From: a virus
IMG/VR virus record: IMGVR_UViG_3300001533_001295
Coordinates: 20,773 to 84,772 of that record
Direction: 5' to 3' (one strand)
Length of the DNA stretch: 64,000 bases
In this document: positions 1-64,000 of the stretch, piece by piece
Layout: each line of letters opens with the position of its first letter
How positions within the stretch are numbered: position 1 is the stretch's first letter
Notes under the pieces: generated by a model
Told to the model about the DNA's origin: nothing
Seen by the model: only the letters and a program-made list of their open reading frames with translations
Database searches by the model: none
Program-made: the position numbers and the translations under genes

Positions 1-1
1 G

Positions 2-79
2 TGTTATGAGTCTGCCAAAATAAGGTGGCTACGTAGTAATGTTCGGCCGTCTTCAAACTCATTACCGGTGTTAAATTAA
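2..79 (+). CDS. C-terminal end of an upstream gene (partial)
   Basis: An open frame enters from the left edge and gives 25 residues ending in LPVLN before a TAA at 77-79. The next gene's ATG follows with no gap, as is usual for this genome. Too short to identify. It could also be chance, but the abutting stop and start favour a real gene end. Confidence 0.4.
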   Translation, partial: CYESAKIRWLRSNVRPSSNSLPVLN

Positions 80-457
80 ATGAGCAATTTATATATCGCT
101 GTTATACCTACAGAGAACTACAGTAAGCGCACCAACTTAGCTTTAGGTCTTCAGATTTTTGGTCTAGACGAGAAATTAATTAGCCAGTCTGTATCTACGC
201 TAGGCTCTAACCACTCTGAATTCGAGTTCTACGTACCTCGTGGCACTAAATTTAAGTTGTCGTTAGAAGAATCTATACCTGAACTTCCGTTTGGGCTTAA
301 TGCTGAGTGGACTAAGTTAATTAGATCTGGCGAGCAGTTTAGCGGAACAGAAGTCGGTCCTTTCGTAGATGTAGTGCTCTTCTCAACTGGAGACTTTGAA
401 AATGATTACGAATACGAAGAAGAAGCTGTAGTTGAGGAATCTTTTGACGCAAGATAA
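80..457 (+). CDS. Unknown acidic small protein
   Basis: 125 residues, not recognised. The body has alternating hydrophobic/polar stretches suggesting a beta-rich fold, and the last 20 residues are strongly acidic (EYEEEAVVEE). The ATG abuts the stop of the preceding partial gene, and the end overlaps the start of the zinc-repeat gene, so these probably form one transcription unit. Confidence 0.6.
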   Translation: MSNLYIAVIPTENYSKRTNLALGLQIFGLDEKLISQSVSTLGSNHSEFEFYVPRGTKFKLSLEESIPELPFGLNAEWTKLIRSGEQFSGTEVGPFVDVVLFSTGDFENDYEYEEEAVVEESFDAR

Positions 458-1160
458 TTTGCACGTTGGCTTAAAATTTAAAGATATATGCCACTACTGC
501 GATGGAAAAGGCGCGCATAGTTTTGGAACTTGTGGTCGCAGTAGGTGTAAGTTTTGTGGCGGTGTAGGTCGTCTTGTATGTCTTAAGTGTGAAGACGTTA
601 AATCACCTAATATACTTGCTTTAAGAAATAGAAGTATTTTTGTAAAATACTTAAATGCTACAATTAAAATTAATAACACTATCAATTTTGATAAATGCGC
701 TATTAACGTAAAAAAACTACTTAAACAAAGTAATTTTAATTTATGCTCAGCTTTCAACGAGTTTACCCTAACTCACGGAGACTGCGTATATATATTTAAG
801 CGTAAAAGAATGAGACAGTTTGTTGTTATTTTATTAAGAGAAACAAAACCGTTAAGACCTTTCGGAGGTCAAGAAACTATATTGTTAGAATTTAACAATA
901 AAAAAATTCATAACTTAGATAAAAGATTTTATGAAAATAGATTTAGGTTGTTATTAGAAGCCAAACTTAAAAACGATAAAGCAACGCTTTTACTAAATTC
1001 TCTAGATAAAAATTTAGTTCAAATATTAAACAGTTGTAGTAATTTTCGTGAAACTATGGGTTGCGATATAACCTATAAACCTACAGATTCTAAATACACG
1101 TATTATTTAAAGTATGAAAGACTCGACGTTTATAGCATAGTTAGGAGGCGCAATGATTGA
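444..1160 (+). CDS. DnaJ-like zinc-repeat protein of unknown function
   Basis: About 238 residues. The N-terminal 60 residues hold paired cysteine repeats (CHYCDGKG, CKFCGGVG, CLKC) of the C-x-x-C-x-G-x-G type seen in the DnaJ zinc-binding domain, but there is no J domain. The rest is basic, Asn/Lys-rich and unrecognised. No ATG lies near the front. TTG 444 is preferred over TTG 432 because GAGG lies six bases before it. The start overlaps the previous stop and the end overlaps the next start. By family analogy the zinc repeats may bind unfolded protein or nucleic acid; nothing here proves either. Confidence 0.6.
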   Translation: MTQDNLHVGLKFKDICHYCDGKGAHSFGTCGRSRCKFCGGVGRLVCLKCEDVKSPNILALRNRSIFVKYLNATIKINNTINFDKCAINVKKLLKQSNFNLCSAFNEFTLTHGDCVYIFKRKRMRQFVVILLRETKPLRPFGGQETILLEFNNKKIHNLDKRFYENRFRLLLEAKLKNDKATLLLNSLDKNLVQILNSCSNFRETMGCDITYKPTDSKYTYYLKYERLDVYSIVRRRND

Positions 1161-3345
1161 TGCTGCAGTGAATGAAGTAGTAAATCGACTTACCGGTTTC
1201 AGTAGCTATGAAATCGACATCGAAGAAGATATCAATGTCTTCTTAACTAAAAAATTAAATCAATATAACAATGCTGCACTTAAAGGTAGCAGATTAGAGA
1301 TTATAGCAAATTTAATACTGTACTTAAGCCAGCACACTAAAATAAGTATAGTTTATACATATTCTTATTCAGCTCGAAACTCCATTGAGTTGTCTTTTTA
1401 CTTAGATCACTTAGGTATAGATCTAAACGAGCTTTACAAAACCAACAGCGACGATGTAACGCTAAAAGCGGTTGGTTCTACGCTTAATATAAATTTTGAC
1501 AGTGTAATTTTAAATAAAAGATTTAAAAGCTTAGTAACCGCGATAGCCACTAAAAACGACATCTCTTGCGACAACTCTGAAAGCTTAGTGACGGTAAACA
1601 GCGGAGTAGACGCAGCGTTTTTCTGTGACGAGAGTGTAGATGATGTTAGTGATTTTTTTGAAGCTAATATTAAAGTAGCTGGGTTCTACTATTTTATAAG
1701 TGCTTCGGGTCCGATAGTAATTTGTAAAAAACCAAAAACAGCCATACCTGATCTTATCAGAGAAGCGCTGTATTTGTTTGAAGACAACTTGTACTTAAAT
1801 AAAGATAAGTTAAAAATAAATCATGTCTCTACAGTAAGAGACGTAAATAAGATAGTAAACTCGCTGCGTAAAATTAACGTATGCGCTAACGCTAGCGTAA
1901 AGCTAACACGCAGCTTAACTTTTTATAAGTTTGTTTTCGAGAAAGTTAGGTATTATCGAGGCAAACTCAAGTTAATTGACGTAAAGTCATACGACAGCGA
2001 TGAAATAACTGTTGAGACGATATATAACGCTGGGTTAATTAGGTGTGTTAAAAAACCTAGTTGTTCAGGTATCAAGAAAACCGCCAAAACTAGTATATTG
2101 AATGACAGTGAATTGCACACTGTTCTTGTCATGGATGCGGACTTTGATTTCGTATACGGCAGCTTACCTGATTTTATTAAGGTAAGGTCGTACGAACCAA
2201 CTAGCGTTAGCGTAAAAAATAAAAACTCTAACCTAGATGTTGTTGTTCTATACGGTAGCTCAAATGAGAACAACGATGTATTTACCGTTCTAGAAGAAGC
2301 CAAAATAAACGAAGTACTAGACAACCATAAATCTAGTACATTTTATTATATTAAATACAGCAGACTTACAAAACTAATAAATGATACGTACTCAGTAGAT
2401 ACGTACAAATGGTTTTTTCAAGCGTGCGTTAAATTAAAGCCCGAAAACATAAAAGTCATCGGCGTTACTGAAGCCGGTAAGAATTTATGTGAGTCGTTGA
2501 ATATACGTAATCTTGAAACGTACGTATCAGACGCTCTAAATAGTCTATCGAAGATAGACAAAGAAGTAGTTAGATTCATGAAAGAAAGCGGCAGACATTT
2601 TAAATCTACAGTAAAGTGTATGTCGCACAGCAAGTTTAGGTTATTTGAGCTATTTAAATTAGTTTCAAATAGTAAATATAAAAAGCTAGTTCAAGATTCT
2701 AGCGTGTTCTATTCTTTGCTTAGTAAATATAAAATATTAATAGCTAACACAGAACTTTACGCAACTGAAGACTCTGACTTTAATTTTGATTTAGCTTATT
2801 ACTCAGCTAAACCAGACGACTTTAACTTTTACGCGACGCTCAATACTAACATACTCGAGCTTTTAACTAACTTAGGTCCGCATAGTACTTTTAATTTAGA
2901 TAACTACAGCACAGCTGCCACGTTATGCTCAACCCTAGTGAAAGCTGATTTGGTAAACAACAGTACAGCACTAGTGGCAGTTGATAATGTTCTTAATAAT
3001 ATTGAACGTGATCCGAGTAAACTGCGTAAAGTCTCAGAGTTAGACTACTACTCTTTTAAATTTTTTAGGTTTGTGGTTGACGCTAACAATTTAGAAGCTA
3101 ATTTAGACGCAGCTGTAGAGTCGTTAGGTGAGAGCAACTTAAGAAAAATTAGCTTTAAGTTTATTAACCTACCACTTTATTTACTGTCTTTCCACGCGGA
3201 CAAGCTAAGTGATAACCACTTAGAAGCACTACTAAATAGCGCTAACAACTTAGACCTGCTATTTATCCACGGGCATACGCAGATGCCGGAAGCTATTGAG
3301 ATTTATGAACGTCGTCAGTTCGACACTGTTGTTGGAGGAATTTAA
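1153..3345 (+). CDS. Large unknown protein, AT-rich gene
   Basis: 730 residues with no family I recognise. The ATG has a perfect AGGAGG site just before it and lies inside the end of the zinc-repeat gene. The protein is rich in Asn, Ser, Lys and Tyr, looks soluble (no signal peptide or clear membrane span) and has helical C-terminal stretches. Its TAA is followed directly by the GTG of the AT-hook gene, suggesting coupled translation. A replication or host-takeover role is possible but unsupported. Confidence 0.65.
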   Translation: MIDAAVNEVVNRLTGFSSYEIDIEEDINVFLTKKLNQYNNAALKGSRLEIIANLILYLSQHTKISIVYTYSYSARNSIELSFYLDHLGIDLNELYKTNSDDVTLKAVGSTLNINFDSVILNKRFKSLVTAIATKNDISCDNSESLVTVNSGVDAAFFCDESVDDVSDFFEANIKVAGFYYFISASGPIVICKKPKTAIPDLIREALYLFEDNLYLNKDKLKINHVSTVRDVNKIVNSLRKINVCANASVKLTRSLTFYKFVFEKVRYYRGKLKLIDVKSYDSDEITVETIYNAGLIRCVKKPSCSGIKKTAKTSILNDSELHTVLVMDADFDFVYGSLPDFIKVRSYEPTSVSVKNKNSNLDVVVLYGSSNENNDVFTVLEEAKINEVLDNHKSSTFYYIKYSRLTKLINDTYSVDTYKWFFQACVKLKPENIKVIGVTEAGKNLCESLNIRNLETYVSDALNSLSKIDKEVVRFMKESGRHFKSTVKCMSHSKFRLFELFKLVSNSKYKKLVQDSSVFYSLLSKYKILIANTELYATEDSDFNFDLAYYSAKPDDFNFYATLNTNILELLTNLGPHSTFNLDNYSTAATLCSTLVKADLVNNSTALVAVDNVLNNIERDPSKLRKVSELDYYSFKFFRFVVDANNLEANLDAAVESLGESNLRKISFKFINLPLYLLSFHADKLSDNHLEALLNSANNLDLLFIHGHTQMPEAIEIYERRQFDTVVGGI

Positions 3346-3879
3346 GTGAGTCTTAATCGCAAAGAGTTAGTCGCGGCTCTGGTCAAAAAGACCAAGGGTG
3401 TTATAACACCTAAGGAAATCGTAGAGCATTTCCGAGAAAAAGGTGTTGAGATTTCGGAGCAGTACGCGGCTGTTCTAAAAAGCAATGTTAAAAGGACCCT
3501 CGTAGCTGAGGGAGTTAGTATGAAAGAGACTAAAAGGCGCGGCCGGCCGCCTAAGGCCAAGGTACATGTAGAAGAGGCAACACCAGCCGGTCAGACCCAA
3601 CCGTCGCCGGTCGTAGTAAAGCGTCGGGGCCGGCCACCTAAGTCAACTGAGACTGTGAAGGCTGCAGTAGCTCAGACTAAAAAGCGGGATACGTATTCAG
3701 AGAAAGTATCAAAGATTGCTGCGAAGATGACAGCTATCGGCGAGGCGTGTGACACAGAGCAGAAGAACGCCGAACTGGTTGGTCGAATTTTCTTAGTTCG
3801 GTCCAAGTTGGTGGAGTCGTACGACCATCAGTCGGTCGACGCTGCGTGGAAACGTGTATCTGAGGAAAGCGTAAGCTAG
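3346..3879 (+). CDS. AT-hook DNA-binding protein
   Basis: 177 residues starting at GTG directly after the previous TAA, with GGAGG upstream. Residues 1-55 look like a small helical domain. Two AT-hooks follow, each with the RRGRPPK core (near residues 64-70 and 92-98), joined by a flexible Pro/Val linker; a lysine-rich helical tail follows. AT-hooks bind the minor groove of AT-rich DNA, so this may be a nucleoid-type or regulatory protein. The gene is more GC-rich than the unknown genes before it. An intrinsic terminator follows 30 bases after the stop. Confidence 0.75.
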   Translation: MSLNRKELVAALVKKTKGVITPKEIVEHFREKGVEISEQYAAVLKSNVKRTLVAEGVSMKETKRRGRPPKAKVHVEEATPAGQTQPSPVVVKRRGRPPKSTETVKAAVAQTKKRDTYSEKVSKIAAKMTAIGEACDTEQKNAELVGRIFLVRSKLVESYDHQSVDAAWKRVSEESVS

Positions 3880-3909
3880 ACAAACTAGCTTAAATTGGTT
3901 AGGAAATAA

Positions 3910-3944
3910 GGCAGGGGTCATTTCGGCCCCTGCCTTTTCTTGTT
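3910..3944 (+). terminator. Intrinsic terminator after the AT-hook gene
   Basis: Perfect 8-bp stem GGCAGGGG / CCCCTGCC (3910-3917 with 3927-3934), 9-base loop, then TTTTCTTGTTT. It closes the first transcription unit of the window. Confidence 0.85.
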
Positions 3945-3959
3945 TAAGGAAGGACTGTT

Positions 3960-4259
3960 ATGGATCCGCTGGCAGTGTCTAATAACGATTTTTCACATAT
4001 CTACGGTTGGGATAAACTATCAAAGGAGGCTAGGGATAAAGTAAAATACTTTCTAAGGGCTTTCTCCGTTAACTATCCTCCGGATGACGGGACGGTATTA
4101 TCCAACGAGATAGAACTTTCCTGGAGTGTTGAGACGCTCGATGTGTCGTTAGTCGTTGACTTAGATACTAAGAGAGCAAGACTATCTGTGTGGAACGCAG
4201 AGCTAGAGGATTCGTCGAAATTTTCTGACGGTATAAACATAGAATTTCAAGTAGACTAA
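3960..4259 (+). CDS. Unknown small acidic protein
   Basis: 99 residues, not recognised. The ATG has AAGGAAGG upstream and is the first gene after the terminator, so a promoter probably lies in or just before the short gap. Acidic, with a probable beta-rich C-terminal half (alternating Val/Leu near residues 58-80). The next gene starts two bases after the stop. Confidence 0.6.
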   Translation: MDPLAVSNNDFSHIYGWDKLSKEARDKVKYFLRAFSVNYPPDDGTVLSNEIELSWSVETLDVSLVVDLDTKRARLSVWNAELEDSSKFSDGINIEFQVD

Positions 4260-4261
4260 AA

Positions 4262-5116
4262 ATGACTCAACCTCTGGAAAAAGCTATCGATTTCGTCTTC
4301 GAAATAGCTGAAGACTTAAAAAATAGAGAATTTGACGATTTTCCAGAGGCTATTAAAGTTGCTTCAAACATAGCCAGGGAGCTTAGATTAGAGGGCTACT
4401 ACACTCCTTTGGTAAAAACTTCCAGTAAAATTAAGTTTAAAGGCAATCCTAAAAGTGTAGGAAATTTTGCAGATTACCTAGGCAGATTATTAGGTTTATG
4501 GCAAGGAAATATACTAGGTATACCTAACAAGCCGGGACCTTTGGGCAGCCTCATGGTTTTAGCCCCGCTTGGGGCTGCCCTAGGTTACGGCGGCGCTAAC
4601 TTGGCCAATTTATTAACCGGTGGTAATGCTTTTACTCACCCAGTAAACGCTGCGATCATGGGAGGTTTAGCCGGCTCTGCGCCTGCAGGACTTTTAGCAG
4701 CTTATAATTATGCGGCTAAGCACCCAATGACAGATTCCGCCCTCAACTTCTCTATGACTAAGGAATCTAGTTTCTCTTATATACCTGTAGATAAATTTAA
4801 AGAAGTTGTCTACGGCGACCCCAACGTTGCCTCTAGTCTCTCAAGAAGAACCCAAGCAGCTGCTGTGGGTTTAGTTGAGTCAGCCAACCATTTACCTGGT
4901 AGGCGTTATAATGACTTTCCTATAGTTACTCCGAATGACATCGCTAGAGTAGCTGTCGGAATGGGGTCGGGTTATGCTTCAGGTTTACTTGTAGGAAAAG
5001 CCTTAGGTGGTTTGTTCGGTGTCTCAGACAACGCGCAACAAATATTAAGGCGGTCTGGAGCTGCAGCCGGTATAATTAGAAGTATGGTTCCGCTAGTATA
5101 TAATGGTGGGTTTTAA
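4262..5116 (+). CDS. Glycine-rich hydrophobic virion-type protein
   Basis: 284 residues. A helical N-terminal 60 residues is followed by Gly/Ala-rich hydrophobic segments near residues 94-117, 128-150 and 229-254, in the small-residue pattern of glycine-zipper helices. Many proteins in this window share this design (helical front, KT[AS] junctions, Gly-zipper segments). In phages such proteins are often virion components or membrane-active ejection proteins; that is inference. The stop overlaps the next ATG. Confidence 0.6.
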   Translation: MTQPLEKAIDFVFEIAEDLKNREFDDFPEAIKVASNIARELRLEGYYTPLVKTSSKIKFKGNPKSVGNFADYLGRLLGLWQGNILGIPNKPGPLGSLMVLAPLGAALGYGGANLANLLTGGNAFTHPVNAAIMGGLAGSAPAGLLAAYNYAAKHPMTDSALNFSMTKESSFSYIPVDKFKEVVYGDPNVASSLSRRTQAAAVGLVESANHLPGRRYNDFPIVTPNDIARVAVGMGSGYASGLLVGKALGGLFGVSDNAQQILRRSGAAAGIIRSMVPLVYNGGF

Positions 5117-5529
5117 TGTCTCGACTAATTTTGCCTTTCGAAGCATCTAATAACGTAGCTAAGATTGGTACGCTCAGCGTATGGGCTAGGAACGGTATAA
5201 TTTGCTTAAGTCACGAGCTCCCTAATGGTAAGGAAGATTTTAAGCAATTATCTGTTGGTGCTGCTAAAGTAAGATATGGAGCTATGAACGATGAGCTAAA
5301 GCGGTTAAGGCAAGAAGCTCATCGACATCCTAAGCTGCGAGACCAGGTTCATATGCTTGAAAGGTTTTTAAGCGCTATGAACACGGTCATAGCTAAAGCC
5401 GAGGAGCAAGGTCCACCGGAAAACAGTGACGCTATTAAAGATCGCCTGCGACGACGTAAAACGCAGGTTAGCGTACCATTTACTAGAGCAGACCTAGAAG
5501 CTAAAGACGCTGAGCGAGGGCTAAAATAA
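5116..5529 (+). CDS. Unknown small basic protein
   Basis: 137 residues. The first 50 look beta-rich; the rest is charged and helical (KRLRQEAHRHPKLRDQ, then KDRLRRRKTQ). No membrane span. The ATG overlaps the upstream stop, and the downstream ATG overlaps its own stop, so translation of the trio 4262-6116 is probably coupled. Not recognised. Confidence 0.6.
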   Translation: MSRLILPFEASNNVAKIGTLSVWARNGIICLSHELPNGKEDFKQLSVGAAKVRYGAMNDELKRLRQEAHRHPKLRDQVHMLERFLSAMNTVIAKAEEQGPPENSDAIKDRLRRRKTQVSVPFTRADLEAKDAERGLK

Positions 5530-6116
5530 TGAGTAAAAATAATAAAGTTGAAGACGTCATTGAGCAGTTCATCAAAATAGGTCTAGACGTAAAGCAAATG
5601 GAGGCTTTGTCTGGTGAAATTGCTGATTTTCTAGAGGAAGCAGATAATCAAGGCGTGCTAGAAGATTTGTTAACTGACAGTATGTCGAAGTTAGCTGAGT
5701 GCTCTAACTTAAGTAAAACAGCTAACCCAGCTGCAGCTGCGGGAGCTGCTCCGGCGGTTGGTGGTTATTTAGGTTGGAAAACCATATTACCGGCAGCTTA
5801 CCTAGCTAGTCTAGGTTCTCGAACAGCTGACACTGCTATAGGCGCTGCTGGTGGATTAGCTAAATCAATAGCGTCCGCAGGTGGTAAGGCTTTACTACCT
5901 TTAGGAGCTCTGTCTTTAGCTGCTCCTTTTTTTATTGGTAGATTTGGTGGAGAATTATCTGCCGACGCTCTACACAATCATGACGCTGAAGCAGAAAGAA
6001 AGTACATACAGGACCAGGAAATACTAGCTGCTCTTAGAGAGGCTACTAGACAAGTTAAGCAGCGGTCAGGCTTACCTAGTAATTACAGCGTAGACACTGG
6101 CACTGACTTCAGTTAA
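5529..6116 (+). CDS. Glycine/alanine-rich membrane-active-type protein
   Basis: 195 residues: acidic helical front (1-55), an SKTANPAAAAG junction, then long Ala/Gly-rich hydrophobic stretches from about residue 66 to 145, and a polar tail. Same overall design as the genes at 4262, 6449 and 51046. Probably virion-associated or membrane-inserting, inferred from composition only. Confidence 0.6.
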   Translation: MSKNNKVEDVIEQFIKIGLDVKQMEALSGEIADFLEEADNQGVLEDLLTDSMSKLAECSNLSKTANPAAAAGAAPAVGGYLGWKTILPAAYLASLGSRTADTAIGAAGGLAKSIASAGGKALLPLGALSLAAPFFIGRFGGELSADALHNHDAEAERKYIQDQEILAALREATRQVKQRSGLPSNYSVDTGTDFS

Positions 6117-6151
6117 CTTAATCGGCGTCCTAATCTAAAGAGAGCGCCGAA

Positions 6152-6744
6152 ATGAATGAGTTTGATTACAGGTATTATAGTCAGCAAGGATTGCCGTTCT
6201 TAGCAGGATAGCTAGGCAGGCTTTTTTTGATCTAAGAAAACCTGAAGAACGCAAAAATGGCCATACCTTAGAGGAAATATTATCCTTAAATGCGTGTGGC
6301 GAGTATGAGATAGTAGCTTGGAAAGAGTATGAAATAGCCTCAGAAGTTACTGCTGCTCTACCAGCCGTCTTTGTTCATTTAGTGTGGTATGAAAAATTTG
6401 ACGTACTCGTATCACAGTACCCATCTTTTATAAAAAATAAATTTAAAAATGAAGACAGAACTACTCAACTCAATAAAGAAAAAGACAGCCAACACGGCGT
6501 CGTTCGAAAACGCAGTAAGTCAAATACAAAACCTAAGGTCTTCGGCAATGCCGGAGGAGAGGCAGAAGTTTCTGCTGAATCTATTATTAGCGACGGGGGC
6601 AGCGGGAGCGGGAATAGCCGGACTGTCGCATCTCCAGAGCTTGAACAAGAGACAGACTTCAGCCAAGAAGCCACACATATCCGAAGTTCGAGTAGAGTTA
6701 TTTGGTCAAGAAAAAGACAAAAGACAAAAGTCGAACCGGCGTAA
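6152..6744 (+). pseudogene. Probable frameshifted gene
   Basis: An ATG at 6152 reads 19 codons to a TAG at 6209. A second frame, with no in-frame stop from 6181 but no good start of its own, continues with protein-like sequence (FDLRKPEERKNGHTLEEILS, then a VHLVWYEKFDVLVSQYP segment). Joining the frames between 6181 and 6211 by a one-base shift would give a coherent protein of about 95 residues up to 6448. Beyond 6449 this frame runs inside the next gene and looks like a shadow. No classic slippery heptamer is visible, so mutation or a sequencing error is likelier than programmed shifting. Confidence 0.4.
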
Positions 6745-7414
6745 AAGATTAGTTAACCCTAATCTTTTCAGCTATACCGACGCACCTGATTCGCCCAAGA
6801 TTAAATTATCGGCACTGACCGACTCAGCAAATAAGAAAACAGCCAGCGATTTTTTAAATTTTACAACTAACCCATCAGCCTACTTATCTGAGCTAGGCAG
6901 AAGTCTAACTTCTTCTGGCGGCAAAGGTTTAACCGACAGTTCTCTTTTCTTGCCGGCGGCACTACTGGCTGGTTCAGCTGGTTTAGGCGGAGGTTACTAC
7001 GCTACTAATAAGTTACTTAATAAACTTAGGGAAACCGCAAGAAATAAAGAACTAGCTAAAGCTGAGCTAGAGTTTGAAGCAGCTTTAGCTGAGTCGGCTA
7101 AAACAGCTAGTAATAAAAATTGTCTCTTTGATAACACGTCTAGGATAGTTAACGTTTTAGATAAGGTAGCAGACGGTGGTTTAGTGTCTCCAGGCGTCTC
7201 GCATGCTGCTAGGAACATAGTAGGTTTGTATTTAACTGCAGCGTTGGCTTTAGGTGGAGTTGGAGCTTATGGAAGCTACAAATCCAACAAGGCTAAATCT
7301 AAATCAAAAGCTATTGAGCGTGCTCAATTAGAGCGACTATCTCAAATGAGTCAAAGACAGTATCCAGCTATATACGCAGAGCCAGGTGTATCCGCAGATG
7401 ATTCAGAACAATGA
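6449..7414 (+). CDS. Glycine-zipper virion-type protein
   Basis: 321 residues. Small-residue hydrophobic segments lie near residues 38-64, 166-190 and 252-274, separated by basic and Ser-rich linkers. KKTA(N/S) and AKTAS motifs recur, as in other virion-type proteins here. The gene overlaps the start of the RNA polymerase gene, so the two are probably co-transcribed. No enzymatic motif seen. Confidence 0.6.
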   Translation: MKTELLNSIKKKTANTASFENAVSQIQNLRSSAMPEERQKFLLNLLLATGAAGAGIAGLSHLQSLNKRQTSAKKPHISEVRVELFGQEKDKRQKSNRRKRLVNPNLFSYTDAPDSPKIKLSALTDSANKKTASDFLNFTTNPSAYLSELGRSLTSSGGKGLTDSSLFLPAALLAGSAGLGGGYYATNKLLNKLRETARNKELAKAELEFEAALAESAKTASNKNCLFDNTSRIVNVLDKVADGGLVSPGVSHAARNIVGLYLTAALALGGVGAYGSYKSNKAKSKSKAIERAQLERLSQMSQRQYPAIYAEPGVSADDSEQ

Positions 7415-10400
7415 TAACGAAGACATCGCGCTTACTTTAAACCAACCTGCTAAGCCTTTAGTTAGTTATCGAGCTGTAGACGACGCAGAAGTTCTGCGTG
7501 AAAACGTATATCAAAAAGCGTTAAATGCGGCTAAGTCTATACAGCCGCTGCAGTACGGTAAGTTTCAGCTAGCTCTAACTGACGTAGACTATGAGGACTC
7601 TCCTCAACCTACCAAGAGAGATCAGACCACAGCTTTACTTGGGCGTAATAGTATAACTCGCCGGCTGAGAGGTACTTGGTCTCTGCAAGATACTCAGACC
7701 GGTGAGACGGTTGATCAGCGTAAGCAGATCATAGCTAACGTGCCGCACGTTTTACATGACGGAAGTATCGTCATGCGCGGTACTAGGTATGCCTCCGGTA
7801 TTCAACAGCGTCTTAGGCCTGGCGTTTATACTCGTGTACGTAAAAGCGGTGAGCTAGAAGCTCACGTTAACGCTAAGGTAGGTACAGGTCCCAGCCACAG
7901 GTACGTCTTGGAGCCTGAGACAGGTAGGTTTTTACTTAATATTGGTAACAGTAAGATACCTTTGTCTAATTTATTAGACGTACTAGGAGTAGATAGAAAA
8001 CGTGTCGAAGACGTCTGGGGCAAAGAACTCACCGCCGTAAACTACGGTAAGCAGGATCCTAAAGCCTTAAATAAACTGTACGACAAGTTTGTCCCTAATA
8101 GGCTTAGAAACAAAGACGACCTCAGTAACTCTGAGGCTATGCGTCAGAAAATTTCTGATGTATTTAATAACATCGGCTTAGATCAAGGTGTATTGAGCCA
8201 GACTGTTAATTTACCTACAGAGCATCTAAGCCCTGAGGTAATTCTAGCTGCGACGAGTAAGATACTTGAGATATCTAAGCAGCAAGAAGATAAGGACGAC
8301 CGAGATCATCCAGGCTTCGCAACATTCCACGATCTATCTGATCTGATCGCTGAAAGAATTAGCAACGATCACGGCGGCGTCAGACGCCAGTTGATGTACA
8401 AGATAGCTCAAAAAGGCAACTTAGCTAATCTTCCGTCAGGTTATCTAGACAAGCAAATAAATAGCGTAATATTCGGTTCAGGTCTTGCTGCAGCTGTAGA
8501 AGAAACCAACCCGGCCGACATACTAGATAGAATAACTAAAGTAACTAGGTACGGTGAGGGTGGTTTACCCTCTACGCAATCAACTCCGTCTGAAGCTAGA
8601 AATGTAAATCTAGGTCAGTTCGGCTTCATAGATCCTGTGCGAACGGCTGAGTCGCTTAGAGTTGGTGTAGACGTTAACGTAGCAAATCCTACGTTCATAG
8701 GTAGCGATAATAAGCTCTACGCTAATTTTATAAACCTAGGAAACGGTCAAACAGAGTTACACTCGCCTGACGAGTTATTTAACTCTTCTTTAGTTATAGG
8801 TCCAAGCTCTATAGAAGGTTGGGACTCGGCTGTAGTAGGCGGCAAATTACAACTTGTAAGGCAGGGGGAAGGTGATTTTAAGTTACCGTCCTATGACAAC
8901 GCCTTTAATATATTAAGCCAAATACTTCCTATGAAGTCGGCGTCGTTCGCTCAGCGTCTATCTATGGGCGCTAGAATGTCCCAGCAGGCTTTACCTGTGG
9001 AAGGAGCTGAAGCTCCTTTAGTGCAAGCAGCTGTGCCAGGAACAGGTGGCGCGGAGAGTTATGAGTCTAGGATAGGTACCAAGCTGGGAGCAATCAGGGC
9101 TAAAGATAGAGGCCGGGTTCTAGCTGTAACTGATGACTATATTGAGGTCGCTTACCCAAACGGCAGTGTAGTAAAAGAAGATTTAGACTACTACAGACCT
9201 ACCGCTCGTAAGTCGTTCATACACAACACGCCGCTAGTTCAACCGGGCGATATTGTTGAGCCAGGCCAGATTTTAGCTAAGAGTAATTTTACAGACGACC
9301 AAGGCTCTTTGGCTTTTGGTAAGAACGTTAGAACAGCTCTTATACCTTGGGGTGAAAACTGGGAAGACGCTATCATCTTTAGCCAGCGCATGGCTAACAG
9401 TATGAGGTTAAACCAAGCTTATAAAAGCCATTTTGAAATAACAGATAAAGACGAGGTAGGTAAAAAGCCGTTCGTATCTGTTTTTGCTTCAAAGTACAAC
9501 AAAGACATTTTAGACACGCTTGACGATAATGGCGTAGTCAAGCCGGGCACGGTAGTTAAAAAAGGCGATCCGCTTATTTTAGCTATACGTGAGACAGACA
9601 TGACTGGCAACCGAGTACATAAAAAGCAAGCTAAGTCTTACTCAGATGCTAGTGTTACTTGGGACCACAACCATGAGGGCTTGGTAACACATATAGCTGA
9701 CTCAGGCAAAGGCTTCAGCGTTATGGTGACTACCAGTAAGCCACTTGAAGAAGCAGACAAGATTGCAGGCTTATACGGTAATAAAGGTACGGTTAGAATT
9801 CTGCCTGATGCTCAGATGCCTGTGGCTGAGGATGGTGAAATTATAGACGCGCTCATATCTCCTTTGGCGGTTATATCTAGAGGTAACTCGTCTTTCCCTT
9901 TAACGATGCTACTAGGTAAAGTCGCAGCCAAGACTGGTAAGTCTTATAAAATTGAAGACTTTACCGGCCAAGACTTCACTCAACTGGTCAAAGAAGAGTT
10001 AGGTAAAAATAAGCTTAACGCTACAGAGACGGTAACCGACCCTAACACAGGCAGGCAGATACCTGGTGTTCTTGTTGGTAATTCTTATTTAATGGCCTTA
10101 CATCACTCAGCTGAGGCTAAGTCGTCAGCTAGAAGTATTGGCTCTTACTCGGCTTCCGGAGAACCAGCTAGAGGCACTAAAGGTCAGGCTAAGCGAGTAT
10201 CGGGCCAGGAACTAGCTGCACATATGGCTCAAGGAGCTTATAAGTACAGCAGAGAATCTTCGTTGCTTAGAGGAAGACGTAACGATGACTTCTGGTCGGC
10301 TTATATGGGTGGTCACAATATAGAATTGCCTCAAGTTAATGAAGTATATGAGGGATTTTTAGACCGACTTAAAGGTATAGGTATAAACCCGGTAAAGTCA

Positions 10401-11804
10401 GGCGAAGACACTCAGCTTATGGCTATGACCGACAACGATGTTAGAGAGCTGGCCGGCAGTAAACGAGTGACAGTACCTGACACTGTTAACATGTTTAAGG
10501 ATCTTCAGCCTATAAAAGGCGGTTTAATGGATCCTGCGATATTTGGTGAAGGCGATAAATTTGCGGCTTTTGATTTACCTGAAGCTCTACCTAATCCAGT
10601 ATTTGAAGAGCCTTTGCGCAAGCTACTCGGTGTAACTGAGAAGCAATTTAGAGGCATTATTTCGGGTACAGAAGAGTTAGGTAAGTTTGGCTCAGGACCA
10701 GATGCTCTACATAGCTACCTTAAGAACTTAAACGTAGACGATGAGATTAAGCGCGCTAGACAAGAAATAGCTGGCACTAAGAAAACAGCTAGAGACGCAG
10801 CTGTTAAGCGCTTGCGTTATCTAAAGATGTTCGAGCGCACTGGCGTTAAGCCTGAAGAGCTTATGGTAAGTGTTGTGCCGGTTATTCCTCCCAATCTTAG
10901 ACCTATATCTCGCATAGGTAATAAGGGATCGGTAGCTGTCTCTGACTCTAACTATTTATATAGAGAGTTAATGTTAGCTGCTGAGAACTTAGGAGAGATG
11001 AAACAGTTTTCATCTGACTTAAGTAAGGAGCGTTTGGCTACGTATGACGCACATAAAGCTCTAGTTGGTTTAACTGATCCTCAAAGCCGAGAGCTGAGGT
11101 CTAAAAAAGTAAAAGGTCTTATTAAAGAGATAATCGGAGACTCACCTAAGACCGGCATAGTTCAGCGCCGGCTTTTATCTACCAACGTCGACAACGTCAC
11201 TAGAGGCGTCTTGGTGCCTGACACTAGTCTTAAAATGGGTCAGGTAGGTGTTCCGGTAACTCAGGCCTTAACCTCTTACTCTAATTATGTAATTAGAGAT
11301 TTAGTTCAAAGCGGTATGCCTAGGGTAGAAGCTTTAGAGTCAGTTAAGAATAAATCTAAGGAAGCTATACAGGCTCTACAGAGAGTGATTAAAGATAGAC
11401 CGGTTGTTCTTAGTAGAGCGCCAGTACTACATAGGTACGGTAATATCGCCCTAGAGCCAGTCTTGGTGTCGGGCGATGGTATCAGGTTAAACCCTTTCGT
11501 ATATAAAGGACTCGGAGCTGACAACGACGGTGACGCTGTTAATATGCACGTCCCTCACAGCGACGAAGTCGTAAGAGAGGTTAGACAAAGACTCTCTCCG
11601 GCCAGTATGCTTATCCACCACCAGGATAAAAAGACTCCGGCTTTTTCTGTTAGCCAAGATCATCTTCTTGGGCTATATTACGCTTCTACAAAACGCAATG
11701 ACCGCAAACGAACTAAATATTTTAGTTCCGTTACTGACGCGGTTGCCGCATTTAAGCGCGGCGAGCTAAACGTAGATGATCCTGTTAAGATCAGCGAATC
11801 TTAA
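7398..11804 (+). CDS. DNA-directed RNA polymerase, fused beta and N-terminal beta'
   Basis: About 1,468 residues. The N-terminal part is beta-like: a RGTRYASGIQQRLRPGVYTR segment near residue 127 and the conserved YGNKGTVRILPDAQMPV-...-SPLAVISRGN block near 790-830. The C-terminal part is beta'-like: IPPNLRP followed by SDSNYLYREL (near 1165-1190), a GVLVPDTSLKMGQVGVP zipper/rudder-side block, RAPVLHRYG, and the Mg-binding loop GADNDGDAVNMHVP near 1375 (D-x-D-G-D retained). It ends soon after a SQDHLLGLYY block, so the rest of beta' (bridge helix, trigger loop) is missing here; it is encoded at 31572. Phages of the phiKZ type also split beta', but there beta and beta' are separate genes. ATG 7398 is chosen; GTG 7386 is possible. 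Confidence 0.9.
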   Translation: MIQNNDNEDIALTLNQPAKPLVSYRAVDDAEVLRENVYQKALNAAKSIQPLQYGKFQLALTDVDYEDSPQPTKRDQTTALLGRNSITRRLRGTWSLQDTQTGETVDQRKQIIANVPHVLHDGSIVMRGTRYASGIQQRLRPGVYTRVRKSGELEAHVNAKVGTGPSHRYVLEPETGRFLLNIGNSKIPLSNLLDVLGVDRKRVEDVWGKELTAVNYGKQDPKALNKLYDKFVPNRLRNKDDLSNSEAMRQKISDVFNNIGLDQGVLSQTVNLPTEHLSPEVILAATSKILEISKQQEDKDDRDHPGFATFHDLSDLIAERISNDHGGVRRQLMYKIAQKGNLANLPSGYLDKQINSVIFGSGLAAAVEETNPADILDRITKVTRYGEGGLPSTQSTPSEARNVNLGQFGFIDPVRTAESLRVGVDVNVANPTFIGSDNKLYANFINLGNGQTELHSPDELFNSSLVIGPSSIEGWDSAVVGGKLQLVRQGEGDFKLPSYDNAFNILSQILPMKSASFAQRLSMGARMSQQALPVEGAEAPLVQAAVPGTGGAESYESRIGTKLGAIRAKDRGRVLAVTDDYIEVAYPNGSVVKEDLDYYRPTARKSFIHNTPLVQPGDIVEPGQILAKSNFTDDQGSLAFGKNVRTALIPWGENWEDAIIFSQRMANSMRLNQAYKSHFEITDKDEVGKKPFVSVFASKYNKDILDTLDDNGVVKPGTVVKKGDPLILAIRETDMTGNRVHKKQAKSYSDASVTWDHNHEGLVTHIADSGKGFSVMVTTSKPLEEADKIAGLYGNKGTVRILPDAQMPVAEDGEIIDALISPLAVISRGNSSFPLTMLLGKVAAKTGKSYKIEDFTGQDFTQLVKEELGKNKLNATETVTDPNTGRQIPGVLVGNSYLMALHHSAEAKSSARSIGSYSASGEPARGTKGQAKRVSGQELAAHMAQGAYKYSRESSLLRGRRNDDFWSAYMGGHNIELPQVNEVYEGFLDRLKGIGINPVKSGEDTQLMAMTDNDVRELAGSKRVTVPDTVNMFKDLQPIKGGLMDPAIFGEGDKFAAFDLPEALPNPVFEEPLRKLLGVTEKQFRGIISGTEELGKFGSGPDALHSYLKNLNVDDEIKRARQEIAGTKKTARDAAVKRLRYLKMFERTGVKPEELMVSVVPVIPPNLRPISRIGNKGSVAVSDSNYLYRELMLAAENLGEMKQFSSDLSKERLATYDAHKALVGLTDPQSRELRSKKVKGLIKEIIGDSPKTGIVQRRLLSTNVDNVTRGVLVPDTSLKMGQVGVPVTQALTSYSNYVIRDLVQSGMPRVEALESVKNKSKEAIQALQRVIKDRPVVLSRAPVLHRYGNIALEPVLVSGDGIRLNPFVYKGLGADNDGDAVNMHVPHSDEVVREVRQRLSPASMLIHHQDKKTPAFSVSQDHLLGLYYASTKRNDRKRTKYFSSVTDAVAAFKRGELNVDDPVKISES

Positions 11805-11876
11805 TCCCCTGTAGCTCAATGGCAGAGCGTTCCGCTGTTAACGGAGTGGTTGTAGGTTCGAGCCCTACTGGGGGAG
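11805..11876 (+). tRNA. tRNA-Asn(GTT)
   Basis: Complete cloverleaf directly after the polymerase stop: acceptor TCCCCTG / TGGGGGA with two wobble pairs, 5-bp anticodon stem TTCCG / CGGAG with loop CTGTTAA (anticodon GTT at 11837-11839), and T arm GTAGG-TTCGAGC-CCTAC. No encoded CCA. Confidence 0.9.
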
Positions 11877-11883
11877 CTACTAA

Positions 11884-11990
11884 GGCCGGATGGCGGAATC
11901 GGCAGACGCACAGGTAGTTAAAGTTGAGTAAATGACTTCCACTAGTACATAGTCGGGACATGTTCATAAGTCCCGACTATTTCTGATTAA
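11884..11990 (+). pseudogene. tRNA-Leu-like 5' half, possible intron remnant
   Basis: The first ~37 bases (GGCCGGA TG GCG ... CGC) match the acceptor and D arm of a class II tRNA-Leu and stop in a plausible anticodon region (GGTAGTT). No matching anticodon 3' strand, T arm or TCCGGCC acceptor follows. Instead there is GACTT...ATAGTC, which resembles the paired P7 of a group I intron, and a perfect 11-bp hairpin (11949-11959 with 11970-11980). The neighbouring tRNAs contain group I introns at this position, so I infer a decayed, intron-bearing tRNA-Leu whose 3' exon is lost. Confidence 0.35.
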
Positions 11991-12000
11991 TAGCCACGCG

Positions 12001-12074
12001 GGGGGTATAGTCCAACTGGCAGAGACAAAGGTATTAAAAACCTTCAAGTGTCGGTTCGAATCCGACTACCCCTA
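12001..12074 (+). tRNA. tRNA, anticodon TAA (Leu-type), short variable arm
   Basis: Acceptor GGGGGTA / TACCCCT (first pair G-U), D stem GTC / GAC, anticodon stem AAGGT / ACCTT with loop ATTAAAA (anticodon TAA at 12035-12037), T arm GTCGG-TTCGAAT-CCGAC. The variable loop has only five bases, whereas bacterial tRNA-Leu normally has a long variable arm. Codon assignment therefore rests on the anticodon alone. Confidence 0.75.
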
Positions 12075-12081
12075 TTTATTT

Positions 12082-12109
12082 TTGTGAGTTAACCGAGATA
12101 AACTCACAA
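12082..12109 (+). promoter_or_regulatory. 9-bp palindrome before gene 12160
   Basis: TTGTGAGTT and AACTCACAA form a perfect inverted repeat around a 10-base spacer, with no T-run after it. It may be an operator or an end-of-tRNA processing/termination hairpin. A weak promoter-like pair (TTTACA at 12112, TATTTT at 12133) follows. Confidence 0.4.
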
Positions 12110-12159
12110 TCTTTACAGTGTATGCTGTAGGTTATTTTCACCAATATTAAAGGTGCGTT

Positions 12160-12705
12160 ATGGATCAAAAACGACTGCAGAAGTTGCTGTCTAATTTGTG
12201 GTCTAAATCAGCGTCAACGCAACCTGTGTCGGACGTATACATTATTAAGGGTAACCCGGAAGTAGATACCGGTAATGCGCATAATTACGCTAGTTTCTAC
12301 GAAGACGTAGCTAAAGTTGTTGGCGAAAACGGGTTTACATACAGCTTTGACGATGGGCTGGGCGGCACGTTACCGCCTGGCGGTAAATTATGGATCGGCC
12401 ATAGTCGCGGTGGAGATCGGCTGAGATTTGCTCCTAAAGAAGTTGCTACGCTCAAGTTAGATGACTTTGAACCAGCCGAGGCTAAAGAGAAACAACGGTT
12501 GGCTTATGAGCAGTTATTTAATACGCGAGGATATAAAAATATAGCCGACGTGCCGTTGCATCTGCGACCTCAGCCAGGGCCGGAACACTATACATTAAAT
12601 GAAGAGGCTAAGGCGGCTATTGTCGCTAAACTTCGAGAGTTACGTAAAGTTCGTATTACTTCACGACTTCGGTCGTTGTTAGGTCGATCTCACTTGTTTC
12701 CTTAA
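12160..12705 (+). CDS. Possible alpha/beta-hydrolase-like protein
   Basis: 181 residues. It contains LWIGHSRGGDRL near residues 85-96, matching the G-x-S-x-G nucleophile elbow of alpha/beta hydrolases, after a strand-like YIIKGNP and a Gly-rich turn. The usual acid and histidine cannot be placed with confidence, and the protein is shorter than most of that family. The N-terminus carries a KSAS motif like the virion-type proteins. Function uncertain. Confidence 0.5.
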   Translation: MDQKRLQKLLSNLWSKSASTQPVSDVYIIKGNPEVDTGNAHNYASFYEDVAKVVGENGFTYSFDDGLGGTLPPGGKLWIGHSRGGDRLRFAPKEVATLKLDDFEPAEAKEKQRLAYEQLFNTRGYKNIADVPLHLRPQPGPEHYTLNEEAKAAIVAKLRELRKVRITSRLRSLLGRSHLFP

Positions 12706-12721
12706 ACGTGGAGAAGGTTCT

Positions 12722-13102
12722 ATGCCAGCTTCTGGATTTTATTGGGCTAAGCACAAAAACTCTGAAAATTACGACATTGTCGTTTATTACAACGAAGACG
12801 AGGGTACGCTCAAGTTTGTTAAGTCGTCTAACAATAAGGTTATTAAGTTTAATCCTGCTACAAGTAAGACCTACACTTTAGGCGAATCAATTCCTGATGA
12901 CGTAGATAAAGTCACTGAGAGCCTGTTGGAAGAGAAGTCAGAGTTTTATATAGAGACAGGCGCTGGTCTAGGTAAGCATGTATTCAGGGTTGTCAGGATA
13001 CTGTCAGACGGAAGCATACATGTTTTTGGTAGCTACTCCAGTGAGACCGCAGCTATACTAGTAAAAAACAGACTCAACTCAGGTAAACTTCTAGGTTGGT
13101 AG
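12722..13102 (+). CDS. Unknown small beta-rich protein
   Basis: 126 residues, ATG preceded by GGAGAAGG. Alternating aromatic and charged residues (YWAKHKNSENYDIVVYY) suggest a beta-sheet protein without a signal peptide. First of three closely spaced genes. Not recognised. Confidence 0.6.
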   Translation: MPASGFYWAKHKNSENYDIVVYYNEDEGTLKFVKSSNNKVIKFNPATSKTYTLGESIPDDVDKVTESLLEEKSEFYIETGAGLGKHVFRVVRILSDGSIHVFGSYSSETAAILVKNRLNSGKLLGW

Positions 13103-13103
13103 C

Positions 13104-13316
13104 ATGCAGGCTTTAATAGATAAGTACTTAGCTCAGGAGAAAGCTAACAACGAAGAACGTAGAGCATTACACCGAAGACACACGGACGAGTTAAGAGAGT
13201 TAAACGAAAGACACAGGTGCGCGCAGAATCCTTTTAAGATAGCTCTAGGCAGAGATTACTGCAGAGAGAACGTTCAAGTACTGGCGCAGGCTCTGAGGGC
13301 TCTTCGCCGCGACTAA
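13104..13316 (+). CDS. Small highly charged helical protein
   Basis: 70 residues, dominated by Arg, Glu and Leu (RRALHRRHTDELRELNERHR), consistent with one long amphipathic helix or coiled coil. Starts one base after the preceding stop. Possibly nucleic-acid binding by charge; no family recognised. Confidence 0.55.
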   Translation: MQALIDKYLAQEKANNEERRALHRRHTDELRELNERHRCAQNPFKIALGRDYCRENVQVLAQALRALRRD

Positions 13317-13327
13317 AAGCGACTAAA

Positions 13328-13378
13328 GATGTATCTACTAAAATTAATAGTAATTTTAGTTTTATCAGTAGATACATC
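13328..13378 (+). promoter_or_regulatory. Hairpin enclosing the start codon of gene 13329
   Basis: GATGTATCTACT (13328-13339, containing the ATG) pairs perfectly with AGTAGATACATC (13367-13378). Inside the loop AAAATTA and TAATTTT can pair as well. Such a structure would hide the start codon in the mRNA. Confidence 0.55.
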
Positions 13379-13724
13379 TATCTCTAGTACCGATAACTAC
13401 AGGCGTATGGAAGCGGACAAGCCTGTAGCCGGTCTGTATACTATGCTGGTCAACCGCAGGCACAGCCACAATTTACCTGAGTTAAGATACTGCGCTGACT
13501 TAAGCTCTGAGTGTTATTTTAATAACCAGTTTCAAAGGCGTTACGGCTTAGGTGAGTACACTCGTCAAACCGGTTGCTTCGTGGCAAATGACGGCATGTT
13601 CGCTATAAATGTCTTTAGCAAATTATTTAGCGAGGGACCTGGCTACTATCTAACACTTAACACAAATATAACTAAATTTGGTGCGCACTATGATGGGCAT
13701 TTTTGGACCGTAATATTCGAGTAG
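13329..13724 (+). CDS. Secreted CAP/SCP-like domain protein
   Basis: 131 residues. Residues 1-19 (MYLLKLIVILVLSVDTSIS) form a signal peptide or anchor. The mature part resembles a short CAP (SCP/PR-1) domain: LVNRRHSHNLPELRYCADLS matches the first helix pattern, and GHFWTVIFE matches the terminal strand. CAP proteins are extracellular; in phages an envelope or virion role is possible. A 12-bp inverted repeat sequesters the start codon (see the separate entry). Confidence 0.55.
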   Translation: MYLLKLIVILVLSVDTSISSTDNYRRMEADKPVAGLYTMLVNRRHSHNLPELRYCADLSSECYFNNQFQRRYGLGEYTRQTGCFVANDGMFAINVFSKLFSEGPGYYLTLNTNITKFGAHYDGHFWTVIFE

Positions 13725-13733
13725 GAGCGGGAC

Positions 13734-13931
13734 TTGTCTGACAAACCTTCATTTGAGTTAAATCAAAGAGTCGAGGTAAATCACTACGGTTTGGGAACTA
13801 TATCAGAAGTCACTAACAGATTTCATCCGAAGTACGGTTACGGCTATTTAGTCAATTTGGACAAAAAACAAAAATCTAAACTAAAGTTACTAGCTTGGTT
13901 CTACGAAGACGAGATAAAAGCAGCCGAGTAA
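13734..13931 (+). CDS. Small beta-barrel-like protein, TTG start
   Basis: 65 residues starting at TTG with GGAGCGGG upstream. The sequence (LNQRVEVNHYGLGTISEV, then a strand-like YGYLVNLD) has the look of a small SH3/KOW-like barrel. Ends six bases before tRNA-Arg. Not assigned to a family. Confidence 0.55.
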   Translation: MSDKPSFELNQRVEVNHYGLGTISEVTNRFHPKYGYGYLVNLDKKQKSKLKLLAWFYEDEIKAAE

Positions 13932-13970
13932 TGTAAGCCTCTGTAGCTCAGCGGATAGAGCAGCGGCCTT

Positions 13971-14576
13971 TAAGTAGTGGGAGCCTTTATGTGGAAGATC
14001 GAGAAGATAGTTAGCAAAGGAGATTACAATTACTACGTTGTGCGCAATCATCCAAGCTGTACCAAGCATGGCTATGTATTGCATCATAGAGTAGTAGTGG
14101 AAAATCACCTTGGCAGGCTTCTTGATCCGACTGAAGTTGTGCATCACCTAAACGGTGATAAGAAAGATAATCGTGTAGATAACTTGCGTGTTATGGATGA
14201 AGCAGATCACGCAAGAGTTCATGGGTATGAACAGGGTGCTCGTTTTGTGGAGCTAAAATGTCCGAGCTGCGGTGTGTTATTTCATCGGCCGCGACGACAA
14301 ACACATTTAGTAAAACCTACAAAATATGCTACTTGCTCATCCTCATGTCGAGGAAAGTTCTCACGTGAAATTCAACTTCATGGACTAACACATAAAGTGG
14401 AGGAGGCTATATCGGAGAATATCGTAAGAGAGTACACGAAGTATTCACACGACAACTCCGAGCAAACCATTTAACTATGGGATGCGTAGAGACTACACGC
14501 CTCCAGCCTGAAATGGCTAAGATATAGTCCAGCCAGCAAGCCTTTATCGGTGGTCATGGAAACATGATGCTGGAAG
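13971..14576 (+). mobile_element. Group I intron in tRNA-Arg, with HNH gene
   Basis: 606 bases. The 5' exon ends in U and the intron ends in G, as group I splicing requires. The core P7 elements are visible: AGACTACACG (14490-14499) and GATATAGTCC (14521-14530). An HNH endonuclease gene fills most of the 5' side, so it is probably a mobile intron. Confidence 0.8.
13989..14474 (+). CDS. HNH homing endonuclease in the tRNA-Arg intron
   Basis: 161 residues from ATG 13989 (GGGAG five bases before; GTG 13977 is an alternative). HNH core: LHHRVVVENHLG, then VVHHLNGDKKDNRVDNL and HARVHG (residues ~30-75). A zinc pair CPSC ... CSSSC (near 88-115) follows, and then a helical tail. Such enzymes cut an intronless copy of the tRNA gene so that the intron is copied in. 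The gene ends just before the P7 core. Confidence 0.85.
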   Translation: MWKIEKIVSKGDYNYYVVRNHPSCTKHGYVLHHRVVVENHLGRLLDPTEVVHHLNGDKKDNRVDNLRVMDEADHARVHGYEQGARFVELKCPSCGVLFHRPRRQTHLVKPTKYATCSSSCRGKFSREIQLHGLTHKVEEAISENIVREYTKYSHDNSEQTI

Positions 14577-14646
14577 CTAAGCCGTCGGTCGGGGGTTCGA
14601 ATCCCTCCAGAGGTATTTTCAGTAGTATTGCAAAGGAGTGAAAAAT

Positions 14647-14766
14647 ATGAAGAATATTGCATGGTTTATAGTCCAGTGGGTATTAGGTATGCTGCTCAGC
14701 TTACCTATAGCCGCCATAATCTTGTGGCTGCTAGGCGTGCTTAAAATAGAACTAATTATCCACTAA
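14647..14766 (+). CDS. Tiny two-helix membrane protein
   Basis: 39 residues (MKNIAWFIVQWVLGMLLS, then PIAAIILWLLGVLKIELIIH), almost entirely hydrophobic, with AAGGAG eight bases before the ATG. The Pro near the middle may separate two short helices. It lies between the two intron-containing tRNAs. Holin-like in size and composition, but no function can be assigned. Confidence 0.6.
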   Translation: MKNIAWFIVQWVLGMLLSLPIAAIILWLLGVLKIELIIH

Positions 14767-14807
14767 CAGTTGGGACCGTAGCTCAAAGGTTAGAGCAGGA
14801 AACTCAT

Positions 14808-15584
14808 CAGTGTTGACTCTTGTGTTCTTGGTTATGGTGTACTTTACTAAGTAACTAAGAACCATCGAAAGAAGTCGGATGTCGAAATCCAAAAGTAAGG
14901 TGAGAATGTTGAATGGGTATAGAGTTATCTACGACCCAACTCATCCAAAAGCTATGACCAGTGAAAATTGGAACGGATATGTGTACGAACATGTAGCTGT
15001 TGCTCAAAATTCACTAGGAAGAAGCTTAGAAAGTGATGAAGTAGTTCATCACTTAGATGGGAACCGCGAGAACAACAGGTCTTCGAATCTGCTTGTTTTG
15101 GAGCGGAGTCAGCATGCAAAACTTCACAGATGGATGGAGACAAATGGTGCCTTTACATTGAAAGATGTAAATGAGAATGGGGTGAATTCAGGGAAACCTA
15201 AATCTATTTCGACATGTAAAGTTTGTGGAAAAACTCTACAAGCAAAGCAAAAAGGTGCTTGCTCACTTAAATGCAAGCGTATCCTTTCCAGGAAGGTTGA
15301 AAGACCGGACAGGCCGACGCTAGAAATCGACATGCAAAATCTATCAATGGTAGCAATTGGTAGTAAGTATGGAGTTTCAGATAATGCGATCAGGAAGTGG
15401 ATAAAATCTTACGAAATAGACACGGCAATCCTGAGCCAAGCTTCTGGTACACCAGAAGAAGGTGCAGAGACTAGCGGAGAGGTAAAGTCCTCTTAATTAC
15501 CGCCTAGAGCGCCCCACACCCAAACGAGTAATGTCGTGGGTGGTGAGATAGTCCAGGGAGAAAATGAAAATTTTCACAAACCAG
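14808..15584 (+). mobile_element. Group I intron in tRNA-Met, with HNH gene
   Basis: 777 bases, preceded by U and ending in G. The R-type element AGACTAGCGG (from 15468) lies inside the 3' end of the HNH gene, and the S-type element GAGATAGTCC is at 15545-15554. It sits two bases further into the anticodon loop than the tRNA-Arg intron, and its open reading frame is clearly different. Confidence 0.78.
14879..15496 (+). CDS. HNH homing endonuclease in the tRNA-Met intron
   Basis: 205 residues. HNH core: YEHVAVAQNSLGRSL, VVHHLDGNRENNRSSNL and HAKLH (residues ~40-85). A cysteine pair CKVCGK ... CSLKC (near 112-133) and a C-terminal helix-turn-helix-like stretch (SMVAIGSKYGVSDNAIRKWI) follow, a common DNA-binding add-on in homing endonucleases. 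Related in layout to the gene in the tRNA-Arg intron but strongly diverged. Confidence 0.85.
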   Translation: MSKSKSKVRMLNGYRVIYDPTHPKAMTSENWNGYVYEHVAVAQNSLGRSLESDEVVHHLDGNRENNRSSNLLVLERSQHAKLHRWMETNGAFTLKDVNENGVNSGKPKSISTCKVCGKTLQAKQKGACSLKCKRILSRKVERPDRPTLEIDMQNLSMVAIGSKYGVSDNAIRKWIKSYEIDTAILSQASGTPEEGAETSGEVKSS

Positions 15585-15665
15585 AATTTCTTGGTTGCGG
15601 GTTCGAATCCTGCCGGTCCTATTTTAGTCATTATCTTAGTTTTAAACTTTAACTAGGTTTATACC

Positions 15666-16304
15666 ATGTTTAGTCTATTAGCGGTCATGTGTGTGAATGA
15701 CTTAATCTTTAGTAAAATTGAGCCAGTTACTAATAGATTTGGTTCAGGTACTTTTTATTCGGACGTAATGAATTATGCTTCAAATCCATACGTCCGGGAT
15801 ATAAGGTCTACCAACGCGCACGAGACAACGCATGGTATAAACTCGTCACTAAGAAACAGATTCAGGAGCGTTTATCCTCATAAGATAAACGCTTTTTTTG
15901 TTGGTAGAGGGGAGTACGTAGTACTCGCCGAACCTAACATCAGGTTGAGAGATGTAGCGCAATTTGTTCCGGCGGCTCTAAGAGGTCGCCGTTTTAATTT
16001 GTACTTCGTGCAACAAGTTAGGCACTGGGACGATACGCCTTTATATGTGTTAGACGAGTTCGTTTGTTACATAAACGGAGGTAAGGTATGCGTAGACGAT
16101 CTGTTAAATAATCGGTACAGACAAGAGAACACAGACGGCGTGTCTGGTTGTTTAGAGTTTGCCATATACTCTATGGCTTTGGTGAAGTGTATAGAGATTA
16201 GAGATCCAGGTTACTTTGAGCGAGAGAAAAATTTCCTACCATTTATTAACCACTTAATATTTGAGGCAGGTCTTACGTTTTATAAAGGAAGTCAGTTTAG
16301 GTAG
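15666..16304 (+). CDS. HEXXH zinc metalloprotease-like protein
   Basis: 212 residues. The HETTH motif (residues 52-56) is the metzincin/gluzincin-type zinc site; a possible third ligand is the Glu of LDEFVCY near residue 131. The N-terminal MFSLLAVMCV is mildly hydrophobic. The substrate is unknown. Two oddities: a complete intrinsic terminator lies inside the coding sequence (15867-15899), and the frame stays open for 48 more codons after the TAG at 16302-16304 (see 16305-16448). Confidence 0.65.
   Translation: MFSLLAVMCVNDLIFSKIEPVTNRFGSGTFYSDVMNYASNPYVRDIRSTNAHETTHGINSSLRNRFRSVYPHKINAFFVGRGEYVVLAEPNIRLRDVAQFVPAALRGRRFNLYFVQQVRHWDDTPLYVLDEFVCYINGGKVCVDDLLNNRYRQENTDGVSGCLEFAIYSMALVKCIEIRDPGYFEREKNFLPFINHLIFEAGLTFYKGSQFR
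15867..15900 (+). terminator. Intrinsic terminator inside the metalloprotease gene
   Basis: AGCGTTTATC (15867-15876) pairs with GATAAACGCT (1584-based arm 15884-15893) around loop CTCATAA and is followed by an unbroken T tract to 15899. It could end transcripts of the upstream tRNA block and let only a fraction proceed into the gene that contains it. Confidence 0.7.
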
Positions 16305-16448
16305 CTATATAGTCCTACCCAAAATGCTCTATTAAGAAGACTACAGACAGAACCGTCGGCTAGAGAAATACTAGATCTACTAAGAGGAAGTTTTTACTTA
16401 GAACAACAAAGAAGCGGAATCAGACTCTTTCAAAACCAAAGGAATTAA
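16305..16448 (+). other. In-frame extension after the TAG of gene 15666
   Basis: The same frame continues after the amber codon for 47 sense codons (LYSPTQNALLRRLQTEPS, then a helical EILDLLRG stretch) to a TAA. The composition is protein-like, and there is no separate start codon with a binding site. Either the metalloprotease was truncated by a nonsense mutation or TAG (followed by CTA) is sometimes read through. TAG is a normal stop in other genes here. Confidence 0.45.
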
Positions 16449-16450
16449 GC

Positions 16451-17428
16451 ATGGAACCGCAAAACGCGCTGCACAGTATGTTCACTAACTACGTGGAAGA
16501 TATGTTGGGCCTGGACGCGGAAGGTTTTCCGAGATTTTTCTTGCACTACAGGCCGACATCTGCCGGAGGCTATGATGCGCTAAGAAAGATGGAGCTGGCT
16601 GACGTTAAGCCGGCTTTTAAGAATTTTATGGATGTTAAGCTACCTTACATTAAGCGAAAAAGTAAAGGTAACATAGACAAGTATTTTCGACACACCTACT
16701 TCATTGCCGACTGGCTCTATAATCAGGGACGCGGGCTTACGAGAGCCTGGAGTCCTGAAATTAGGAACGCCGTCTTTGATGAGTGTGTAGCTATTTTAAG
16801 TGAAGAGTTCGAAAGTTTTGGTTCGTCTTTCGAGTCGGTTGAGAAGTGCGAAACCGCTTTATCTAGCTTCCTATGGGCTTGCTTAGCTGGCCTTAAAGGA
16901 GGAGACTTAGCGCACAGCTACGTAGCTGATATGTTAAGTAATAAATTTAATCACTTCCTGTGGGGAGCGGTTGCAAGCATCTCAGAGGATACCTGCGGCG
17001 CTGAGAGTTATATCCTTAACGAAGTGGCAAGCGGTAATCTGCAGAGTGGCGAGGGCATGCCCTACAACCTCTATCGAGTCGTATTCGACGCCATACAGCC
17101 TACTTACTGGCTAGACAGGCCAGATGATCGACATACGGAGAAGCTCCCCTTCTCGATCGATCTTGTTTTAACTAATCAAGAGTTCGCCTCAGCATACGCT
17201 TGGGAGCGGCCGCACTTGTTCGAGTTTGAGAAGACTTGGGACAAAGAAGTACTCGAGCCGCTGGAAGAAGAAAAGCAGATCGAGTATCTTAGGGTCTGCG
17301 CGGCCAGCAGCTGTGCTAAGGTAGTTGTCCCTACGCACGTGGAGTGGGGAGTAACTTCTAACAATAAAGCGCTATACCACGTGGTGCTGGATCACATTGT
17401 TTATACGACAATGTGTTTCGGCAGCTAA
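16451..17428 (+). CDS. Unknown soluble protein
   Basis: 325 residues, acidic, with many aromatic residues and no signal, membrane span or recognised motif. ATG preceded by AAAGGAATT. It is followed by a strong terminator, so it ends the unit that began in the tRNA region. No function assigned. Confidence 0.65.
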   Translation: MEPQNALHSMFTNYVEDMLGLDAEGFPRFFLHYRPTSAGGYDALRKMELADVKPAFKNFMDVKLPYIKRKSKGNIDKYFRHTYFIADWLYNQGRGLTRAWSPEIRNAVFDECVAILSEEFESFGSSFESVEKCETALSSFLWACLAGLKGGDLAHSYVADMLSNKFNHFLWGAVASISEDTCGAESYILNEVASGNLQSGEGMPYNLYRVVFDAIQPTYWLDRPDDRHTEKLPFSIDLVLTNQEFASAYAWERPHLFEFEKTWDKEVLEPLEEEKQIEYLRVCAASSCAKVVVPTHVEWGVTSNNKALYHVVLDHIVYTTMCFGS

Positions 17429-17443
17429 GCTTAGTTAAATAAC

Positions 17444-17486
17444 GCGTCCCCGCTCGTTTCTGGGCGGGGACGCTCATCTATTTTTT
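17444..17486 (+). terminator. Intrinsic terminator before the nrd operon
   Basis: Perfect 10-bp stem GCGTCCCCGC / GCGGGGACGC (17444-17453 with 17464-17473), 10-base loop, and a T-rich tail from 17480. Confidence 0.9.
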
Positions 17487-17563
17487 AACTAGCAGCAGGT
17501 GTGGTAAAGTGTATTAGAGCTTGATCATTGGCGCCTGTAACTAACTCTAAGTCTTAAATAAAG

Positions 17564-17610
17564 TCCGCCTATCTTTGCCTCAAAGCAAAGTATCTTTGGC
17601 GGATTTTTTG
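17564..17610 (+). terminator. Leader terminator / possible attenuator of nrdB
   Basis: TCCGCC (17564-17569) pairs with GGCGGA (17598-17603); inside it CTTTGC pairs with GCAAAG; six Ts follow. It lies between the previous gene's terminator and the nrdB start 35 bases further on, so a promoter between 17487 and 17560 would make a short leader RNA that ends here unless read through. This is a plausible attenuator for ribonucleotide reductase; the regulating signal is unknown. Confidence 0.65.
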
Positions 17611-17644
17611 TCTACCCACACAACTTTCACTTGAGGAAATTCTC

Positions 17645-19585
17645 GTGATATTCGAAGAGCAGCTCGCACGCAAGCCGGACCATTATCCCTGGACTGAAGA
17701 ATTTGTGCGAGCTATGTGGGAGGGACATTGGACAGACAGAGAATTTAATTTTTGCTCAGATATACATGATTTTAGAACTAATTTAACCGAGCAAGAACAA
17801 GAGATAATAGTCAGATGTTTATCGGCCATAGCGCAGATAGAAGTAGCTGTTAAGACTTTCTGGGCTAAACTAGGCGATAACTTACCTCACCCGTCTATAA
17901 GAGACATGGGGTACGTCATGGCTAACGTAGAGTGTTATGCCGAAGGAACAGAAGTATTAACTCCATCTGGTTGGTGTAATTTATTTGACGTTAAAAACGG
18001 CGACCCAATTTATCAGTACCATCCTGAAGATGGGTCTTTGTCTGAAACAAAGGCTAAAGATTCTTTTAGTAAGCCTTACAAAGGCGCGATGTTTATTTTT
18101 GGTAGTAAGTCTAACAAGTGCATGGTTACGCCCAACCACAATATGTTAGTTAGACGTATACGAAGTAATTCTTGGGAGCTGACTAAAGCTACGGCTAAAG
18201 ATCTGAAGATACATCCGTCTATTAAAATGCCAAAGACTACGTATATATCTTCAGAAAAAAAGACCGTTAATAAGCTGAGCTACATGGATAGGCTAGCTAT
18301 CGCGATACAAGCGGACGGTACAAGAGCTATGGGGTATTCTAGGCGTGGCGAGTATGTTGAGCGAGGTTCAACCGGTGGTTACACGTATCAACTTAGGTTT
18401 AGGCGTGCTCGAAAAATAGAACGCATCGAATACTTAATCAGTAATGCCGGAATAGACTACAAAAAGTACACACTTAAAGATGGTGTGACGCAGGTTTTTA
18501 ACGTTGTTTTCCCTACAGATAATGATTATAAGAATTTCTCTTGGGTTGACTTGAGTAATAAATCTACAGACTGGTGTAAAGAGTTTGTAGAAGAATTATT
18601 TCATTGGGATGGTAGTTTGCGTCAAAGAGCTTACTTCTCTAAGTACAAAGAGAATGTAGATTTTTGCCAGCATGTAGGTATTTTGGCCGGCTACCACACA
18701 ACTGTAGGGTTTACTGACGACTACAGGACAGGCCAAAATAGGCGAAAACATAGAGTTTTATTCGCCAAAAAGCCGAGTCTTTGGCGTCATATAAGTGATA
18801 TGCGTAAAGAAGAAGTTGATTACTTCGGTAGAGTTGGTTGTGTCACTGTGGACACCGGTGCGATAATGACTCGCTTAGATGGGCGAACATTTATTGCAGG
18901 TAATTGTATCCACAATTCGGCCTACGAGCGTTTATTAGAGGTTCTAGGTATTGAAGATGTATTCGAAAAGAACCTGCAACTAGAGTGGATGCAGGGGCGT
19001 GTTAAATACTTACGAAAGTATACACACAGATTTTATAAAGACAGTAAAAAACAATTTATATATGCCTTAATATTATTTACTCTTTTTGTGGAGAACGTGT
19101 CTCTCTTTAGTCAGTTCTACGTAATTAATTGGTTTGGTCGTAAAAATTTATTAAAAGACACAAACCAGCAGACGAATTACACACTCAAGGAAGAAGACCT
19201 ACACGCTAAAGCCGGCATAAAGCTTATACAGGTAATAAGAAGCGAGCACCCTGAGTTATTTGATGACGAGCTTCAAGGCCGAATACTAGATGAAGCCCGA
19301 GAAGCTTTTAAAGCCGAGTCTAAGATCATCGACTGGATGGTTAACGGCATCAAGGACGAGTTACTTTCTGCCGAGCTATTAAAAGAGTTCGTTAAGAACC
19401 GTATCAACAGCTCATTAAGTCAGATAGGGTTTGACTCGGTTTTTGATGTAGACCAGGATATACTCGCCAAGACTCTGTGGTTTGATGAAGAGTCTTTAGG
19501 TAACGGTATGACGGACTTTTTCCATGCTCGTCCGGTAGAGTATTCGAAAAAAGGCCAGAGTTTCTCCGAAGAAGATTTGTTTTAA
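17645..19585 (+). CDS. nrdB: Ribonucleotide reductase small subunit with intein
   Basis: 646 residues, of which about 322 are NrdB and 324 intein. NrdB houses the di-metal/tyrosyl radical centre needed by NrdA to make deoxynucleotides. Visible extein features: the helix ending in MANVE, then after splicing CIHNSAYERLL, giving the metal-ligand motif E-x-x-H, and later FVENVSLFSQFYVINWF and INSSLSQIGF. GTG start with GAGGA upstream. nrdA follows 10 bases later, so the two are one operon. Confidence 0.92.
   Translation: MIFEEQLARKPDHYPWTEEFVRAMWEGHWTDREFNFCSDIHDFRTNLTEQEQEIIVRCLSAIAQIEVAVKTFWAKLGDNLPHPSIRDMGYVMANVECYAEGTEVLTPSGWCNLFDVKNGDPIYQYHPEDGSLSETKAKDSFSKPYKGAMFIFGSKSNKCMVTPNHNMLVRRIRSNSWELTKATAKDLKIHPSIKMPKTTYISSEKKTVNKLSYMDRLAIAIQADGTRAMGYSRRGEYVERGSTGGYTYQLRFRRARKIERIEYLISNAGIDYKKYTLKDGVTQVFNVVFPTDNDYKNFSWVDLSNKSTDWCKEFVEELFHWDGSLRQRAYFSKYKENVDFCQHVGILAGYHTTVGFTDDYRTGQNRRKHRVLFAKKPSLWRHISDMRKEEVDYFGRVGCVTVDTGAIMTRLDGRTFIAGNCIHNSAYERLLEVLGIEDVFEKNLQLEWMQGRVKYLRKYTHRFYKDSKKQFIYALILFTLFVENVSLFSQFYVINWFGRKNLLKDTNQQTNYTLKEEDLHAKAGIKLIQVIRSEHPELFDDELQGRILDEAREAFKAESKIIDWMVNGIKDELLSAELLKEFVKNRINSSLSQIGFDSVFDVDQDILAKTLWFDEESLGNGMTDFFHARPVEYSKKGQSFSEEDLF
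17933..18904 (+). mobile_element. Intein in NrdB
   Basis: 324 residues, from Cys (CYAEGTEVLTPSGW) to Asn (RTFIAGN), then Cys+1. Block B is visible at MVTPNHNMLV. Two LAGLIDADG-like helices (DRLAIAIQADGT and EELFHWDGS) mark an endonuclease domain. The alternative junction four residues later (IHN before SAYE) has a canonical penultimate His but would remove the E-x-x-H histidine from NrdB, so I prefer AGN|C. Confidence 0.85.
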
Positions 19586-19595
19586 AGGAAGCAAC

Positions 19596-22500
19596 ATGTC
19601 CGACTTCTACTGGCTTAACAATGACTCTAGGCTTTTTCTATCCCGAGGATATTTAGCCGAGGGTCAAGAAGCTGAGGATAGGCTTCTAGATATTAGTAAG
19701 AACGCTGAGAAGACGTTAGGCCCTAACTTCGCCGGCTTTGCTGATAAGTTCTATGGTTATTTAGCTAGAGGCTTCTACTCCCTAGCTACGCCGGTCTGGA
19801 CTAATTACGGAAACGATCGCGGACTTCCTGTGTCCTGCGTTGTTGGTGATACATGGATAAATACAAAATATAATGGAGGCAAACTAGCTAAAGATATAGA
19901 AATAGGAGACGAGGTTTTAACTCATAAAGGGCAATATAAAAAAGTAACAGATGTAATTTTAACAAAAAATCAAAAAGATATTTATAAAATTAAAATATCT
20001 AGCAGAATGACACCACTATACATCACTGGAAACCATTTGGTTTTAACAAATTTAGGATGGGTTAGATGTGATGAGTTAAATTCAGATTACCATCTTGTCG
20101 CTATTAACGGAGATATAGAATATATTGAGCAAGATTACGAAATAGATCTAAAACCATTTTGTAATTTTGAATCAACTATAATTGATGGTAAAATATGTAA
20201 ATTAATTACAGACAATATAAAGTATAAAAAAAGATCAAAGAACGGAGTATATGTTGATTACTACGCTACACCCAAAGAAAAAATACAAGTAGATAACGAC
20301 CTAGCTTGGGCTTTGGGGTTGTGGTTTGCCGAGGGATCCCTTAGCACTAGAGGTGGCTCACCGTGCGGAATTCGTATAACGTATAATACTAAAGACGAAA
20401 AAGAATTGGGGGATAAATGGTTCCATATAATGTCTGAAAAATTCGGCTTAAAAGGTAACATCTATGACAGTGTGTGTAATAGAAATGGAAAATCTACAAG
20501 CTGGAGTAACGCAAATATTAACTCTAATATTATAGGTAATTTTTTCGAATCTTTTGGTAAAGGATGTAAAGAAAAAACAATACCTCAATGGATTATTGAT
20601 CTACCCAAAGAAAAACTTGATCTTTTCTTAAAAGGCTTGTTGGATGGGGATGGTACAAAAACTAAAAGCAATTCCAACAGAATAACCGTAGCAAATCCTA
20701 AAATGCTGCTTCAAATATACCAGATAGGACTAAAACTTGGTTTGCAGATGTCGCTGCAAATGCAAGAAAAAGCAGGAAAATTAGCAACAACTACACATAC
20801 TTATACATGTATCTTTATATCTTATGAAACAGATAATAGAAGATCTAGCAGATTTGCTATTAAATTTCATGATGGTTTATATTACTCGAAAATTAGAGAA
20901 ATATTAAAAACAGATAAATCAGAAGATGTATATGATTTTACTGTTGAAGATGATCATTCTTTTAGCGCTGCTGGTGTCCTACTTCATAATTGCTTCAACT
21001 CACATTTGTCGGACAAAATGCAGTCTATACTATATAAGACTGCTGAAGTCGGCATGATGAGTAAGTACGGCGGCGGCACATCTGGTTACTTCGGCGACAT
21101 ACGTCCTAGAGGCGCGCCTATAAGCGTAGGCGGCACTTCTAGCGGAGCCGTACACTTTATGGAGTTGTTCGATAAAGTGGCAGATACGGTGAACCAGGGC
21201 AACTCTAGGCGCGGATCTTTCGCTGCCTACTTACCTGTAAGCCATCCCGACATACTAGAGTTTTTGCGCATAAGATCTGACGGCCATCCTATTCAGAACA
21301 TGTCGATAGGTGTAACTATCACCGACGACTGGATGAGAGATATGATTGCCGGAGACAAAGACAAGCGTAAGGTATGGGCTAAGATAATTGAGAAGAGATT
21401 TGAGAGCGGTTATCCTTATGTCGCTTTTATAGACAACATTAATAAAAACAATCCTAAAGTTTATAAAGATAAAAATTTAAGCGTAAAATCACAAAATCTT
21501 TGCGTTGCTGGAGACCAGCGGGTTGTAACTAGCCGAGGTATGCTTACAGCTAAAGAGCTGTATGAGATCGGAGGTAACTTAACACTGTTTGACAACGATA
21601 AGATTGTTAATTCAGGGCCTATGTCTCTTGTAGAACGTATGGCCGATGTCTATGAAATTGAGCTAGATAACGGCCTCACACATAAAGTTACTAGCTACCA
21701 TAAAGTTAAAGTCAGGACGTCTGGCACTTTGGATACGGTAGTTAAGACGGCCGACGTAGCTTGCTCAGATTTAAACGTAGGCGATTTAGTAGCTGTTCAG
21801 ACTAATAAAGGTCTGTTTGGTGACGTCAATAAAGAAGATGAAGCTTTTCTACTAGGCTTGCACCAATCAGAAACTGAAGATAATACGTTAACTGAAGTCC
21901 CAGACTGGATCTGGGAGTCAAACGAAGATACGCAGAGAGCATATATAAGAGGCCTACTACTTCCAAATATTGGAAGAGGGCTGCACCACCGGTCAAAGGA
22001 CTTCCTAAAAGACTTACAACTCGTACTAGTGAATTTGGGAATTAACTGTGCTTTAAAATTAAGAGAAGCTGAAGGGGTTTATACACTTTATAGTTTAGAC
22101 GATGATTTAGATAACGCCTTCCATAAAATTAAGTCTATTAATTACGTAGGCCAAGAAGACGTCTACTGCGTGACTGTAGACTCAGCAGAGCACCATTGGG
22201 TCTGCAACGGAGTCGTAACACATAACTGCGCGGAAATATCGCTCCATTCAGATGAAAAATACTCTTTTGTATGCGTGTTATCTTCTATAAACTTAGAACA
22301 CTGGGATGCTATAAAGTCTACAGACGCGGTCGAGACGCTAATATATTTCCTCGACACGGTAAACGAGGAGTTCGTCCGTAAGTCTAAGGATCTTCCTTTT
22401 ATGGAACATCCTTATAATTTCGCTAAAGACCATAGGGCTCTAGGTCTTGGGGTTTTAGGCTGGCACTCGTATCTTCAGTCTAAGATGATACCTTTCGATA

Positions 22501-23129
22501 GCTTTGAAGCTAATCTAGAGAACGTAAGCATCTTTAAGACTATATCTGAGCGCTGTAAAGCAGCTACGACTAAGCTAGCGGATGTTCTAGGTGAGCCAGA
22601 TATTCTAAAAGGTTACGGCGCGCGTAATACGCACACAATGGCGATAGCTCCTACGACATCTTCGTCTTTTATATTAGGTCAGGTATCACCTAGCATAGAG
22701 CCACTCAATAGTAACTACTTTGTTAAGCGTTTAGCCAAAGGTAACTTCACTTATAGAAATCCTTATCTAGTGGATTTACTAAAGGCTAAAAATAAGGATG
22801 ACGCTAACACGTGGCACAGCATCCTAACGCACGGCGGATCTGTACAGCATTTAGACTTTATGGACGACCATGAGAAGAACGTCTTTAAGACCTTCTCAGA
22901 AATTAGTCCTAAGCAAGTCATAATTCAAGCTGCCCAACGCCAGCAGCACATCGATCAAGGTCAGAGCTTAAACATCATGATACCGCCTGGTACTAAGGCT
23001 AAGTTAGTAAGTGATCTTATGATCTTTGCTTGGGAGCAAGGAGTAAAGAGTCTCTACTATCAGCGAAGCGCTAATCCATCTCAGCAGTTGTCTAGAGAGA
23101 TACTAAACTGCTCTGCATGCGAGTCGTAG
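19596..23129 (+). CDS. nrdA: Ribonucleotide reductase large subunit with two inteins
   Basis: 1,177 residues; about 550 remain after removal of two inteins (residues 81-465 and 636-877). NrdA reduces ribonucleotides. After splicing the first junction restores the redox cysteine (LPVS-CFNSH) and the second restores the thiyl-radical motif QNL-CAEI (N, C and E retained). Also seen: GGTSGYFGDIRPRG, NTHTMAIAPTTSSS and a C-terminal C-x-x-C (NCSACES) for reduction. There is no N-terminal ATP cone. The end overlaps the first gene of the small-protein array. Confidence 0.92.
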   Translation: MSDFYWLNNDSRLFLSRGYLAEGQEAEDRLLDISKNAEKTLGPNFAGFADKFYGYLARGFYSLATPVWTNYGNDRGLPVSCVVGDTWINTKYNGGKLAKDIEIGDEVLTHKGQYKKVTDVILTKNQKDIYKIKISSRMTPLYITGNHLVLTNLGWVRCDELNSDYHLVAINGDIEYIEQDYEIDLKPFCNFESTIIDGKICKLITDNIKYKKRSKNGVYVDYYATPKEKIQVDNDLAWALGLWFAEGSLSTRGGSPCGIRITYNTKDEKELGDKWFHIMSEKFGLKGNIYDSVCNRNGKSTSWSNANINSNIIGNFFESFGKGCKEKTIPQWIIDLPKEKLDLFLKGLLDGDGTKTKSNSNRITVANPKMLLQIYQIGLKLGLQMSLQMQEKAGKLATTTHTYTCIFISYETDNRRSSRFAIKFHDGLYYSKIREILKTDKSEDVYDFTVEDDHSFSAAGVLLHNCFNSHLSDKMQSILYKTAEVGMMSKYGGGTSGYFGDIRPRGAPISVGGTSSGAVHFMELFDKVADTVNQGNSRRGSFAAYLPVSHPDILEFLRIRSDGHPIQNMSIGVTITDDWMRDMIAGDKDKRKVWAKIIEKRFESGYPYVAFIDNINKNNPKVYKDKNLSVKSQNLCVAGDQRVVTSRGMLTAKELYEIGGNLTLFDNDKIVNSGPMSLVERMADVYEIELDNGLTHKVTSYHKVKVRTSGTLDTVVKTADVACSDLNVGDLVAVQTNKGLFGDVNKEDEAFLLGLHQSETEDNTLTEVPDWIWESNEDTQRAYIRGLLLPNIGRGLHHRSKDFLKDLQLVLVNLGINCALKLREAEGVYTLYSLDDDLDNAFHKIKSINYVGQEDVYCVTVDSAEHHWVCNGVVTHNCAEISLHSDEKYSFVCVLSSINLEHWDAIKSTDAVETLIYFLDTVNEEFVRKSKDLPFMEHPYNFAKDHRALGLGVLGWHSYLQSKMIPFDSFEANLENVSIFKTISERCKAATTKLADVLGEPDILKGYGARNTHTMAIAPTTSSSFILGQVSPSIEPLNSNYFVKRLAKGNFTYRNPYLVDLLKAKNKDDANTWHSILTHGGSVQHLDFMDDHEKNVFKTFSEISPKQVIIQAAQRQQHIDQGQSLNIMIPPGTKAKLVSDLMIFAWEQGVKSLYYQRSANPSQQLSREILNCSACES
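19836..20990 (+). mobile_element. Intein 1 in NrdA, LAGLIDADG type
   Basis: 385 residues from CVVGDTWIN to GVLLHN, then Cys+1. Block B is ITGNHLVLTN. Two intact LAGLIDADG helices: LAWALGLWFAEGS and LFLKGLLDGDGT, so an active homing endonuclease is likely. The DNA is clearly more AT-rich than the surrounding nrdA, suggesting later arrival. Confidence 0.92.
21501..22226 (+). mobile_element. Intein 2 in NrdA, endonuclease decaying
   Basis: 242 residues from CVAGDQRVVTSRG to NGVVTHN, then Cys+1 (the radical cysteine). Block B: VTSYHKVKVR. The centre keeps the outline of a second LAGLIDADG unit (RAYIRGLLLPNIGRG followed by a long helix) but the catalytic Asp is gone and the first unit is barely visible. 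Splicing looks intact, homing lost. Confidence 0.88.
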
Positions 23130-23320
23130 TAAACACGCAAGAAACTGGCTTAACGTCTTTAACTAGTTACGTTGAAGTCATAAGACACACAGGCCCCGTT
23201 ACTATATTTAGTAACGGGGTTTTGTTTCAACATAACCCGCTAGAAGATGCGTACAATTTTATAGACACCAGAAATAAAGTTTTTTACAGAAGCATACTTT
23301 ATGAAGTACGGCCCAAATGA
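23117..23320 (+). CDS. TGP array member 1
   Basis: 67 residues with the motif IRHTGPV near residue 25, flanked by beta-like strands. The ATG lies inside the last codons of nrdA. Its coding sequence contains an intrinsic terminator right after the motif (23194-23227), which may separate nrd transcription from the array. Family function unknown. Confidence 0.6.
   Translation: MRVVVNTQETGLTSLTSYVEVIRHTGPVTIFSNGVLFQHNPLEDAYNFIDTRNKVFYRSILYEVRPK
23194..23227 (+). terminator. Intrinsic terminator inside array gene 1
   Basis: CCCCGTTAC (23194-23202) pairs perfectly with GTAACGGGG (23211-23219) around an 8-base loop, followed by TTTTGTTT. It lies 65 bases after the nrdA stop, so it probably serves as the nrd operon terminator while also encoding protein. 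Confidence 0.8.
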
Positions 23321-23338
23321 TGAGATATCTTTAAACCT

Positions 23339-23563
23339 ATGACTATGTTGGTAAAAATTAATTCTCTAACTAACGGTGGTAATGAAAATCCTTATCTAAC
23401 TTTAGAGTACGGTAGAAACTACAAAAACAAACATAGACAAACCGGACCTACTCAGTACATACACAACAATAACGGAATATTACTTGCTAAAAACACTTCG
23501 CATAAAATTATTTATTTTAGAGAGAAATTAGCTACAAATTGGATAAAAGAATGGCCAAGTTAA
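23339..23563 (+). CDS. TGP array member 2
   Basis: 74 residues. Motif HRQTGPTQYI (Gln in place of the usual Tyr/His). Asn- and Lys-rich. Separated by 18 bases from member 1, the first gene after the embedded terminator. No clear ribosome site; ATG 23345 is a second option. Confidence 0.6.
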   Translation: MTMLVKINSLTNGGNENPYLTLEYGRNYKNKHRQTGPTQYIHNNNGILLAKNTSHKIIYFREKLATNWIKEWPS

Positions 23564-23580
23564 AGCCAGGCGAGGCCGGA

Positions 23581-23766
23581 ATGCTAGTTGAAGTAAATAG
23601 TTTATCTTTTATTTACGGTAATAGTAGGTATTTAAGGTGTACAGGCCCGTCCATTTGTCGCGAAAATAGAGTGTCTTTTGATACGTGGAACTACAGTACC
23701 TTGGAAAACAGACTGAAACATGTTAAAGCCAAAGATAGAGAACACAATATCCCATGGCTCAGCTAA
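23581..23766 (+). CDS. TGP array member 3
   Basis: 61 residues from ATG 23581 (MLVEVNS), chosen because GAGG lies just upstream and member 9 begins almost identically (MLVEVSN). Motif LRCTGPSI. In-frame starts at 23551 and 23539 would add up to 14 residues overlapping member 2. Confidence 0.6.
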   Translation: MLVEVNSLSFIYGNSRYLRCTGPSICRENRVSFDTWNYSTLENRLKHVKAKDREHNIPWLS

Positions 23767-23993
23767 CTGCGTCAGTTTACTTAAATAATTACAGAAAAAC
23801 CATGATAACCAAAACCGAAAGCCTAGTAGTTGAGGTAACTAAGGTTAGTGTTGTTTACGGCGACTACCTCAAACTGAGGTACACAGGTCCGTCAGTCTGT
23901 TTCATGTCTAGAATAACTTACGACAGAACATCTAAAAGTACTTCTAAACTAAAACATATTGACGCTAAACATAGAAAATTAACTTTCACGTGA
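23754..23993 (+). CDS. TGP array member 4
   Basis: 79 residues; typical core VVYGDYLKLRYTGPSV with a 16-residue N-terminal extension (ATG 23802 would remove it). Overlaps the end of member 3 by 13 bases. Lys-rich tail. Confidence 0.62.
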   Translation: MAQLTASVYLNNYRKTMITKTESLVVEVTKVSVVYGDYLKLRYTGPSVCFMSRITYDRTSKSTSKLKHIDAKHRKLTFT

Positions 23994-24000
23994 GGATTGA

Positions 24001-24213
24001 ATGGTTCAAATAAAAATAAGCAAAGATTCTTTAACTTATTGTTTAGAAGAAAAAAGTGAAACACGTAGCAATCGCATTTTTTTAATGCGCAGATCTACCG
24101 GGTCATCACATATAAACAATAAATATATGTGTCTACATAAATCAATTTTAAAATCTAACGATGATGTCGTTACTTTCTTCTTTAACTACAAAAAAATCTT
24201 TAACAGAGCCTAA
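24001..24213 (+). CDS. TGP array member 5 (TGS variant)
   Basis: 70 residues. The core reads RRSTGSSHI, so the usual proline is Ser and the family is recognised mainly by position and strand pattern. The ATG follows GAGGATTGA. The stop overlaps the next ATG (TAATG). Confidence 0.55.
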   Translation: MVQIKISKDSLTYCLEEKSETRSNRIFLMRRSTGSSHINNKYMCLHKSILKSNDDVVTFFFNYKKIFNRA

Positions 24214-24428
24214 TGAACACAGTATTTGTATTTATATCTGCTAATAAAGTATCTGTGTTTATATCTGCTGATAAAATCAAGACTAAAAGACACACGTATA
24301 TGTACTACTCTAACACCGACGGCTCAGGGCGAGTAAACTACACCGGACCAGTAGTTATGGGAGATGCGTATATAAGCGTATACAATTTTAAGTTTAAGTA
24401 TGTACGGAAAATTCCAAGTATATCGTAA
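24213..24428 (+). CDS. TGP array member 6
   Basis: 71 residues; motif RVNYTGPVVM. The front contains an internal near-repeat (FISANKVSV then FISADKI), suggesting slippage or duplication at the 5' end. Coupled to member 5 by a one-base overlap. Confidence 0.6.
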   Translation: MNTVFVFISANKVSVFISADKIKTKRHTYMYYSNTDGSGRVNYTGPVVMGDAYISVYNFKFKYVRKIPSIS

Positions 24429-24429
24429 A

Positions 24430-24651
24430 ATGGCTAGACATAAAAAACATACGTGTCAGGTAACCGTCTCTGAGCCGTCTGCAATTAGCACAATTATTAT
24501 TTACGGGCAGTACGCTTCATGCAGACACACCGGCCCCTCTGTGGTATCTTCTGACCACATTTGTCTAGAGTACAATGACTGTAACAACTTATATGAATTA
24601 AAAATTTGCTATTTTAGGACTACAAAAATCGAAAAGTCAATTTGTGCTTAA
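24430..24651 (+). CDS. TGP array member 7
   Basis: 73 residues from ATG 24430, one base after the previous stop (an upstream ATG at 24400 is possible). Motif CRHTGPSVV followed by a strand and KICYFR near the C-terminus, a tail also seen in members 8 and 9 in similar form. Confidence 0.6.
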   Translation: MARHKKHTCQVTVSEPSAISTIIIYGQYASCRHTGPSVVSSDHICLEYNDCNNLYELKICYFRTTKIEKSICA

Positions 24652-24675
24652 ATTTACACATTGATAAGAAAAATT

Positions 24676-24906
24676 ATGCCTCATGTAATCATTTCTAGAT
24701 ATAGTGTAATTATTTATAAAATATACGATGAAAATATGAACGATAACATCGCACTTAACTACTACTGCGGGTCCTTAACCTGTCGTCGGTATACTGGACC
24801 TGGCATAATTCGGGCTAGTAATATTTGTCTAATTTATTCTGAAGCATCAGGAGAAACTCATTTTAAGGTCTGTAAATTTAAGCTTAAGAGGGCGTCATGC
24901 TTGTAG
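24676..24906 (+). CDS. TGP array member 8
   Basis: 76 residues from ATG 24676. Motif RRYTGPGII, then SNICLIYSE and a KVCKFKLKR tail. Overlaps the start of member 9. A TTG at 24661 could extend it by five residues. Confidence 0.6.
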   Translation: MPHVIISRYSVIIYKIYDENMNDNIALNYYCGSLTCRRYTGPGIIRASNICLIYSEASGETHFKVCKFKLKRASCL

Positions 24907-25142
24907 AAGTTTCTAATAATATAACAGTTTATGGTAGTTACGTAGAAGCTAGATATACTGGCCCTGCGGTATTTCGTCATGATTCGGTTTATCTAGATTA
25001 TTATATAAATTTTAAAGAACGTAATTCAGTGCAGATACAGCTAGGTAGTGCTGTTAAACCCGTAGAATGTTTTACTCAAAAAATTTGCTACTTTAAGATC
25101 AAAAAGACAAACGATCTTTTTGATTTTAGTACTAAGCAATGA
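24897..25142 (+). CDS. TGP array member 9
   Basis: 81 residues. Clean example of the family: MLVEVSNNITVYGSYVEA, then RYTGPAVFRHDSVYLDYY, and a C-terminal KICYFKIKK. Start and stop both overlap neighbours. Confidence 0.65.
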   Translation: MLVEVSNNITVYGSYVEARYTGPAVFRHDSVYLDYYINFKERNSVQIQLGSAVKPVECFTQKICYFKIKKTNDLFDFSTKQ

Positions 25143-25327
25143 GACTGAAGATTCAACCGTATAGCGTAACTATCGCTAAAGTAGGGATTAATAATTTCCT
25201 AAAATACTACGTCATATATAGTCCTGAAATGAGTCAGTTTAGGTATACCGGGCCAGCTATAATTTGGGCTAACATTTCTTTTTTAGACAAAATATTTGCA
25301 GCACGAGCCGCTGCCAGGATGTTTTAG
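25139..25327 (+). CDS. TGP array member 10
   Basis: 62 residues. Motif FRYTGPAII. The C-terminal strand usual after the motif is replaced by an Ala-rich helix (FAARAAARMF). ATGA overlap with member 9. Confidence 0.6.
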   Translation: MRLKIQPYSVTIAKVGINNFLKYYVIYSPEMSQFRYTGPAIIWANISFLDKIFAARAAARMF

Positions 25328-25329
25328 CG

Positions 25330-25509
25330 ATGTTTAGTGTATCTATAACGCATATAGGCTTAGGGTATGGTAATTTTATCTTAGCTAGAAATACCGGGCC
25401 TCGGTTAATAATTAAAAACTACGTCGTCTTACAGTATCTGTCTCCAGAGAAAGTCTACTGCTGTAAAATTTGCGCGCACTCAAACAAACAAAATTACTAT
25501 GCAAGTTAA
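25330..25509 (+). CDS. TGP array member 11
   Basis: 59 residues starting MFSVSITHIGLGYGNF. Motif ARNTGPRLI (Asn at the aromatic position), then YVVLQYLS and a CCKICAHSN tail. Starts two bases after member 10 and overlaps member 12. Confidence 0.6.
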   Translation: MFSVSITHIGLGYGNFILARNTGPRLIIKNYVVLQYLSPEKVYCCKICAHSNKQNYYAS

Positions 25510-25645
25510 TATAAATGCTTTTAACGTGTTAATTTATGACTTCGTCAGACATACTGGGCCTTGTGCGCTAGATAATGGAAGTTTCGATTTAGATGTTTAT
25601 TCGACTGAAAACGGTTATTACGTGCAGACTTTTTGTTATCTCTAG
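25499..25645 (+). CDS. TGP array member 12
   Basis: 48 residues, one of the smallest: MQVNINAFNVLIYDF, then VRHTGPCAL, FDLDVY and YYVQTFCYL. Close to the minimal unit of the family: two short strands, the motif, a middle strand and a last strand. Confidence 0.6.
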   Translation: MQVNINAFNVLIYDFVRHTGPCALDNGSFDLDVYSTENGYYVQTFCYL

Positions 25646-25734
25646 TAAGCAAACAATCGACTATCCCCACTGAGTGAAAAAGCTTAGATAAGCGTAACTT
25701 TTTTAAATTCTACTTACCTGAGAACAAACACTGC

Positions 25735-25965
25735 ATGACTAATTTGAGCGTAACAGTGTCGAATATGAAGATATCGTACGGTGACTATATTTCTAGATAT
25801 CAGGTTGTTAGAGCTGGCCTTACTTTCTATAGACATACAGGACCTTATGTAGTCTCAGACAACTACGTTCTACTTGATACATACTTTCAGCAAATACTTG
25901 TAAAACTCATTACTTCCGTTAGGTGTTTAATAATATGTCTCAAATTGGTACCTTTAATAGAATGA
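25735..25965 (+). CDS. TGP array member 13
   Basis: 76 residues; motif YRHTGPYVVSDNYVLLD, hydrophobic C-terminal strand. An 89-base gap before it holds no gene or clear hairpin, so this may begin a second sub-block. Confidence 0.62.
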   Translation: MTNLSVTVSNMKISYGDYISRYQVVRAGLTFYRHTGPYVVSDNYVLLDTYFQQILVKLITSVRCLIICLKLVPLIE

Positions 25966-26210
25966 CGAACGTAACTAGTCACAGTGAGGACGGCTGTCAG
26001 ATAGTTCCCCAGTTAATAAAAATTTCAAAAAACGAGGTTGTTTATGGTAACAGATACTTAATTAGATATACCGGGCCTTCTATAATATACTCGATATCAT
26101 GCTGTGCAGATCTTAGTCATTTCCCAAACACGTACCGTCAAATAATTTTTGACATACGTAAAAAAAAATTATGTAGACATGAAACAGAATATAAAAAACA
26201 AGTATTTTAA
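25935..26210 (+). CDS. TGP array member 14
   Basis: 91 residues from ATG 25935, with a 30-residue N-terminal extension before the family core (VVYGNRYLIRYTGPSII). Overlaps member 13 by 31 bases. Confidence 0.6.
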   Translation: MSQIGTFNRMTNVTSHSEDGCQIVPQLIKISKNEVVYGNRYLIRYTGPSIIYSISCCADLSHFPNTYRQIIFDIRKKKLCRHETEYKKQVF

Positions 26211-26223
26211 AAGACATCCTCCA

Positions 26224-26442
26224 ATGTATAGGTTTCCAACCATAAACATGCGGCTGAAATTTAAAATTTTTGTAAAAATAGTTGATAGAAGAAATTTAAA
26301 CTACAGTTTCTTAGGAAAATACTCATTAAGAGATCACCGATTAACCGGCCCCGCCGTAATCACTAACAGATACGTTGCTTTAAAACATAATTTGTCTAGA
26401 AAATCTAAATTCTATTTTTACACTAATAAAAAATCTTTGTGA
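26224..26442 (+). CDS. TGP array member 15
   Basis: 72 residues from ATG 26224 (ATG 26248 also possible). Motif HRLTGPAVITNRYVALK, with Leu at the aromatic position. Very basic. Confidence 0.58.
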   Translation: MYRFPTINMRLKFKIFVKIVDRRNLNYSFLGKYSLRDHRLTGPAVITNRYVALKHNLSRKSKFYFYTNKKSL

Positions 26443-26472
26443 TCGTTGCTTCTTCTAAGGTAGCGCGCTTGC

Positions 26473-26673
26473 ATGTTTAAAGTAGTAGTAGATAGCTCAG
26501 GGATATGGTACTACTCACCGTTAGGGCTAGCTAAGTACACCGGTCCTTGTATAGCGGGTCGTAATTATTTTGTTTTAAAGAAAATAATAAAACTAAGAAA
26601 ACGCAATAATGGACGTAGGCCGCTGCTGCATTATAGATACGCAGTTAAATACCGTGAAATTAAAATTATCTAG
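26473..26673 (+). CDS. TGP array member 16
   Basis: 66 residues; motif AKYTGPCIAGRNYFVLK, long basic tail. TAG stop touches the next ATG (TAGATG). Confidence 0.62.
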   Translation: MFKVVVDSSGIWYYSPLGLAKYTGPCIAGRNYFVLKKIIKLRKRNNGRRPLLHYRYAVKYREIKII

Positions 26674-26895
26674 ATGTTCCCAGTAAAGATATCACTACAC
26701 CATATAGTTTATGTCAGTACCGATGGACCAGGTCGAATAAGATACACTGGACCAGCAATTGTAGGGCGTACGTATTCATATTTATATTCGTTCCAAGAAA
26801 AATACCGTATTAGAAAAATTTATGATTTTAGGCTTAAAACAAGTTACGTATTTGCAGAGGAATTAGATGTTAAGGATAGAAGTATCGTTAAGTAG
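26674..26895 (+). CDS. TGP array member 17
   Basis: 73 residues; motif IRYTGPAIVGRTYSYLY, then KIYDFRLK. The front (HHIVYVSTDGPGRIRYTGP) resembles member 6, so the two may be direct copies. Overlaps member 18. Confidence 0.62.
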   Translation: MFPVKISLHHIVYVSTDGPGRIRYTGPAIVGRTYSYLYSFQEKYRIRKIYDFRLKTSYVFAEELDVKDRSIVK

Positions 26896-27031
26896 GGTAA
26901 TTTACGTCTACGGCAGATATACCGGTCCTTCCTCAATATTTCTTCTAAGAATTTACTTAGACTCGATTAAAGAAGGACGCTATGTTGAAAAAATCTATGA
27001 TTTTATAAATAAGTCCGAGCAGATTTTTTAG
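26867..27031 (+). CDS. TGP array member 18
   Basis: 54 residues: MLRIEVSLSRVIYVYG, RYTGPSS, YLDSIKEGRYVEKIYDF. Shares a near-identical YLDSIKEG block with member 20, and a diverged one with member 19, marking a recent duplication group. Confidence 0.62.
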   Translation: MLRIEVSLSRVIYVYGRYTGPSSIFLLRIYLDSIKEGRYVEKIYDFINKSEQIF

Positions 27032-27036
27032 TTAGG

Positions 27037-27228
27037 ATGCAGATGATCAAGATAAAAATAGCGCCAGGTCGTGTAATGTACGACCACAGCTTATATAGGT
27101 ATACCGGTCCTTACGTAATATTTCCTAGACTAATCTTCTTAGACTCGTTTAAAGAAGAACTATATGTTCAAATAATTTATGATATTAAACGTAAATGCGA
27201 GCAAAATACGGATATGTCTGAAAATTAG
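27037..27228 (+). CDS. TGP array member 19
   Basis: 63 residues; YRYTGPYVIFPRLIFLDSF, then YVQIIYDIKRK. TAG stop touches the next ATG. Belongs to the 18-20 group. Confidence 0.65.
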   Translation: MQMIKIKIAPGRVMYDHSLYRYTGPYVIFPRLIFLDSFKEELYVQIIYDIKRKCEQNTDMSEN

Positions 27229-27420
27229 ATGTTCGGCGTAAGGATAACACTAGACTGCGTAATCTACGGCACTTTAGAATCATATAGATACACCGGTCCC
27301 TCTGTAGTACGCGCTAGCGCCGCCTACTTAGACTCGATTAAAGAAGGGGGTTATGTGCAGATAATTCATGAGGTTAAACATAAATCAAAACGAACTGTAA
27401 ATTTAACTGATTATACGTAG
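27229..27420 (+). CDS. TGP array member 20
   Basis: 63 residues; YRYTGPSVVRASAAYLDSI, then GYVQIIHEVKHK. A 49-base stretch (27325-27373) is repeated exactly at 27428-27476, inside the fragment that follows. Confidence 0.65.
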   Translation: MFGVRITLDCVIYGTLESYRYTGPSVVRASAAYLDSIKEGGYVQIIHEVKHKSKRTVNLTDYT

Positions 27421-27598
27421 TGGCACTTACTTAGACTCGATTAAAGAAGGGGGTTATGTGCAGATAATTCATGAGGACCACAATCCAATATATGTTAATA
27501 GTCCGTTTAAGATGCAAACTCAGTTTAGTACGGACTTTACTATTGAAGAAATTATAAAAAGTGATGAAGTAGCGAAGTTTATGTCACGGTTTGAGTAA
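27421..27598 (+). pseudogene. TGP array fragment (member 21), chimeric
   Basis: An open frame without a proper start. Its first part is an exact copy of the middle of member 20 (LDSIKEGGYVQIIHE); the rest (NPIYVNSPFKMQTQF to the stop) has no resemblance to the family. The front with the TGP motif is missing, so this is a duplication fragment fused to other sequence. A short product from ATG 27513 is conceivable. Confidence 0.6.
27428..27476 (+). repeat. 49-bp direct repeat, copy 2
   Basis: Identical to 27325-27373 with an offset of 103 bases. Perfect identity beside otherwise diverged neighbours shows a recent duplication. Confidence 0.85.
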
Positions 27599-27867
27599 TG
27601 TTCAAATCAATAATTGCAGGTAAACGTGTAGCAGTTATTAAAGTTAGAGTTAGCTTGCGGGAAGTTAATTATTACGAATATAAGTTTAATAATTGGAAAA
27701 ACACGGGTATAAATTTTTCTAGGGATACGGGAGCTGCTTTAATGAAGCGATCTTCATCGTATTTTTGTTCCAGCGGTAGAACACTTAAAACGGTGTTTGT
27801 TTGTATGACGTTAGGAAATGGAGATAACGTTGACAAAGTCGTACAGGTGTTCCCGTCGTATGATTGA
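27598..27867 (+). CDS. TGP array member 22 (TGA variant)
   Basis: 89 residues; core SRDTGAALMKRSSSYF, proline replaced by Ala. Long front with a strand pattern like the others. The ATG overlaps the stop of the fragment before it (TAATG). Confidence 0.55.
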   Translation: MFKSIIAGKRVAVIKVRVSLREVNYYEYKFNNWKNTGINFSRDTGAALMKRSSSYFCSSGRTLKTVFVCMTLGNGDNVDKVVQVFPSYD

Positions 27868-27894
27868 TAATCGTCTCAACGTAGAAATTCATCC

Positions 27895-28128
27895 ATGCTA
27901 GATGATATTGACAGCGACTCAGTTAATGTAGTCGTTACTGTAACGCGGTCTGGCGTTATTGACTTCTTAGTCAGAAAAAGATACACCGGACCTTACGCTA
28001 TAATTAAAGATAGCATATGGTTAATTGAGTCTCACAGAGGATCTATGTGTGACTTTACTACTGTAATTATCACTGCTAGCGATAGGCGGCGGCGCTCAGC
28101 AGGTTTCGCGAGTGAGTGTCTTGATTAA
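27895..28128 (+). CDS. TGP array member 23
   Basis: 77 residues; motif KRYTGPYAIIKDSIWLIE. Acidic N-terminus (MLDDIDSDS) and Arg-rich tail. Overlaps member 24 by 17 bases. Confidence 0.6.
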   Translation: MLDDIDSDSVNVVVTVTRSGVIDFLVRKRYTGPYAIIKDSIWLIESHRGSMCDFTTVIITASDRRRRSAGFASECLD

Positions 28129-28333
28129 GGATAATCGTAATTTGGTCTACGTAATTGTTAAAGCTAACAATAAATTTAGATTTAACCTTTGCAGGTACAC
28201 AGGTGTCTGTTGTAACACACCTACGTATGCGCTACTTATGCGCCTTAACGTTAATGATGTGTACGTAGATAACATTTGCGTAAAGTACATTTCGGCGTTA
28301 ACGCACAAGATAGAAAAATCAACTCATAGCTGA
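28112..28333 (+). CDS. TGP array member 24 (TGV variant)
   Basis: 73 residues from GTG; core CRYTGVCCNTPTYALL with Val for Pro. Members 24-26 are neighbours and all lack the proline. Confidence 0.55.
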   Translation: MSVLIKDNRNLVYVIVKANNKFRFNLCRYTGVCCNTPTYALLMRLNVNDVYVDNICVKYISALTHKIEKSTHS

Positions 28334-28343
28334 AGTGTTATAT

Positions 28344-28598
28344 ATGAAATTAACGCCGTTTATAGTAGATATTTCTCCACAGCAAAAGGCTAAAAACAAG
28401 CACGTAATATTTAACTACGATAACTACAATCAATTTAGATATACTGGAGCTTGCTTAAGCACAAAAACCGACGTAGTCTTGAGAACGCCAACTTTAATAA
28501 CACCAGAGCGACCGAAAGAACTTAGACTTAAACTAATTATTGTAGAATATAAAAAAACGCAGATTTTACCAGTTGCTTATCCTTGGACTCTCGAATAA
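28344..28598 (+). CDS. TGP array member 25 (TGA variant)
   Basis: 84 residues from ATG 28344 (GTG 28335 possible); core FRYTGACLSTKTDVVL. The C-terminal half is Lys/Arg/Leu-rich (ERPKELRLKLIIVEYKK). Confidence 0.55.
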   Translation: MKLTPFIVDISPQQKAKNKHVIFNYDNYNQFRYTGACLSTKTDVVLRTPTLITPERPKELRLKLIIVEYKKTQILPVAYPWTLE

Positions 28599-28608
28599 CG
28601 CTAATGTA

Positions 28609-28806
28609 ATGACGTTAGTTGTTGAAATTAGTAACACGCTACGCATATCGTATTGCGTAGATAAAAAAACTAATTTAAAAATTATCACAGAATACAGATT
28701 TACTGGGGCTGCGTTTGTAGTTCGCGGTATTTCTTATTTAAACAAAAAAAACACTTTATACTTAATACTTGACGTACGCAACAGAAAGGTAGCTGGTCTT
28801 GTGTAA
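28609..28806 (+). CDS. TGP array member 26 (TGA variant)
   Basis: 65 residues from ATG 28609; core YRFTGAAFVVRGISYL. A frame extension upstream to TTG 28573 overlaps member 25 and is less likely. Confidence 0.55.
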   Translation: MTLVVEISNTLRISYCVDKKTNLKIITEYRFTGAAFVVRGISYLNKKNTLYLILDVRNRKVAGLV

Positions 28807-28810
28807 GCCA

Positions 28811-28957
28811 ATGGTAATAGTAACGATTCATTACTTAGAATATAAAATTAACGCAACTTATCCGCACAGATTGCGTGTATTGTGTGCAGCTTATGAACGT
28901 ACGACTTACGGAAATTTACGCCATTATGTTAGAGATACCGGGTTATTTCTTGTTTAA
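28811..28957 (+). CDS. TGP array member 27, truncated
   Basis: 48 residues. The motif RDTGLFLV comes at the very C-terminus and the strands that normally follow it are absent, so this looks like a family member cut short by a stop. It may be a dying copy. Confidence 0.45.
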   Translation: MVIVTIHYLEYKINATYPHRLRVLCAAYERTTYGNLRHYVRDTGLFLV

Positions 28958-28960
28958 ACG

Positions 28961-29170
28961 ATGTGTAAGGTATTTAGTATGAATGAATTTGACGTTTTAA
29001 GCGTCGATATTTTTAGTGTCGATTATTTTATTTACGGAGATTACAACAAATACAGACACACCGGCCCCTCTGTAATTAAGAAACATGTAGTAGCTTTAGA
29101 TAAGTATGTAGCCCATCCACGCATACCAGCCAGGATTGATGCGTCTAAAAAAATTACTGATTTTAACTAA
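28961..29170 (+). CDS. TGP array member 28
   Basis: 69 residues (or 63 from ATG 28979); YGDYNKYRHTGPSVIKKHVV, then ALDKY. A typical member in sequence. Confidence 0.62.
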   Translation: MCKVFSMNEFDVLSVDIFSVDYFIYGDYNKYRHTGPSVIKKHVVALDKYVAHPRIPARIDASKKITDFN

Positions 29171-29172
29171 GT

Positions 29173-29400
29173 ATGAAAAATATCAGAGTAACGGTAGGCA
29201 TCGATGCTAGAAAAATAGCCCACAACACAAGCATACATTTTTGTGTTTATTTTATTTACGTAAACTACGGCAACAAATACGACCGGTTTACCGGTCCTTG
29301 CGCGTCTTTTCAAGATGACACTGTCTCGATCAACAACACCGAATTAGACTTAAAGAAAAAGACAGAACGCAGTTACTTAAATTATTTTTACCGCAGATAG
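29173..29400 (+). CDS. TGP array member 29
   Basis: 75 residues; NKYDRFTGPCASFQDDTV. Last gene of the array; it ends seven bases from the convergent minus-strand operon, with no obvious terminator between them. Confidence 0.62.
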   Translation: MKNIRVTVGIDARKIAHNTSIHFCVYFIYVNYGNKYDRFTGPCASFQDDTVSINNTELDLKKKTERSYLNYFYRR

Positions 29401-29406
29401 TAACTA

Positions 29407-29649
29407 TTAAAAAGACTTGACCTCGTTTTTATTTAAATCAACATCAGTGTTGTTGACTGAGTTACCTAAATTAGAGCAAGAGCCAAGTATAGTTATTACG
29501 CCTACGACAACTGTAACCCAAGCAGCTACTGTAGAAGGCTTGAGTACGTCTTTACCTTCTCCAGGTTCGTTTAAGTAATCTCCACCAACTACTTTGTCTA
29601 TCTTATTTACGTTGTTGATGTTTATTTTAGTGATCTTATCTCTTCGCAT
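29407..29649 (-). CDS. Single-span small membrane protein
   Basis: 80 residues. A hydrophobic segment near residues 42-58 (AAWVTVVVGVITILGSC) flanked by polar ends; the LGSC at its end resembles a lipobox but sits far from the N-terminus. The front (INNVNKIDKVVGG) echoes the C-terminus of the gene before it. Last gene of the minus-strand trio. Lysis or membrane-stress functions are conceivable; none is demonstrated. Confidence 0.6.
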   Translation of the reverse strand: MRRDKITKININNVNKIDKVVGGDYLNEPGEGKDVLKPSTVAAWVTVVVGVITILGSCSNLGNSVNNTDVDLNKNEVKSF

Positions 29650-29650
29650 A

Positions 29651-29953
29651 TCAGTCTACTTTATTATTAGTTTCTCCACCTAGATTACCTATAGAGTTTA
29701 CTCGGTCTATATCTATGTTGACGTTGGACTTGTTACTAATGATTTGTACTGAGTGAATTAAATTCTCATGCCTAGTACACAGGTGCTCAAACTTACTTTC
29801 TAACTTACCTATATCAGCTACACACCTATCTATGTTTTGTGCGTGAAATCTCATGTTAGCTTTAAGGTTAGTGATGTCTGCGTATATAGCTGCAAACTCT
29901 CCTCTAAGCTTATCTAACCTGTCTATGAGTTCTACGTATCTAGTGACGTCCAC
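29651..29953 (-). CDS. Small coiled-coil protein
   Basis: 100 residues; residues 5-80 are helical with heptad-like spacing (LIDRLDKLRGEFAAIYADI and on), no membrane span. The C-terminal IDIDRVNSIGNLGGETNN resembles the front of the next gene. One base separates its stop from that gene's start. Could link the two membrane proteins of this operon; inference only. Confidence 0.6.
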   Translation of the reverse strand: MDVTRYVELIDRLDKLRGEFAAIYADITNLKANMRFHAQNIDRCVADIGKLESKFEHLCTRHENLIHSVQIISNKSNVNIDIDRVNSIGNLGGETNNKVD

Positions 29954-29966
29954 GACTAAACCTTAA

Positions 29967-30614
29967 CTAGCTAGAGCATAGTAAATAATGTTTTCCGTCA
30001 AACATATATTTATGTACGTGCGTGTGTATCTTACGTAGCTCATTATTACTTAAACCAACCTCCAATGTTAATTCTGCGTCATGTCTACAACTGGGTATAG
30101 CTAAAATTAGGTATAATTCTTTTATACTGTCCTCACTCAAAAACGAATTAACTTCAGACCCTACCAACTCTTCACACACCTTATTAAACTGTTCGGCAAA
30201 TTCTTGTGTCGAAAAAATTACATTTAAATTCTCGTCTATGATGATGAACTTTAAATGTGCTTCTTTTATGCCGTAGAGCGTAGTTATTGCTCGCTGGTTA
30301 GATCCATCCGCATCTGGGATGTAGCTTTCGGTTAAACCATCTATAGCTTTGTCTAAACTATCCTCTATCTTTTTTATGCGTAAATCTTCAAACACCATAA
30401 ACACACACATAAAAGCCAGAGTAGACGAGGCCACGATCGTTATAGTTATCACTAAGCTGTTGTTTTGATTTAACTCTTGCTTAGTAACCGTGTCCAAGCT
30501 AACTTCTGCTGCGTAATTAATCTTGTAGTCGAGATTAAACAACGTAATAAATAGAATACTTATGTATACTATCGTTGTAGGTATTAAGTATTTATCGAAT
30601 CCTAAAGTTGTCAT
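29967..30614 (-). CDS. Two-span membrane protein with a PAS-like cytoplasmic part
   Basis: 215 residues. Hydrophobic segments near 9-27 and 53-75 enclose a short outside loop. The rest (AHLKFIIIDENLNVIFSTQE onward) has the strand-turn-strand layout of a PAS-type sensor domain, without a visible kinase or cyclase part. First gene of the minus-strand operon, divergent from gene 30736. Possibly a sensor in the host membrane during infection; moderate support. Confidence 0.6.
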   Translation of the reverse strand: MTTLGFDKYLIPTTIVYISILFITLFNLDYKINYAAEVSLDTVTKQELNQNNSLVITITIVASSTLAFMCVFMVFEDLRIKKIEDSLDKAIDGLTESYIPDADGSNQRAITTLYGIKEAHLKFIIIDENLNVIFSTQEFAEQFNKVCEELVGSEVNSFLSEDSIKELYLILAIPSCRHDAELTLEVGLSNNELRKIHTHVHKYMFDGKHYLLCSS

Positions 30615-30735
30615 AACTAACTGCTCAAGCTTATCTTATTGTTAACAGGGTTGGTTTTCGCACCGAATTCAATTACCATTGTTTGATGGCTTTACGCCGA
30701 CAATTGAAACTTACTCTATTCTAGGTACAAGTAGC
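30615..30735. promoter_or_regulatory. Divergent promoter region
   Basis: The only head-to-head gene pair in the window (29967 minus, 30736 plus) faces across these 121 bases, so promoters for both directions should lie here. AT-rich, but I cannot point to a specific motif with confidence. Confidence 0.4.
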
Positions 30736-31329
30736 ATGTCTGACGAATTAGACGCTGTCCTTAACTATATTAGCTCTAAATTAAATAAGAGCAGCGCTAT
30801 TCCAGCAGAAGAATTAGCGGGTGCGGCGCAGCAGATTCCAGGCCAAGAACCTCCTATGGATCCTGCTGCAGGCGGAGCTCCGCCAGTAGATCCCGCTACT
30901 GGTATGCCTATGGATCCGGCCATGATGGATCCGGCCATGATGGATCCGGCCATGATGGATCCGGCTATGGCTGGCGGACCGCCTATGGATCCTGCGGACG
31001 ATCCTATCTTAGGTGAGCTATTCGGTAAGTTAGATTTAGTAGTAAAGAAGAACTCACAGATCTTAACTCTCGTAGCTTCTATTGCAGAGGCTCTGGGAGT
31101 TCAGCCTAGCATTGCCGAGCTTCTTGAAGCTGGCGAGGACGTGGTAGATGAGAACGCCATGAAGCAGGCCAGCGTTCCAGAAGGTTACGTCGAAGTGCCT
31201 TACGGTTACTCAGACGGCAAACCTAGTCACGTCAGCGATACGGTTGAAGACGTTAAGAACAGTCAGCATGAGAAGCTGTCCTCGTCTGCGGCTGTATTCA
31301 AGCGTTATCTAGCTACGAAAAACAAGTAA
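30736..31329 (+). CDS. Unknown protein with MMDPA repeats
   Basis: 197 residues from ATG 30736 (TTG 30679 is in frame but poor). Residues ~30-95 are Pro/Ala/Gly/Met-rich with a tandem MDPAM repeat; a helical block (KLDLVVKKNSQILTLVASIA) and a polar tail follow. Precedes the beta' gene. Low-complexity linker proteins like this occur in phage virions; role unknown. Confidence 0.6.
   Translation: MSDELDAVLNYISSKLNKSSAIPAEELAGAAQQIPGQEPPMDPAAGGAPPVDPATGMPMDPAMMDPAMMDPAMMDPAMAGGPPMDPADDPILGELFGKLDLVVKKNSQILTLVASIAEALGVQPSIAELLEAGEDVVDENAMKQASVPEGYVEVPYGYSDGKPSHVSDTVEDVKNSQHEKLSSSAAVFKRYLATKNK
30909..30968 (+). repeat. 15-bp tandem repeat encoding MMDPA
   Basis: Unit ATGATGGATCCGGCC, four near-identical copies, coding for M-D-P-A-M repeats inside gene 30736. 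Confidence 0.8.
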
Positions 31330-31333
31330 AGCT

Positions 31334-31579
31334 GTGAAAAATAATTTATCAGCTGGCATTTTCTCTTTAGGCAGCGATCACGGTAAAGTAATATCTGGCG
31401 ATGTTATCGTGATCTTCGACCAGTATGGGTCGCCTTTGGTAGGCGTAGATAAAGTAGCAAACAAGCTAACTCTTATCTGCACCCACGATAAGCCTGATGA
31501 AATGCGTCAGTTTTTAGCTAGGCATAACATACCAACTAATGTACCTAATGTAACTTCGGTTAAGATACCTCATGGCTGA
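31334..31579 (+). CDS. Small protein upstream of beta' C-terminal gene
   Basis: 81 residues from GTG; strand-rich (GKVISGDVIVIFDQYGSPLV). Its end overlaps the start of the polymerase gene, suggesting coupled production. It might be an accessory polymerase or structural protein; not recognised. Confidence 0.55.
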   Translation: MKNNLSAGIFSLGSDHGKVISGDVIVIFDQYGSPLVGVDKVANKLTLICTHDKPDEMRQFLARHNIPTNVPNVTSVKIPHG

Positions 31580-33890
31580 TCTAACGTTTGGGCAATTAAT
31601 TTTATCTAAAATTTTGCCGCCGGACGTTTATAGGCCGGGGCAATCTATAGATAAAAAATCTATAAATACTATTCTAGAAGACGTAGCTAGAAAGTATCCC
31701 GAACGTTACGAGGACATATCTTTCCAGCTACTTCAGCTAGGTAAAGACAGCGGTATAGCTCAAGGCGGCGCCAGCTTTGATATAGATGATCTTCTAACAC
31801 CTCCGAAGGCTAAAATTAGGAGAGATAAATTAAAAGACAAAATCAAGCTAGTATTAGAGACAGCTCCACCTGAAGCTAGAAATCAGCTGATAGTTGATAT
31901 GCTTCAAAAAGCCAGAGATACTGACGTAGGTGAAGTTCACTCTGAGGCTGAGCAGCTCAAAAATAATTTAGCTATGCAGCTGAAAGGAGCTGGCCGAGGT
32001 AACCCTGTCAATTTAGCTAGATTAATAGCTAGCGATCTAATTTATTCGGACTCAGAAGGAAGTCCTATACCTGTACCTATTCTGCGTAGCTACAGCCAAG
32101 GTTTGACGCCCGGCGAGCATCTCTCCAGTGTGTTTAGTTCTAGGGGAGGTTTGATAGTTACCAAGCTAGGAGTAGGTGAGTCCGGGTATCTATCTAAGAT
32201 GCTATCAGCAGGGGCTCACAGGCTGGCTGTGACCGACGTAGACGCCCCTGAAGATAGGCAGTGGCTAGCTAGCGCTAAAGGCTTGCCTGTAGATACCACT
32301 GACAACGACAACGTAGGATCCCTGCTGGCTTACGATGCAGGCCCTTATAAGAGGAACACGGTACTTACGCCTAAGATACTAGAAGATCTTAAAGATAAAG
32401 GCTACGACCAAATAGCTGTTAGAAGTCCTTTGACGACTACTGAGCCGGAAGGTGGCGTGTACGCTAGAGATGTTGGTTTAGATGAAAACCATAAACTAGT
32501 AGCTGTTGGCTCAATACCAGGAATACTAGCTGCTTCTGCTTTATCTGAGCCTTTAACACAAGGAGCGCTCAGCTGCTTATCAGTTGGTACTTTAGTCAGA
32601 ATGGCGGACAAGTCTGAAAAACCTATTGAAGAAGTTGATATAGGGGAGTGGGTACTGGGCGCAGACGAGTTGGGAAGAGTGTTCCCTACACTTGTCACAA
32701 ATATATGGGATCAAGGCAAGCAGCCGGTATATAAGTACACTTTTTCTAACTTACCCAACTTAGCGCCAGTTGAAGTAGAATGTACCGAAGAGCATGTCGT
32801 ACTTTTATCGGACGGCATGAACAATTCTAAAGAGCCTATCGGTCGTCGCTGCTCTAATAAGACTAACGATATTTGCGCTGTTTACGTAAGTAAAACCGAC
32901 AAAGCTTACAGCGACTGCTGCGCACCGCTTAGCTGCGAGTATGTGGGTGAGCGGCAGTGCTACGACATTGAGGTGTCTAATCCGTCTTCGCTATTCGTGC
33001 TAGCTAGTGGCTTAGTAGTTAGTAACTCGAAGCACGGTGGAGCTACAGCTGGCGGAAACATATCCGGCTTTGCTCTTATAGAGAAGCTAGTTAATACACC
33101 TAAAGAGTTTAGAGAAGCAGCTACTTATGCGTCTAAAGACGGCCAGGTTTCTGCGGTTAAACCTGCGCCGCAAGGTGGTAATTATGTGATTATCAGCGGA
33201 GAGAAGCATTACATACCTGCTTCTGCTAATATAAATGTTAAGCTCGGACAGTCAGTTGAAGCTGGCGACAGACTCAGCTCTGGTCCAATTCACCCGCATT
33301 TAGCTGTCAAGTACAAAGGCTTAGGCGAAGGAGCTCGGCAGGTTACAAGTCAAATCGTTGAATCTATGCGAGATAGCGGTCTTAAAGTTCACCGCAGAAA
33401 TGTCGAGCTTGTAGTCAGAGGGCTTCTCGACCGTGTACGCCTAACGTCTGAATACGGCGATTACGTTCCTGATGACGTAGTGCCTTACAGCCGTATAGAG
33501 AGTTCTTATCAGCCAAGGCATGGGTTTAAACGCCTACCATCTGCTCAAGCAGCCAATAAGTATCTAGAAACTCCTACACTGCATTACACAATTGGAACTA
33601 GAATTACTCCTTCGGTTATAAAGAATTTAAATCGATTTAAGATTGACAAAGTAGACGTACATGATGAACCGCCGCCATTTGAACCAGAAGTGGTCCGTGC
33701 GGTAGATTTATTACAGACGGATCCAGATTGGCTCACTAGGCATTACGGTACAGGACTTCAAAAAGGTTTACTCAAAGCTGTCCATGAAGGCGACGTATCT
33801 TCTACAGATAGTACAAGTTTTGTTCCGGCTAGGGCTAAAGCTGTAGGTTTTGGTGACAATGAGCCTTTTAAGCTAAAACCACAGGTATAA
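31572..33890 (+). CDS. DNA-directed RNA polymerase, C-terminal beta' part, with intein
   Basis: 772 residues including a 151-residue intein. In order: a FGQLILSKILPPDVY block (secondary-channel region), the bridge helix with GLTPGEHLSSVFSSRGGL and GESGYLSKML, then GGVYARD and SIPGILAASALSEPLTQ leading into the trigger helix, which after splicing reads TQGALS-SKHGG (trigger-loop His kept). This completes the beta' missing from gene 7398, nearly 20 kb away. Both are needed for a working enzyme. Confidence 0.9.
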   Translation: MADLTFGQLILSKILPPDVYRPGQSIDKKSINTILEDVARKYPERYEDISFQLLQLGKDSGIAQGGASFDIDDLLTPPKAKIRRDKLKDKIKLVLETAPPEARNQLIVDMLQKARDTDVGEVHSEAEQLKNNLAMQLKGAGRGNPVNLARLIASDLIYSDSEGSPIPVPILRSYSQGLTPGEHLSSVFSSRGGLIVTKLGVGESGYLSKMLSAGAHRLAVTDVDAPEDRQWLASAKGLPVDTTDNDNVGSLLAYDAGPYKRNTVLTPKILEDLKDKGYDQIAVRSPLTTTEPEGGVYARDVGLDENHKLVAVGSIPGILAASALSEPLTQGALSCLSVGTLVRMADKSEKPIEEVDIGEWVLGADELGRVFPTLVTNIWDQGKQPVYKYTFSNLPNLAPVEVECTEEHVVLLSDGMNNSKEPIGRRCSNKTNDICAVYVSKTDKAYSDCCAPLSCEYVGERQCYDIEVSNPSSLFVLASGLVVSNSKHGGATAGGNISGFALIEKLVNTPKEFREAATYASKDGQVSAVKPAPQGGNYVIISGEKHYIPASANINVKLGQSVEAGDRLSSGPIHPHLAVKYKGLGEGARQVTSQIVESMRDSGLKVHRRNVELVVRGLLDRVRLTSEYGDYVPDDVVPYSRIESSYQPRHGFKRLPSAQAANKYLETPTLHYTIGTRITPSVIKNLNRFKIDKVDVHDEPPPFEPEVVRAVDLLQTDPDWLTRHYGTGLQKGLLKAVHEGDVSSTDSTSFVPARAKAVGFGDNEPFKLKPQV
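32574..33026 (+). other. Mini-intein in the RNA polymerase trigger loop
   Basis: 151 residues from CLSVGTLVRM to LASGLVVSN, then Ser+1. Block B: CTEEHVVLLS. No endonuclease domain. Block F/G: CYDIEVSNPSSLFVLASG. Penultimate residue is Ser rather than His. A Cys-rich centre (CSNKTNDIC...DCCAPLSCEY) is unusual for a mini-intein. Confidence 0.9.
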
Positions 33891-33892
33891 AC

Positions 33893-34744
33893 GTGACTTT
33901 AGATTTTCGTAAATCAGCGCTTTATCAAGCCATTAAAATAGCTAGATGCTGGAAAGGCTACGAACCTGTTCCAGGCATGAAAGCCTATGAACCTGGTTCA
34001 TGCCGGCCTAAAGGCAGCAAGCCAGATAAGAAGAAGAAAGAAGTAAGCTCTAAGGCAGCTAACTATTTAATAAAGCTAGCAATAGATACCGCTCAATACG
34101 GTAGTCCGGGTCCTGCAGCTCGCCAGCAAGCTAGCGTACGAGATCCTAGAAGTCTGTCTTATTTAGCGGAGCCGGGGTTTGGCAATTGGATTTACTCTAT
34201 GGGAGGTGCTATCAGGCACTCTATCCCAGGTATAGGTGGTTATCCTCATAAAAGTTTCTACGATCCTAGAACTACTTCATTAAATCACATGGATCCTGAA
34301 ACTAGGCGCATTAGAGATTTACGTAATTCTTATAATAGATTTTGGGCTGGTTTAGGTTATACGTCTTCTAACACAGAGTTAGAGCAGCAGAGGGCTATGG
34401 ACTACATACAAGCTGCTCGCCTAGGGGCTATTCCTAGAACAGCTATATTTGAGGCCGGCGAAGCTAGACCTCTACAAGATCCTAATTTTATAAGTGCTGC
34501 TAAAACAACTCACTCAGCTCCTGTTGCACCTAGGCCAGCTCCAATAGCTGCCGGATCACCGCCTGCGACTTCTAACGTTACTCCTAATGCTTCAACTACC
34601 GCACAGCCGGCACCTACCGCACAGCCGACAAGTAGCCGTCCAGCTGCTCCGGTTGATAACAGTCCAGTGAGGTTTAGAGCAGCGGATGGTATGGGTGTAG
34701 AAGAAGCTTTAAATAACGTAAGAAGATCTCATTCAAGGAACTAA
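33893..34744 (+). CDS. Conserved phage-type protein, Cys/Gly motif at front
   Basis: 283 residues from GTG. The front carries CWKGYEPVPGMKAYEPGSC near residues 19-37, a motif I associate with phage proteins of unknown function, then a basic stretch. The C-terminal third is Pro/Ala/Thr-rich and probably disordered. Starts two bases after the polymerase stop. Likely a virion protein. Confidence 0.55.
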   Translation: MTLDFRKSALYQAIKIARCWKGYEPVPGMKAYEPGSCRPKGSKPDKKKKEVSSKAANYLIKLAIDTAQYGSPGPAARQQASVRDPRSLSYLAEPGFGNWIYSMGGAIRHSIPGIGGYPHKSFYDPRTTSLNHMDPETRRIRDLRNSYNRFWAGLGYTSSNTELEQQRAMDYIQAARLGAIPRTAIFEAGEARPLQDPNFISAAKTTHSAPVAPRPAPIAAGSPPATSNVTPNASTTAQPAPTAQPTSSRPAAPVDNSPVRFRAADGMGVEEALNNVRRSHSRN

Positions 34745-34758
34745 GTTAGGTAAAATTA

Positions 34759-37170
34759 ATGTCTACAGAATTAAATAAGATACTCACTCACGTTAAGCAT
34801 GCGTTCGATAAGACCAATAATGTTATTGGCTCTGAGCATAGGCGTATAACAGCCGCTAGAGATTATTTAAAGCGGGCAGACTACGTTGCTAACCGCATGA
34901 ATAACTTTGAGCGGGCTTTTGGTGCTGTAGCTTATACCTATCTACAGGAAAAAGCTCCCGGTCTATTGCCGTATGTAGTCGGCTTTCAGCTGCTAGATAA
35001 GGATGAAGACGGCGAGCGCGGTGCCGGTGTGTTTATTGCTAAGATCAGCGATAAGATAATCGACGTGCCTATGTTCTTTATAAATAATGAACTAAAAGGC
35101 CACGTCTTGATGCGTCTCAGGCACCCGAATTTGTTCTTGCCTTTACGCGAGTCATTTGTTGACTATTTATTTTCTCGGATGCCTCAAGATTTAGGCGATC
35201 CCAGCTCACTTTCTTTAAGTGAACTTCCCAACTCAGCTCAGCCCGACATGCAGGTCTTTGATCCGGTACACATGCTCAAGCAGAGCAGTGTTGCCGAGTA
35301 CTTAGAGCCTTGGGCTAGAAGTGTTGATGCGTTCGAGACATTAAGTATGTACTCACCTAACCCTATTACTAGGGAAGTGTTTGACGCTGTACGTACCAAG
35401 AAGGCTAGCCGCATGATTGTGGACCTTCAAGACGTATTTATGCAGCATCCTGTGTTGTTTAAGGCAGCTAAAGTATTAGCTTTAGAGTTCCCTGGCTTTG
35501 CTGCCAAGATGAACAAGGGCTACGGAGATACTTGGGTAGCTGATATCGAGCGAGAGTTCGAGCTTCGTAAAGAAGCGGCTAACTGCTTAAAACTCTACGA
35601 AGCTGAAGGCGAGCTTAGATTAACCGGCACGGCTAAAACAGCTTCTGTGTCTGTCTATACCAGTGTTCCGCCATTTACTGATCCTGACGAGGCCGATCAT
35701 ATTCGCGGCGAGATCAGGAAGTGGGGCTGCTACATTGATGACAAACGAGCTGAAGATCAGACTTCCATGTTCCTAGACTCGACCGTAGCTCGAGTTATAG
35801 AGTCGGACATGGATCTTGAGAGTCCGTCGTTTGCAGGCAGCTACGATGTCTTAATGCGTGACGGTAAGTATAAGTCGGTGATGATTGTTCCAGGTCCTAG
35901 AGTTGTTGGACTTGATAACCGTATCGATTTAATCGTAGATGCTTCATCTAAGAAAGCTGCGCTGGTCAGCCGTAACGACTACGTAGCTAAGACCGTCAAG
36001 AGCGGAACTAATACCGAACCTAGGCTCGCCTGGAATGAGACGTTTAAGAAGCTCTCCTCTAGGGTATCTGCTGGTATCGGCGTGTTCATTAGCCCAGCGG
36101 GTCAGGCTTCTGTGCCTGTGAGCTTACGTAATAAAGTAAGTAAAGACTCGTGGGATGCTTACGATTCAGCTTATAAGTTATTCAGCGACTTTTCAGGTGC
36201 CAGCACGCATGGAACTCCTGACGTAGACTTCAACGGCATTAATAAGGTTCGTATCTACGACACAGAGAATGCTAACGCTGAAATCTTTGTCCGCAAAGAT
36301 GAGCTGGTAGTCCCAAGTAACGCTAAGTTCATTAAGTTCTCCGATTCGGACAGCATGAGCTCTGATGATAAGTTACCTGTCCAGCAGACAGCCAGCTTGT
36401 CGTTCCAAGAATTAGTCAATATGTCTAACGTTAAATTGACTAAACATTCCAGTGACCGCTATGTACTCAACGGCGCTAATTGTACGGCGTCTCAGGTCAG
36501 AAACTATTTAGTGTTCCAGGCTCACCTGGATAAGACTTCCGCTGAGTACATGTTAGACCAAGATATAGGTACCAAGTACTACGTAGTATCTAAGCCCGGC
36601 CAAGACATCACTATTGATCATTTAAATAAAACGGCTCAGTTTGATGAGCCGACTTTACCTTTCCCCGATATGCGTAATACGCAGCCCGGTCCTACCGGAA
36701 ACTACGCTGTAACCAACCTGCCGGATGAAGAAGAAGTCAGAGGTGACTTCAATCCTACGCGCCAACCTATGCGTGAAGGAGAGACGCCTGAAGAGCGTCT
36801 GGGTCTAGACTTAGCTTCAGCTGGCGGAATGCCTGCTATGGGTCAAGACGGCGGCGTAGATGACGGTCTGTTCGATGTCTCGGGCCTTACAGCTTTACTT
36901 AAAGCAACAAGAATTGACTCGCAGCTTAGGACAGTGTCTAAAACTTTAATCAACGCGATCGATCAGCTAGGGCAAGTTATATTCTTGTTCTACGCAAACC
37001 CAGACGCGTTCCAAGATTATTACGGTGAGACAGAGATGTCTGACCTAGAAGATGCGCTCATTAGTAATTTCGAATCACTCGGTGATTTGTTTATATCGCT
37101 AACAAGGCGCTCAGCCGAACCTGACCCACTATTAGATATATCCACTCTTAAAGCTGAGAACTTTATATGA
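34759..37170 (+). CDS. Large virion-type protein
   Basis: 803 residues, no enzyme motif recognised. The first 290 residues look alpha/beta and globular, the middle contains repeated KTAS/HLNKTAQ junctions, and an acidic Pro/Gly linker (near 630-700) precedes a C-terminal helical domain. Size and surroundings suggest a major internal or tail-associated structural protein. The stop overlaps the next ATG (ATGA). Confidence 0.6.
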   Translation: MSTELNKILTHVKHAFDKTNNVIGSEHRRITAARDYLKRADYVANRMNNFERAFGAVAYTYLQEKAPGLLPYVVGFQLLDKDEDGERGAGVFIAKISDKIIDVPMFFINNELKGHVLMRLRHPNLFLPLRESFVDYLFSRMPQDLGDPSSLSLSELPNSAQPDMQVFDPVHMLKQSSVAEYLEPWARSVDAFETLSMYSPNPITREVFDAVRTKKASRMIVDLQDVFMQHPVLFKAAKVLALEFPGFAAKMNKGYGDTWVADIEREFELRKEAANCLKLYEAEGELRLTGTAKTASVSVYTSVPPFTDPDEADHIRGEIRKWGCYIDDKRAEDQTSMFLDSTVARVIESDMDLESPSFAGSYDVLMRDGKYKSVMIVPGPRVVGLDNRIDLIVDASSKKAALVSRNDYVAKTVKSGTNTEPRLAWNETFKKLSSRVSAGIGVFISPAGQASVPVSLRNKVSKDSWDAYDSAYKLFSDFSGASTHGTPDVDFNGINKVRIYDTENANAEIFVRKDELVVPSNAKFIKFSDSDSMSSDDKLPVQQTASLSFQELVNMSNVKLTKHSSDRYVLNGANCTASQVRNYLVFQAHLDKTSAEYMLDQDIGTKYYVVSKPGQDITIDHLNKTAQFDEPTLPFPDMRNTQPGPTGNYAVTNLPDEEEVRGDFNPTRQPMREGETPEERLGLDLASAGGMPAMGQDGGVDDGLFDVSGLTALLKATRIDSQLRTVSKTLINAIDQLGQVIFLFYANPDAFQDYYGETEMSDLEDALISNFESLGDLFISLTRRSAEPDPLLDISTLKAENFI

Positions 37171-37553
37171 CCGCGTTTGATCCATACACGTATCAACCTG
37201 GAGATGCCTGGACTTCTACCGAGTTCTTCGGCCGGGCTCTAACTTTGCCTAGAGTTACAGCCACGTTCTCAGCTGGTGGCCAGACTACTACTCCTAGTTA
37301 CTTTGAGTTTAGAGACGGCCGCATTCAAGACAGGCCTGGTGTTAGCGTTTATATACGTAAAGTTGGTTCTGGAGCTATCTCTATTACATTAGAAGACTCC
37401 AGAGATAACGGCGTTAACTGGGTTACAGTTAAGACGTACAACAACGAAGGTATCGATGAGATTGAAGTCGATACTCCAAGAATGCTTAGGCTTAAGTGTA
37501 TCTCTTTAGGTGCTTCTACTACGGCTGAAGTTAAACTAAGTCAGGCGATGTGA
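37167..37553 (+). CDS. Small beta-sandwich-like virion protein
   Basis: 128 residues with regular strand alternation (RPGVSVYIRKVGSGAISITL) and few helices, as in phage decoration or tail-accessory proteins. Overlaps both neighbours. Function not assigned. Confidence 0.55.
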   Translation: MTAFDPYTYQPGDAWTSTEFFGRALTLPRVTATFSAGGQTTTPSYFEFRDGRIQDRPGVSVYIRKVGSGAISITLEDSRDNGVNWVTVKTYNNEGIDEIEVDTPRMLRLKCISLGASTTAEVKLSQAM

Positions 37554-37771
37554 TGCCAAACACAATTAAACACCCAGACCACCCTATATGGTCTGTAATT
37601 AGGCTCGCAGTAGTTAACGTGTCCGTCCTGGTGGCTGTCTATATGCTGTCAGGAAGCGACAACCGCGATCTTTGGGTTATACTAGCTGCGCTAGGCGCAT
37701 CCGGTGTTACCGAGTTTTTAACGTTCAAACAAATTCAGAAAGTAGATCGAGAGAACTTAGATAATAAGTGA
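37553..37771 (+). CDS. Two-span holin-like membrane protein
   Basis: 72 residues from the ATG that overlaps the previous TGA. Hydrophobic segments near 15-34 and 42-58 with a charged, Lys/Glu-rich tail, a common holin layout. No endolysin was found nearby, so holin remains a guess. A terminator follows 30 bases after the stop. Confidence 0.55.
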   Translation: MPNTIKHPDHPIWSVIRLAVVNVSVLVAVYMLSGSDNRDLWVILAALGASGVTEFLTFKQIQKVDRENLDNK

Positions 37772-37802
37772 TCTTGTTTACTTACTGACCGGACTGAACT
37801 TC

Positions 37803-37827
37803 AGCGCTCGAAAGAGCGCTTTTTTTA
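37803..37827 (+). terminator. Intrinsic terminator
   Basis: Stem AGCGCTC / GAGCGCT with a stable GAAA tetraloop, followed by seven Ts. Closes the unit 30736-37771. Confidence 0.9.
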
Positions 37828-37837
37828 TGGAGAGTTT

Positions 37838-38293
37838 ATGTCTTGGTTTGATTTATTTTATGACGACCGCAAACTACTAAAACTAAAAGCTTTCATCAAA
37901 TTTGCCAATCAGCTAGGCGATTTATCTACCTGCAAGCGACGCCGCGTAGGGGCTATTATATTTCCTGAAGACTTTACCGAAGTGCTAGCCATAGGCTACA
38001 ACGGACCTCCTAGCGGTATAGCTAATAATTCGTGTAAAGATATATCAGCAAGATGTGGCTGCGTACATGCTGAGGCAAATGCCATAGTCAAGCTGCAGAC
38101 ACATAAAGAAAATCTAGTAATATACAGCACCGTAACCCCATGCGAGCACTGTGCCGGTTTAATTATCAACACCAAGAAGATCAAATACTGTTTGTACTCT
38201 GTGCAGTACAGTAATGATGAAGGCCTGGACAAACTTCTCAAGGCGGGTATCGAAACCAGAAAGCTGACAGAGATTATTGATGACTTCTCATGA
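37838..38293 (+). CDS. dCMP deaminase
   Basis: 151 residues. Zinc-dependent cytidine/dCMP deaminase fold: HAEANA near residue 77 supplies the zinc His and catalytic Glu, and TPCEHC near 100-105 the two zinc cysteines; NGPPSG is typical of the dCMP group. It makes dUMP for dTMP synthesis and so complements the ribonucleotide reductase. First gene after a terminator; its end overlaps the next gene. Confidence 0.92.
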   Translation: MSWFDLFYDDRKLLKLKAFIKFANQLGDLSTCKRRRVGAIIFPEDFTEVLAIGYNGPPSGIANNSCKDISARCGCVHAEANAIVKLQTHKENLVIYSTVTPCEHCAGLIINTKKIKYCLYSVQYSNDEGLDKLLKAGIETRKLTEIIDDFS

Positions 38294-38843
38294 CGAAAAA
38301 TTTTATAAATTAAAAGAAGTAGCAATCGTACTTAAACACGTATGTAGCCTCATTAATACTGAGAACTTATTAGTCATCCCTAGCCTGACAGGTAGATATT
38401 TTTATAGAGTAGAAGATAATATTTTCGACTTAATTAATTCAACGAATAAATTATACGAAAGTAGTCGTAGTAATTATAGTAATTTTTTTATACCGGTAAA
38501 AGCTACTTCTTTAGCTGCAGAAGACCTAGATTTGGACTTAGTAGAACTAGGTTTAATTTTAGCCGAGTATCAAAAACTAAGCGTAAAGTTATCAGATAAA
38601 GAACACGCATTGGTTAGACTCCTGAAAACTCTCAGAAAGTATTTAGGATCTTATACCGATATAATTTTGTATGTTTTAAATGAAACGCAGTTTATAGTTT
38701 TTGACCACTCAACTAAACTTAGTATTAATTTATCTAACAATTTTAAGATAGAGCTATCAGATAATAACTATTATTTAATAAGAAATAAATTTCCTTCAGT
38801 AATAGTTGACGCAGAAGATATGTTTATTAAACCACATTTTTGA
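38280..38843 (+). CDS. Unknown AT-rich protein
   Basis: 187 residues from ATG 38280 (overlaps the deaminase stop). Helical, Leu/Lys/Asn-rich, no membrane span, AT-rich like genes 444-3345. Not recognised. Confidence 0.55.
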   Translation: MTSHDEKFYKLKEVAIVLKHVCSLINTENLLVIPSLTGRYFYRVEDNIFDLINSTNKLYESSRSNYSNFFIPVKATSLAAEDLDLDLVELGLILAEYQKLSVKLSDKEHALVRLLKTLRKYLGSYTDIILYVLNETQFIVFDHSTKLSINLSNNFKIELSDNNYYLIRNKFPSVIVDAEDMFIKPHF

Positions 38844-38874
38844 GCACTTGCTTTTTATTGATTAAGCCCAGCCC

Positions 38875-39225
38875 ATGTATGAGTACGAAGCCATTATCTA
38901 CAACGTCGTCGACGGAGACACGTTAGATCTGACTGTAGATCTTGGTTTTGGTGTGCAGTTCTCACACAGGTTCAGGTTGCTTGATGTAGATTGTCCTGAG
39001 ATCAACAGAGGCCCGTTAGATCAAAGAGAGTTAGGTCTGAGGGCTAAAAAATATGTCGAAGACTTAGTTGAGCTTAACAACAAACTTTGCCTAGTGAGAA
39101 CACATAAGCGCAAAGGTAAGTTCGGCAGGTATTTAGCTAACATTTACTTTGAGCACAACGACTACGACCTATCTTTGTCTGAGTTGTTAATAAAAGAAGG
39201 CCACGGAGTTCCTTACGGTAAGTAG
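38875..39225 (+). CDS. Thermonuclease (micrococcal nuclease-like) protein
   Basis: 116 residues: VVDGDTLDL, FRLLDVDCPEI and KGKFGRYLANI match the strand, Asp/Arg and Arg of the staphylococcal nuclease fold, a Ca-dependent nuclease of DNA and RNA. No signal peptide, so it probably acts in the infected cell, for instance in host DNA breakdown. Confidence 0.85.
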   Translation: MYEYEAIIYNVVDGDTLDLTVDLGFGVQFSHRFRLLDVDCPEINRGPLDQRELGLRAKKYVEDLVELNNKLCLVRTHKRKGKFGRYLANIYFEHNDYDLSLSELLIKEGHGVPYGK

Positions 39226-39233
39226 AGGTAAAC

Positions 39234-39497
39234 ATGAAAATTGATGACGCTTTGATTCAAGACCTAGTTAACAATCGTCTGACGGGTCAACAAGAACAAG
39301 AGCTTTTTAAAGCTATCCTAAAAGATGAGAAGCTTAAGGATAAGCTAATAAAAATGCTAAGTGAAAATAATAAGATGGCCTGCGCACCAAAGGAGCCGAC
39401 TAGCTTTTCGTCGCTCTCTAAAAGCGGCAAACCTATGACACACATTTCTGAGACGATTACAAAAAGGCAACGAGCTAAGCTCGGTAAAACGTCTTAA
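39234..39497 (+). CDS. Unknown small helical protein
   Basis: 87 residues; helical front (QDLVNNRLTGQQEQELFKAI) and basic tail. Starts eight bases after the nuclease stop. Its stop codon lies inside the promoter-like repeat element that precedes the lipoprotein gene. Confidence 0.55.
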   Translation: MKIDDALIQDLVNNRLTGQQEQELFKAILKDEKLKDKLIKMLSENNKMACAPKEPTSFSSLSKSGKPMTHISETITKRQRAKLGKTS

Positions 39498-39530
39498 TTA
39501 TTAGCGTTTTTGCGCTATATGTAGATGTAG
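39494..39530 (+). promoter_or_regulatory. Promoter-like repeated element, copy A
   Basis: TTAATTATTAGCG, then TTTTTGCGCTATATG and TAGATGTAG. Nearly identical to 40143-40179 and partly matched at 47312-47345. A TATAT-type -10 can be read. Shared placement before short secreted-protein units suggests a common promoter. Confidence 0.5.
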
Positions 39531-39550
39531 CCAATTAGGCTACACAAACG

Positions 39551-39589
39551 GAGCCCCGTAGATTTGTGATTGGTCTACGGGGCTCTTTT
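39551..39589 (+). terminator. Intrinsic terminator / leader hairpin
   Basis: Perfect 12-bp stem GAGCCCCGTAGA / TCTACGGGGCTC around an 11-base loop, then TTTT. It lies between promoter-like element A and the lipoprotein gene, so it may act as an attenuator. Confidence 0.85.
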
Positions 39590-39620
39590 CAATCACACTT
39601 CAATCACTAGGAGATCTGAT

Positions 39621-40079
39621 ATGACGACTAAAATATTACTGTCGATCATTAGTTTGTTACTCTTCGTCGTCGGCTGCAAAACTGACTACAGCGATTTAGA
39701 GACTCGCCCCCAGACAAGTCTCCAAGTCTCATTCGTCACCAATAAAGAAGGGATCGAAATGGAGAATATGGTGATTCTCCGCTACGGGCACCGAGAAAAA
39801 CTCGTAGACAAGTCAAAGAACTTTAAGACATGGGACGACCTTTTCCCTTTCTACTTGAAGCAGGCTTTAGAAGAGGCTGCCCTAGAATACCAAGTTACCC
39901 ACTTGGAGATCGACGCCAATACAGTTGGCGTAAGGGTTAACCTTTGGATCAAAAACGCACTGCAGGACGTATTTGGCGTCCAAGAAGTCAAAGAAGTTCC
40001 TTACGAGCGCCGCTGGCCTGTGAGAATGTCAGATATTGAAGGCGTTCGGTGGCAACCTTCAACGAAATTGCCGTACTGA
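39621..40079 (+). CDS. Predicted lipoprotein A
   Basis: 152 residues from ATG 39621 (AGGAG 8 bases upstream). Signal peptide with lipobox LFVVGC at 15-20; the mature part is mixed alpha/beta and unrecognised. It should be lipid-anchored in the envelope. In phages such lipoproteins can block superinfection; that is only a possibility. The gene has GC content and codon choice closer to its neighbour at 40263 than to the genes before it. Confidence 0.65.
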   Translation: MTTKILLSIISLLLFVVGCKTDYSDLETRPQTSLQVSFVTNKEGIEMENMVILRYGHREKLVDKSKNFKTWDDLFPFYLKQALEEAALEYQVTHLEIDANTVGVRVNLWIKNALQDVFGVQEVKEVPYERRWPVRMSDIEGVRWQPSTKLPY

Positions 40080-40083
40080 CCTG

Positions 40084-40126
40084 AAAAACCCTGATTACGT
40101 TTTACGTGTAATTGGGGTTTTTTTTA
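40084..40126 (+). terminator. Intrinsic terminator, copy 1 of 2
   Basis: Inverted repeat of AAAACCC-TG-ATTAC against GTAAT-TG-GGGTTTT, then a T-run. Nearly the same sequence follows gene 40263, so the lipoprotein cassettes share both start and end signals. Confidence 0.8.
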
Positions 40127-40142
40127 GCTCTTATAACTTAGC

Positions 40143-40179
40143 TTAATTATTAGCATTTTTGCGCTATATATAGGTGTAG
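40143..40179 (+). promoter_or_regulatory. Promoter-like repeated element, copy B
   Basis: TTAATTATTAGCA, then TTTTTGCGCTATATA and TAGGTGTAG; differs from copy A at only three positions. About 83 bases before lipoprotein B. Confidence 0.5.
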
Positions 40180-40262
40180 TACTAGCTGCCCGTAGTACTT
40201 CACATACTCAACACGTTGTTGTGTATGTAATCAAATGGGCAGTGTCTTAAAGGAGACATATT

Positions 40263-40658
40263 ATGACTTACAACAAATCCCTAATGGTCTTGGTTTTGGT
40301 TGTTGGATCCTCACTCGTTGGCTGTGATAACGCGGCCAAGGAATTGACCGCAACTTTAAGCAGCTCCGTGGTCACGACGGGTGATAAACTTATAAGCCGA
40401 GAGGATCAGGCCTTGGCGGCTGGCGAAGCCGTCATAAAGGGACTCTTGGGGGGCCATCCGAACGAAGCCCAACACCATCTGTTGGAGCGGGCTTTAAGGC
40501 CCGTGCTCGAGAATCAAATCGCCAACGAGTCAAACCTTTTCGGAGGCTCACTCTATGATAATAGTTTGAGACTCCAGCAGCGGATTTTAAAGTTGGTTAG
40601 GTCTACGGACCTAATCGACCAGCTCAAAAAGCTGGCGGACGAGCCAGCTGCTGAGTAG
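40263..40658 (+). CDS. Predicted lipoprotein B
   Basis: 131 residues. Signal peptide with lipobox SLVGC (Cys near residue 21) and an all-helical mature part. Same cassette layout as lipoprotein A: element B before, a matching terminator after, though the proteins do not look alike. Preceded by AAAGGAG. Confidence 0.68.
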   Translation: MTYNKSLMVLVLVVGSSLVGCDNAAKELTATLSSSVVTTGDKLISREDQALAAGEAVIKGLLGGHPNEAQHHLLERALRPVLENQIANESNLFGGSLYDNSLRLQQRILKLVRSTDLIDQLKKLADEPAAE

Positions 40659-40662
40659 CGAT

Positions 40663-40706
40663 AAAAACCCTGATTACACTTTACGTGTAATTGGGGTTTT
40701 TTTTAG
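40663..40706 (+). terminator. Intrinsic terminator, copy 2 of 2
   Basis: ATTACAC / GTGTAAT plus outer AAAAACCC / GGGGTTTTT pairs, then a T-run. Near copy of 40084-40126. Confidence 0.85.
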
Positions 40707-40764
40707 CCCTCACAACTTTACGCTAAACTAATCTTGCAGGACAAACTCTAACAAAAGAGAAAAA

Positions 40765-41775
40765 ATGCCCAGCAAGAACAAGTTCAGTATGACTGAACTA
40801 GCGCTAAAGTATGTAGACGATTTTCCAGCAGCAGCCACAAGAACATTAGCCAGGATGATGTATAAAGATCATCCGAGAGTGTTCTTATCTATTGAGCGAG
40901 CCAGAGCTGTAGTCAGACGCATACGTGGTTCAGCGGGAGACAGGCCTACTGTAGCTAAAGCCAAGCAAAGGTCTAACCCTAAGGTTAGGTCTACCGGCTA
41001 TCCAGCTTTACCTAAACCTGTGAAAGAGGTTGAAGACTGGAGAGCTTTCGCTGTTGAAGAACCCGGCGTAACAGCTGTATTTTCTGATATTCATATACCT
41101 TTCCACGATCCTCAAGCTTTAGAAGAAACTCTAAAAGTAGCTAAGAGGCGTAAGGTAAATACTATTTTACTCAACGGTGATATAGTAGATTTCTACGCTG
41201 TAAGCCGCTGGGAACAGAACCCAGAGATTAGAGATTTAAATAACGAGATAATGTCTTCTAGGCAGTTTTTAGCTCACCTAAGAGGCAGGTTCCCTGACGC
41301 TAGGATAATATATAAGGAAGGTAACCATGAGAACCGCTGGACATCGTACATGACCGTACATGCTCCAGAGTTTCTAGCTGTTGATTCGTTTAAACTCCAT
41401 GAAGTGCTAAAATTAACTGACTTAGGTATAGAGTTAATTAGTGATCTCAGACCTATATCTTTAGGTAAGTTGAGTGTCATTCATGGACACGAGTACGCTA
41501 GATCTGTGTTCTCTCCGGTAAATCCAGCTAGAGGTTTGTTTTTGCGTGGTAAAACTACAGCTATGTGCGGCCACCATCATCAGGTGAGCCAGCATAGCGA
41601 GAGAACCTTAGAGGGTAAACAGCTGTCTACCTGGAGTCTAGGTTGTCTGTGTAATTTGAATCCACAGTACATGCCTCTTAATAACTGGAGTCATGGGTTT
41701 GCTATAGTTGATGTGGAAAGTAGTGGCGATTTCCATGTCGACAACATTAAAATAGTTAACGGTAAGAGTGTTTAA
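40765..41775 (+). CDS. Calcineurin-like metallophosphoesterase
   Basis: 336 residues. A basic N-terminal ~85 residues (helix-turn-helix-like, DNA-binding in look) joins a metallophosphoesterase domain with its ordered motifs: FSDIHIPFHD (~107), LNGDIVDF (~137), EGNHENRW (~187), IHGHEYA (~240) and GHHHQ (~270). Family members hydrolyse phosphoesters of nucleotides, proteins or nucleic acids with two metal ions. The combination suggests a nucleic-acid substrate; inference. Confidence 0.85.
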   Translation: MPSKNKFSMTELALKYVDDFPAAATRTLARMMYKDHPRVFLSIERARAVVRRIRGSAGDRPTVAKAKQRSNPKVRSTGYPALPKPVKEVEDWRAFAVEEPGVTAVFSDIHIPFHDPQALEETLKVAKRRKVNTILLNGDIVDFYAVSRWEQNPEIRDLNNEIMSSRQFLAHLRGRFPDARIIYKEGNHENRWTSYMTVHAPEFLAVDSFKLHEVLKLTDLGIELISDLRPISLGKLSVIHGHEYARSVFSPVNPARGLFLRGKTTAMCGHHHQVSQHSERTLEGKQLSTWSLGCLCNLNPQYMPLNNWSHGFAIVDVESSGDFHVDNIKIVNGKSV

Positions 41776-41792
41776 CCTAAGAGTTGAGTAAA

Positions 41793-42281
41793 ATGACTAA
41801 CCTGTATAGACCTGGCGAAGTTATTGGTACGAAGTATACCCGAGCTTATCGTGTTGAGGCTTCAAACCCTCTAAACGATATTCCTCACATTACTTTTGCC
41901 GAAGAGACGGTGTACAACCTAGACGAGAATGGCCCGGTAACTAAGCAACTAGGTAATTTAAATACCTACCTAACGCCCGACAGTCTTGGCACTACGTTTG
42001 AACTTCGTAATCCATTTACCGGTGAAGCTATCGGCGAGGACATGACTTACGGCGAAGTCATGGCCATCCTCTACTCTCTTTACATTGATTTAGCTATCAA
42101 AAGAGATATAGCGGAAGCCGCACCTGAACCAGAGCCCGATCCAGAACCAGATCCCGGCGAAGATCCGGATAATCCGGTAGATCCAGAAGATCCCACCGAT
42201 CCAGAAGATCCCACCGATCCAGAAGATCCTATCGATCCCGAAGATCCCACAGATCCAGAAGATCCTGACGGCGATGACTAG
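41793..42281 (+). CDS. Unknown protein with acidic DPEDPT repeat tail
   Basis: 162 residues from ATG 41793. About 110 residues of mixed structure, then a Pro/Asp/Glu tail with repeated DPEDPT units (42168-42270). Such tails are extended and strongly negative. Possibly a virion or secreted protein; no signal peptide seen. Confidence 0.6.
   Translation: MTNLYRPGEVIGTKYTRAYRVEASNPLNDIPHITFAEETVYNLDENGPVTKQLGNLNTYLTPDSLGTTFELRNPFTGEAIGEDMTYGEVMAILYSLYIDLAIKRDIAEAAPEPEPDPEPDPGEDPDNPVDPEDPTDPEDPTDPEDPIDPEDPTDPEDPDGDD
42168..42270 (+). repeat. 18-bp tandem repeats encoding DPEDPT
   Basis: Units like GATCCAGAAGATCCCACC repeated four to five times with small changes. Confidence 0.8.
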
Positions 42282-42335
42282 CTTATAAGCACATAACGAT
42301 TTCAGCTGTTAGACAGATGAACGTAGGGAAAAAGT

Positions 42336-42962
42336 ATGACGTCAAAAACTTACAAATCCTTATGTTTCATAGGTCCGACAGCTGTAGCAACTACGAACGG
42401 GCTTATACCGATACGGGACGTTAAGAAAGGTGACCTAGTCTATACGCTAGATGGAACAGCTAGACCGGTCTTAACTGTAGGCAGCCGAGTTTATTCTGGT
42501 GATATGGTTAAGATCTACTGTGGTGGTAGAGCAGTCTGTTGTACTTTAGAGCATCCTTTTTTTGCAGCCTATATAAACAAGATAGATGTAGATGGGATGT
42601 ACAGGTTTCCACGTAAAGTCAAGAATGCCGTTAAACTTAGTTTAAAGGATTATCTACTTATTCCTTGGAATTTATTATTAAGTTACTCAGATTCCACTGA
42701 ATTAAGGCATACTTACGCTAAGATTAAGGACAAAGACTTTTCGTCAAATAAAGCTGGAGCTTTAACTGCTTACGCTCAGAAAAGGGATATTAAAGCTGTA
42801 GGTTGCCGAGAAGGAGTAGCCAGGCGTATTGATAGAGTTAGGCTTTTAGAAGCTAGAAATATACCTGTCTATAATTTAGAGGTAGAAGACAGGCATACGT
42901 ACACCGCTGAGTTTTTCGCAGTTAGTGGTTGCGTTAATCCAAATATCCATGATATGACTTAA
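42336..42962 (+). CDS. Free-standing Hint-domain (intein-like) protein
   Basis: 208 residues. After nine residues (MTSKTYKSL) comes an intein-type start CFIGPTAVATTNGLIPI and GDLVYTLDG, block B TLEHPFF, and a C-terminal VYNLEVEDRHTYTAEFFAV block. The end is not a normal splice site: it reads SGCVNPNIHDMT with no Asn plus Cys/Ser/Thr. There is no real extein on either side. It resembles bacterial intein-like or Hint autoprocessing domains; cleavage rather than splicing would be expected. Confidence 0.75.
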   Translation: MTSKTYKSLCFIGPTAVATTNGLIPIRDVKKGDLVYTLDGTARPVLTVGSRVYSGDMVKIYCGGRAVCCTLEHPFFAAYINKIDVDGMYRFPRKVKNAVKLSLKDYLLIPWNLLLSYSDSTELRHTYAKIKDKDFSSNKAGALTAYAQKRDIKAVGCREGVARRIDRVRLLEARNIPVYNLEVEDRHTYTAEFFAVSGCVNPNIHDMT

Positions 42963-43027
42963 TTGCTGCTGGAAAGTCTAGCAGCTATTCTTGGGGTAGT
43001 AGTTCGGTTTAACCTTTGAGGTGTTTT

Positions 43028-43429
43028 ATGTCTTGTATCGCGTCTTTTCCGCGTCCTTCCTTAGCCTGTGCTCTCCAGCTGCTGCGAGCTTTTCGCACCG
43101 CCGAAGTACCTGTTCAAGAAATTACTCTGCGTCTTATTTCCCTGGCTGGTGGAGTTGTTAGCAACAGCTCTTTTAAAGGCGTCGAAGACGCTGCGCTGTG
43201 CTTTGAAGGCGGAATTACTATTCCTGCTGACGAAATTTCAGACTCAGTGTGGGATAGTGTTGATTTAGCTGTTTCCGTCCTTAGCGCTAATGGTATTAGC
43301 TTAGATGACGAAGACATTAGTGTTTCTCTTGATACAGAAGGCAAGATCATTGAGATCTTGCTTCCTATTTTGTTGCCAATCGCTATCGACCTTCTTAGGG
43401 CTTGGTTGCGTAAGCGCCAAGGAAGATAA
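43028..43429 (+). CDS. Unknown small protein with hydrophobic C-terminus
   Basis: 133 residues from ATG 43028 (GAGGTG upstream). Two possible helices at the front, an acidic middle, and a C-terminal hydrophobic stretch IIEILLPILLPIAIDLL followed by a basic end, which may anchor it in a membrane. Directly precedes the subtilase. Could be its pro-protein or partner, by position only. Confidence 0.55.
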   Translation: MSCIASFPRPSLACALQLLRAFRTAEVPVQEITLRLISLAGGVVSNSSFKGVEDAALCFEGGITIPADEISDSVWDSVDLAVSVLSANGISLDDEDISVSLDTEGKIIEILLPILLPIAIDLLRAWLRKRQGR

Positions 43430-43440
43430 GGTTTCGTAAA

Positions 43441-45663
43441 ATGACCGCAGCTTATTTAGAGTCGGGAAATCTAGAGGATCCGGCCGTATTTCTGCCGCCT
43501 GACCTTATTGATGAAGGAGAAGTAATTCTTCCTTCTACAGTAAACAGGCCGTCTCTTTGGCATATGTATAGTAGATATACAACGCCAATTTGGGATAAAA
43601 AGTGGCTAGGACAAGATGAAGTTGTCGCAGTCTTAGACACAGGCGTAAATCCGCACCAAGATTTACCGGCTCCCGTAGCTGAACGGTCTTTTATTTCCGG
43701 CGAAAGTCCTAGGGATGGAAATTTCCACGGCTGTATAGCTCCGTCTGACGTAATTTATACTTCAAATTGCGGTGTTCAAGCGATTGAGACCCTGTTTGAT
43801 CGGTTAGATGGGGTTGCGTACTTCTTAGAAGACGGGGCGATAGTCAAAGACGTATCTAGGTACGGTATTCATACCGTGTCGTTAGATGTTAATGACGGGA
43901 ACCCTAGAGCCGTTAAGGGCCATATTACCCACGTACATAAACTAAAGTACGTTGGTGACATGTATGAGGTGAGTGTTAACGGAGTTAAGTTATCGCTCAC
44001 TCCTTGGCACCCTGTTTACGTGTGTCAAAGTTCTACTGGTAAAAAACGGAGAATTATTAAAAAAAGAGCAGATGAGCTTAAGGTAGGTGATAATATATGC
44101 CAGGTACCGTCTAGTGATGTATCTGTCAGCAGCACTTACCTGACAGTTTGCGTAGGTAAGGAGTACGCTTGTAATAAGTGTGGTAACTTATCGCGGTCGG
44201 CTGTCGTTAAGTGTAAGGGCGTACACAAGAATGGAGTTAGTTGCGGTGGAACCAACTCTTATGAACCTGTACGCGACGTCGTATATAAGCTTGACGAAGA
44301 TATGGCTTTCTGGGTTGGTTTAGTTTTGACTGACGGTTATATCCAGAAAGACCATAAAACGATTGAGTTCACTAATAAGAATGAGACTTTACTCAAAATT
44401 TTTAGTGATTTAAGTCTCAAGCTGTTTGGGCGTTCTCCTAAGCGGTATTACCGTAAGAATGACGCTAGCGCTGCTGTAAATTTACGTTTAAACCATGTCG
44501 ACGCTTATTCATTTTTAGCTCAAATTGGTTTAAACGGCGGAGCTAAGAGCCATGACGTTGATTTGCCTGAGCAGATTTGTAAGAGTCCGCGATCGGTAGT
44601 CGAGTCATTTTTTGCTGGTTGTATTGAGGGGGATGGCTGCACCAGCAATCGAACTACTCGATTAATCACTGGTAGTCGCGTGTTTGCTGATAAGTGCCTT
44701 ATGTTGCTCAAATCGCTTGGAGTTAAATGCTCAATTCAAAAGCATATGAGCGACAAATCTACGTTTGGTTGTAAGAGTGATTGTTTCTCTTTAGGTATTA
44801 GTAGTTGGCCTAGTATGCTTAGCCGGCTTCGTGTTAAATCTCACGAAGTCGTAAAGCCTAAAGGTAACTTTACTTCAGCAGTTAAAAGTATCGTAAAGAA
44901 AGCCTATGACGGCTTTATGTACGATTTTACTGTAGATAAGTACCACAACTACGTAGCTAACGGCTGTATCGTTAGTAACACACACGTGGCTGGTTCTGTC
45001 TTAGGGCGTAACGGAATTGGCTGGGCACCTGAGGCACAGTTAATTAACGTTAAAGTTTTAAGCAACGGTGGATCCGGTTCTAGTCAAGGAATTGCTGCCG
45101 GCATCCATTTTGCTTTAGATAATGGCGCAACCATCGTCAATATGAGTTTAGGCGGTGGTTCGCCTTTTCAACCTACGCAAGATGCTCTGCGTAGGGCTGA
45201 GGCGATGGGTGTTTTAGTTGTGTCTAGCGCTGGTAACAGCGGTCAAAGACCACCTAACAACACCATAGGCTGGCCAGCCAGATTTCTAGAGTCTGGTTGC
45301 TCTGGAGCTAAGCAGCAAAACGGCAATATTGCTTCGTTTAGCAGCGCTGGCCGAGAGATGGATATTGTTACTCCCGGTCAACATATCATAAGCACCAGCA
45401 ACACTAGTCGTACTGGCTACCGCACAGCTAGCGGTACTTCTATGAGTTGCCCTGTAGGTTGTGGTCTGTGGGCAGTCATTCAATCTGCGAGAGTTCGTGT
45501 AGGTTTGCCTAGGCTTAGAGGTATTACTGAGTGGCGAGCTTTCTGGGCTAAATTTACAGTTGATCGTGGTGCTCCAGGCCATGATCCAGTCTGGGGTATG
45601 GGTGTTCCTGACTACGATAAAATCATTGAATTTTTAGCTACAGGTGACTTAAAATGGCTGTAA
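43441..45663 (+). CDS. Subtilisin-like serine protease with intein
   Basis: 740 residues; 324 after removal of a 416-residue intein. Catalytic triad of family S8: Asp in AVLDTGV (~62), His in the spliced HG-THVAG (intein splits it), Ser in SGTSMSCP. Oxyanion Asn in SSAGNSG. No signal peptide is evident. It is inactive until spliced. The target is unknown; it could act on virion or host proteins. Its end overlaps the secreted protein 45654. Confidence 0.92.
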   Translation: MTAAYLESGNLEDPAVFLPPDLIDEGEVILPSTVNRPSLWHMYSRYTTPIWDKKWLGQDEVVAVLDTGVNPHQDLPAPVAERSFISGESPRDGNFHGCIAPSDVIYTSNCGVQAIETLFDRLDGVAYFLEDGAIVKDVSRYGIHTVSLDVNDGNPRAVKGHITHVHKLKYVGDMYEVSVNGVKLSLTPWHPVYVCQSSTGKKRRIIKKRADELKVGDNICQVPSSDVSVSSTYLTVCVGKEYACNKCGNLSRSAVVKCKGVHKNGVSCGGTNSYEPVRDVVYKLDEDMAFWVGLVLTDGYIQKDHKTIEFTNKNETLLKIFSDLSLKLFGRSPKRYYRKNDASAAVNLRLNHVDAYSFLAQIGLNGGAKSHDVDLPEQICKSPRSVVESFFAGCIEGDGCTSNRTTRLITGSRVFADKCLMLLKSLGVKCSIQKHMSDKSTFGCKSDCFSLGISSWPSMLSRLRVKSHEVVKPKGNFTSAVKSIVKKAYDGFMYDFTVDKYHNYVANGCIVSNTHVAGSVLGRNGIGWAPEAQLINVKVLSNGGSGSSQGIAAGIHFALDNGATIVNMSLGGGSPFQPTQDALRRAEAMGVLVVSSAGNSGQRPPNNTIGWPARFLESGCSGAKQQNGNIASFSSAGREMDIVTPGQHIISTSNTSRTGYRTASGTSMSCPVGCGLWAVIQSARVRVGLPRLRGITEWRAFWAKFTVDRGAPGHDPVWGMGVPDYDKIIEFLATGDLKWL
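43732..44979 (+). mobile_element. Intein in the subtilase His motif
   Basis: 416 residues from CIAPSDVIYTSN to NGCIVSN, then Thr+1. Block B: LTPWHPVYV. Two LAGLIDADG helices: AFWVGLVLTDGY and SFFAGCIEGDGC, so endonuclease is probably active. It also has a four-Cys zinc-ribbon-like insert (CNKCGN ... CGG). Ser replaces the penultimate His. Confidence 0.92.
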
Positions 45664-46379
45664 AAAATTACTGGTTAGCGATTGTCACAGGTTTTTTAAT
45701 CTGTGTAAACTCTGCTATTTTGCCTGCTCAGGCTGAAGAAGTCGTAGAGATTAACTCTGTCAAGGCCGTAGTAACCGGGCCTACCACAGCTTTGGCTGGT
45801 ACTCCGGTTATCTTGGATGCCGTCGCTTCCAAGGCTGACATGGTTAGATGGGTTCTGCCGCCTAGGTTAGATATTAACGTAGATAAATGCGATTCGCGTT
45901 TGTTCTTCGTTCCTGCCGAAGAAGGGCAAATATCTTTTATCTTGGTAGCTGTTAGGTTTAACCCTAACATCACCGTCGACGCAGTGGTTCACACTGTGAC
46001 GGTCAGGCTAGATGGTGAGGATGACGATGACAGGCCGACATTACCTGTACCTATTCCGGTACTTGCGGACTTTGTCGAGAAAACTGCTAGAGAATTAAAT
46101 GATAGAAATACCGCTAAAAATTTAGCGGATAATCTTGAAAAAGCTCTAGTACACATTAAAACATCTAGTACTTTAGCTGTCGCTAAGGCAGTAACGCGTA
46201 TAGCGGTCGAAGGAGCGCTATCTCAAAGAAGAGGCGACAGTTCGCGAGTAGACTGGTTAAACGGTTGGCGCCGTCCAGTTGACGCTAAAATTCAGGAAAT
46301 AAATCCTGATAATATTGCAAGCTATGCAGCGTGCATCGAACAGGTTATCATAGGATTGCGTTCGTCGATCTCCAATTAG
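45654..46379 (+). CDS. Secreted PKD/Ig-like domain protein
   Basis: 241 residues. Signal peptide (residues 1-27, cleavage after PAQA). Residues 35-120 follow the PKD/Ig-like pattern (VTGPTTALAGTPVILDAVAS, then W in VRWVLPP, and later strands). The C-terminal half is helical and basic. Exported, probably to the cell surface or periplasm. Starts inside the end of the subtilase gene, so possibly its substrate or partner. Confidence 0.65.
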   Translation: MAVKNYWLAIVTGFLICVNSAILPAQAEEVVEINSVKAVVTGPTTALAGTPVILDAVASKADMVRWVLPPRLDINVDKCDSRLFFVPAEEGQISFILVAVRFNPNITVDAVVHTVTVRLDGEDDDDRPTLPVPIPVLADFVEKTARELNDRNTAKNLADNLEKALVHIKTSSTLAVAKAVTRIAVEGALSQRRGDSSRVDWLNGWRRPVDAKIQEINPDNIASYAACIEQVIIGLRSSISN

Positions 46380-46422
46380 GAGATTATTACTTTTTTTTCG
46401 CTACGAGCGAGAAAGGTGCGTC

Positions 46423-46968
46423 ATGAAAGAAAAAGTCTCCAACATGGATGTCGCGGGCGTTTGCGACCGCGTCACCGTGTATTGTCGGGAGATGATTGCT
46501 AGTCAATCAGCTTATAACGGCGGTTACTTCCTTGAAGCTGACCGTAACCGTGTTGCCACTTACCTCGATCGATTGGAAGTTTTTGTAGCTGCAGCTAACG
46601 CTCAGCCGCTTGACTTGCCTAAGATCCATAACGTTGGTTACGCCATTCTCCAAAGCTTCCCCAGTGACGAAGCTATTGAGAACGTGGAGAACCAGGACGT
46701 TAAGGACCTTTGCCGTCGATTCAAGGCAATGTGGTACGATATGTCCGAGGCGCAGTCGGCTGATCTTGCCTCTGGTATCAATCAGTTCGACGTTACTCGT
46801 TTTCTAGCTGTTATCGAGAGCTGCCGCAACTTGCTTGCAATGGCTGATTCTTCGATCGACTTGCCTGACAACATGGGTAACATCCCTGTGCCTCGCCCGA
46901 TCGTACCGGCTGTTGAGACCACTGATCCGGCTCCGGCTCCGGCCCCTCGACCAAGGTCAGGATTCTAA
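46423..46968 (+). CDS. Unknown helical protein with Pro/Arg-rich tail
   Basis: 181 residues; an all-helical body (1-145) and a Pro-Ala-Arg tail ending RPRSGF. The next gene ends in a similar tail (GKPGF), hinting at a shared signal. AAAGGTGCG precedes the ATG. Not recognised. Confidence 0.6.
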   Translation: MKEKVSNMDVAGVCDRVTVYCREMIASQSAYNGGYFLEADRNRVATYLDRLEVFVAAANAQPLDLPKIHNVGYAILQSFPSDEAIENVENQDVKDLCRRFKAMWYDMSEAQSADLASGINQFDVTRFLAVIESCRNLLAMADSSIDLPDNMGNIPVPRPIVPAVETTDPAPAPAPRPRSGF

Positions 46969-47010
46969 GCAAAACTTGTTAGACCTTAAGCTCTAATAGG
47001 GAGGGCTAGA

Positions 47011-47226
47011 ATGTTCGACCACTTTGATCGAGACAACGACCCCATCGTAGGTGAGACTGTAGATACCAAGCAGCCTGTGTTTCAGGACATGAAGACCAGG
47101 CTGCTTTATATTCTTCTTCCTCAGCCTCGAAGGTACGTAAATGTATCTAGGGTTAATTTAAATAACAGCAAGCCAGCTCCAGCTAAGAAGCCAGCTAGGC
47201 CGAGAGCAGGTAAGCCTGGTTTTTGA
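47011..47226 (+). CDS. Small protein with Pro/Arg/Lys-rich tail
   Basis: 71 residues; acidic front, basic Pro/Ala/Lys tail ending GKPGF. GGGAGGG lies about nine bases before the ATG. Followed by an intrinsic terminator. Function unknown. Confidence 0.58.
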   Translation: MFDHFDRDNDPIVGETVDTKQPVFQDMKTRLLYILLPQPRRYVNVSRVNLNNSKPAPAKKPARPRAGKPGF

Positions 47227-47251
47227 GGTTATTTAATTGCAGAGACTGAGC

Positions 47252-47280
47252 AAAAGCACGCAAGGTGGCGTGCTTTTGTT
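47252..47280 (+). terminator. Intrinsic terminator
   Basis: AAAAGCACGC / GCGTGCTTTT perfect 10-bp stem with AAGGTG loop; the stem's own 3' Ts give the U-tract. Confidence 0.85.
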
Positions 47281-47311
47281 ATTTATAGGCGCGCATAGTA
47301 ATATTTAATTA

Positions 47312-47345
47312 GCGTTACTACTGCGACGCTATATCTTGCGATTTC
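47312..47345 (+). promoter_or_regulatory. Promoter-like element, partial copy C
   Basis: TTTAATTAGCGTT, then CTGCGACGCTATAT, resembling elements A and B. It lies between a terminator and the small membrane gene plus tRNA-Thr, where a promoter is expected. Confidence 0.4.
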
Positions 47346-47378
47346 TTCGCAGCTATAGTGTCCTAAAACGGCACTAAC

Positions 47379-47552
47379 ATGCACGGTAAACCTGGCTTAG
47401 TCTACGCCATTAAGACTATATTGGCCTCGATAATGTTGTTTATAGCTTTAGCTTACGCTTTGAATTACTTAGAAGTTGCTTTAAGTAATCTCAAAGACGC
47501 CGTTATCGAAGACAACAGGTTTAAGGAGTTACTTGAAGAGCGCTATAAATAG
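47379..47552 (+). CDS. Small single-span membrane protein
   Basis: 57 residues: short basic front, a span near 11-34 (AIKTILASIMLFIALAYAL) and a charged helical tail. Ends one base before tRNA-Thr. Below the usual size cut-off, but the start, composition and placement look real. Confidence 0.5.
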   Translation: MHGKPGLVYAIKTILASIMLFIALAYALNYLEVALSNLKDAVIEDNRFKELLEERYK

Positions 47553-47553
47553 T

Positions 47554-47626
47554 GCCAGCGTAGCTCAGCTGGTAGAGCTTTGGTTTTGTAAACCAATTGT
47601 CGTGGGTTCGAGTCCCTCCGCTGGCT
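47554..47626 (+). tRNA. tRNA-Thr(TGT)
   Basis: Acceptor GCCAGCG / CGCTGGC, anticodon stem TTGGT / ACCAA with loop TTTGTAA (anticodon TGT), T arm GTGGG-TTCGAGT-CCCTC with one mismatch. No intron, unlike the Arg and Met tRNAs. Confidence 0.9.
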
Positions 47627-47631
47627 TTGAT

Positions 47632-48111
47632 ATGAGTAACTACTTAAACATAGATGTTCCGGTATTCTTCGCTTACTTAGATAAGGCCTTCATGTACGAT
47701 GAAGAGCCTAATTTAAGTAACGAACGGCTACTCGTAGAGGTCTTTAACTACACATCTATACCGCAGCGCTGCGGCATGTTCTCTGTCATGACAGAGTTCG
47801 GCTCTCAGCACGCTAGAGTACCGCTGCATTACCTACACGCTGAGCCTGAAGGAGGCAGCGACTACCCGTTAGACTGGCTGCAGCTATGGGACTCTTTTAG
47901 TTATTACTGCTCTGCTAACATTATTAGCTACTGTAAAAACAGAGCAGCTAACATAATGTTAAAAGGTAAGACCCTACATAAAGCTCAGTACATGTTTACT
48001 CTGGACTGGTGCTTAGGGCCTCAGTATCAGAGTGGTTATAGTGAGACGGCTATCAGAAGGTCAGTTCTTTATACAGCCGAACAACCGAGTTTTGTGGATG
48101 GATGGTGGTAG
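47632..48111 (+). CDS. Unknown protein after tRNA-Thr
   Basis: 159 residues from ATG 47632; the frame is open further upstream through the tRNA, but a start there would be inside the tRNA gene. Aromatic-rich, acidic, no membrane span. No family recognised. Confidence 0.6.
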   Translation: MSNYLNIDVPVFFAYLDKAFMYDEEPNLSNERLLVEVFNYTSIPQRCGMFSVMTEFGSQHARVPLHYLHAEPEGGSDYPLDWLQLWDSFSYYCSANIISYCKNRAANIMLKGKTLHKAQYMFTLDWCLGPQYQSGYSETAIRRSVLYTAEQPSFVDGWW

Positions 48112-48241
48112 CTTTATTTCAAGTAAATTTGAGTCAAAGCCGGACTGGAAAGTGTTTAGCCAAGAGTTCTCTTGCGAACACACTGGCAGCCGCTGGGTTA
48201 GCGAGAGTGAAGAAGAACTCTGGTTTTACGATTTTAAGTAG
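48098..48241 (+). CDS. Possible small overlapping protein
   Basis: 47 residues (MDGGSFISSKFESKPDWK, then ELWFYDFK at the end) starting 14 bases inside the end of gene 47632 in another frame. It may be separate, or the detached end of that gene by a frameshift. Weak support. Confidence 0.35.
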   Translation: MDGGSFISSKFESKPDWKVFSQEFSCEHTGSRWVSESEEELWFYDFK

Positions 48242-48280
48242 CAGTCACAGTCAGTAAGAAATTTTTAAAAAAATAGAACT

Positions 48281-49390
48281 ATGTCTTTTTACTTAAATAA
48301 AAAAAATACTAAAGTTAAAACAGCTAGTTGTTTTAATAATTCAACGTCGCTTACATTAGGTAGTTTTTTATTCAAAAAATCTACAGTTAATTTTAAGCCA
48401 AATAAAGTAGCAGCTGAGCTAATAACAGGTAAAAGAAAAACTAAACCTATTTACGCAACTTTAGATCGTTTAGTTTTTGACAAAGATGAACTAGCTCCTC
48501 CGACTGATAAAGACTTTGATAATTTTAGAGGCATTATAAAGCACATGGAACGAGCGCAGCCTTACAGGCTCGCTGACGCCAAAGTTCTAAGTGGTAGAGT
48601 GCAGCCTAGCGTACTAATAAACGCTATAGCTGACCGAGCTGGAGAAGATATTCTTATCGAAAGAATGGCAGGTGATAGAGCGCAAGCAGCTCAATACCTG
48701 AGTCATCTTACTCCTTCAAGCATAGAGCAACTTGACGCTGCTTATTTTCCGCAAGCTAATTCAGTAGTATTAAACAATAGATCTCCGGGTGTTTTAATAC
48801 ATGAGTTAGGACACGCAGTGGATATGACTAGAGGTGAAAACAGCTCTAATTTAGCTAGATACCTCAGTAATTCTGTTAGACCTTTAAACTGGCTAGAGAG
48901 ACAAGCCTGGAACAAAGGTCAGAGAACATATAGAGAAGGCTTTGCGGAAGACTATCACAGCTTACTCAACGACAGAGAAGCGTCTAAAGATAAACTAGGA
49001 GATATCTTAGACAATTACATAAAAAATATGGAGAGCGTTAACAATAGAAAGTATCCAGCATTAGGCACATATTACGGTACTGCCTTAGGTGGGCTGACTG
49101 GTGGTGTAGCTGGCAGCTTAGCCGGCATAATTGCAGGATATAACATATTAGGGCCAGAATATAGAGGATCTAATTCTTCTATTTCTTTAGCTCTGAGAAC
49201 TGGTTTGTTAGGCGCACTTGGTGGTACTGCGGCTGGATCGGGCTTAGGATTATATAGTGGTCCTTTACTTGGAAAAGCTTACGCTAAGTACAAGCTAAAA
49301 AATGTTAGAAATAAAGAAATGCGTGAGCTAGATAAGCAGCTGCAAAAAATAATTAAAAGAAAAGAAAAAGAAAAAGTTAAAAATAGCTAA
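48281..49390 (+). CDS. HEXXH metalloprotease with glycine-zipper membrane segments
   Basis: 369 residues. HELGH at residues 174-178 with AVD after it, a zincin site; E in the downstream EGFAEDYH may be the third ligand. Residues 263-330 are glycine-zipper hydrophobic segments (GGLTGGVAGSLAGIIAGY), followed by a very basic tail. Starts the virion module. A protease joined to membrane-active segments could help genome delivery through the envelope; inference. Confidence 0.75.
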   Translation: MSFYLNKKNTKVKTASCFNNSTSLTLGSFLFKKSTVNFKPNKVAAELITGKRKTKPIYATLDRLVFDKDELAPPTDKDFDNFRGIIKHMERAQPYRLADAKVLSGRVQPSVLINAIADRAGEDILIERMAGDRAQAAQYLSHLTPSSIEQLDAAYFPQANSVVLNNRSPGVLIHELGHAVDMTRGENSSNLARYLSNSVRPLNWLERQAWNKGQRTYREGFAEDYHSLLNDREASKDKLGDILDNYIKNMESVNNRKYPALGTYYGTALGGLTGGVAGSLAGIIAGYNILGPEYRGSNSSISLALRTGLLGALGGTAAGSGLGLYSGPLLGKAYAKYKLKNVRNKEMRELDKQLQKIIKRKEKEKVKNS

Positions 49391-49394
49391 TCAT

Positions 49395-50327
49395 ATGAGT
49401 AATTTTAACTTAACTAAACATTTAGCTAATACTGCGATGCGCAAGCAGGCTTCGCCAATTTTAGGTTTATTGAGGTTAGCAACTAAGGCTAAACCTTTAG
49501 CTAAATCGTTTGCGGTTCCCGCCAGAGCCCCTAAGGCTAATTTAGTTAGCGCTGCAAAAAGCCTTCCTACAGGACCTGTGTCAAGTAAGGCAGTAAACTA
49601 TTTAAATTTTTTAGGCAATGTGCCTAAAGGTGAGAGGTTTATACAAAGGCCATTAGCTAACGCATATAGGTTAGGTACGTTAGATGGTATTCCTCTCATG
49701 CGCAGAATTAATCAAGGAATAATTGGATTAACAGCGTATGGTTTAGGCTCGGAAGCGAACAAAGCTTATAAAAACATAAACCGCTCCGTAGATTCTCTAG
49801 CTGATGGTTTAGTTAAGTTACCTTATTTAAGAAATGAAGAAGCAGCCAATATAACTCGTGAGAATTTACATGGCTTAAAAAGAGATCTGATGTTTGATCA
49901 AACTTTAGGTGCTTTAAAAAGAAAATATTTCGATAGAGAAAGCAGTGAAAGACAGCGTCAAATAGACGCTTTAACTAGACGCTTAGCGCTTGAAGGCGTC
50001 AGTAGAGATGTGCATGCAGTTAGCAGTCCTACGGCAGTACAAACTGTTATAAATAACAGAAATGCGTATGCTGCTGCAGTAAATCGAATATCAGATGTGC
50101 CTAAACAAATAGTTCCTAAACCGAAAAGTACGCCTCAGTTAGGTTTAGACATGTATAGAGATTTAGTAAGCTTACCTAAAGGTCCACCTACTTCCGTAGA
50201 GAGAATACTGAGTAATCGATTAAATCCTATAATTCAACGATTTCCAGATGTTGATAGAGAGAAACTCAAAGACAACACTATTATGGCTTACTATCTATAC
50301 CAGTTGGCTAACAGTGTAGGTGAGTAA
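49395..50327 (+). CDS. Virion-type protein
   Basis: 310 residues, basic, helical, with a front rich in Ala/Lys/Pro (MRKQASPILGLLRLATKAKP). Directly abuts the next ATG. No recognised domain; virion placement inferred from neighbours. Confidence 0.6.
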   Translation: MSNFNLTKHLANTAMRKQASPILGLLRLATKAKPLAKSFAVPARAPKANLVSAAKSLPTGPVSSKAVNYLNFLGNVPKGERFIQRPLANAYRLGTLDGIPLMRRINQGIIGLTAYGLGSEANKAYKNINRSVDSLADGLVKLPYLRNEEAANITRENLHGLKRDLMFDQTLGALKRKYFDRESSERQRQIDALTRRLALEGVSRDVHAVSSPTAVQTVINNRNAYAAAVNRISDVPKQIVPKPKSTPQLGLDMYRDLVSLPKGPPTSVERILSNRLNPIIQRFPDVDREKLKDNTIMAYYLYQLANSVGE

Positions 50328-51041
50328 ATGCCTTATAAATCCGAAGCCCAGAGAAAATACTTTAACGCAAATAGAGCTAAGCTCGAGGCTGAGGGCGTTG
50401 ACGTAGATGAGTGGAATCAGTTGAGTAAGGGTAAGAAGCTAACTAAAAAAGTTAAAGACAAAGAGGCAAACGAGCTAAACCAAAATATCACTTTAAATCA
50501 ACTAAAATCAGTTAAATCTGACTCTGATGTAGGCGATTACTCTTCTAAGAACTACAAATTACAGCAGTTAGTCAGTAAGTATCCAGACCAATTTATTGTC
50601 GATAGCGACGACGGTAAGTATCCTGGAATTACACATACGCCTACTGGTTTTAGGTTTCATACAACCAGAGAGATGGCAGATAGTATATTAAGTAAGCGAT
50701 CTAGTAGTAAACTTGTACACTACTTTAAGCAAGCTAAGTCTAAAGCTTGGCAAACGTCTGAAGGAAAATCAGACGCTGGCGGATTGAATGATAAAGGTCG
50801 AGCCAGCTTAAAAGCTGAAGGCCAGAATATACAGGCTCCGGTTACAGAAGATAAGCCAACCGGATCTAGAGCAAAAAGACGTAGCAGTTTTTGCGCTAGG
50901 TCAGATGGTCAACGTAAGATGCACAATATAGACTGCTCTAAAGACCCCGATAAGAGGATCTGTAAAGCTCGTCGACGGTGGAAGTGTAGTTCGGAAATTT
51001 TAAGTAAGTTTTCAAACTATTTAAAAAACAATAACGGTTAA
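50328..51041 (+). CDS. Conserved phage protein, GGLNxKGR motif
   Basis: 237 residues. The front MPYKSEAQRKYFNA is common in phage structural-region proteins. The C-terminal part has the pattern SEGKSDAGGLNDKGRASL, then RRSSFCARSDGQ and KDPDKRICKARRRWKC, a recurrent phage domain of unknown function (DUF6321-like by memory). Likely virion or DNA-associated given its many basic residues. Confidence 0.65.
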   Translation: MPYKSEAQRKYFNANRAKLEAEGVDVDEWNQLSKGKKLTKKVKDKEANELNQNITLNQLKSVKSDSDVGDYSSKNYKLQQLVSKYPDQFIVDSDDGKYPGITHTPTGFRFHTTREMADSILSKRSSSKLVHYFKQAKSKAWQTSEGKSDAGGLNDKGRASLKAEGQNIQAPVTEDKPTGSRAKRRSSFCARSDGQRKMHNIDCSKDPDKRICKARRRWKCSSEILSKFSNYLKNNNG

Positions 51042-51045
51042 AATA

Positions 51046-52464
51046 ATGGCTAACGCAAGCTTAAATTATTTAAGTAAAGTATCTTTTGACAATAATGACT
51101 ACTACAGTCAAGTAAGTAACTTCGTTTCAAACGCTTACGACAGATCTAAAGACACAATTAGAGGTTTAGGTAGGCAAGCTGTAGGTACGCTATACCCTGA
51201 AATTAATGAGGCAGCCGCTGCGCTAGAAAAATACAAACAAAGAGCTTCTCAGTTAAAAGAGAGAGCTAAAGACTCAGCTCCGGCAGCTGGGATAGGGGTC
51301 GGCGCTGGCGCTATAGGTTCGTTGCTATCAGGCGGAAGTCCCGGTAGAGCTCTTTATCAAGGAGCAGCTACAGGATTAGGCGCAGGTTTAGGTTATTTAG
51401 GCTCTAGGTACGCCACGCCTGCTTTGCAGGGCGTATTAAGTGATGAGTACAAAGATTATGCAAACTATCTTAAATACGTCTTACCTGCTGTAGGTGGCGG
51501 ATTAGGTTATATGGCTACTAGAGGTAAGACGGCGGCTTCTAACTTTAATAGGCCGCCTGCTGTAGAGGCTCCGGAAGGTTTACTAGCTTACAACGCAAGA
51601 CTTAAGCAAGAAGCTAAAGAAAATCTTCGACAAATGAACGAAGAATACTCAGCTAATTTAATTCGTAATCTGAGAAACGCTGAAGTTCCAGGAACACCTA
51701 TGTCTGCGATTCGGCCTAATAAAGCAGACTATCATGCGGGAATGCGTCAGCTTGCCGACGAAATAGGCGTCAGTGTTCCTAAATACAGAAGACTTAGTCC
51801 GAAAGAGATAGCGAGTAGGCGTTATGACATAGGAAGACGCAGATTACTTAATAACACTCGCACTTTTATAAGCGATGTTAAAGATGTTGTAGGCGATGTT
51901 AAAGATAAGGCTGTAGCTGAAACATTGGGAAGAGGAGATCTATATGGAACAGGGCCTTATATTTCCGACGCTAAAAGAGAAGAAATTGATGATGCGATCG
52001 GACAAGCAGCTAACGAAAAAACATTTAGAGAACAGGCAGCTAAAGCTGACGAACGACTAGCGAAAGCCAAGCTAAAACCCGAATCTGCGAAACCTCCGGC
52101 AAAAACTGAACCCGCAGCAAAAATGCCGCCGTTAGATAAGTATCAAGAGCTTACTAATCTATTGGCATTAGCTGGAGCCGGAGGTGTAGCTGGTGCTTCG
52201 TTAGGTGGTTTAGTTGGTTATGGCGACGGTAATGCTTTAGGTGGAGCAACTAGGGGAGCCATCATAGGTACATCCTCTGGTGCGGGCCTAGGTTTAGGTA
52301 ACACTTTAGCAAATAAAATAATATCAGGGTTACCCGCTGAAAGTAGCCCGTTGACTACTAACCTATTAAGATTAGGTTTACCGGCAGCTGGCTTAGGTTC
52401 TGGTTTTTACTTATCTAGCGCTTTAACCAAGCCTAAAAAAAGTAAAAAGAAAAAGTCCGATTAG
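51046..52464 (+). CDS. Large glycine-zipper virion-type protein
   Basis: 472 residues. Two Gly/Ala-rich hydrophobic regions (about 88-160 and 375-455) flank a charged helical middle with a Lys/Pro/Glu stretch. Ends with a very basic tail (PKKSKKKKSD). Same design as 48281, 52490 and 55333. Probably an internal virion or ejection protein; inference. Confidence 0.6.
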   Translation: MANASLNYLSKVSFDNNDYYSQVSNFVSNAYDRSKDTIRGLGRQAVGTLYPEINEAAAALEKYKQRASQLKERAKDSAPAAGIGVGAGAIGSLLSGGSPGRALYQGAATGLGAGLGYLGSRYATPALQGVLSDEYKDYANYLKYVLPAVGGGLGYMATRGKTAASNFNRPPAVEAPEGLLAYNARLKQEAKENLRQMNEEYSANLIRNLRNAEVPGTPMSAIRPNKADYHAGMRQLADEIGVSVPKYRRLSPKEIASRRYDIGRRRLLNNTRTFISDVKDVVGDVKDKAVAETLGRGDLYGTGPYISDAKREEIDDAIGQAANEKTFREQAAKADERLAKAKLKPESAKPPAKTEPAAKMPPLDKYQELTNLLALAGAGGVAGASLGGLVGYGDGNALGGATRGAIIGTSSGAGLGLGNTLANKIISGLPAESSPLTTNLLRLGLPAAGLGSGFYLSSALTKPKKSKKKKSD

Positions 52465-52489
52465 TTTTCTATTAACGTAGGAATTTGTT

Positions 52490-53023
52490 ATGCGTAAAAA
52501 ATCTGATATGTCTAGTTTACTTGCTAAAGCGTACCTAGATGAGCAAGCTAGGCAAGGTGAGTTTACTTCGCCAACAACTCTTGAAGCACCGGCTGGTTTA
52601 CCTCCGGCTGCTATGGTGCAAGGTGATGGAGGATACGCTGATAAGATTAACCAGAGATTGCTTGCACTCTCACCACAAGGTAGCGGAGGAGCTGCATCGC
52701 AGTACGACCGCAGGCAAATGATCGAAGCCATTAAATCTTTAGCCAGGAGTAGCGCATTACCGGTCGGTGGTTCGGCTGCCGTAGGTGGTCTGTTGGGTGC
52801 GCTTGGTGGTAACGTAGGAACTGCCGCCTCTAGAGCAACCGGAGCTGGTTTAGGTGCTGCTGCTGGTATGGGAGCGCAACAGCTACTTCAGAATGTTAAC
52901 TTAGATAATCCTTATTTAAGCCCTGAAGTCATTAGGTCGATCTTGCCTTATTTAGGTGCTGGTGTAGGTTATGGCGGAGCCGCTTTAGTTAACCCTAAGC
53001 GCCGCCGACGTGATGAAGACTAG
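52490..53023 (+). CDS. Glycine-zipper virion-type protein
   Basis: 177 residues; polar front, then Gly-zipper stretches near 88-125 and 150-165 and a basic end (NPKRRRRDED). Companion of 51046 in layout. Confidence 0.58.
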   Translation: MRKKSDMSSLLAKAYLDEQARQGEFTSPTTLEAPAGLPPAAMVQGDGGYADKINQRLLALSPQGSGGAASQYDRRQMIEAIKSLARSSALPVGGSAAVGGLLGALGGNVGTAASRATGAGLGAAAGMGAQQLLQNVNLDNPYLSPEVIRSILPYLGAGVGYGGAALVNPKRRRRDED

Positions 53024-53044
53024 CACTACACCTAACTAAGTAAC

Positions 53045-54034
53045 ATGGCTAGACCAGCTTACGATTTTAATTACGTAATTAAGTTTGACCCGCGAAGACA
53101 ACCTACATGGCGGTACGAGCGGGTCCAAAAATTAATAACAGATCGTAAGCCAGTACATGCGCAGCGCGATGACAAGTACATCCGCAAGCTGCGCAAGATG
53201 TATATCGAGCGTAACAACTACAGCGCTAGTGACATCGCAGAGTACGACTCTAGAGCTTACCTGGCCGCTAAGTACAAAGAACTTTGGTTAGCCGACCGTA
53301 TCTTTAGTTCAGGTCGCTCAGATCGCACCAGGTTCGGCGTAGAGGCCATGTTACTGGCTCGTATGTCCGACGAAGCCATAGCTGAGCAGTCTGGCGTAAC
53401 ACCTGAGACTGTCAGTGTGTACGAGAAGCTTTTCTTTAACGTAAGAGACAGGTTAGACAACAAGAACTACATAGCTAGTGAAGTATTAGGTAACGCCTTT
53501 ATGGCGGGTCTATCTAATAAGTCTATGGAGCTGACGGCTAAATATTTTGGTTATTTTGGGGGACCGCTAATCTTAGAGCTTATACTAGACGCTTTTGATG
53601 GAAGTATTGAAGCGCCCACAGAATCTAGAGATATGGGTGATTGGTTATCTAGGCAGTACAAGTTAAGGTTAGGAACTCAGAGCGTCGTAGCTTCTACTTT
53701 CTTTGATCCGACTAACTATAACGTCCGAACACTGTTTGAGTCTTATCACAACATTTTGTCGCTTCAGCAGCGTGATTTATCTTCTCAGGGTGATGATAAT
53801 ATAATCAATAAAGCGCTACAGACGTTCCTAAATGTACAACATGTACCTGTTGGTCACGAAGCCGATAAATTGCTAGAAGCACAGTTTAAAGATTATTCTA
53901 CAGAAGTAATACCTAGAGTTTCGCAGAAACTCCAGATAAGCCGAGGTGATTCGGTAGAACTGATTGACAAGTTTACTTCGCCAAATTGGAAGTCACCTAA
54001 GAACAGAAAATCCGAAGATGGCCCAAGTAATTAG
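53045..54034 (+). CDS. Helix-turn-helix protein, possible small terminase-like
   Basis: 329 residues. Residues ~100-135 form a helix-turn-helix (MSDEAIAEQSGVTPETVSVY) followed by EKLFFNVRDRL, a combination I associate with phage packaging or structural-region proteins. The rest is helical. The next gene starts inside its end. Small terminase is a guess; no large terminase is in the window. Confidence 0.55.
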   Translation: MARPAYDFNYVIKFDPRRQPTWRYERVQKLITDRKPVHAQRDDKYIRKLRKMYIERNNYSASDIAEYDSRAYLAAKYKELWLADRIFSSGRSDRTRFGVEAMLLARMSDEAIAEQSGVTPETVSVYEKLFFNVRDRLDNKNYIASEVLGNAFMAGLSNKSMELTAKYFGYFGGPLILELILDAFDGSIEAPTESRDMGDWLSRQYKLRLGTQSVVASTFFDPTNYNVRTLFESYHNILSLQQRDLSSQGDDNIINKALQTFLNVQHVPVGHEADKLLEAQFKDYSTEVIPRVSQKLQISRGDSVELIDKFTSPNWKSPKNRKSEDGPSN

Positions 54035-54380
54035 TATTTCAACTTCTAATAAACTAATGGACGCTGTCGACAAGGTGTGCGACCTTGTCGATTCAGGCAT
54101 GTCTCCAACTGAAGCTACCGTTAAGATAGCCAAAGATCTGAGCTTAACTAAGCATCAGACGGATCTACTCGGTCGGGGCTACAACGCTGGGGCTATCAAC
54201 ACGCAGCGTATGGAAGGCAAGTCTTTTGAAGAGAAGTTTGCTTCCGTACCTATTGTTGATTTAAGTAAAGTACAAGAAGCTCTCTTCAGTAATACTCCTA
54301 AGACGTCATTTGTCTGCGGCGTACACTCTATGTACAGCCAGCCTTATAACTCATCCAGCAAATTACATATCCGGTACTAA
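54018..54380 (+). CDS. Unknown small virion-region protein
   Basis: 120 residues from ATG 54018, 17 bases inside the previous gene. Helical front (TSNKLMDAVDKVCDLVDSGM), an EATVKIAKDLSLTKHQ segment that looks like a helix-turn-helix, and a polar tail. One base before the next ATG. Confidence 0.55.
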   Translation: MAQVISISTSNKLMDAVDKVCDLVDSGMSPTEATVKIAKDLSLTKHQTDLLGRGYNAGAINTQRMEGKSFEEKFASVPIVDLSKVQEALFSNTPKTSFVCGVHSMYSQPYNSSSKLHIRY

Positions 54381-54381
54381 T

Positions 54382-55323
54382 ATGGTCGCTGCAGATTATT
54401 TCGATAAGAAAGCTCAAGCTAAAGCTAAGTTGGCTCAGCTTAAAGAAATCGTTAGAGAGTGCGAAAAAGCAGAAACCGAGGTGTCTCTAAAGGTAGCTAA
54501 GTTTATCGAAAAGGTCCGCTCTAAGTACGCTCGACAGGACGAACGCTTAACTCGTCTGTGTGAGTACCGCAATTTTGCTTTAAACAAACTATCTTCAGTA
54601 GCTGTGAAGTTAGTCGACAACGCCGCCATAGATACTTTAAGCCCGCTTAGACTTGAGAAGTACTTTAAGTTTGCCGAAGACGGAACTCCTTGCGGCTGTC
54701 AATTAGCGGTTGAACCTAAGAGCGAGAGTCTTCAAGAAGACTTAGAAGACGTCGACAACTCTGTTAAAGACTGGGCTGACAAAGAAAAAGAGCTGCCTGC
54801 TAAAGCGGTAATCATTCATCGGCAAATTCAGATTATGATGCCAGGACCAGCTAAAAAGAAAGCTATGGTTCTTAGCTTACCTGGCGTAACTTCTGAAGAT
54901 ATTATCGACGAAGAAATAGCTAAGTTTGCTGCGATGGGCGTTCCGGCCGGTATGATCGCTGGAAGTTTTTTAAAGACTAGTCCATCTGATTCGGGCTCTA
55001 GTAATTTTAGGGATTCTGTAGAAGAACATAAGCTCAGGCTGAATGATCCTAACCATGAGAACAAGCTCAGAGCTATAAGAGCTCAGGGTATGTTAAATGA
55101 GCTTTTGACTACAGACGATATTATTAAAAGCTACGCTCCAGATGAAGTTGCTTTAGTTTTCAATGAGCTAGCTAGAACAGCGCCAAACACGTTGTCCAAC
55201 ATGGGACTTCTTAGAGCTAATCTTCGTAGAGGTCTGCAAGGTAACTTAAGCCCATTTGAGGCAAAAGAACTTGTAACTATGGATCGACTAGCAGGTAAGT
55301 CGCCATCTGCTCCTTCTAATTAA
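54382..55323 (+). CDS. Coiled-coil virion-region protein
   Basis: 313 residues from ATG 54382. Residues 8-70 are a long charged helix (KKAQAKAKLAQLKEIVRECE and on), followed by a CGC, an acidic linker and several helices. No membrane segment. Could bridge head components; function unknown. Confidence 0.6.
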   Translation: MVAADYFDKKAQAKAKLAQLKEIVRECEKAETEVSLKVAKFIEKVRSKYARQDERLTRLCEYRNFALNKLSSVAVKLVDNAAIDTLSPLRLEKYFKFAEDGTPCGCQLAVEPKSESLQEDLEDVDNSVKDWADKEKELPAKAVIIHRQIQIMMPGPAKKKAMVLSLPGVTSEDIIDEEIAKFAAMGVPAGMIAGSFLKTSPSDSGSSNFRDSVEEHKLRLNDPNHENKLRAIRAQGMLNELLTTDDIIKSYAPDEVALVFNELARTAPNTLSNMGLLRANLRRGLQGNLSPFEAKELVTMDRLAGKSPSAPSN

Positions 55324-55332
55324 ATTATAAAA

Positions 55333-56652
55333 ATGTCTGACGTTAACTTAGATAGTATTAAAAAGTTAGCTAAAGTTTACGCTGCGCATTATGACGTTAG
55401 GCGTCAGCTTAATGCTGATGTTTCGTCTAAGTTCTCTAGATTAAATAAAGAGTTACATAAAACAGCTAACCCTGCTCCAGTAGTCGGTGGTGGTATTTTA
55501 GATAATCTAAAGCAGATTTTAGGATCTACCGGACTTAGCCTAGATAATCCTTTACACACAGCTATTATCGGCAGCTTATTGGCTGGTTCGGCTGGCGCTG
55601 TAGGCTCTTTCCGAAGACCAGCTTCTTCTCGCATGACTGGGGTAGATGCAAGTGTAGCTGCGGGTTTAGGTGGAATATTAGGTTTATCGGCTCCCATTTT
55701 GTTTAATGCTGTTAAAAATATTAACAGTCAAAATAAAAATATAAGCGCAGCAACTGACACCAAAGGCATAGAAACTAACTTGTCTAAACTAGTTGGCATG
55801 AATCAAAGCCAGCTAATAAATTTAGCTAGAGAGTCAGGTATACAACCTGCGGCATTAATTGAAGCAGTAGGAAACCTTAAACCTACAGATATGGAAACGT
55901 CTCTAGGTGGATTAGGTGACTTTGCTGAAAATGTTTCTAACTATAGACCGCTTACAGCGATGACGGGAGTTGCTTCTGGTGCCCTGCGTTACCGTAATAG
56001 ACCATTTTTTGCTTTAACAAATGCAGGAAAAGCTAAATACTGGAGTAATTTTGATACTAAAAATCCAGCAGTATTTACAGGGCGTCTTAATGCCTGGTTT
56101 AACAGGTCAGGAAGTATTACAGAATCTCAGAAAGCTCTTGTTGATATATTTAGAGAAAACCCTGGCTTTGCTAGATTAGTATCAGGCGATTTAGCTAAGT
56201 CTACAAGTAAAAATCTTCCTAGCACTATAGAAAATTTGCGCAATATTTTGCATTCGAAAAATAACCCTGCTTTAACGGGCGACGTTGCTAGAGACATTAG
56301 AACAGGTTTGAGCGGTCTGCGAAATATACCTGCAGCGACGGTAAATCCTTTCAGTAGTGCAAAAGATTATGCTCAGTTTACTACAGCTGACAGGCTAGCT
56401 AACCCGCAGCACATTCCTGCCCATGCTTTTAAAACAGGACCAGGAGCGACACTCAAGAGAGTGATCTCCAAATCTAAACTTCCACTCGGTATAGGTGGTT
56501 TAGCTCTTTCAGCGGTTTTAGAGCCGGCAATAGTTTCAAGTGCTAGAAAAAGGTTAGCTGATCCTGCTATAAGATCTGCTTTCGGTAACCCCAATCTAAA
56601 TACTGATCAAACTAGAACAATAGAAAGTGCTCTAAGAAACTTTAGCAGATAA
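55333..56652 (+). CDS. Large virion-type protein
   Basis: 439 residues. Helical front, LHKTANPAPVVGG junction (~36-48), a Gly/Ala hydrophobic pair near 78-125, then a long basic Asn/Ser-rich part. Lies directly before the prohead protease, where portal or internal head proteins are common; I see no portal signature. Confidence 0.58.
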   Translation: MSDVNLDSIKKLAKVYAAHYDVRRQLNADVSSKFSRLNKELHKTANPAPVVGGGILDNLKQILGSTGLSLDNPLHTAIIGSLLAGSAGAVGSFRRPASSRMTGVDASVAAGLGGILGLSAPILFNAVKNINSQNKNISAATDTKGIETNLSKLVGMNQSQLINLARESGIQPAALIEAVGNLKPTDMETSLGGLGDFAENVSNYRPLTAMTGVASGALRYRNRPFFALTNAGKAKYWSNFDTKNPAVFTGRLNAWFNRSGSITESQKALVDIFRENPGFARLVSGDLAKSTSKNLPSTIENLRNILHSKNNPALTGDVARDIRTGLSGLRNIPAATVNPFSSAKDYAQFTTADRLANPQHIPAHAFKTGPGATLKRVISKSKLPLGIGGLALSAVLEPAIVSSARKRLADPAIRSAFGNPNLNTDQTRTIESALRNFSR

Positions 56653-56656
56653 TAAA

Positions 56657-58099
56657 ATGGCATTCTTTAAAACAGCTTCGGTGTTCGATTGGCAGGCTAT
56701 GCCTAAGGACACGTCTATACATGTAAAGATAGCTAGTCATGGGCTTTTACCTAATGACGCTTTTGATTTACGTAAAGTAGCTGGCGACCAGTTCGCCCAC
56801 GAAGTTAAACGACTAGAAGGATCGCTACGTAAAGACTGTCATTATGTACACAACATAGCTTTAGGAGCTTTTGAGACAGCCGGACAGAACAGGAACGGAG
56901 ATGCCTGGAACGCCGACGTACTTGCTCGCGATCTACCTACTTACGTAAAGCACGGTAAGTTATTTAGAGAACATAAAAACACAGACAAAGATCCTCACTA
57001 CGGTAGGATCAAGTTTGCGTTTTATGACTACGACAGAGGTTACGGTCGTACGTTATGCGAGTATAACGCTACCGAGTCTGCAGCTAGAGAGCTGGGTGGT
57101 TTAGTAGCAGATAAAGAGCTAAATAAATTAGCTAACGACGGCTACATTCATGTATCTATAGGTACGCATGTCGGTAAGGATGTGTGCGGTATCTGCGGTA
57201 ACGTAGCTACAAAGCGTGCCGAATACTGCACGCCTAAAAATCAAGGCGGTACCTGTGATTTATTTGGTTGTAGAGAAGGATTATGCAAAATTTCCGAAGA
57301 TGGTAGGGTTCAATACGTAGATAATCCTAACAATGTTTTCTATGATCTTAGTTATGTAGAGGTTCCAGCCGATAGAATTGCAGCTGGAGCTGCACTGTTT
57401 GATTTAAATAAAAAAGCATCAGTTTTGGTTCGTCCTAGGTTAGACTTGATAGCTATTAGCGAAGCTGACACAGCTTGGACTACTAAGGTAGCTTCTGTAG
57501 CTGGCAAGTTAGCGCAGATAGAAGAAAGTATTACAGTACCTAAAGACACAGATACGTTAGATAAGCACGCAGCTGTTTGTGCTAGGTTAGGTGATCCTTC
57601 GGCTTCGATAGATATAAAAGGCTTAGTTCACGCTCCGGCTATAGTAAAAAGAGCATGTCTTAAGCGTTTAACCAGTAACAGAGAGTTGCCTAGCGCTAGC
57701 CAATTAGCTAAAGAAGCCGGCTATGATGACGAGACAGCCGCGCAAGCAGACTTACTTAGTATAGGACTATTACCTAAGATCGTTTCATCTGGTTATGTTG
57801 TTGACTTGATTAAGCGATCGGACTTTACCGCACAACCTTTACGTAGTGTCGGCCACTATCTAGAGGCTGTTACTTCGGCTCCCGGCTATAGCTGGGATGA
57901 GAAATCTCTAAAAAAGAGAGCTTTTAAAGCAGCTTTTGAGGAGAGACGTGTTCCGTATGTTAGTAACCTGTTGTCGGAACTTAAGCCTGGCGCGTTAGAT
58001 TCGGCCTTAAACTTTACGGCTATGAAAATTGCTGCAGCTGTGGAAATTTTCGATAAAGACCCTAATGCGTTAAATTTAATAGCGACACCTTCTTGCTAA
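56657..58099 (+). CDS. Probable prohead maturation protease
   Basis: 480 residues. The front 250 residues follow a phage head-protease pattern: NRNGDAWNADVL, LFREHKNTD with His106, YGRIKFAFYD, and later VSIGTHVGKD followed by a zinc-finger pair CGICGN ... YCTPKNQGGTC. The His and Ser (in VSIG) fit the herpes/T4-type protease pair. The C-terminal half is helical. It lies directly before the scaffold-like and capsid genes, as usual for head proteases. Confidence 0.72.
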   Translation: MAFFKTASVFDWQAMPKDTSIHVKIASHGLLPNDAFDLRKVAGDQFAHEVKRLEGSLRKDCHYVHNIALGAFETAGQNRNGDAWNADVLARDLPTYVKHGKLFREHKNTDKDPHYGRIKFAFYDYDRGYGRTLCEYNATESAARELGGLVADKELNKLANDGYIHVSIGTHVGKDVCGICGNVATKRAEYCTPKNQGGTCDLFGCREGLCKISEDGRVQYVDNPNNVFYDLSYVEVPADRIAAGAALFDLNKKASVLVRPRLDLIAISEADTAWTTKVASVAGKLAQIEESITVPKDTDTLDKHAAVCARLGDPSASIDIKGLVHAPAIVKRACLKRLTSNRELPSASQLAKEAGYDDETAAQADLLSIGLLPKIVSSGYVVDLIKRSDFTAQPLRSVGHYLEAVTSAPGYSWDEKSLKKRAFKAAFEERRVPYVSNLLSELKPGALDSALNFTAMKIAAAVEIFDKDPNALNLIATPSC

Positions 58100-58160
58100 T
58101 TATTAGGCTTTTGTTTTAACTTAGATTTAAACCGTCCCCGTTTTTTACGGAGTTTTTTGT

Positions 58161-59285
58161 ATGTCGATTGCTTCAAAGCGGCCCAAGACCGCCTCGATTC
58201 AAGAGCTTCTTGAGGAAGCTTTGCGTTCGAAATCCGCTGCAGATGTTGGTGGCAGCACCTCTAGCCAGGTGAAAGCCCCTAATGAAGACAAGCCTGTGGT
58301 TGAGGGCGAGCGTGCCAAGGAGCATGATGCCGTTAATAAGGAAGTTTACGGTGAAACCGGAACTACTTCCGATTCTTACGAAGCTGCCGAGAGCGGCCAC
58401 CTCAATCCTCCCATGAATTCCTCTAAGGTAGCTCCGGCTGGTGAAGATCCCAAGTCGGAAGATAAAGCTACTTCTCTTCCGTCGGGCATCGACCCAGGTA
58501 CTTCGCTACCTGGTACCGAGCTCGGCGGTTCAACATTAGATGCTACTTCAAAGAAGGTAGCAGCTTGGCGAGATAAAGCCGCTTCTCTTTTTGCGGAGTT
58601 TATTGACGGCGTGAACGAGACCACTGAAACACCTGTCGAAGATAAGACCGCATCCGAGCAGAATTCGGATAGCTCTGTTCAAGAGACAGAAGCTAGTGAT
58701 CTCGGTATTTACGGCGAACTTGCCAACGGCGATCCAGAGCTTGCTAAGGCTGCTTTTGTTCGTGTAACGGAAGAAGTCAATTTGGCTCGGCAGTTTGGAA
58801 TCGACCAAGCCCGTAAGGTTGCTGCTTACCTTGCTAGCGAAGCTGCAGAGATGCAGAAGAATCACAGCAAGAAGGCTAACCAGAAGGTTATCAAGAAGCG
58901 CGCCAACATGAGCCCCGAAGAGGAAGCCATGTTGATGCAGGCTATGCAGCAAGAAGGCGGCGAAGATCCTATGGCTGCTCAAGAGGGCATGGTCCCTGAG
59001 GCAGGTATGGAGGGCGAGCCGGCAGACGAAGAAGCGTTGATAGAAGAAGCGCTTATGGAGCTGGCCGAAGAAATGGGCATGTCGCCTGAGGAACTGACTC
59101 AAATGCTGATGGCAGCTTCGGCTGGCGAAGGCGGTGAGGGCGGTGAGATGGCTGCTGCAGATCCTATGGCTGCCGCTGAGCCTAAGATGGCTGCCGATAA
59201 GCTTCGTAAAGAGGCTAAGGCAAACGTAAAGAAGGAAGCACGCAAGCTTGTTGAAGAGCAAGTAAACCGAGCTCGCCGCAAGTAA
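58161..59285 (+). CDS. Scaffold-like acidic protein
   Basis: 374 residues, strongly acidic and low-complexity in the middle, Met/Glu/Ala-rich near the C-terminus (EEEAMLMQAMQQEGGED) and ending in a basic helix. No globular fold evident. Position between the protease and capsid genes and the composition fit a scaffolding/core protein that is degraded on maturation. High-GC third positions suggest strong expression, as in the capsid genes. Confidence 0.6.
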   Translation: MSIASKRPKTASIQELLEEALRSKSAADVGGSTSSQVKAPNEDKPVVEGERAKEHDAVNKEVYGETGTTSDSYEAAESGHLNPPMNSSKVAPAGEDPKSEDKATSLPSGIDPGTSLPGTELGGSTLDATSKKVAAWRDKAASLFAEFIDGVNETTETPVEDKTASEQNSDSSVQETEASDLGIYGELANGDPELAKAAFVRVTEEVNLARQFGIDQARKVAAYLASEAAEMQKNHSKKANQKVIKKRANMSPEEEAMLMQAMQQEGGEDPMAAQEGMVPEAGMEGEPADEEALIEEALMELAEEMGMSPEELTQMLMAASAGEGGEGGEMAAADPMAAAEPKMAADKLRKEAKANVKKEARKLVEEQVNRARRK

Positions 59286-59319
59286 TCAATTTATTAGTCA
59301 ACCATTATAAGGTTTTAAT

Positions 59320-59742
59320 ATGTCCAAGATTGACCCAACCAAGATGGTCGACCTCGTCAAAGAGGCCAACGACCTTATCAAGGAACTGGAAACTCATTCC
59401 CAAGAGTTAGCTACTAAGCTGGCTAATCTTGAGAGCGAGAACGCTAAAGGTTTGGATGAGATTCCGGCCTTGGTGAATAAGTTGGCATCTATCACTGATG
59501 CCGATGGATCCCCTCTTATCGCTGAGCAGGTTAAGGACAAGTTTATCGCTGGTTTAGCCAAGCGAGCTAACTTGATTAGCGTACTCAACGATATGGCTGA
59601 CCGTTTCGGTGCTCTGTCTAAGAAAGCTAAGGAAAACCGCTCGGAAGAGCTAGGTGGTCCGGCTCACCACAAGCAGGCGTCGATTCATGTTAACTCGACC
59701 TCGGAAATCTACAAGCTTTCGCATGGTCGTGTTTCAATGTAA
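59320..59742 (+). CDS. Small coiled-coil head-region protein
   Basis: 140 residues; the first 65 are heptad-like (LIKELETHSQELATKLANLE), then a loop and polar tail. Codon use matches the capsid genes, so it is probably made in large amounts. Could be a second scaffold or an assembly factor. Confidence 0.58.
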   Translation: MSKIDPTKMVDLVKEANDLIKELETHSQELATKLANLESENAKGLDEIPALVNKLASITDADGSPLIAEQVKDKFIAGLAKRANLISVLNDMADRFGALSKKAKENRSEELGGPAHHKQASIHVNSTSEIYKLSHGRVSM

Positions 59743-59826
59743 TTTAATTTAAAACTTGTTTTTAGTAACATAAAGCTTTAATTTATATTTAATTAGAGCT
59801 TTCCTCCTATTTTAGGATTTTTAAAT

Positions 59827-60522
59827 ATGGCAACTCAAAGCTACCGGGATATGACTTCTCACCGGTTGCAGCCCATGCGGCACTTCTACAAGGGTAACCA
59901 CCTTGTGTGCAACGCTGTGCCGTGGGCTACGCAAACGGCTCTCTTTGACGGCAACGCTATGCCAGCTGGCCGGTGTTTGCATTTGGATCCGACAGCTGAT
60001 CCTGGAACTTTGCCGACAGCCAAGCTTGGCTGCGCCGGTAATAACAAGGTTCCTGTGTGGCTTTTCCGTGATTCGGATGCTTACTCGGGAGGTTTCCCTG
60101 GTCCTTCTTCGGTCACTTCGACAAGTGTTACTTGGGACGACGGATCGACTGGCCAATTGCTGTTCTTCGTAGGTCTCGAAGGTTACGAGCTCGCTACCAG
60201 CGAATTCGATAGCTCGCGGACTTACAAGGTTGGGCAGTATCTCAAGGCTCCTGAGCACGATCCTGCACACGGTCCTGGCTCGGCTGTCCATGCCCGCACT
60301 ATCGCTGGTATCGCTACTAACGATGGCGTTCTTTACGGTCGCGATACCATCGTCGGTATCGTGTCCCCAGCTGTTTTCCAGCCTCTGGGCAAGATCGTAA
60401 GTGGTGACATTATCGATCCTGATGGAACGGCTATGCTTCCGTTTTACACTACTTATCGTCCCCCGGTTACTGCTCTAACTACTGCGCTTCTCGGCGACAT
60501 TAAGACGTTCGTGGACGCATAA
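59827..60522 (+). CDS. Probable capsid decoration or head structural protein
   Basis: 231 residues, beta-rich with many Gly, Thr and Pro, no cysteine-rich or catalytic motif. The codon bias (strong use of C/G-ended codons) equals that of the capsid gene after it, which suggests an abundant virion protein. Decoration protein is the natural guess by position. Confidence 0.65.
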   Translation: MATQSYRDMTSHRLQPMRHFYKGNHLVCNAVPWATQTALFDGNAMPAGRCLHLDPTADPGTLPTAKLGCAGNNKVPVWLFRDSDAYSGGFPGPSSVTSTSVTWDDGSTGQLLFFVGLEGYELATSEFDSSRTYKVGQYLKAPEHDPAHGPGSAVHARTIAGIATNDGVLYGRDTIVGIVSPAVFQPLGKIVSGDIIDPDGTAMLPFYTTYRPPVTALTTALLGDIKTFVDA

Positions 60523-60571
60523 TAGTTTTTAACCGTTTAATATTTTAACACTTTAATAAGGTTTTATTTAT

Positions 60572-61516
60572 ATGGCCATGACCGAAGCTGAAGTGCGGCA
60601 ATGGTCGGAAAATCTTTTTGATAAGATTGCTTCCGATGACCCCGCCATGCATAAGTCGGCAGCGCAAGATCTGACCGACTATACACGTATCAGTAACCGC
60701 GAAGGTAGCTTTACCCAGCGGATTATTGAGCCGAGCGAGTATGACCGTAACCGGTTGGTGCCGCAGATGCACACCGACCAGCCTATCATGCTGTTCGAAT
60801 ATGAAGTCCAAGCTCCATTTGCTGTGCCAGTCGATTATTCGACTACTCCCGAAGATTATATTCCTAAGGGACGGCGCTATCCGGTTGTTCTGCAGCGTAT
60901 GCAGACCCCGGCTGTTACTATGGAGCTCTTGTCTTTGGAAACTTATCAGCAAGATCTTCGCCAGATCCTAGCCGATAACATGACCAAGGAACTCATCGCT
61001 TTGCGCGACTGGAAGTTCTTGAAGGCTTGCCGTCGGATCTTAGGTACTACTCCTGGTACCGTTCTTCCTTGGGTTGGTAAGGCTATGTACCAAGATCTTG
61101 GTGCAGCTCTTACTCACTCGTCGCTTCAGCGAGGTAAGAACGTCCTCAGGGACACCGAGTTCAATATTGAGCCGACTGTCCTTTTGGCTAACAACCTCCG
61201 CCGGACCGATTTCGAGCTCTTCCAGCTCGATGAATTCCACGGTACTGAGAGCGCTGTCAGCTTGGCCAAGAACGGTTTTGCTGAGAGCACCTACAGTGGT
61301 CTCAATATCCTCTTTACGATCAAGCGTAAGCTTGTTCCGTTTGCGGATATCTTCATGTTCGGTCCTCAGGAGTATCTCGGACGCTATGTCCAGTACATCC
61401 CGCCGACCATGAGCGTGAAGAAGCTGGACGACCTGATCATTCAGTTCTTCCAGTACGAGATCTTCGGCATCACCATCGCCCATCCTGGTGCGTTGTGTGG
61501 TCTGCAGTACCTGTAA
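60572..61516 (+). CDS. Major capsid protein, HK97-like
   Basis: 314 residues. Order and features fit HK97-type capsid proteins: helical N-arm, then beta-hairpin (the strand FEYEVQAPFAVPVDY), a long spine helix region (YQQDLRQILADNMTKELIA), and P/A-domain strands ending in QFFQYEIFGITIAHPGAL. Strong codon bias and a very strong terminator after it fit the most abundant protein. No clear cleavage site read. Confidence 0.78.
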   Translation: MAMTEAEVRQWSENLFDKIASDDPAMHKSAAQDLTDYTRISNREGSFTQRIIEPSEYDRNRLVPQMHTDQPIMLFEYEVQAPFAVPVDYSTTPEDYIPKGRRYPVVLQRMQTPAVTMELLSLETYQQDLRQILADNMTKELIALRDWKFLKACRRILGTTPGTVLPWVGKAMYQDLGAALTHSSLQRGKNVLRDTEFNIEPTVLLANNLRRTDFELFQLDEFHGTESAVSLAKNGFAESTYSGLNILFTIKRKLVPFADIFMFGPQEYLGRYVQYIPPTMSVKKLDDLIIQFFQYEIFGITIAHPGALCGLQYL

Positions 61517-61529
61517 ATCACTACAAGAG

Positions 61530-61573
61530 TTGATCCGGTTCAGTTATATTACGCTGAACCGGATCAATCTTTA
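61530..61573 (+). terminator. Strong intrinsic terminator after capsid gene
   Basis: Perfect 14-bp stem TTGATCCGGTTCAG / CTGAACCGGATCAA with a 10-base loop and short T-rich tail. Confidence 0.88.
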
Positions 61574-61594
61574 ACCCTATGAGGTACTGAAACA

Positions 61595-61996
61595 ATGTCA
61601 GAAGCAACTCAAACATTAGCTGAGGCATACGATATTGATTTAAATAAAGCTGCCAGCTTTATTGAAAATATTGCCATGCAGGCTTTTGCTGAAGAATTAA
61701 TTAACCAAGGTATCCCCGTCGAAAACGATGAGCAATTAGCCAAGTTGGCTAGCATGGCTCAGATGGTCGATAACTTGGTGGAGAGCAACGATAAGACCGC
61801 GAGTTTTATTGATGCCGCTTACAATAAGTTAGCCAGTCAGGCTGCTCCAAGTAACTCGCAGTTGGCTCAAGAGCAGCAAGCTCGGGCTGATTACGACATG
61901 GCTAAGGCAGCTGAGCTCGCTTTACACCCCGAAGTAGCTGCGTCTGTCTTGGCTTTGTGCGAGCAGGCTCAGTTGCAAGCTAGCGAGGAAAACTAA
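61595..61996 (+). CDS. Small helical head-region protein
   Basis: 133 residues, acidic, fully helical (NIAMQAFAEELINQGIPVE), with two K-[TA]-A-S-F-I motifs. AUG follows ATGAGGTACTGAAACA. Its stop overlaps the next ATG. Possibly a head completion factor; not recognised. Confidence 0.58.
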   Translation: MSEATQTLAEAYDIDLNKAASFIENIAMQAFAEELINQGIPVENDEQLAKLASMAQMVDNLVESNDKTASFIDAAYNKLASQAAPSNSQLAQEQQARADYDMAKAAELALHPEVAASVLALCEQAQLQASEEN

Positions 61997-62334
61997 TGTC
62001 TGCTAACGTTGAATGCCTTAAAACGACGGTAGTTAACACTAGTGGTGGTGCTAGAGTCTTTGAATTCTTGCCTCCGTACGGCGTGAAGCTCAACGCTGGT
62101 CAAGAGTTCAGTGAGATGGGCACTGTCCACAATTGGATTCGCCGTCGACCCAGGATCGGTTCTACTGAGCAGCTTGTCAAGAGTTTAGAGTATGCTCTTC
62201 TCCAAGGCTGGCTGGAAATCAAGAACACTCCTGCTGTCGTTCTCTTTGACATCGATACGGAAGAGTCTAAGGCACTCATCCTCGATGACGAAGTTCTTAA
62301 GACTGAAGATCCTTGCTACGTTACGCCGACTTAA
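61996..62334 (+). CDS. Small head/neck-region protein
   Basis: 112 residues, beta-rich front (FEFLPPYGVKLNAGQ), a middle helix and an acidic tail. A terminator follows. Position suggests a head-completion or neck protein; no family recognised. Confidence 0.58.
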   Translation: MSANVECLKTTVVNTSGGARVFEFLPPYGVKLNAGQEFSEMGTVHNWIRRRPRIGSTEQLVKSLEYALLQGWLEIKNTPAVVLFDIDTEESKALILDDEVLKTEDPCYVTPT

Positions 62335-62371
62335 TAAAGCTCGGCTGCTAAACAAAGCAAGATTATTACCA

Positions 62372-62420
62372 AACAGCCACCCCATACGTGATAATGTGTG
62401 GGGTGGCTGTTCTATTTTAT
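62372..62420 (+). terminator. Very strong intrinsic terminator
   Basis: 16-bp stem with one G-U pair (62372-62387 with 62396-62411), 8-base loop, then CTATTTT. It separates the head genes from the tail-fibre unit. Confidence 0.88.
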
Positions 62421-62442
62421 AGCTCTCATCTAGGAATCAGTC

Positions 62443-62976
62443 ATGTGTGATCATGGGTTTAAGGTCACATTCACGCCTAACTTTCATTGGCGTTGCCCAA
62501 AGTGTGATTTAAACAATTACATACAACTCAAAGCAAACACAGATTTAGCCTTCTTAGACGAAAACGAGTCTTTAGCTGAGTACGACTTACCTGAGATAGT
62601 TGAGCAAGGTTCAATAAGTATAGAGCTAGAGTCAGACGTTTGGATGGGGCCTAAGTCAGCCACTTGTTCTAACTGTGGCTTTAACTTTGGACTACCTTCT
62701 TTTTCTGTGTTCTACAACGATCACGTAGATGAGAACGGCAATTTAATTATTGACGAAGAATACTACGTAGAAGACGGTGAGTACAGCGACGAAGACGACG
62801 ACGATGATGACTTGCCCGAGTTTTACTCAGATGAAGATCATTTACGAGATCAAGACGAGAATGACTCATCTCAAAAAATAGTTGAAAGTACGCCGCAGTC
62901 GGTAACTTTTGACGATTGCTTTAAAGACGCCTCTTTCACTGTTTTTTGTGTAAAGAGTATAGATATTAGCCAATAA
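62443..62976 (+). CDS. Zinc-ribbon-like acidic protein
   Basis: 177 residues. Two Cys pairs, CPKC (~17-20) and CSNCGF (~75-79), plus CDHG at the front can form zinc sites. Residues 100-150 are almost purely acidic ([17 protein letters not shown]). Possibly a DNA-mimic or protein-interaction protein; unproven. Confidence 0.6.
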
Positions 62977-62996
62977 CTTTAACGTTAGTTAATGTA

Positions 62997-64000
<1,004 letters not shown>

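What the first reader, a model, noticed from the sequence alone, without database searches (positions are those of the whole stretch)
23117..29400. Tandem array of 28 small paralogous genes sharing an R-[YH]-T-G-P core
Twenty-eight small genes (48-91 codons) and one fragment follow one another on one strand with almost no spacing. Most encode the same layout: two short strands, a Y-G-x-Y turn, then R-[YH]-T-G-P-[SAC]-[VI], a strand often ending L-D, and a basic last strand. Outside the core they have diverged strongly. Tandem growth to this copy number with fast divergence usually reflects selection for variety or dose (for example against changing host targets). I know no family with this signature. 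It sits between nrdA and the second half of the RNA polymerase. This is the best candidate for an undescribed system.
Basis: partly seen in the sequence, partly recalled or inferred. Interest (0 to 1): 0.87.

Follow-up and report, generated by a model that had tools for sequence, protein, structure and literature searches.

The report
Array of 28 diverged phage mini-genes
A large uncultured phage carries 28 back-to-back copies of a tiny gene found in no database searched here; every copy keeps the same Thr-Gly heart of an Arg-x-Thr-Gly-Pro core while the rest has drifted far apart, so it looks like a panel of diversified small proteins whose target is unknown.

Summary
Window 23117-29400 has 28 consecutive same-strand ORFs (48-89 aa) and one 3' fragment. 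ORFs of 46 aa or more cover 96% of the stretch, against 11% on average (26% at most) in simulated sequence. All 28 keep T-G, 26 keep R and 22 keep P. The Thr and Gly codons do not vary at positions 1-2 but vary almost freely at position 3, so selection acts on protein, not on a DNA or RNA motif. Identity is 24% overall and 13% outside nine core columns. Neighbours are more alike than distant copies, and a 48-nt exact partial repeat marks a recent duplication: local tandem birth plus divergence. AlphaFold gives a small all-beta fold without a Foldseek match. Pfam, PHROGs, NCBIfam, PADLOC, PDB, Rfam, phage tblastn, IMG/VR and GTDB pattern scans, 19 related phage records and 80 nrdA loci gave no relative. 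The array lies in an accessory segment of about 19 kb between the two RNA polymerase genes; the closest relative found has unrelated cargo there, more distant ones about 1 kb. Best guess (0.4): a diversified set of host- or defence-binding proteins. Function is not shown. Family and array are new to these searches; a tandem multigene family is a known kind.

The parts
23117..23320 (+). array gene 1, 67 aa, core RHTGP; overlaps the 3' end of nrdA by 13 nt
23339..23563 (+). array gene 2, 74 aa, core RQTGP
23551..23766 (+). array gene 3, 71 aa, core RCTGP; 44% identical to gene 4
23802..23993 (+). array gene 4, 63 aa (an upstream in-frame start at 23754 is possible), core RYTGP
24001..24213 (+). 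array gene 5, 70 aa, divergent core RSTGS
24213..24428 (+). array gene 6, 71 aa, core NYTGP; nearest paralogue is gene 17, not a neighbour
24430..24651 (+). array gene 7, 73 aa, core RHTGP
24676..24906 (+). array gene 8, 76 aa, core RYTGP with a long insertion before the core
24897..25142 (+). array gene 9, 81 aa, core RYTGP
25139..25327 (+). array gene 10, 62 aa, core RYTGP
25330..25509 (+). array gene 11, 59 aa, core RNTGP
25499..25645 (+). array gene 12, 48 aa, core RHTGP, acidic (pI 4.1), unlike most
25735..25965 (+). array gene 13, 76 aa, core RHTGP; preceded by an 89-nt gap
25962..26210 (+). array gene 14, 82 aa, core RYTGP; best profile score
26248..26442 (+). array gene 15, 64 aa, core RLTGP, net charge +14
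26473..26673 (+). array gene 16, 66 aa, core KYTGP, net charge +13
26674..26895 (+). array gene 17, 73 aa, core RYTGP
26867..27031 (+). array gene 18, 54 aa, core RYTGP; recent trio with genes 19 and 20
27037..27228 (+). array gene 19, 63 aa, core RYTGP; AlphaFold2 model, mean pLDDT 83.8
27229..27420 (+). array gene 20, 63 aa, core RYTGP
27418..27598 (+). fragment: duplicated 3' part of gene 20 (first 59 nt 93% identical, 48 nt exact) running into a 46-codon ORF (27458-27598) without the core
27598..27867 (+). array gene 21, 89 aa, divergent core RDTGA
27895..28128 (+). array gene 22, 77 aa, core RYTGP
28112..28333 (+). array gene 23, 73 aa, GTG start, divergent core RYTGV
28335..28598 (+). 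array gene 24, 87 aa, GTG start, divergent core RYTGA
28609..28806 (+). array gene 25, 65 aa, divergent core RFTGA
28811..28957 (+). array gene 26, 48 aa, divergent core RDTGL, ends just after the core (probably truncated)
28961..29170 (+). array gene 27, 69 aa, core RHTGP
29173..29400 (+). array gene 28, 75 aa, core RFTGP
17645..19585 (+). nrdB (class I ribonucleotide reductase small chain, long for the family); upstream neighbour, possibly same transcript, with a strong terminator-like hairpin before it at 17444-17473
19596..23129 (+). nrdA (large chain) with two intein/Hint stretches; directly upstream of and overlapping the array
29407..30614 (-). three convergent genes (80, 100 and 215 aa; the last with a weak PAS match) that close the array
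11805..30614 (.). accessory segment between the beta-beta' fusion gene (7386-11804) and the conserved block 30679-33890; holds two tRNAs, two HNH genes, nrdB, nrdA and the array

Best explanation
A lineage-specific multigene family of small, mostly basic, all-beta proteins (about 50-90 aa). It grew by repeated tandem duplication inside an accessory segment of a large tailed phage and diverged under constraint that preserves a common scaffold (alternating hydrophobic positions, Y, R-x-T-G-P, L, K). Shown: coding, paralogy, shared core, tandem mode, accessory location. Inferred: the array is co-transcribed with nrdB-nrdA and translated largely by coupling; the shared fold displays variable surfaces; and the set works as a panel of inhibitors or adaptors binding several variants of a host or anti-phage-defence target, so that variety rather than dose is what selection kept.
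For: 28 ORFs far above chance. Core Thr and Gly codons: zero entropy at positions 1-2, 1.55 and 1.99 bits at position 3. All 28 copies keep T-G although mean identity is 24% and 13% outside the core against 6% from composition, so the copies are not decaying freely, and they are not homogenised as dose selection would predict. Neighbours are more similar than distant copies (Mantel rho -0.21, p 0.002), with a recent partial duplication. Basic: mean net charge +4.6, 26 of 28 with pI above 7.5. All-beta models with five common strands for two members. Variable accessory site: the closest relative found carries unrelated cargo there, more distant ones about 1 kb. Precedent: T4 escapes ToxIN by tandem amplification of the 85-aa inhibitor gene tifA (PMC9391042), and homing endonuclease SegB drives such amplifications (PMC13096335); two HNH genes and two tRNAs lie in the same segment.
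Against: No homologue, fold match, defence-database hit or neighbour ties any copy to a host or defence target. Positive selection is not shown; pairwise dN/dS is below 1 and the alignments are short and near saturation. Documented viral amplifications give near-identical copies, not 24% identical ones. Adjacency to nrdA could suggest a metabolic or replication role. No expression data. The second fold model is weak (pLDDT 72) and the five models of the first vary widely (59-84).
Confidence: 0.4

Rival explanations
1. Near-neutral birth and death: tandem duplication by recombination in a tolerant accessory segment keeps adding copies of a weakly useful gene; divergence is drift under fold-level constraint and copy number has no function of its own.
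For: The array is AT-rich and atypical in codon make-up (GC1 0.375 against 0.509); start sites have weak Shine-Dalgarno pairing; there is a fragment, a truncated gene 26 and a run of copies lacking the P (genes 23-26); the most recent pair (18/19) has dN/dS 0.87.
Against: T-G is intact in 28/28 and Y in 27/28 copies despite 13% identity elsewhere; ORFs cover 96% of the stretch; phage genomes have limited room.
Confidence: 0.22
2. Parts of an assembly: diverged paralogues occupy different positions of one hetero-oligomer (virion decoration, internal head protein, or nucleic-acid-coating protein), with the R-x-T-G-P loop as the common contact.
For: Small, mostly basic, all-beta proteins; same strand and tight junctions; structural genes follow the RNA polymerase gene in related phages.
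Against: 28 different subunits would be extraordinary; six copies have lost the P; the array sits with nrdA/nrdB in a variable segment not shared by relatives, not in the conserved structural block.
Confidence: 0.18
3. Dose: the phage needs a great deal of one small protein and multiplied the gene, as T4 does with tifA under ToxIN.
For: Head-to-tail single-strand array; tifA encodes an 85-aa protein and is amplified in tandem (PMC9391042).
Against: The copies are not near-identical; the closest pair is about 50% identical in protein. Poxvirus K3L arrays under selection become homogenised (PMC6115191). Dose may explain the origin, not the present state.
Confidence: 0.1
4. A repeated DNA or RNA element (binding site, recombination site, structured RNA) that happens to read as protein.
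For: The core DNA AGRYAYACNGGNCC recurs: 20 hits with at most one mismatch in the window against 0.8 expected.
Against: Third codon positions in the core vary freely while positions 1-2 do not; spacing is irregular; no Rfam match; 28 long ORFs are not expected.
Confidence: 0.02

Closest known systems
T4 tifA (gp61.4) segmental tandem amplification against ToxIN (PMC9391042)
   Same: Phage; small protein (85 aa); head-to-tail tandem copies made by recombination; copy number grew under host pressure.
   Different: Those copies arose recently in an evolution experiment and carry dmd along; here 28 copies average 24% identity and no target is known. tifA itself was not compared pairwise.
SegB homing-endonuclease-driven amplification of anti-defence loci in T6 (PMC13096335)
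   Same: Homing-endonuclease and tRNA genes near the amplified locus: two HNH genes and two tRNAs lie in the same accessory segment here.
   Different: No SegB-type enzyme was identified here, and no link between the HNH genes and the array was tested.
Poxvirus K3L gene arrays (PMC6115191)
   Same: Tandem array of a small viral gene with copy-number dynamics under host pressure.
   Different: Those arrays homogenise; this one is strongly diverged. Eukaryotic virus; no sequence comparison made.
Tandem multigene families of large DNA viruses (for example African swine fever virus MGFs; own knowledge)
   Same: Many diverged tandem paralogues, variable between isolates, in accessory regions.
Tandem hli genes of cyanophages (own knowledge)
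   Same: Several small paralogous genes close together in a tailed phage.
   Different: A few copies of a photosynthesis-related helical membrane protein; here 28 copies of a predicted beta protein.

Membership tests
Any described protein family (Pfam, PHROGs, NCBIfam, PADLOC, PDB) | Significant profile or sequence match | tested here: not met
   28 members scanned; best single-member E-values 0.034 (Pfam), 0.057 (PHROGs), 0.076 (NCBIfam), none (PADLOC), each in one member only; PDB profile best E 3
Any described fold | Foldseek match to PDB or BFVD | tested here: not met
   No match below E 0.2; model confidence is moderate, so this is a weak negative
Tandem multigene family | Adjacent same-strand genes related by descent | tested here: met
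   Pairwise blastp down to 9e-13; profile hits in the 28 genes; 17 small ORFs linked at E<1e-3
Tandem multigene family | Growth by local duplication (neighbours most alike) | tested here: met
   Mantel rho -0.21, p 0.002; genes 18-20 trio and partial duplicate at 27418
Dose amplification (tifA/K3L type) | Near-identical copies | tested here: not met
   Mean identity 24%, max 48% in the multiple alignment
Dose amplification (tifA/K3L type) | Inhibits a defence or host factor | not testable with these tools
   No target known; needs an experiment
Diversity-generating retroelement | Reverse transcriptase in the same genome | tested here: not met
   RVT_1 (PF00078) not found in the 84.8-kb contig while 3 control genomes ring; the rest of the phage genome is not held
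Structured RNA or DNA repeat | Rfam match or codon-blind conservation | tested here: not met
   No Rfam hit; third codon positions vary freely in the core

The most novel reading that the evidence does not exclude
A phage-encoded repertoire: one small beta scaffold, held by an R-x-T-G-P core, multiplied to 28 diverged versions that are deployed together so that some bind whatever variant of a host or defence protein is met, as a standing library instead of one inhibitor.
Probability: 0.3. Interest if true: 0.88.

Novelty: new variant of a known kind. Interest (0 to 1): 0.62.

Why it matters
Phage genomes are compact, and in the 1.67 Mb of fetched (mostly phage, partly redundant) loci no other group of even three similar small ORFs turned up. 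Keeping 6 kb for 28 diverged copies of one mini-gene suggests that the variety, or each copy, pays. If the copies proved to be binders, the array would be a natural library of small scaffold variants and a route to finding unknown defence or host-takeover targets. If they are an assembly or drift, it is still a striking case of tandem gene-family growth in a phage.

Tried and rejected
(1) Known family: Pfam, PHROGs, NCBIfam, PADLOC, PDB and Rfam, none. (2) DNA/RNA repeat: rejected by codon-position entropy. (3) Chance ORFs: rejected. (4) Related arrays elsewhere: two-copy pattern in IMG/VR, 0 hits (a narrow pattern); Y-G..R-[YH]-T-G-P-[SA]-[VI] pattern, 2 IMG/VR and 7 GTDB stretches, one match each, none with an array on inspection; core plus L-D pattern, 1 hit in a 42-aa ORF; single-member search, none; tblastn on phages, only chance. 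(5) Profile search of 17 IMG/VR relatives of the RNAP genes, Salmonella phage Arash and Vibrio phage D69: nothing beyond one 13.9-bit minus-strand match in an overlapping frame, shared by the records of L032 and L033. (6) Hmmsearch of ORFs of all fetched loci, 80 nrdA loci included: best 12.6 bits. (7) Diversity-generating retroelement: no RT. (8) Codon-usage coding score: only 14 of 28 true frames rank first (4.7 expected), so composition is atypical and this test is weak. (10) Paper searches for phage small-gene arrays gave nothing relevant.
Full report
Where it is. The window is bases 20773-84772 of a virus record of 84,772 bases, probably a fragment. It carries a gene encoding fused RNA polymerase beta and beta' N-terminal parts (7386-11804) and a separate beta' C-terminal gene with a Hint/intein stretch (31572-33890). 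Contigs with 46-49% identical beta' C-terminal segments reach 194-205 kb. The nearest named phages, at about 29% identity over the beta-beta' gene, are Salmonella phage Arash (181 kb) and Vibrio phages D69, D148 and D181 (about 187 kb). A large phage is therefore likely; 'jumbo' is not shown.

Between nrdA and three convergent minus-strand genes there are 28 consecutive + strand ORFs with the core and one fragment. Eight of 27 junctions overlap and eleven have 0-10 nt. Simulated sequence of the same dinucleotide make-up gives about 4 ORFs of this size, never more than 10; the stretch has 29. A profile of the 28 finds 28 hits in the contig, all inside the array.

It is protein-coding and under protein-level selection. 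In the Thr and Gly codons of the core, positions 1 and 2 are invariant in all 28 copies, while position 3 has entropy 1.55 and 1.99 bits out of 2. No DNA or RNA motif would behave so, and Rfam has no match. Across the family, T and G are kept in 28, R in 26, the preceding Tyr in 27 and P in 22. Hydrophobic columns in the first strand, a Leu and a late Lys are also conserved. Mean identity is 24% overall, 13% outside the nine most conserved columns, against 6% expected from composition. The six copies without P are genes 5, 21 and 23-26, so the distal part of the array is the less canonical one; gene 26 stops right after the core.

It grew by tandem duplication. Similarity falls with distance in the array (Mantel rho -0.21, p 0.002). 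Genes 18-20 are a recent trio, and a 59-nt, 93% copy of gene 20 (48 nt exact) lies as a fragment just downstream at 27418. Genes 6 and 17, far apart, are a close pair (51% over 37 aa), so some copies moved or larger blocks were duplicated. Closest-pair dN/dS values are 0.19-0.87 by NG86 on 45-60 codons: constraint or near neutrality, not demonstrated positive selection. The pairs are short and mostly near saturation.

The site is an accessory segment. In seven related IMG/VR loci that were examined, the beta-beta' gene is followed within about 1-1.7 kb by the beta' C-terminal gene and then a homologue of window gene 34759; five of the seven also show homologues of window genes at 53-58 kb. In the window, about 19 kb intervenes: two tRNAs, two HNH genes, nrdB, nrdA, the array and three minus-strand genes. 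The closest relative found (L033, 55% in its best beta-beta' segment) has about 28 kb at the same place with other cargo and no array; it shares the small genes just before beta' C. The array is therefore cargo of a variable site, and its place between the two polymerase genes says little about function.

No relatives were found. Pfam, PHROGs, NCBIfam, PADLOC and PDB gave nothing significant. Three DNA pattern scans of IMG/VR and one of GTDB gave only isolated hits without an array. The profile found no array in 17 related IMG/VR contigs, in Arash or in D69, nor in ORFs of the 80 nrdA loci. The tools warn that records very near the window may be left out, metagenome contigs could not be scanned, and short diverged proteins are hard to find. 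'Orphan' is thus a statement about these searches only.

Structure. AlphaFold2 on gene 19 with 15 paralogues gave mean pLDDT 83.8 and pTM 0.63, with six strands (6-9, 12-15, 25-28, 32-39, 42-49, 54-59); the other four models were 59-69. Gene 14 with 19 paralogues gave pLDDT 72.4 and five strands in matching positions. In both, the R-x-T-G residues lie in the loop just before the third strand, and the segment before the core is where the insertions occur (alignments). Foldseek against PDB and BFVD gave no match below E 0.2.

Expression, inferred. No terminator-like site was found between nrdA and gene 1 on the + strand, and a strong terminator-like hairpin precedes nrdB (17444-17473), so nrdB-nrdA-array may be one transcript. 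Shine-Dalgarno pairing is weaker at array starts than at large genes (median -2.4 against -3.8 kcal/mol) but above the array background, which with the overlaps suggests translational coupling.

What it most likely does. The pattern of a constant core on a small fold, strong divergence elsewhere, many intact copies in one cassette and an accessory site fits selection for variety better than for dose. Amplified arrays on record are near-identical or homogenise: T4 tifA (85 aa) under ToxIN (PMC9391042) and poxvirus K3L (PMC6115191). Homing endonuclease SegB can drive such phage amplifications (PMC13096335), and HNH genes and tRNAs lie in the same segment here, but no causal link was tested. I therefore favour a panel of host- or defence-binding proteins (0.4) over near-neutral birth and death (0.22), an assembly (0.18) or dose (0.1). 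The molecular target is unknown, and nothing here shows an interaction.

Novelty. The protein family and a 28-member diverged array in a phage are new to every collection searched. In 1.67 Mb of fetched, partly redundant loci no other group of three or more similar small ORFs appeared. The organisation, a tandem multigene family in a virus, is a known kind. Hence 'new variant of a known kind', with fairly high interest but an open mechanism.

Noticed in passing
window 19596-23129: nrdA carries two intein/Hint stretches (about residues 111-465 and 636-737), the first with a LAGLIDADG-type endonuclease match; nrdB (17645-19585, 646 aa) is far longer than its family profile and may carry one too.
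   Followed up: partly
window 7386-11804 and 31572-33890: RNA polymerase beta and beta' N-terminal parts are fused in one gene and the beta' C-terminal part is a separate gene with a Hint/intein stretch; the best-matching PHROGs (24349, 25354) are labelled unknown function.
   Followed up: partly
window 62997-64000: Collagen-like G-P-T/T-G-P repeats (period 36-45 nt) in an ORF running off the window end; probably a fibre protein, not related to the array despite the shared T-G-P letters.
   Followed up: no
window 29407-30614 (-): Three minus-strand genes convergent with the array, the largest apparently membrane-bound with a weak PAS match; no relative of it found in IMG/VR.
   Followed up: partly
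window 13977-14474 and 14879-15496: Two HNH_3 homing-type endonuclease genes in the same accessory segment as the array and two tRNA genes (11805-12074).
   Followed up: partly
L038/L039 (G017:C1:56000-90000): The closest relative found has a different cargo of about 28 kb at the same site between the two RNA polymerase genes; by eye of the translations it includes thymidylate-synthase-like and sulfotransferase-like ORFs. Possibly a recurrent accessory hotspot.
   Followed up: partly
window 42179-42265: Short tandem repeat coding for a repetitive stretch at the end of ORF 41784-42281.
   Followed up: no
window 43441-45663: 740-aa ORF with a PHROG protease match and an endonuclease match, suggesting an intein-containing protease.
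   Followed up: no
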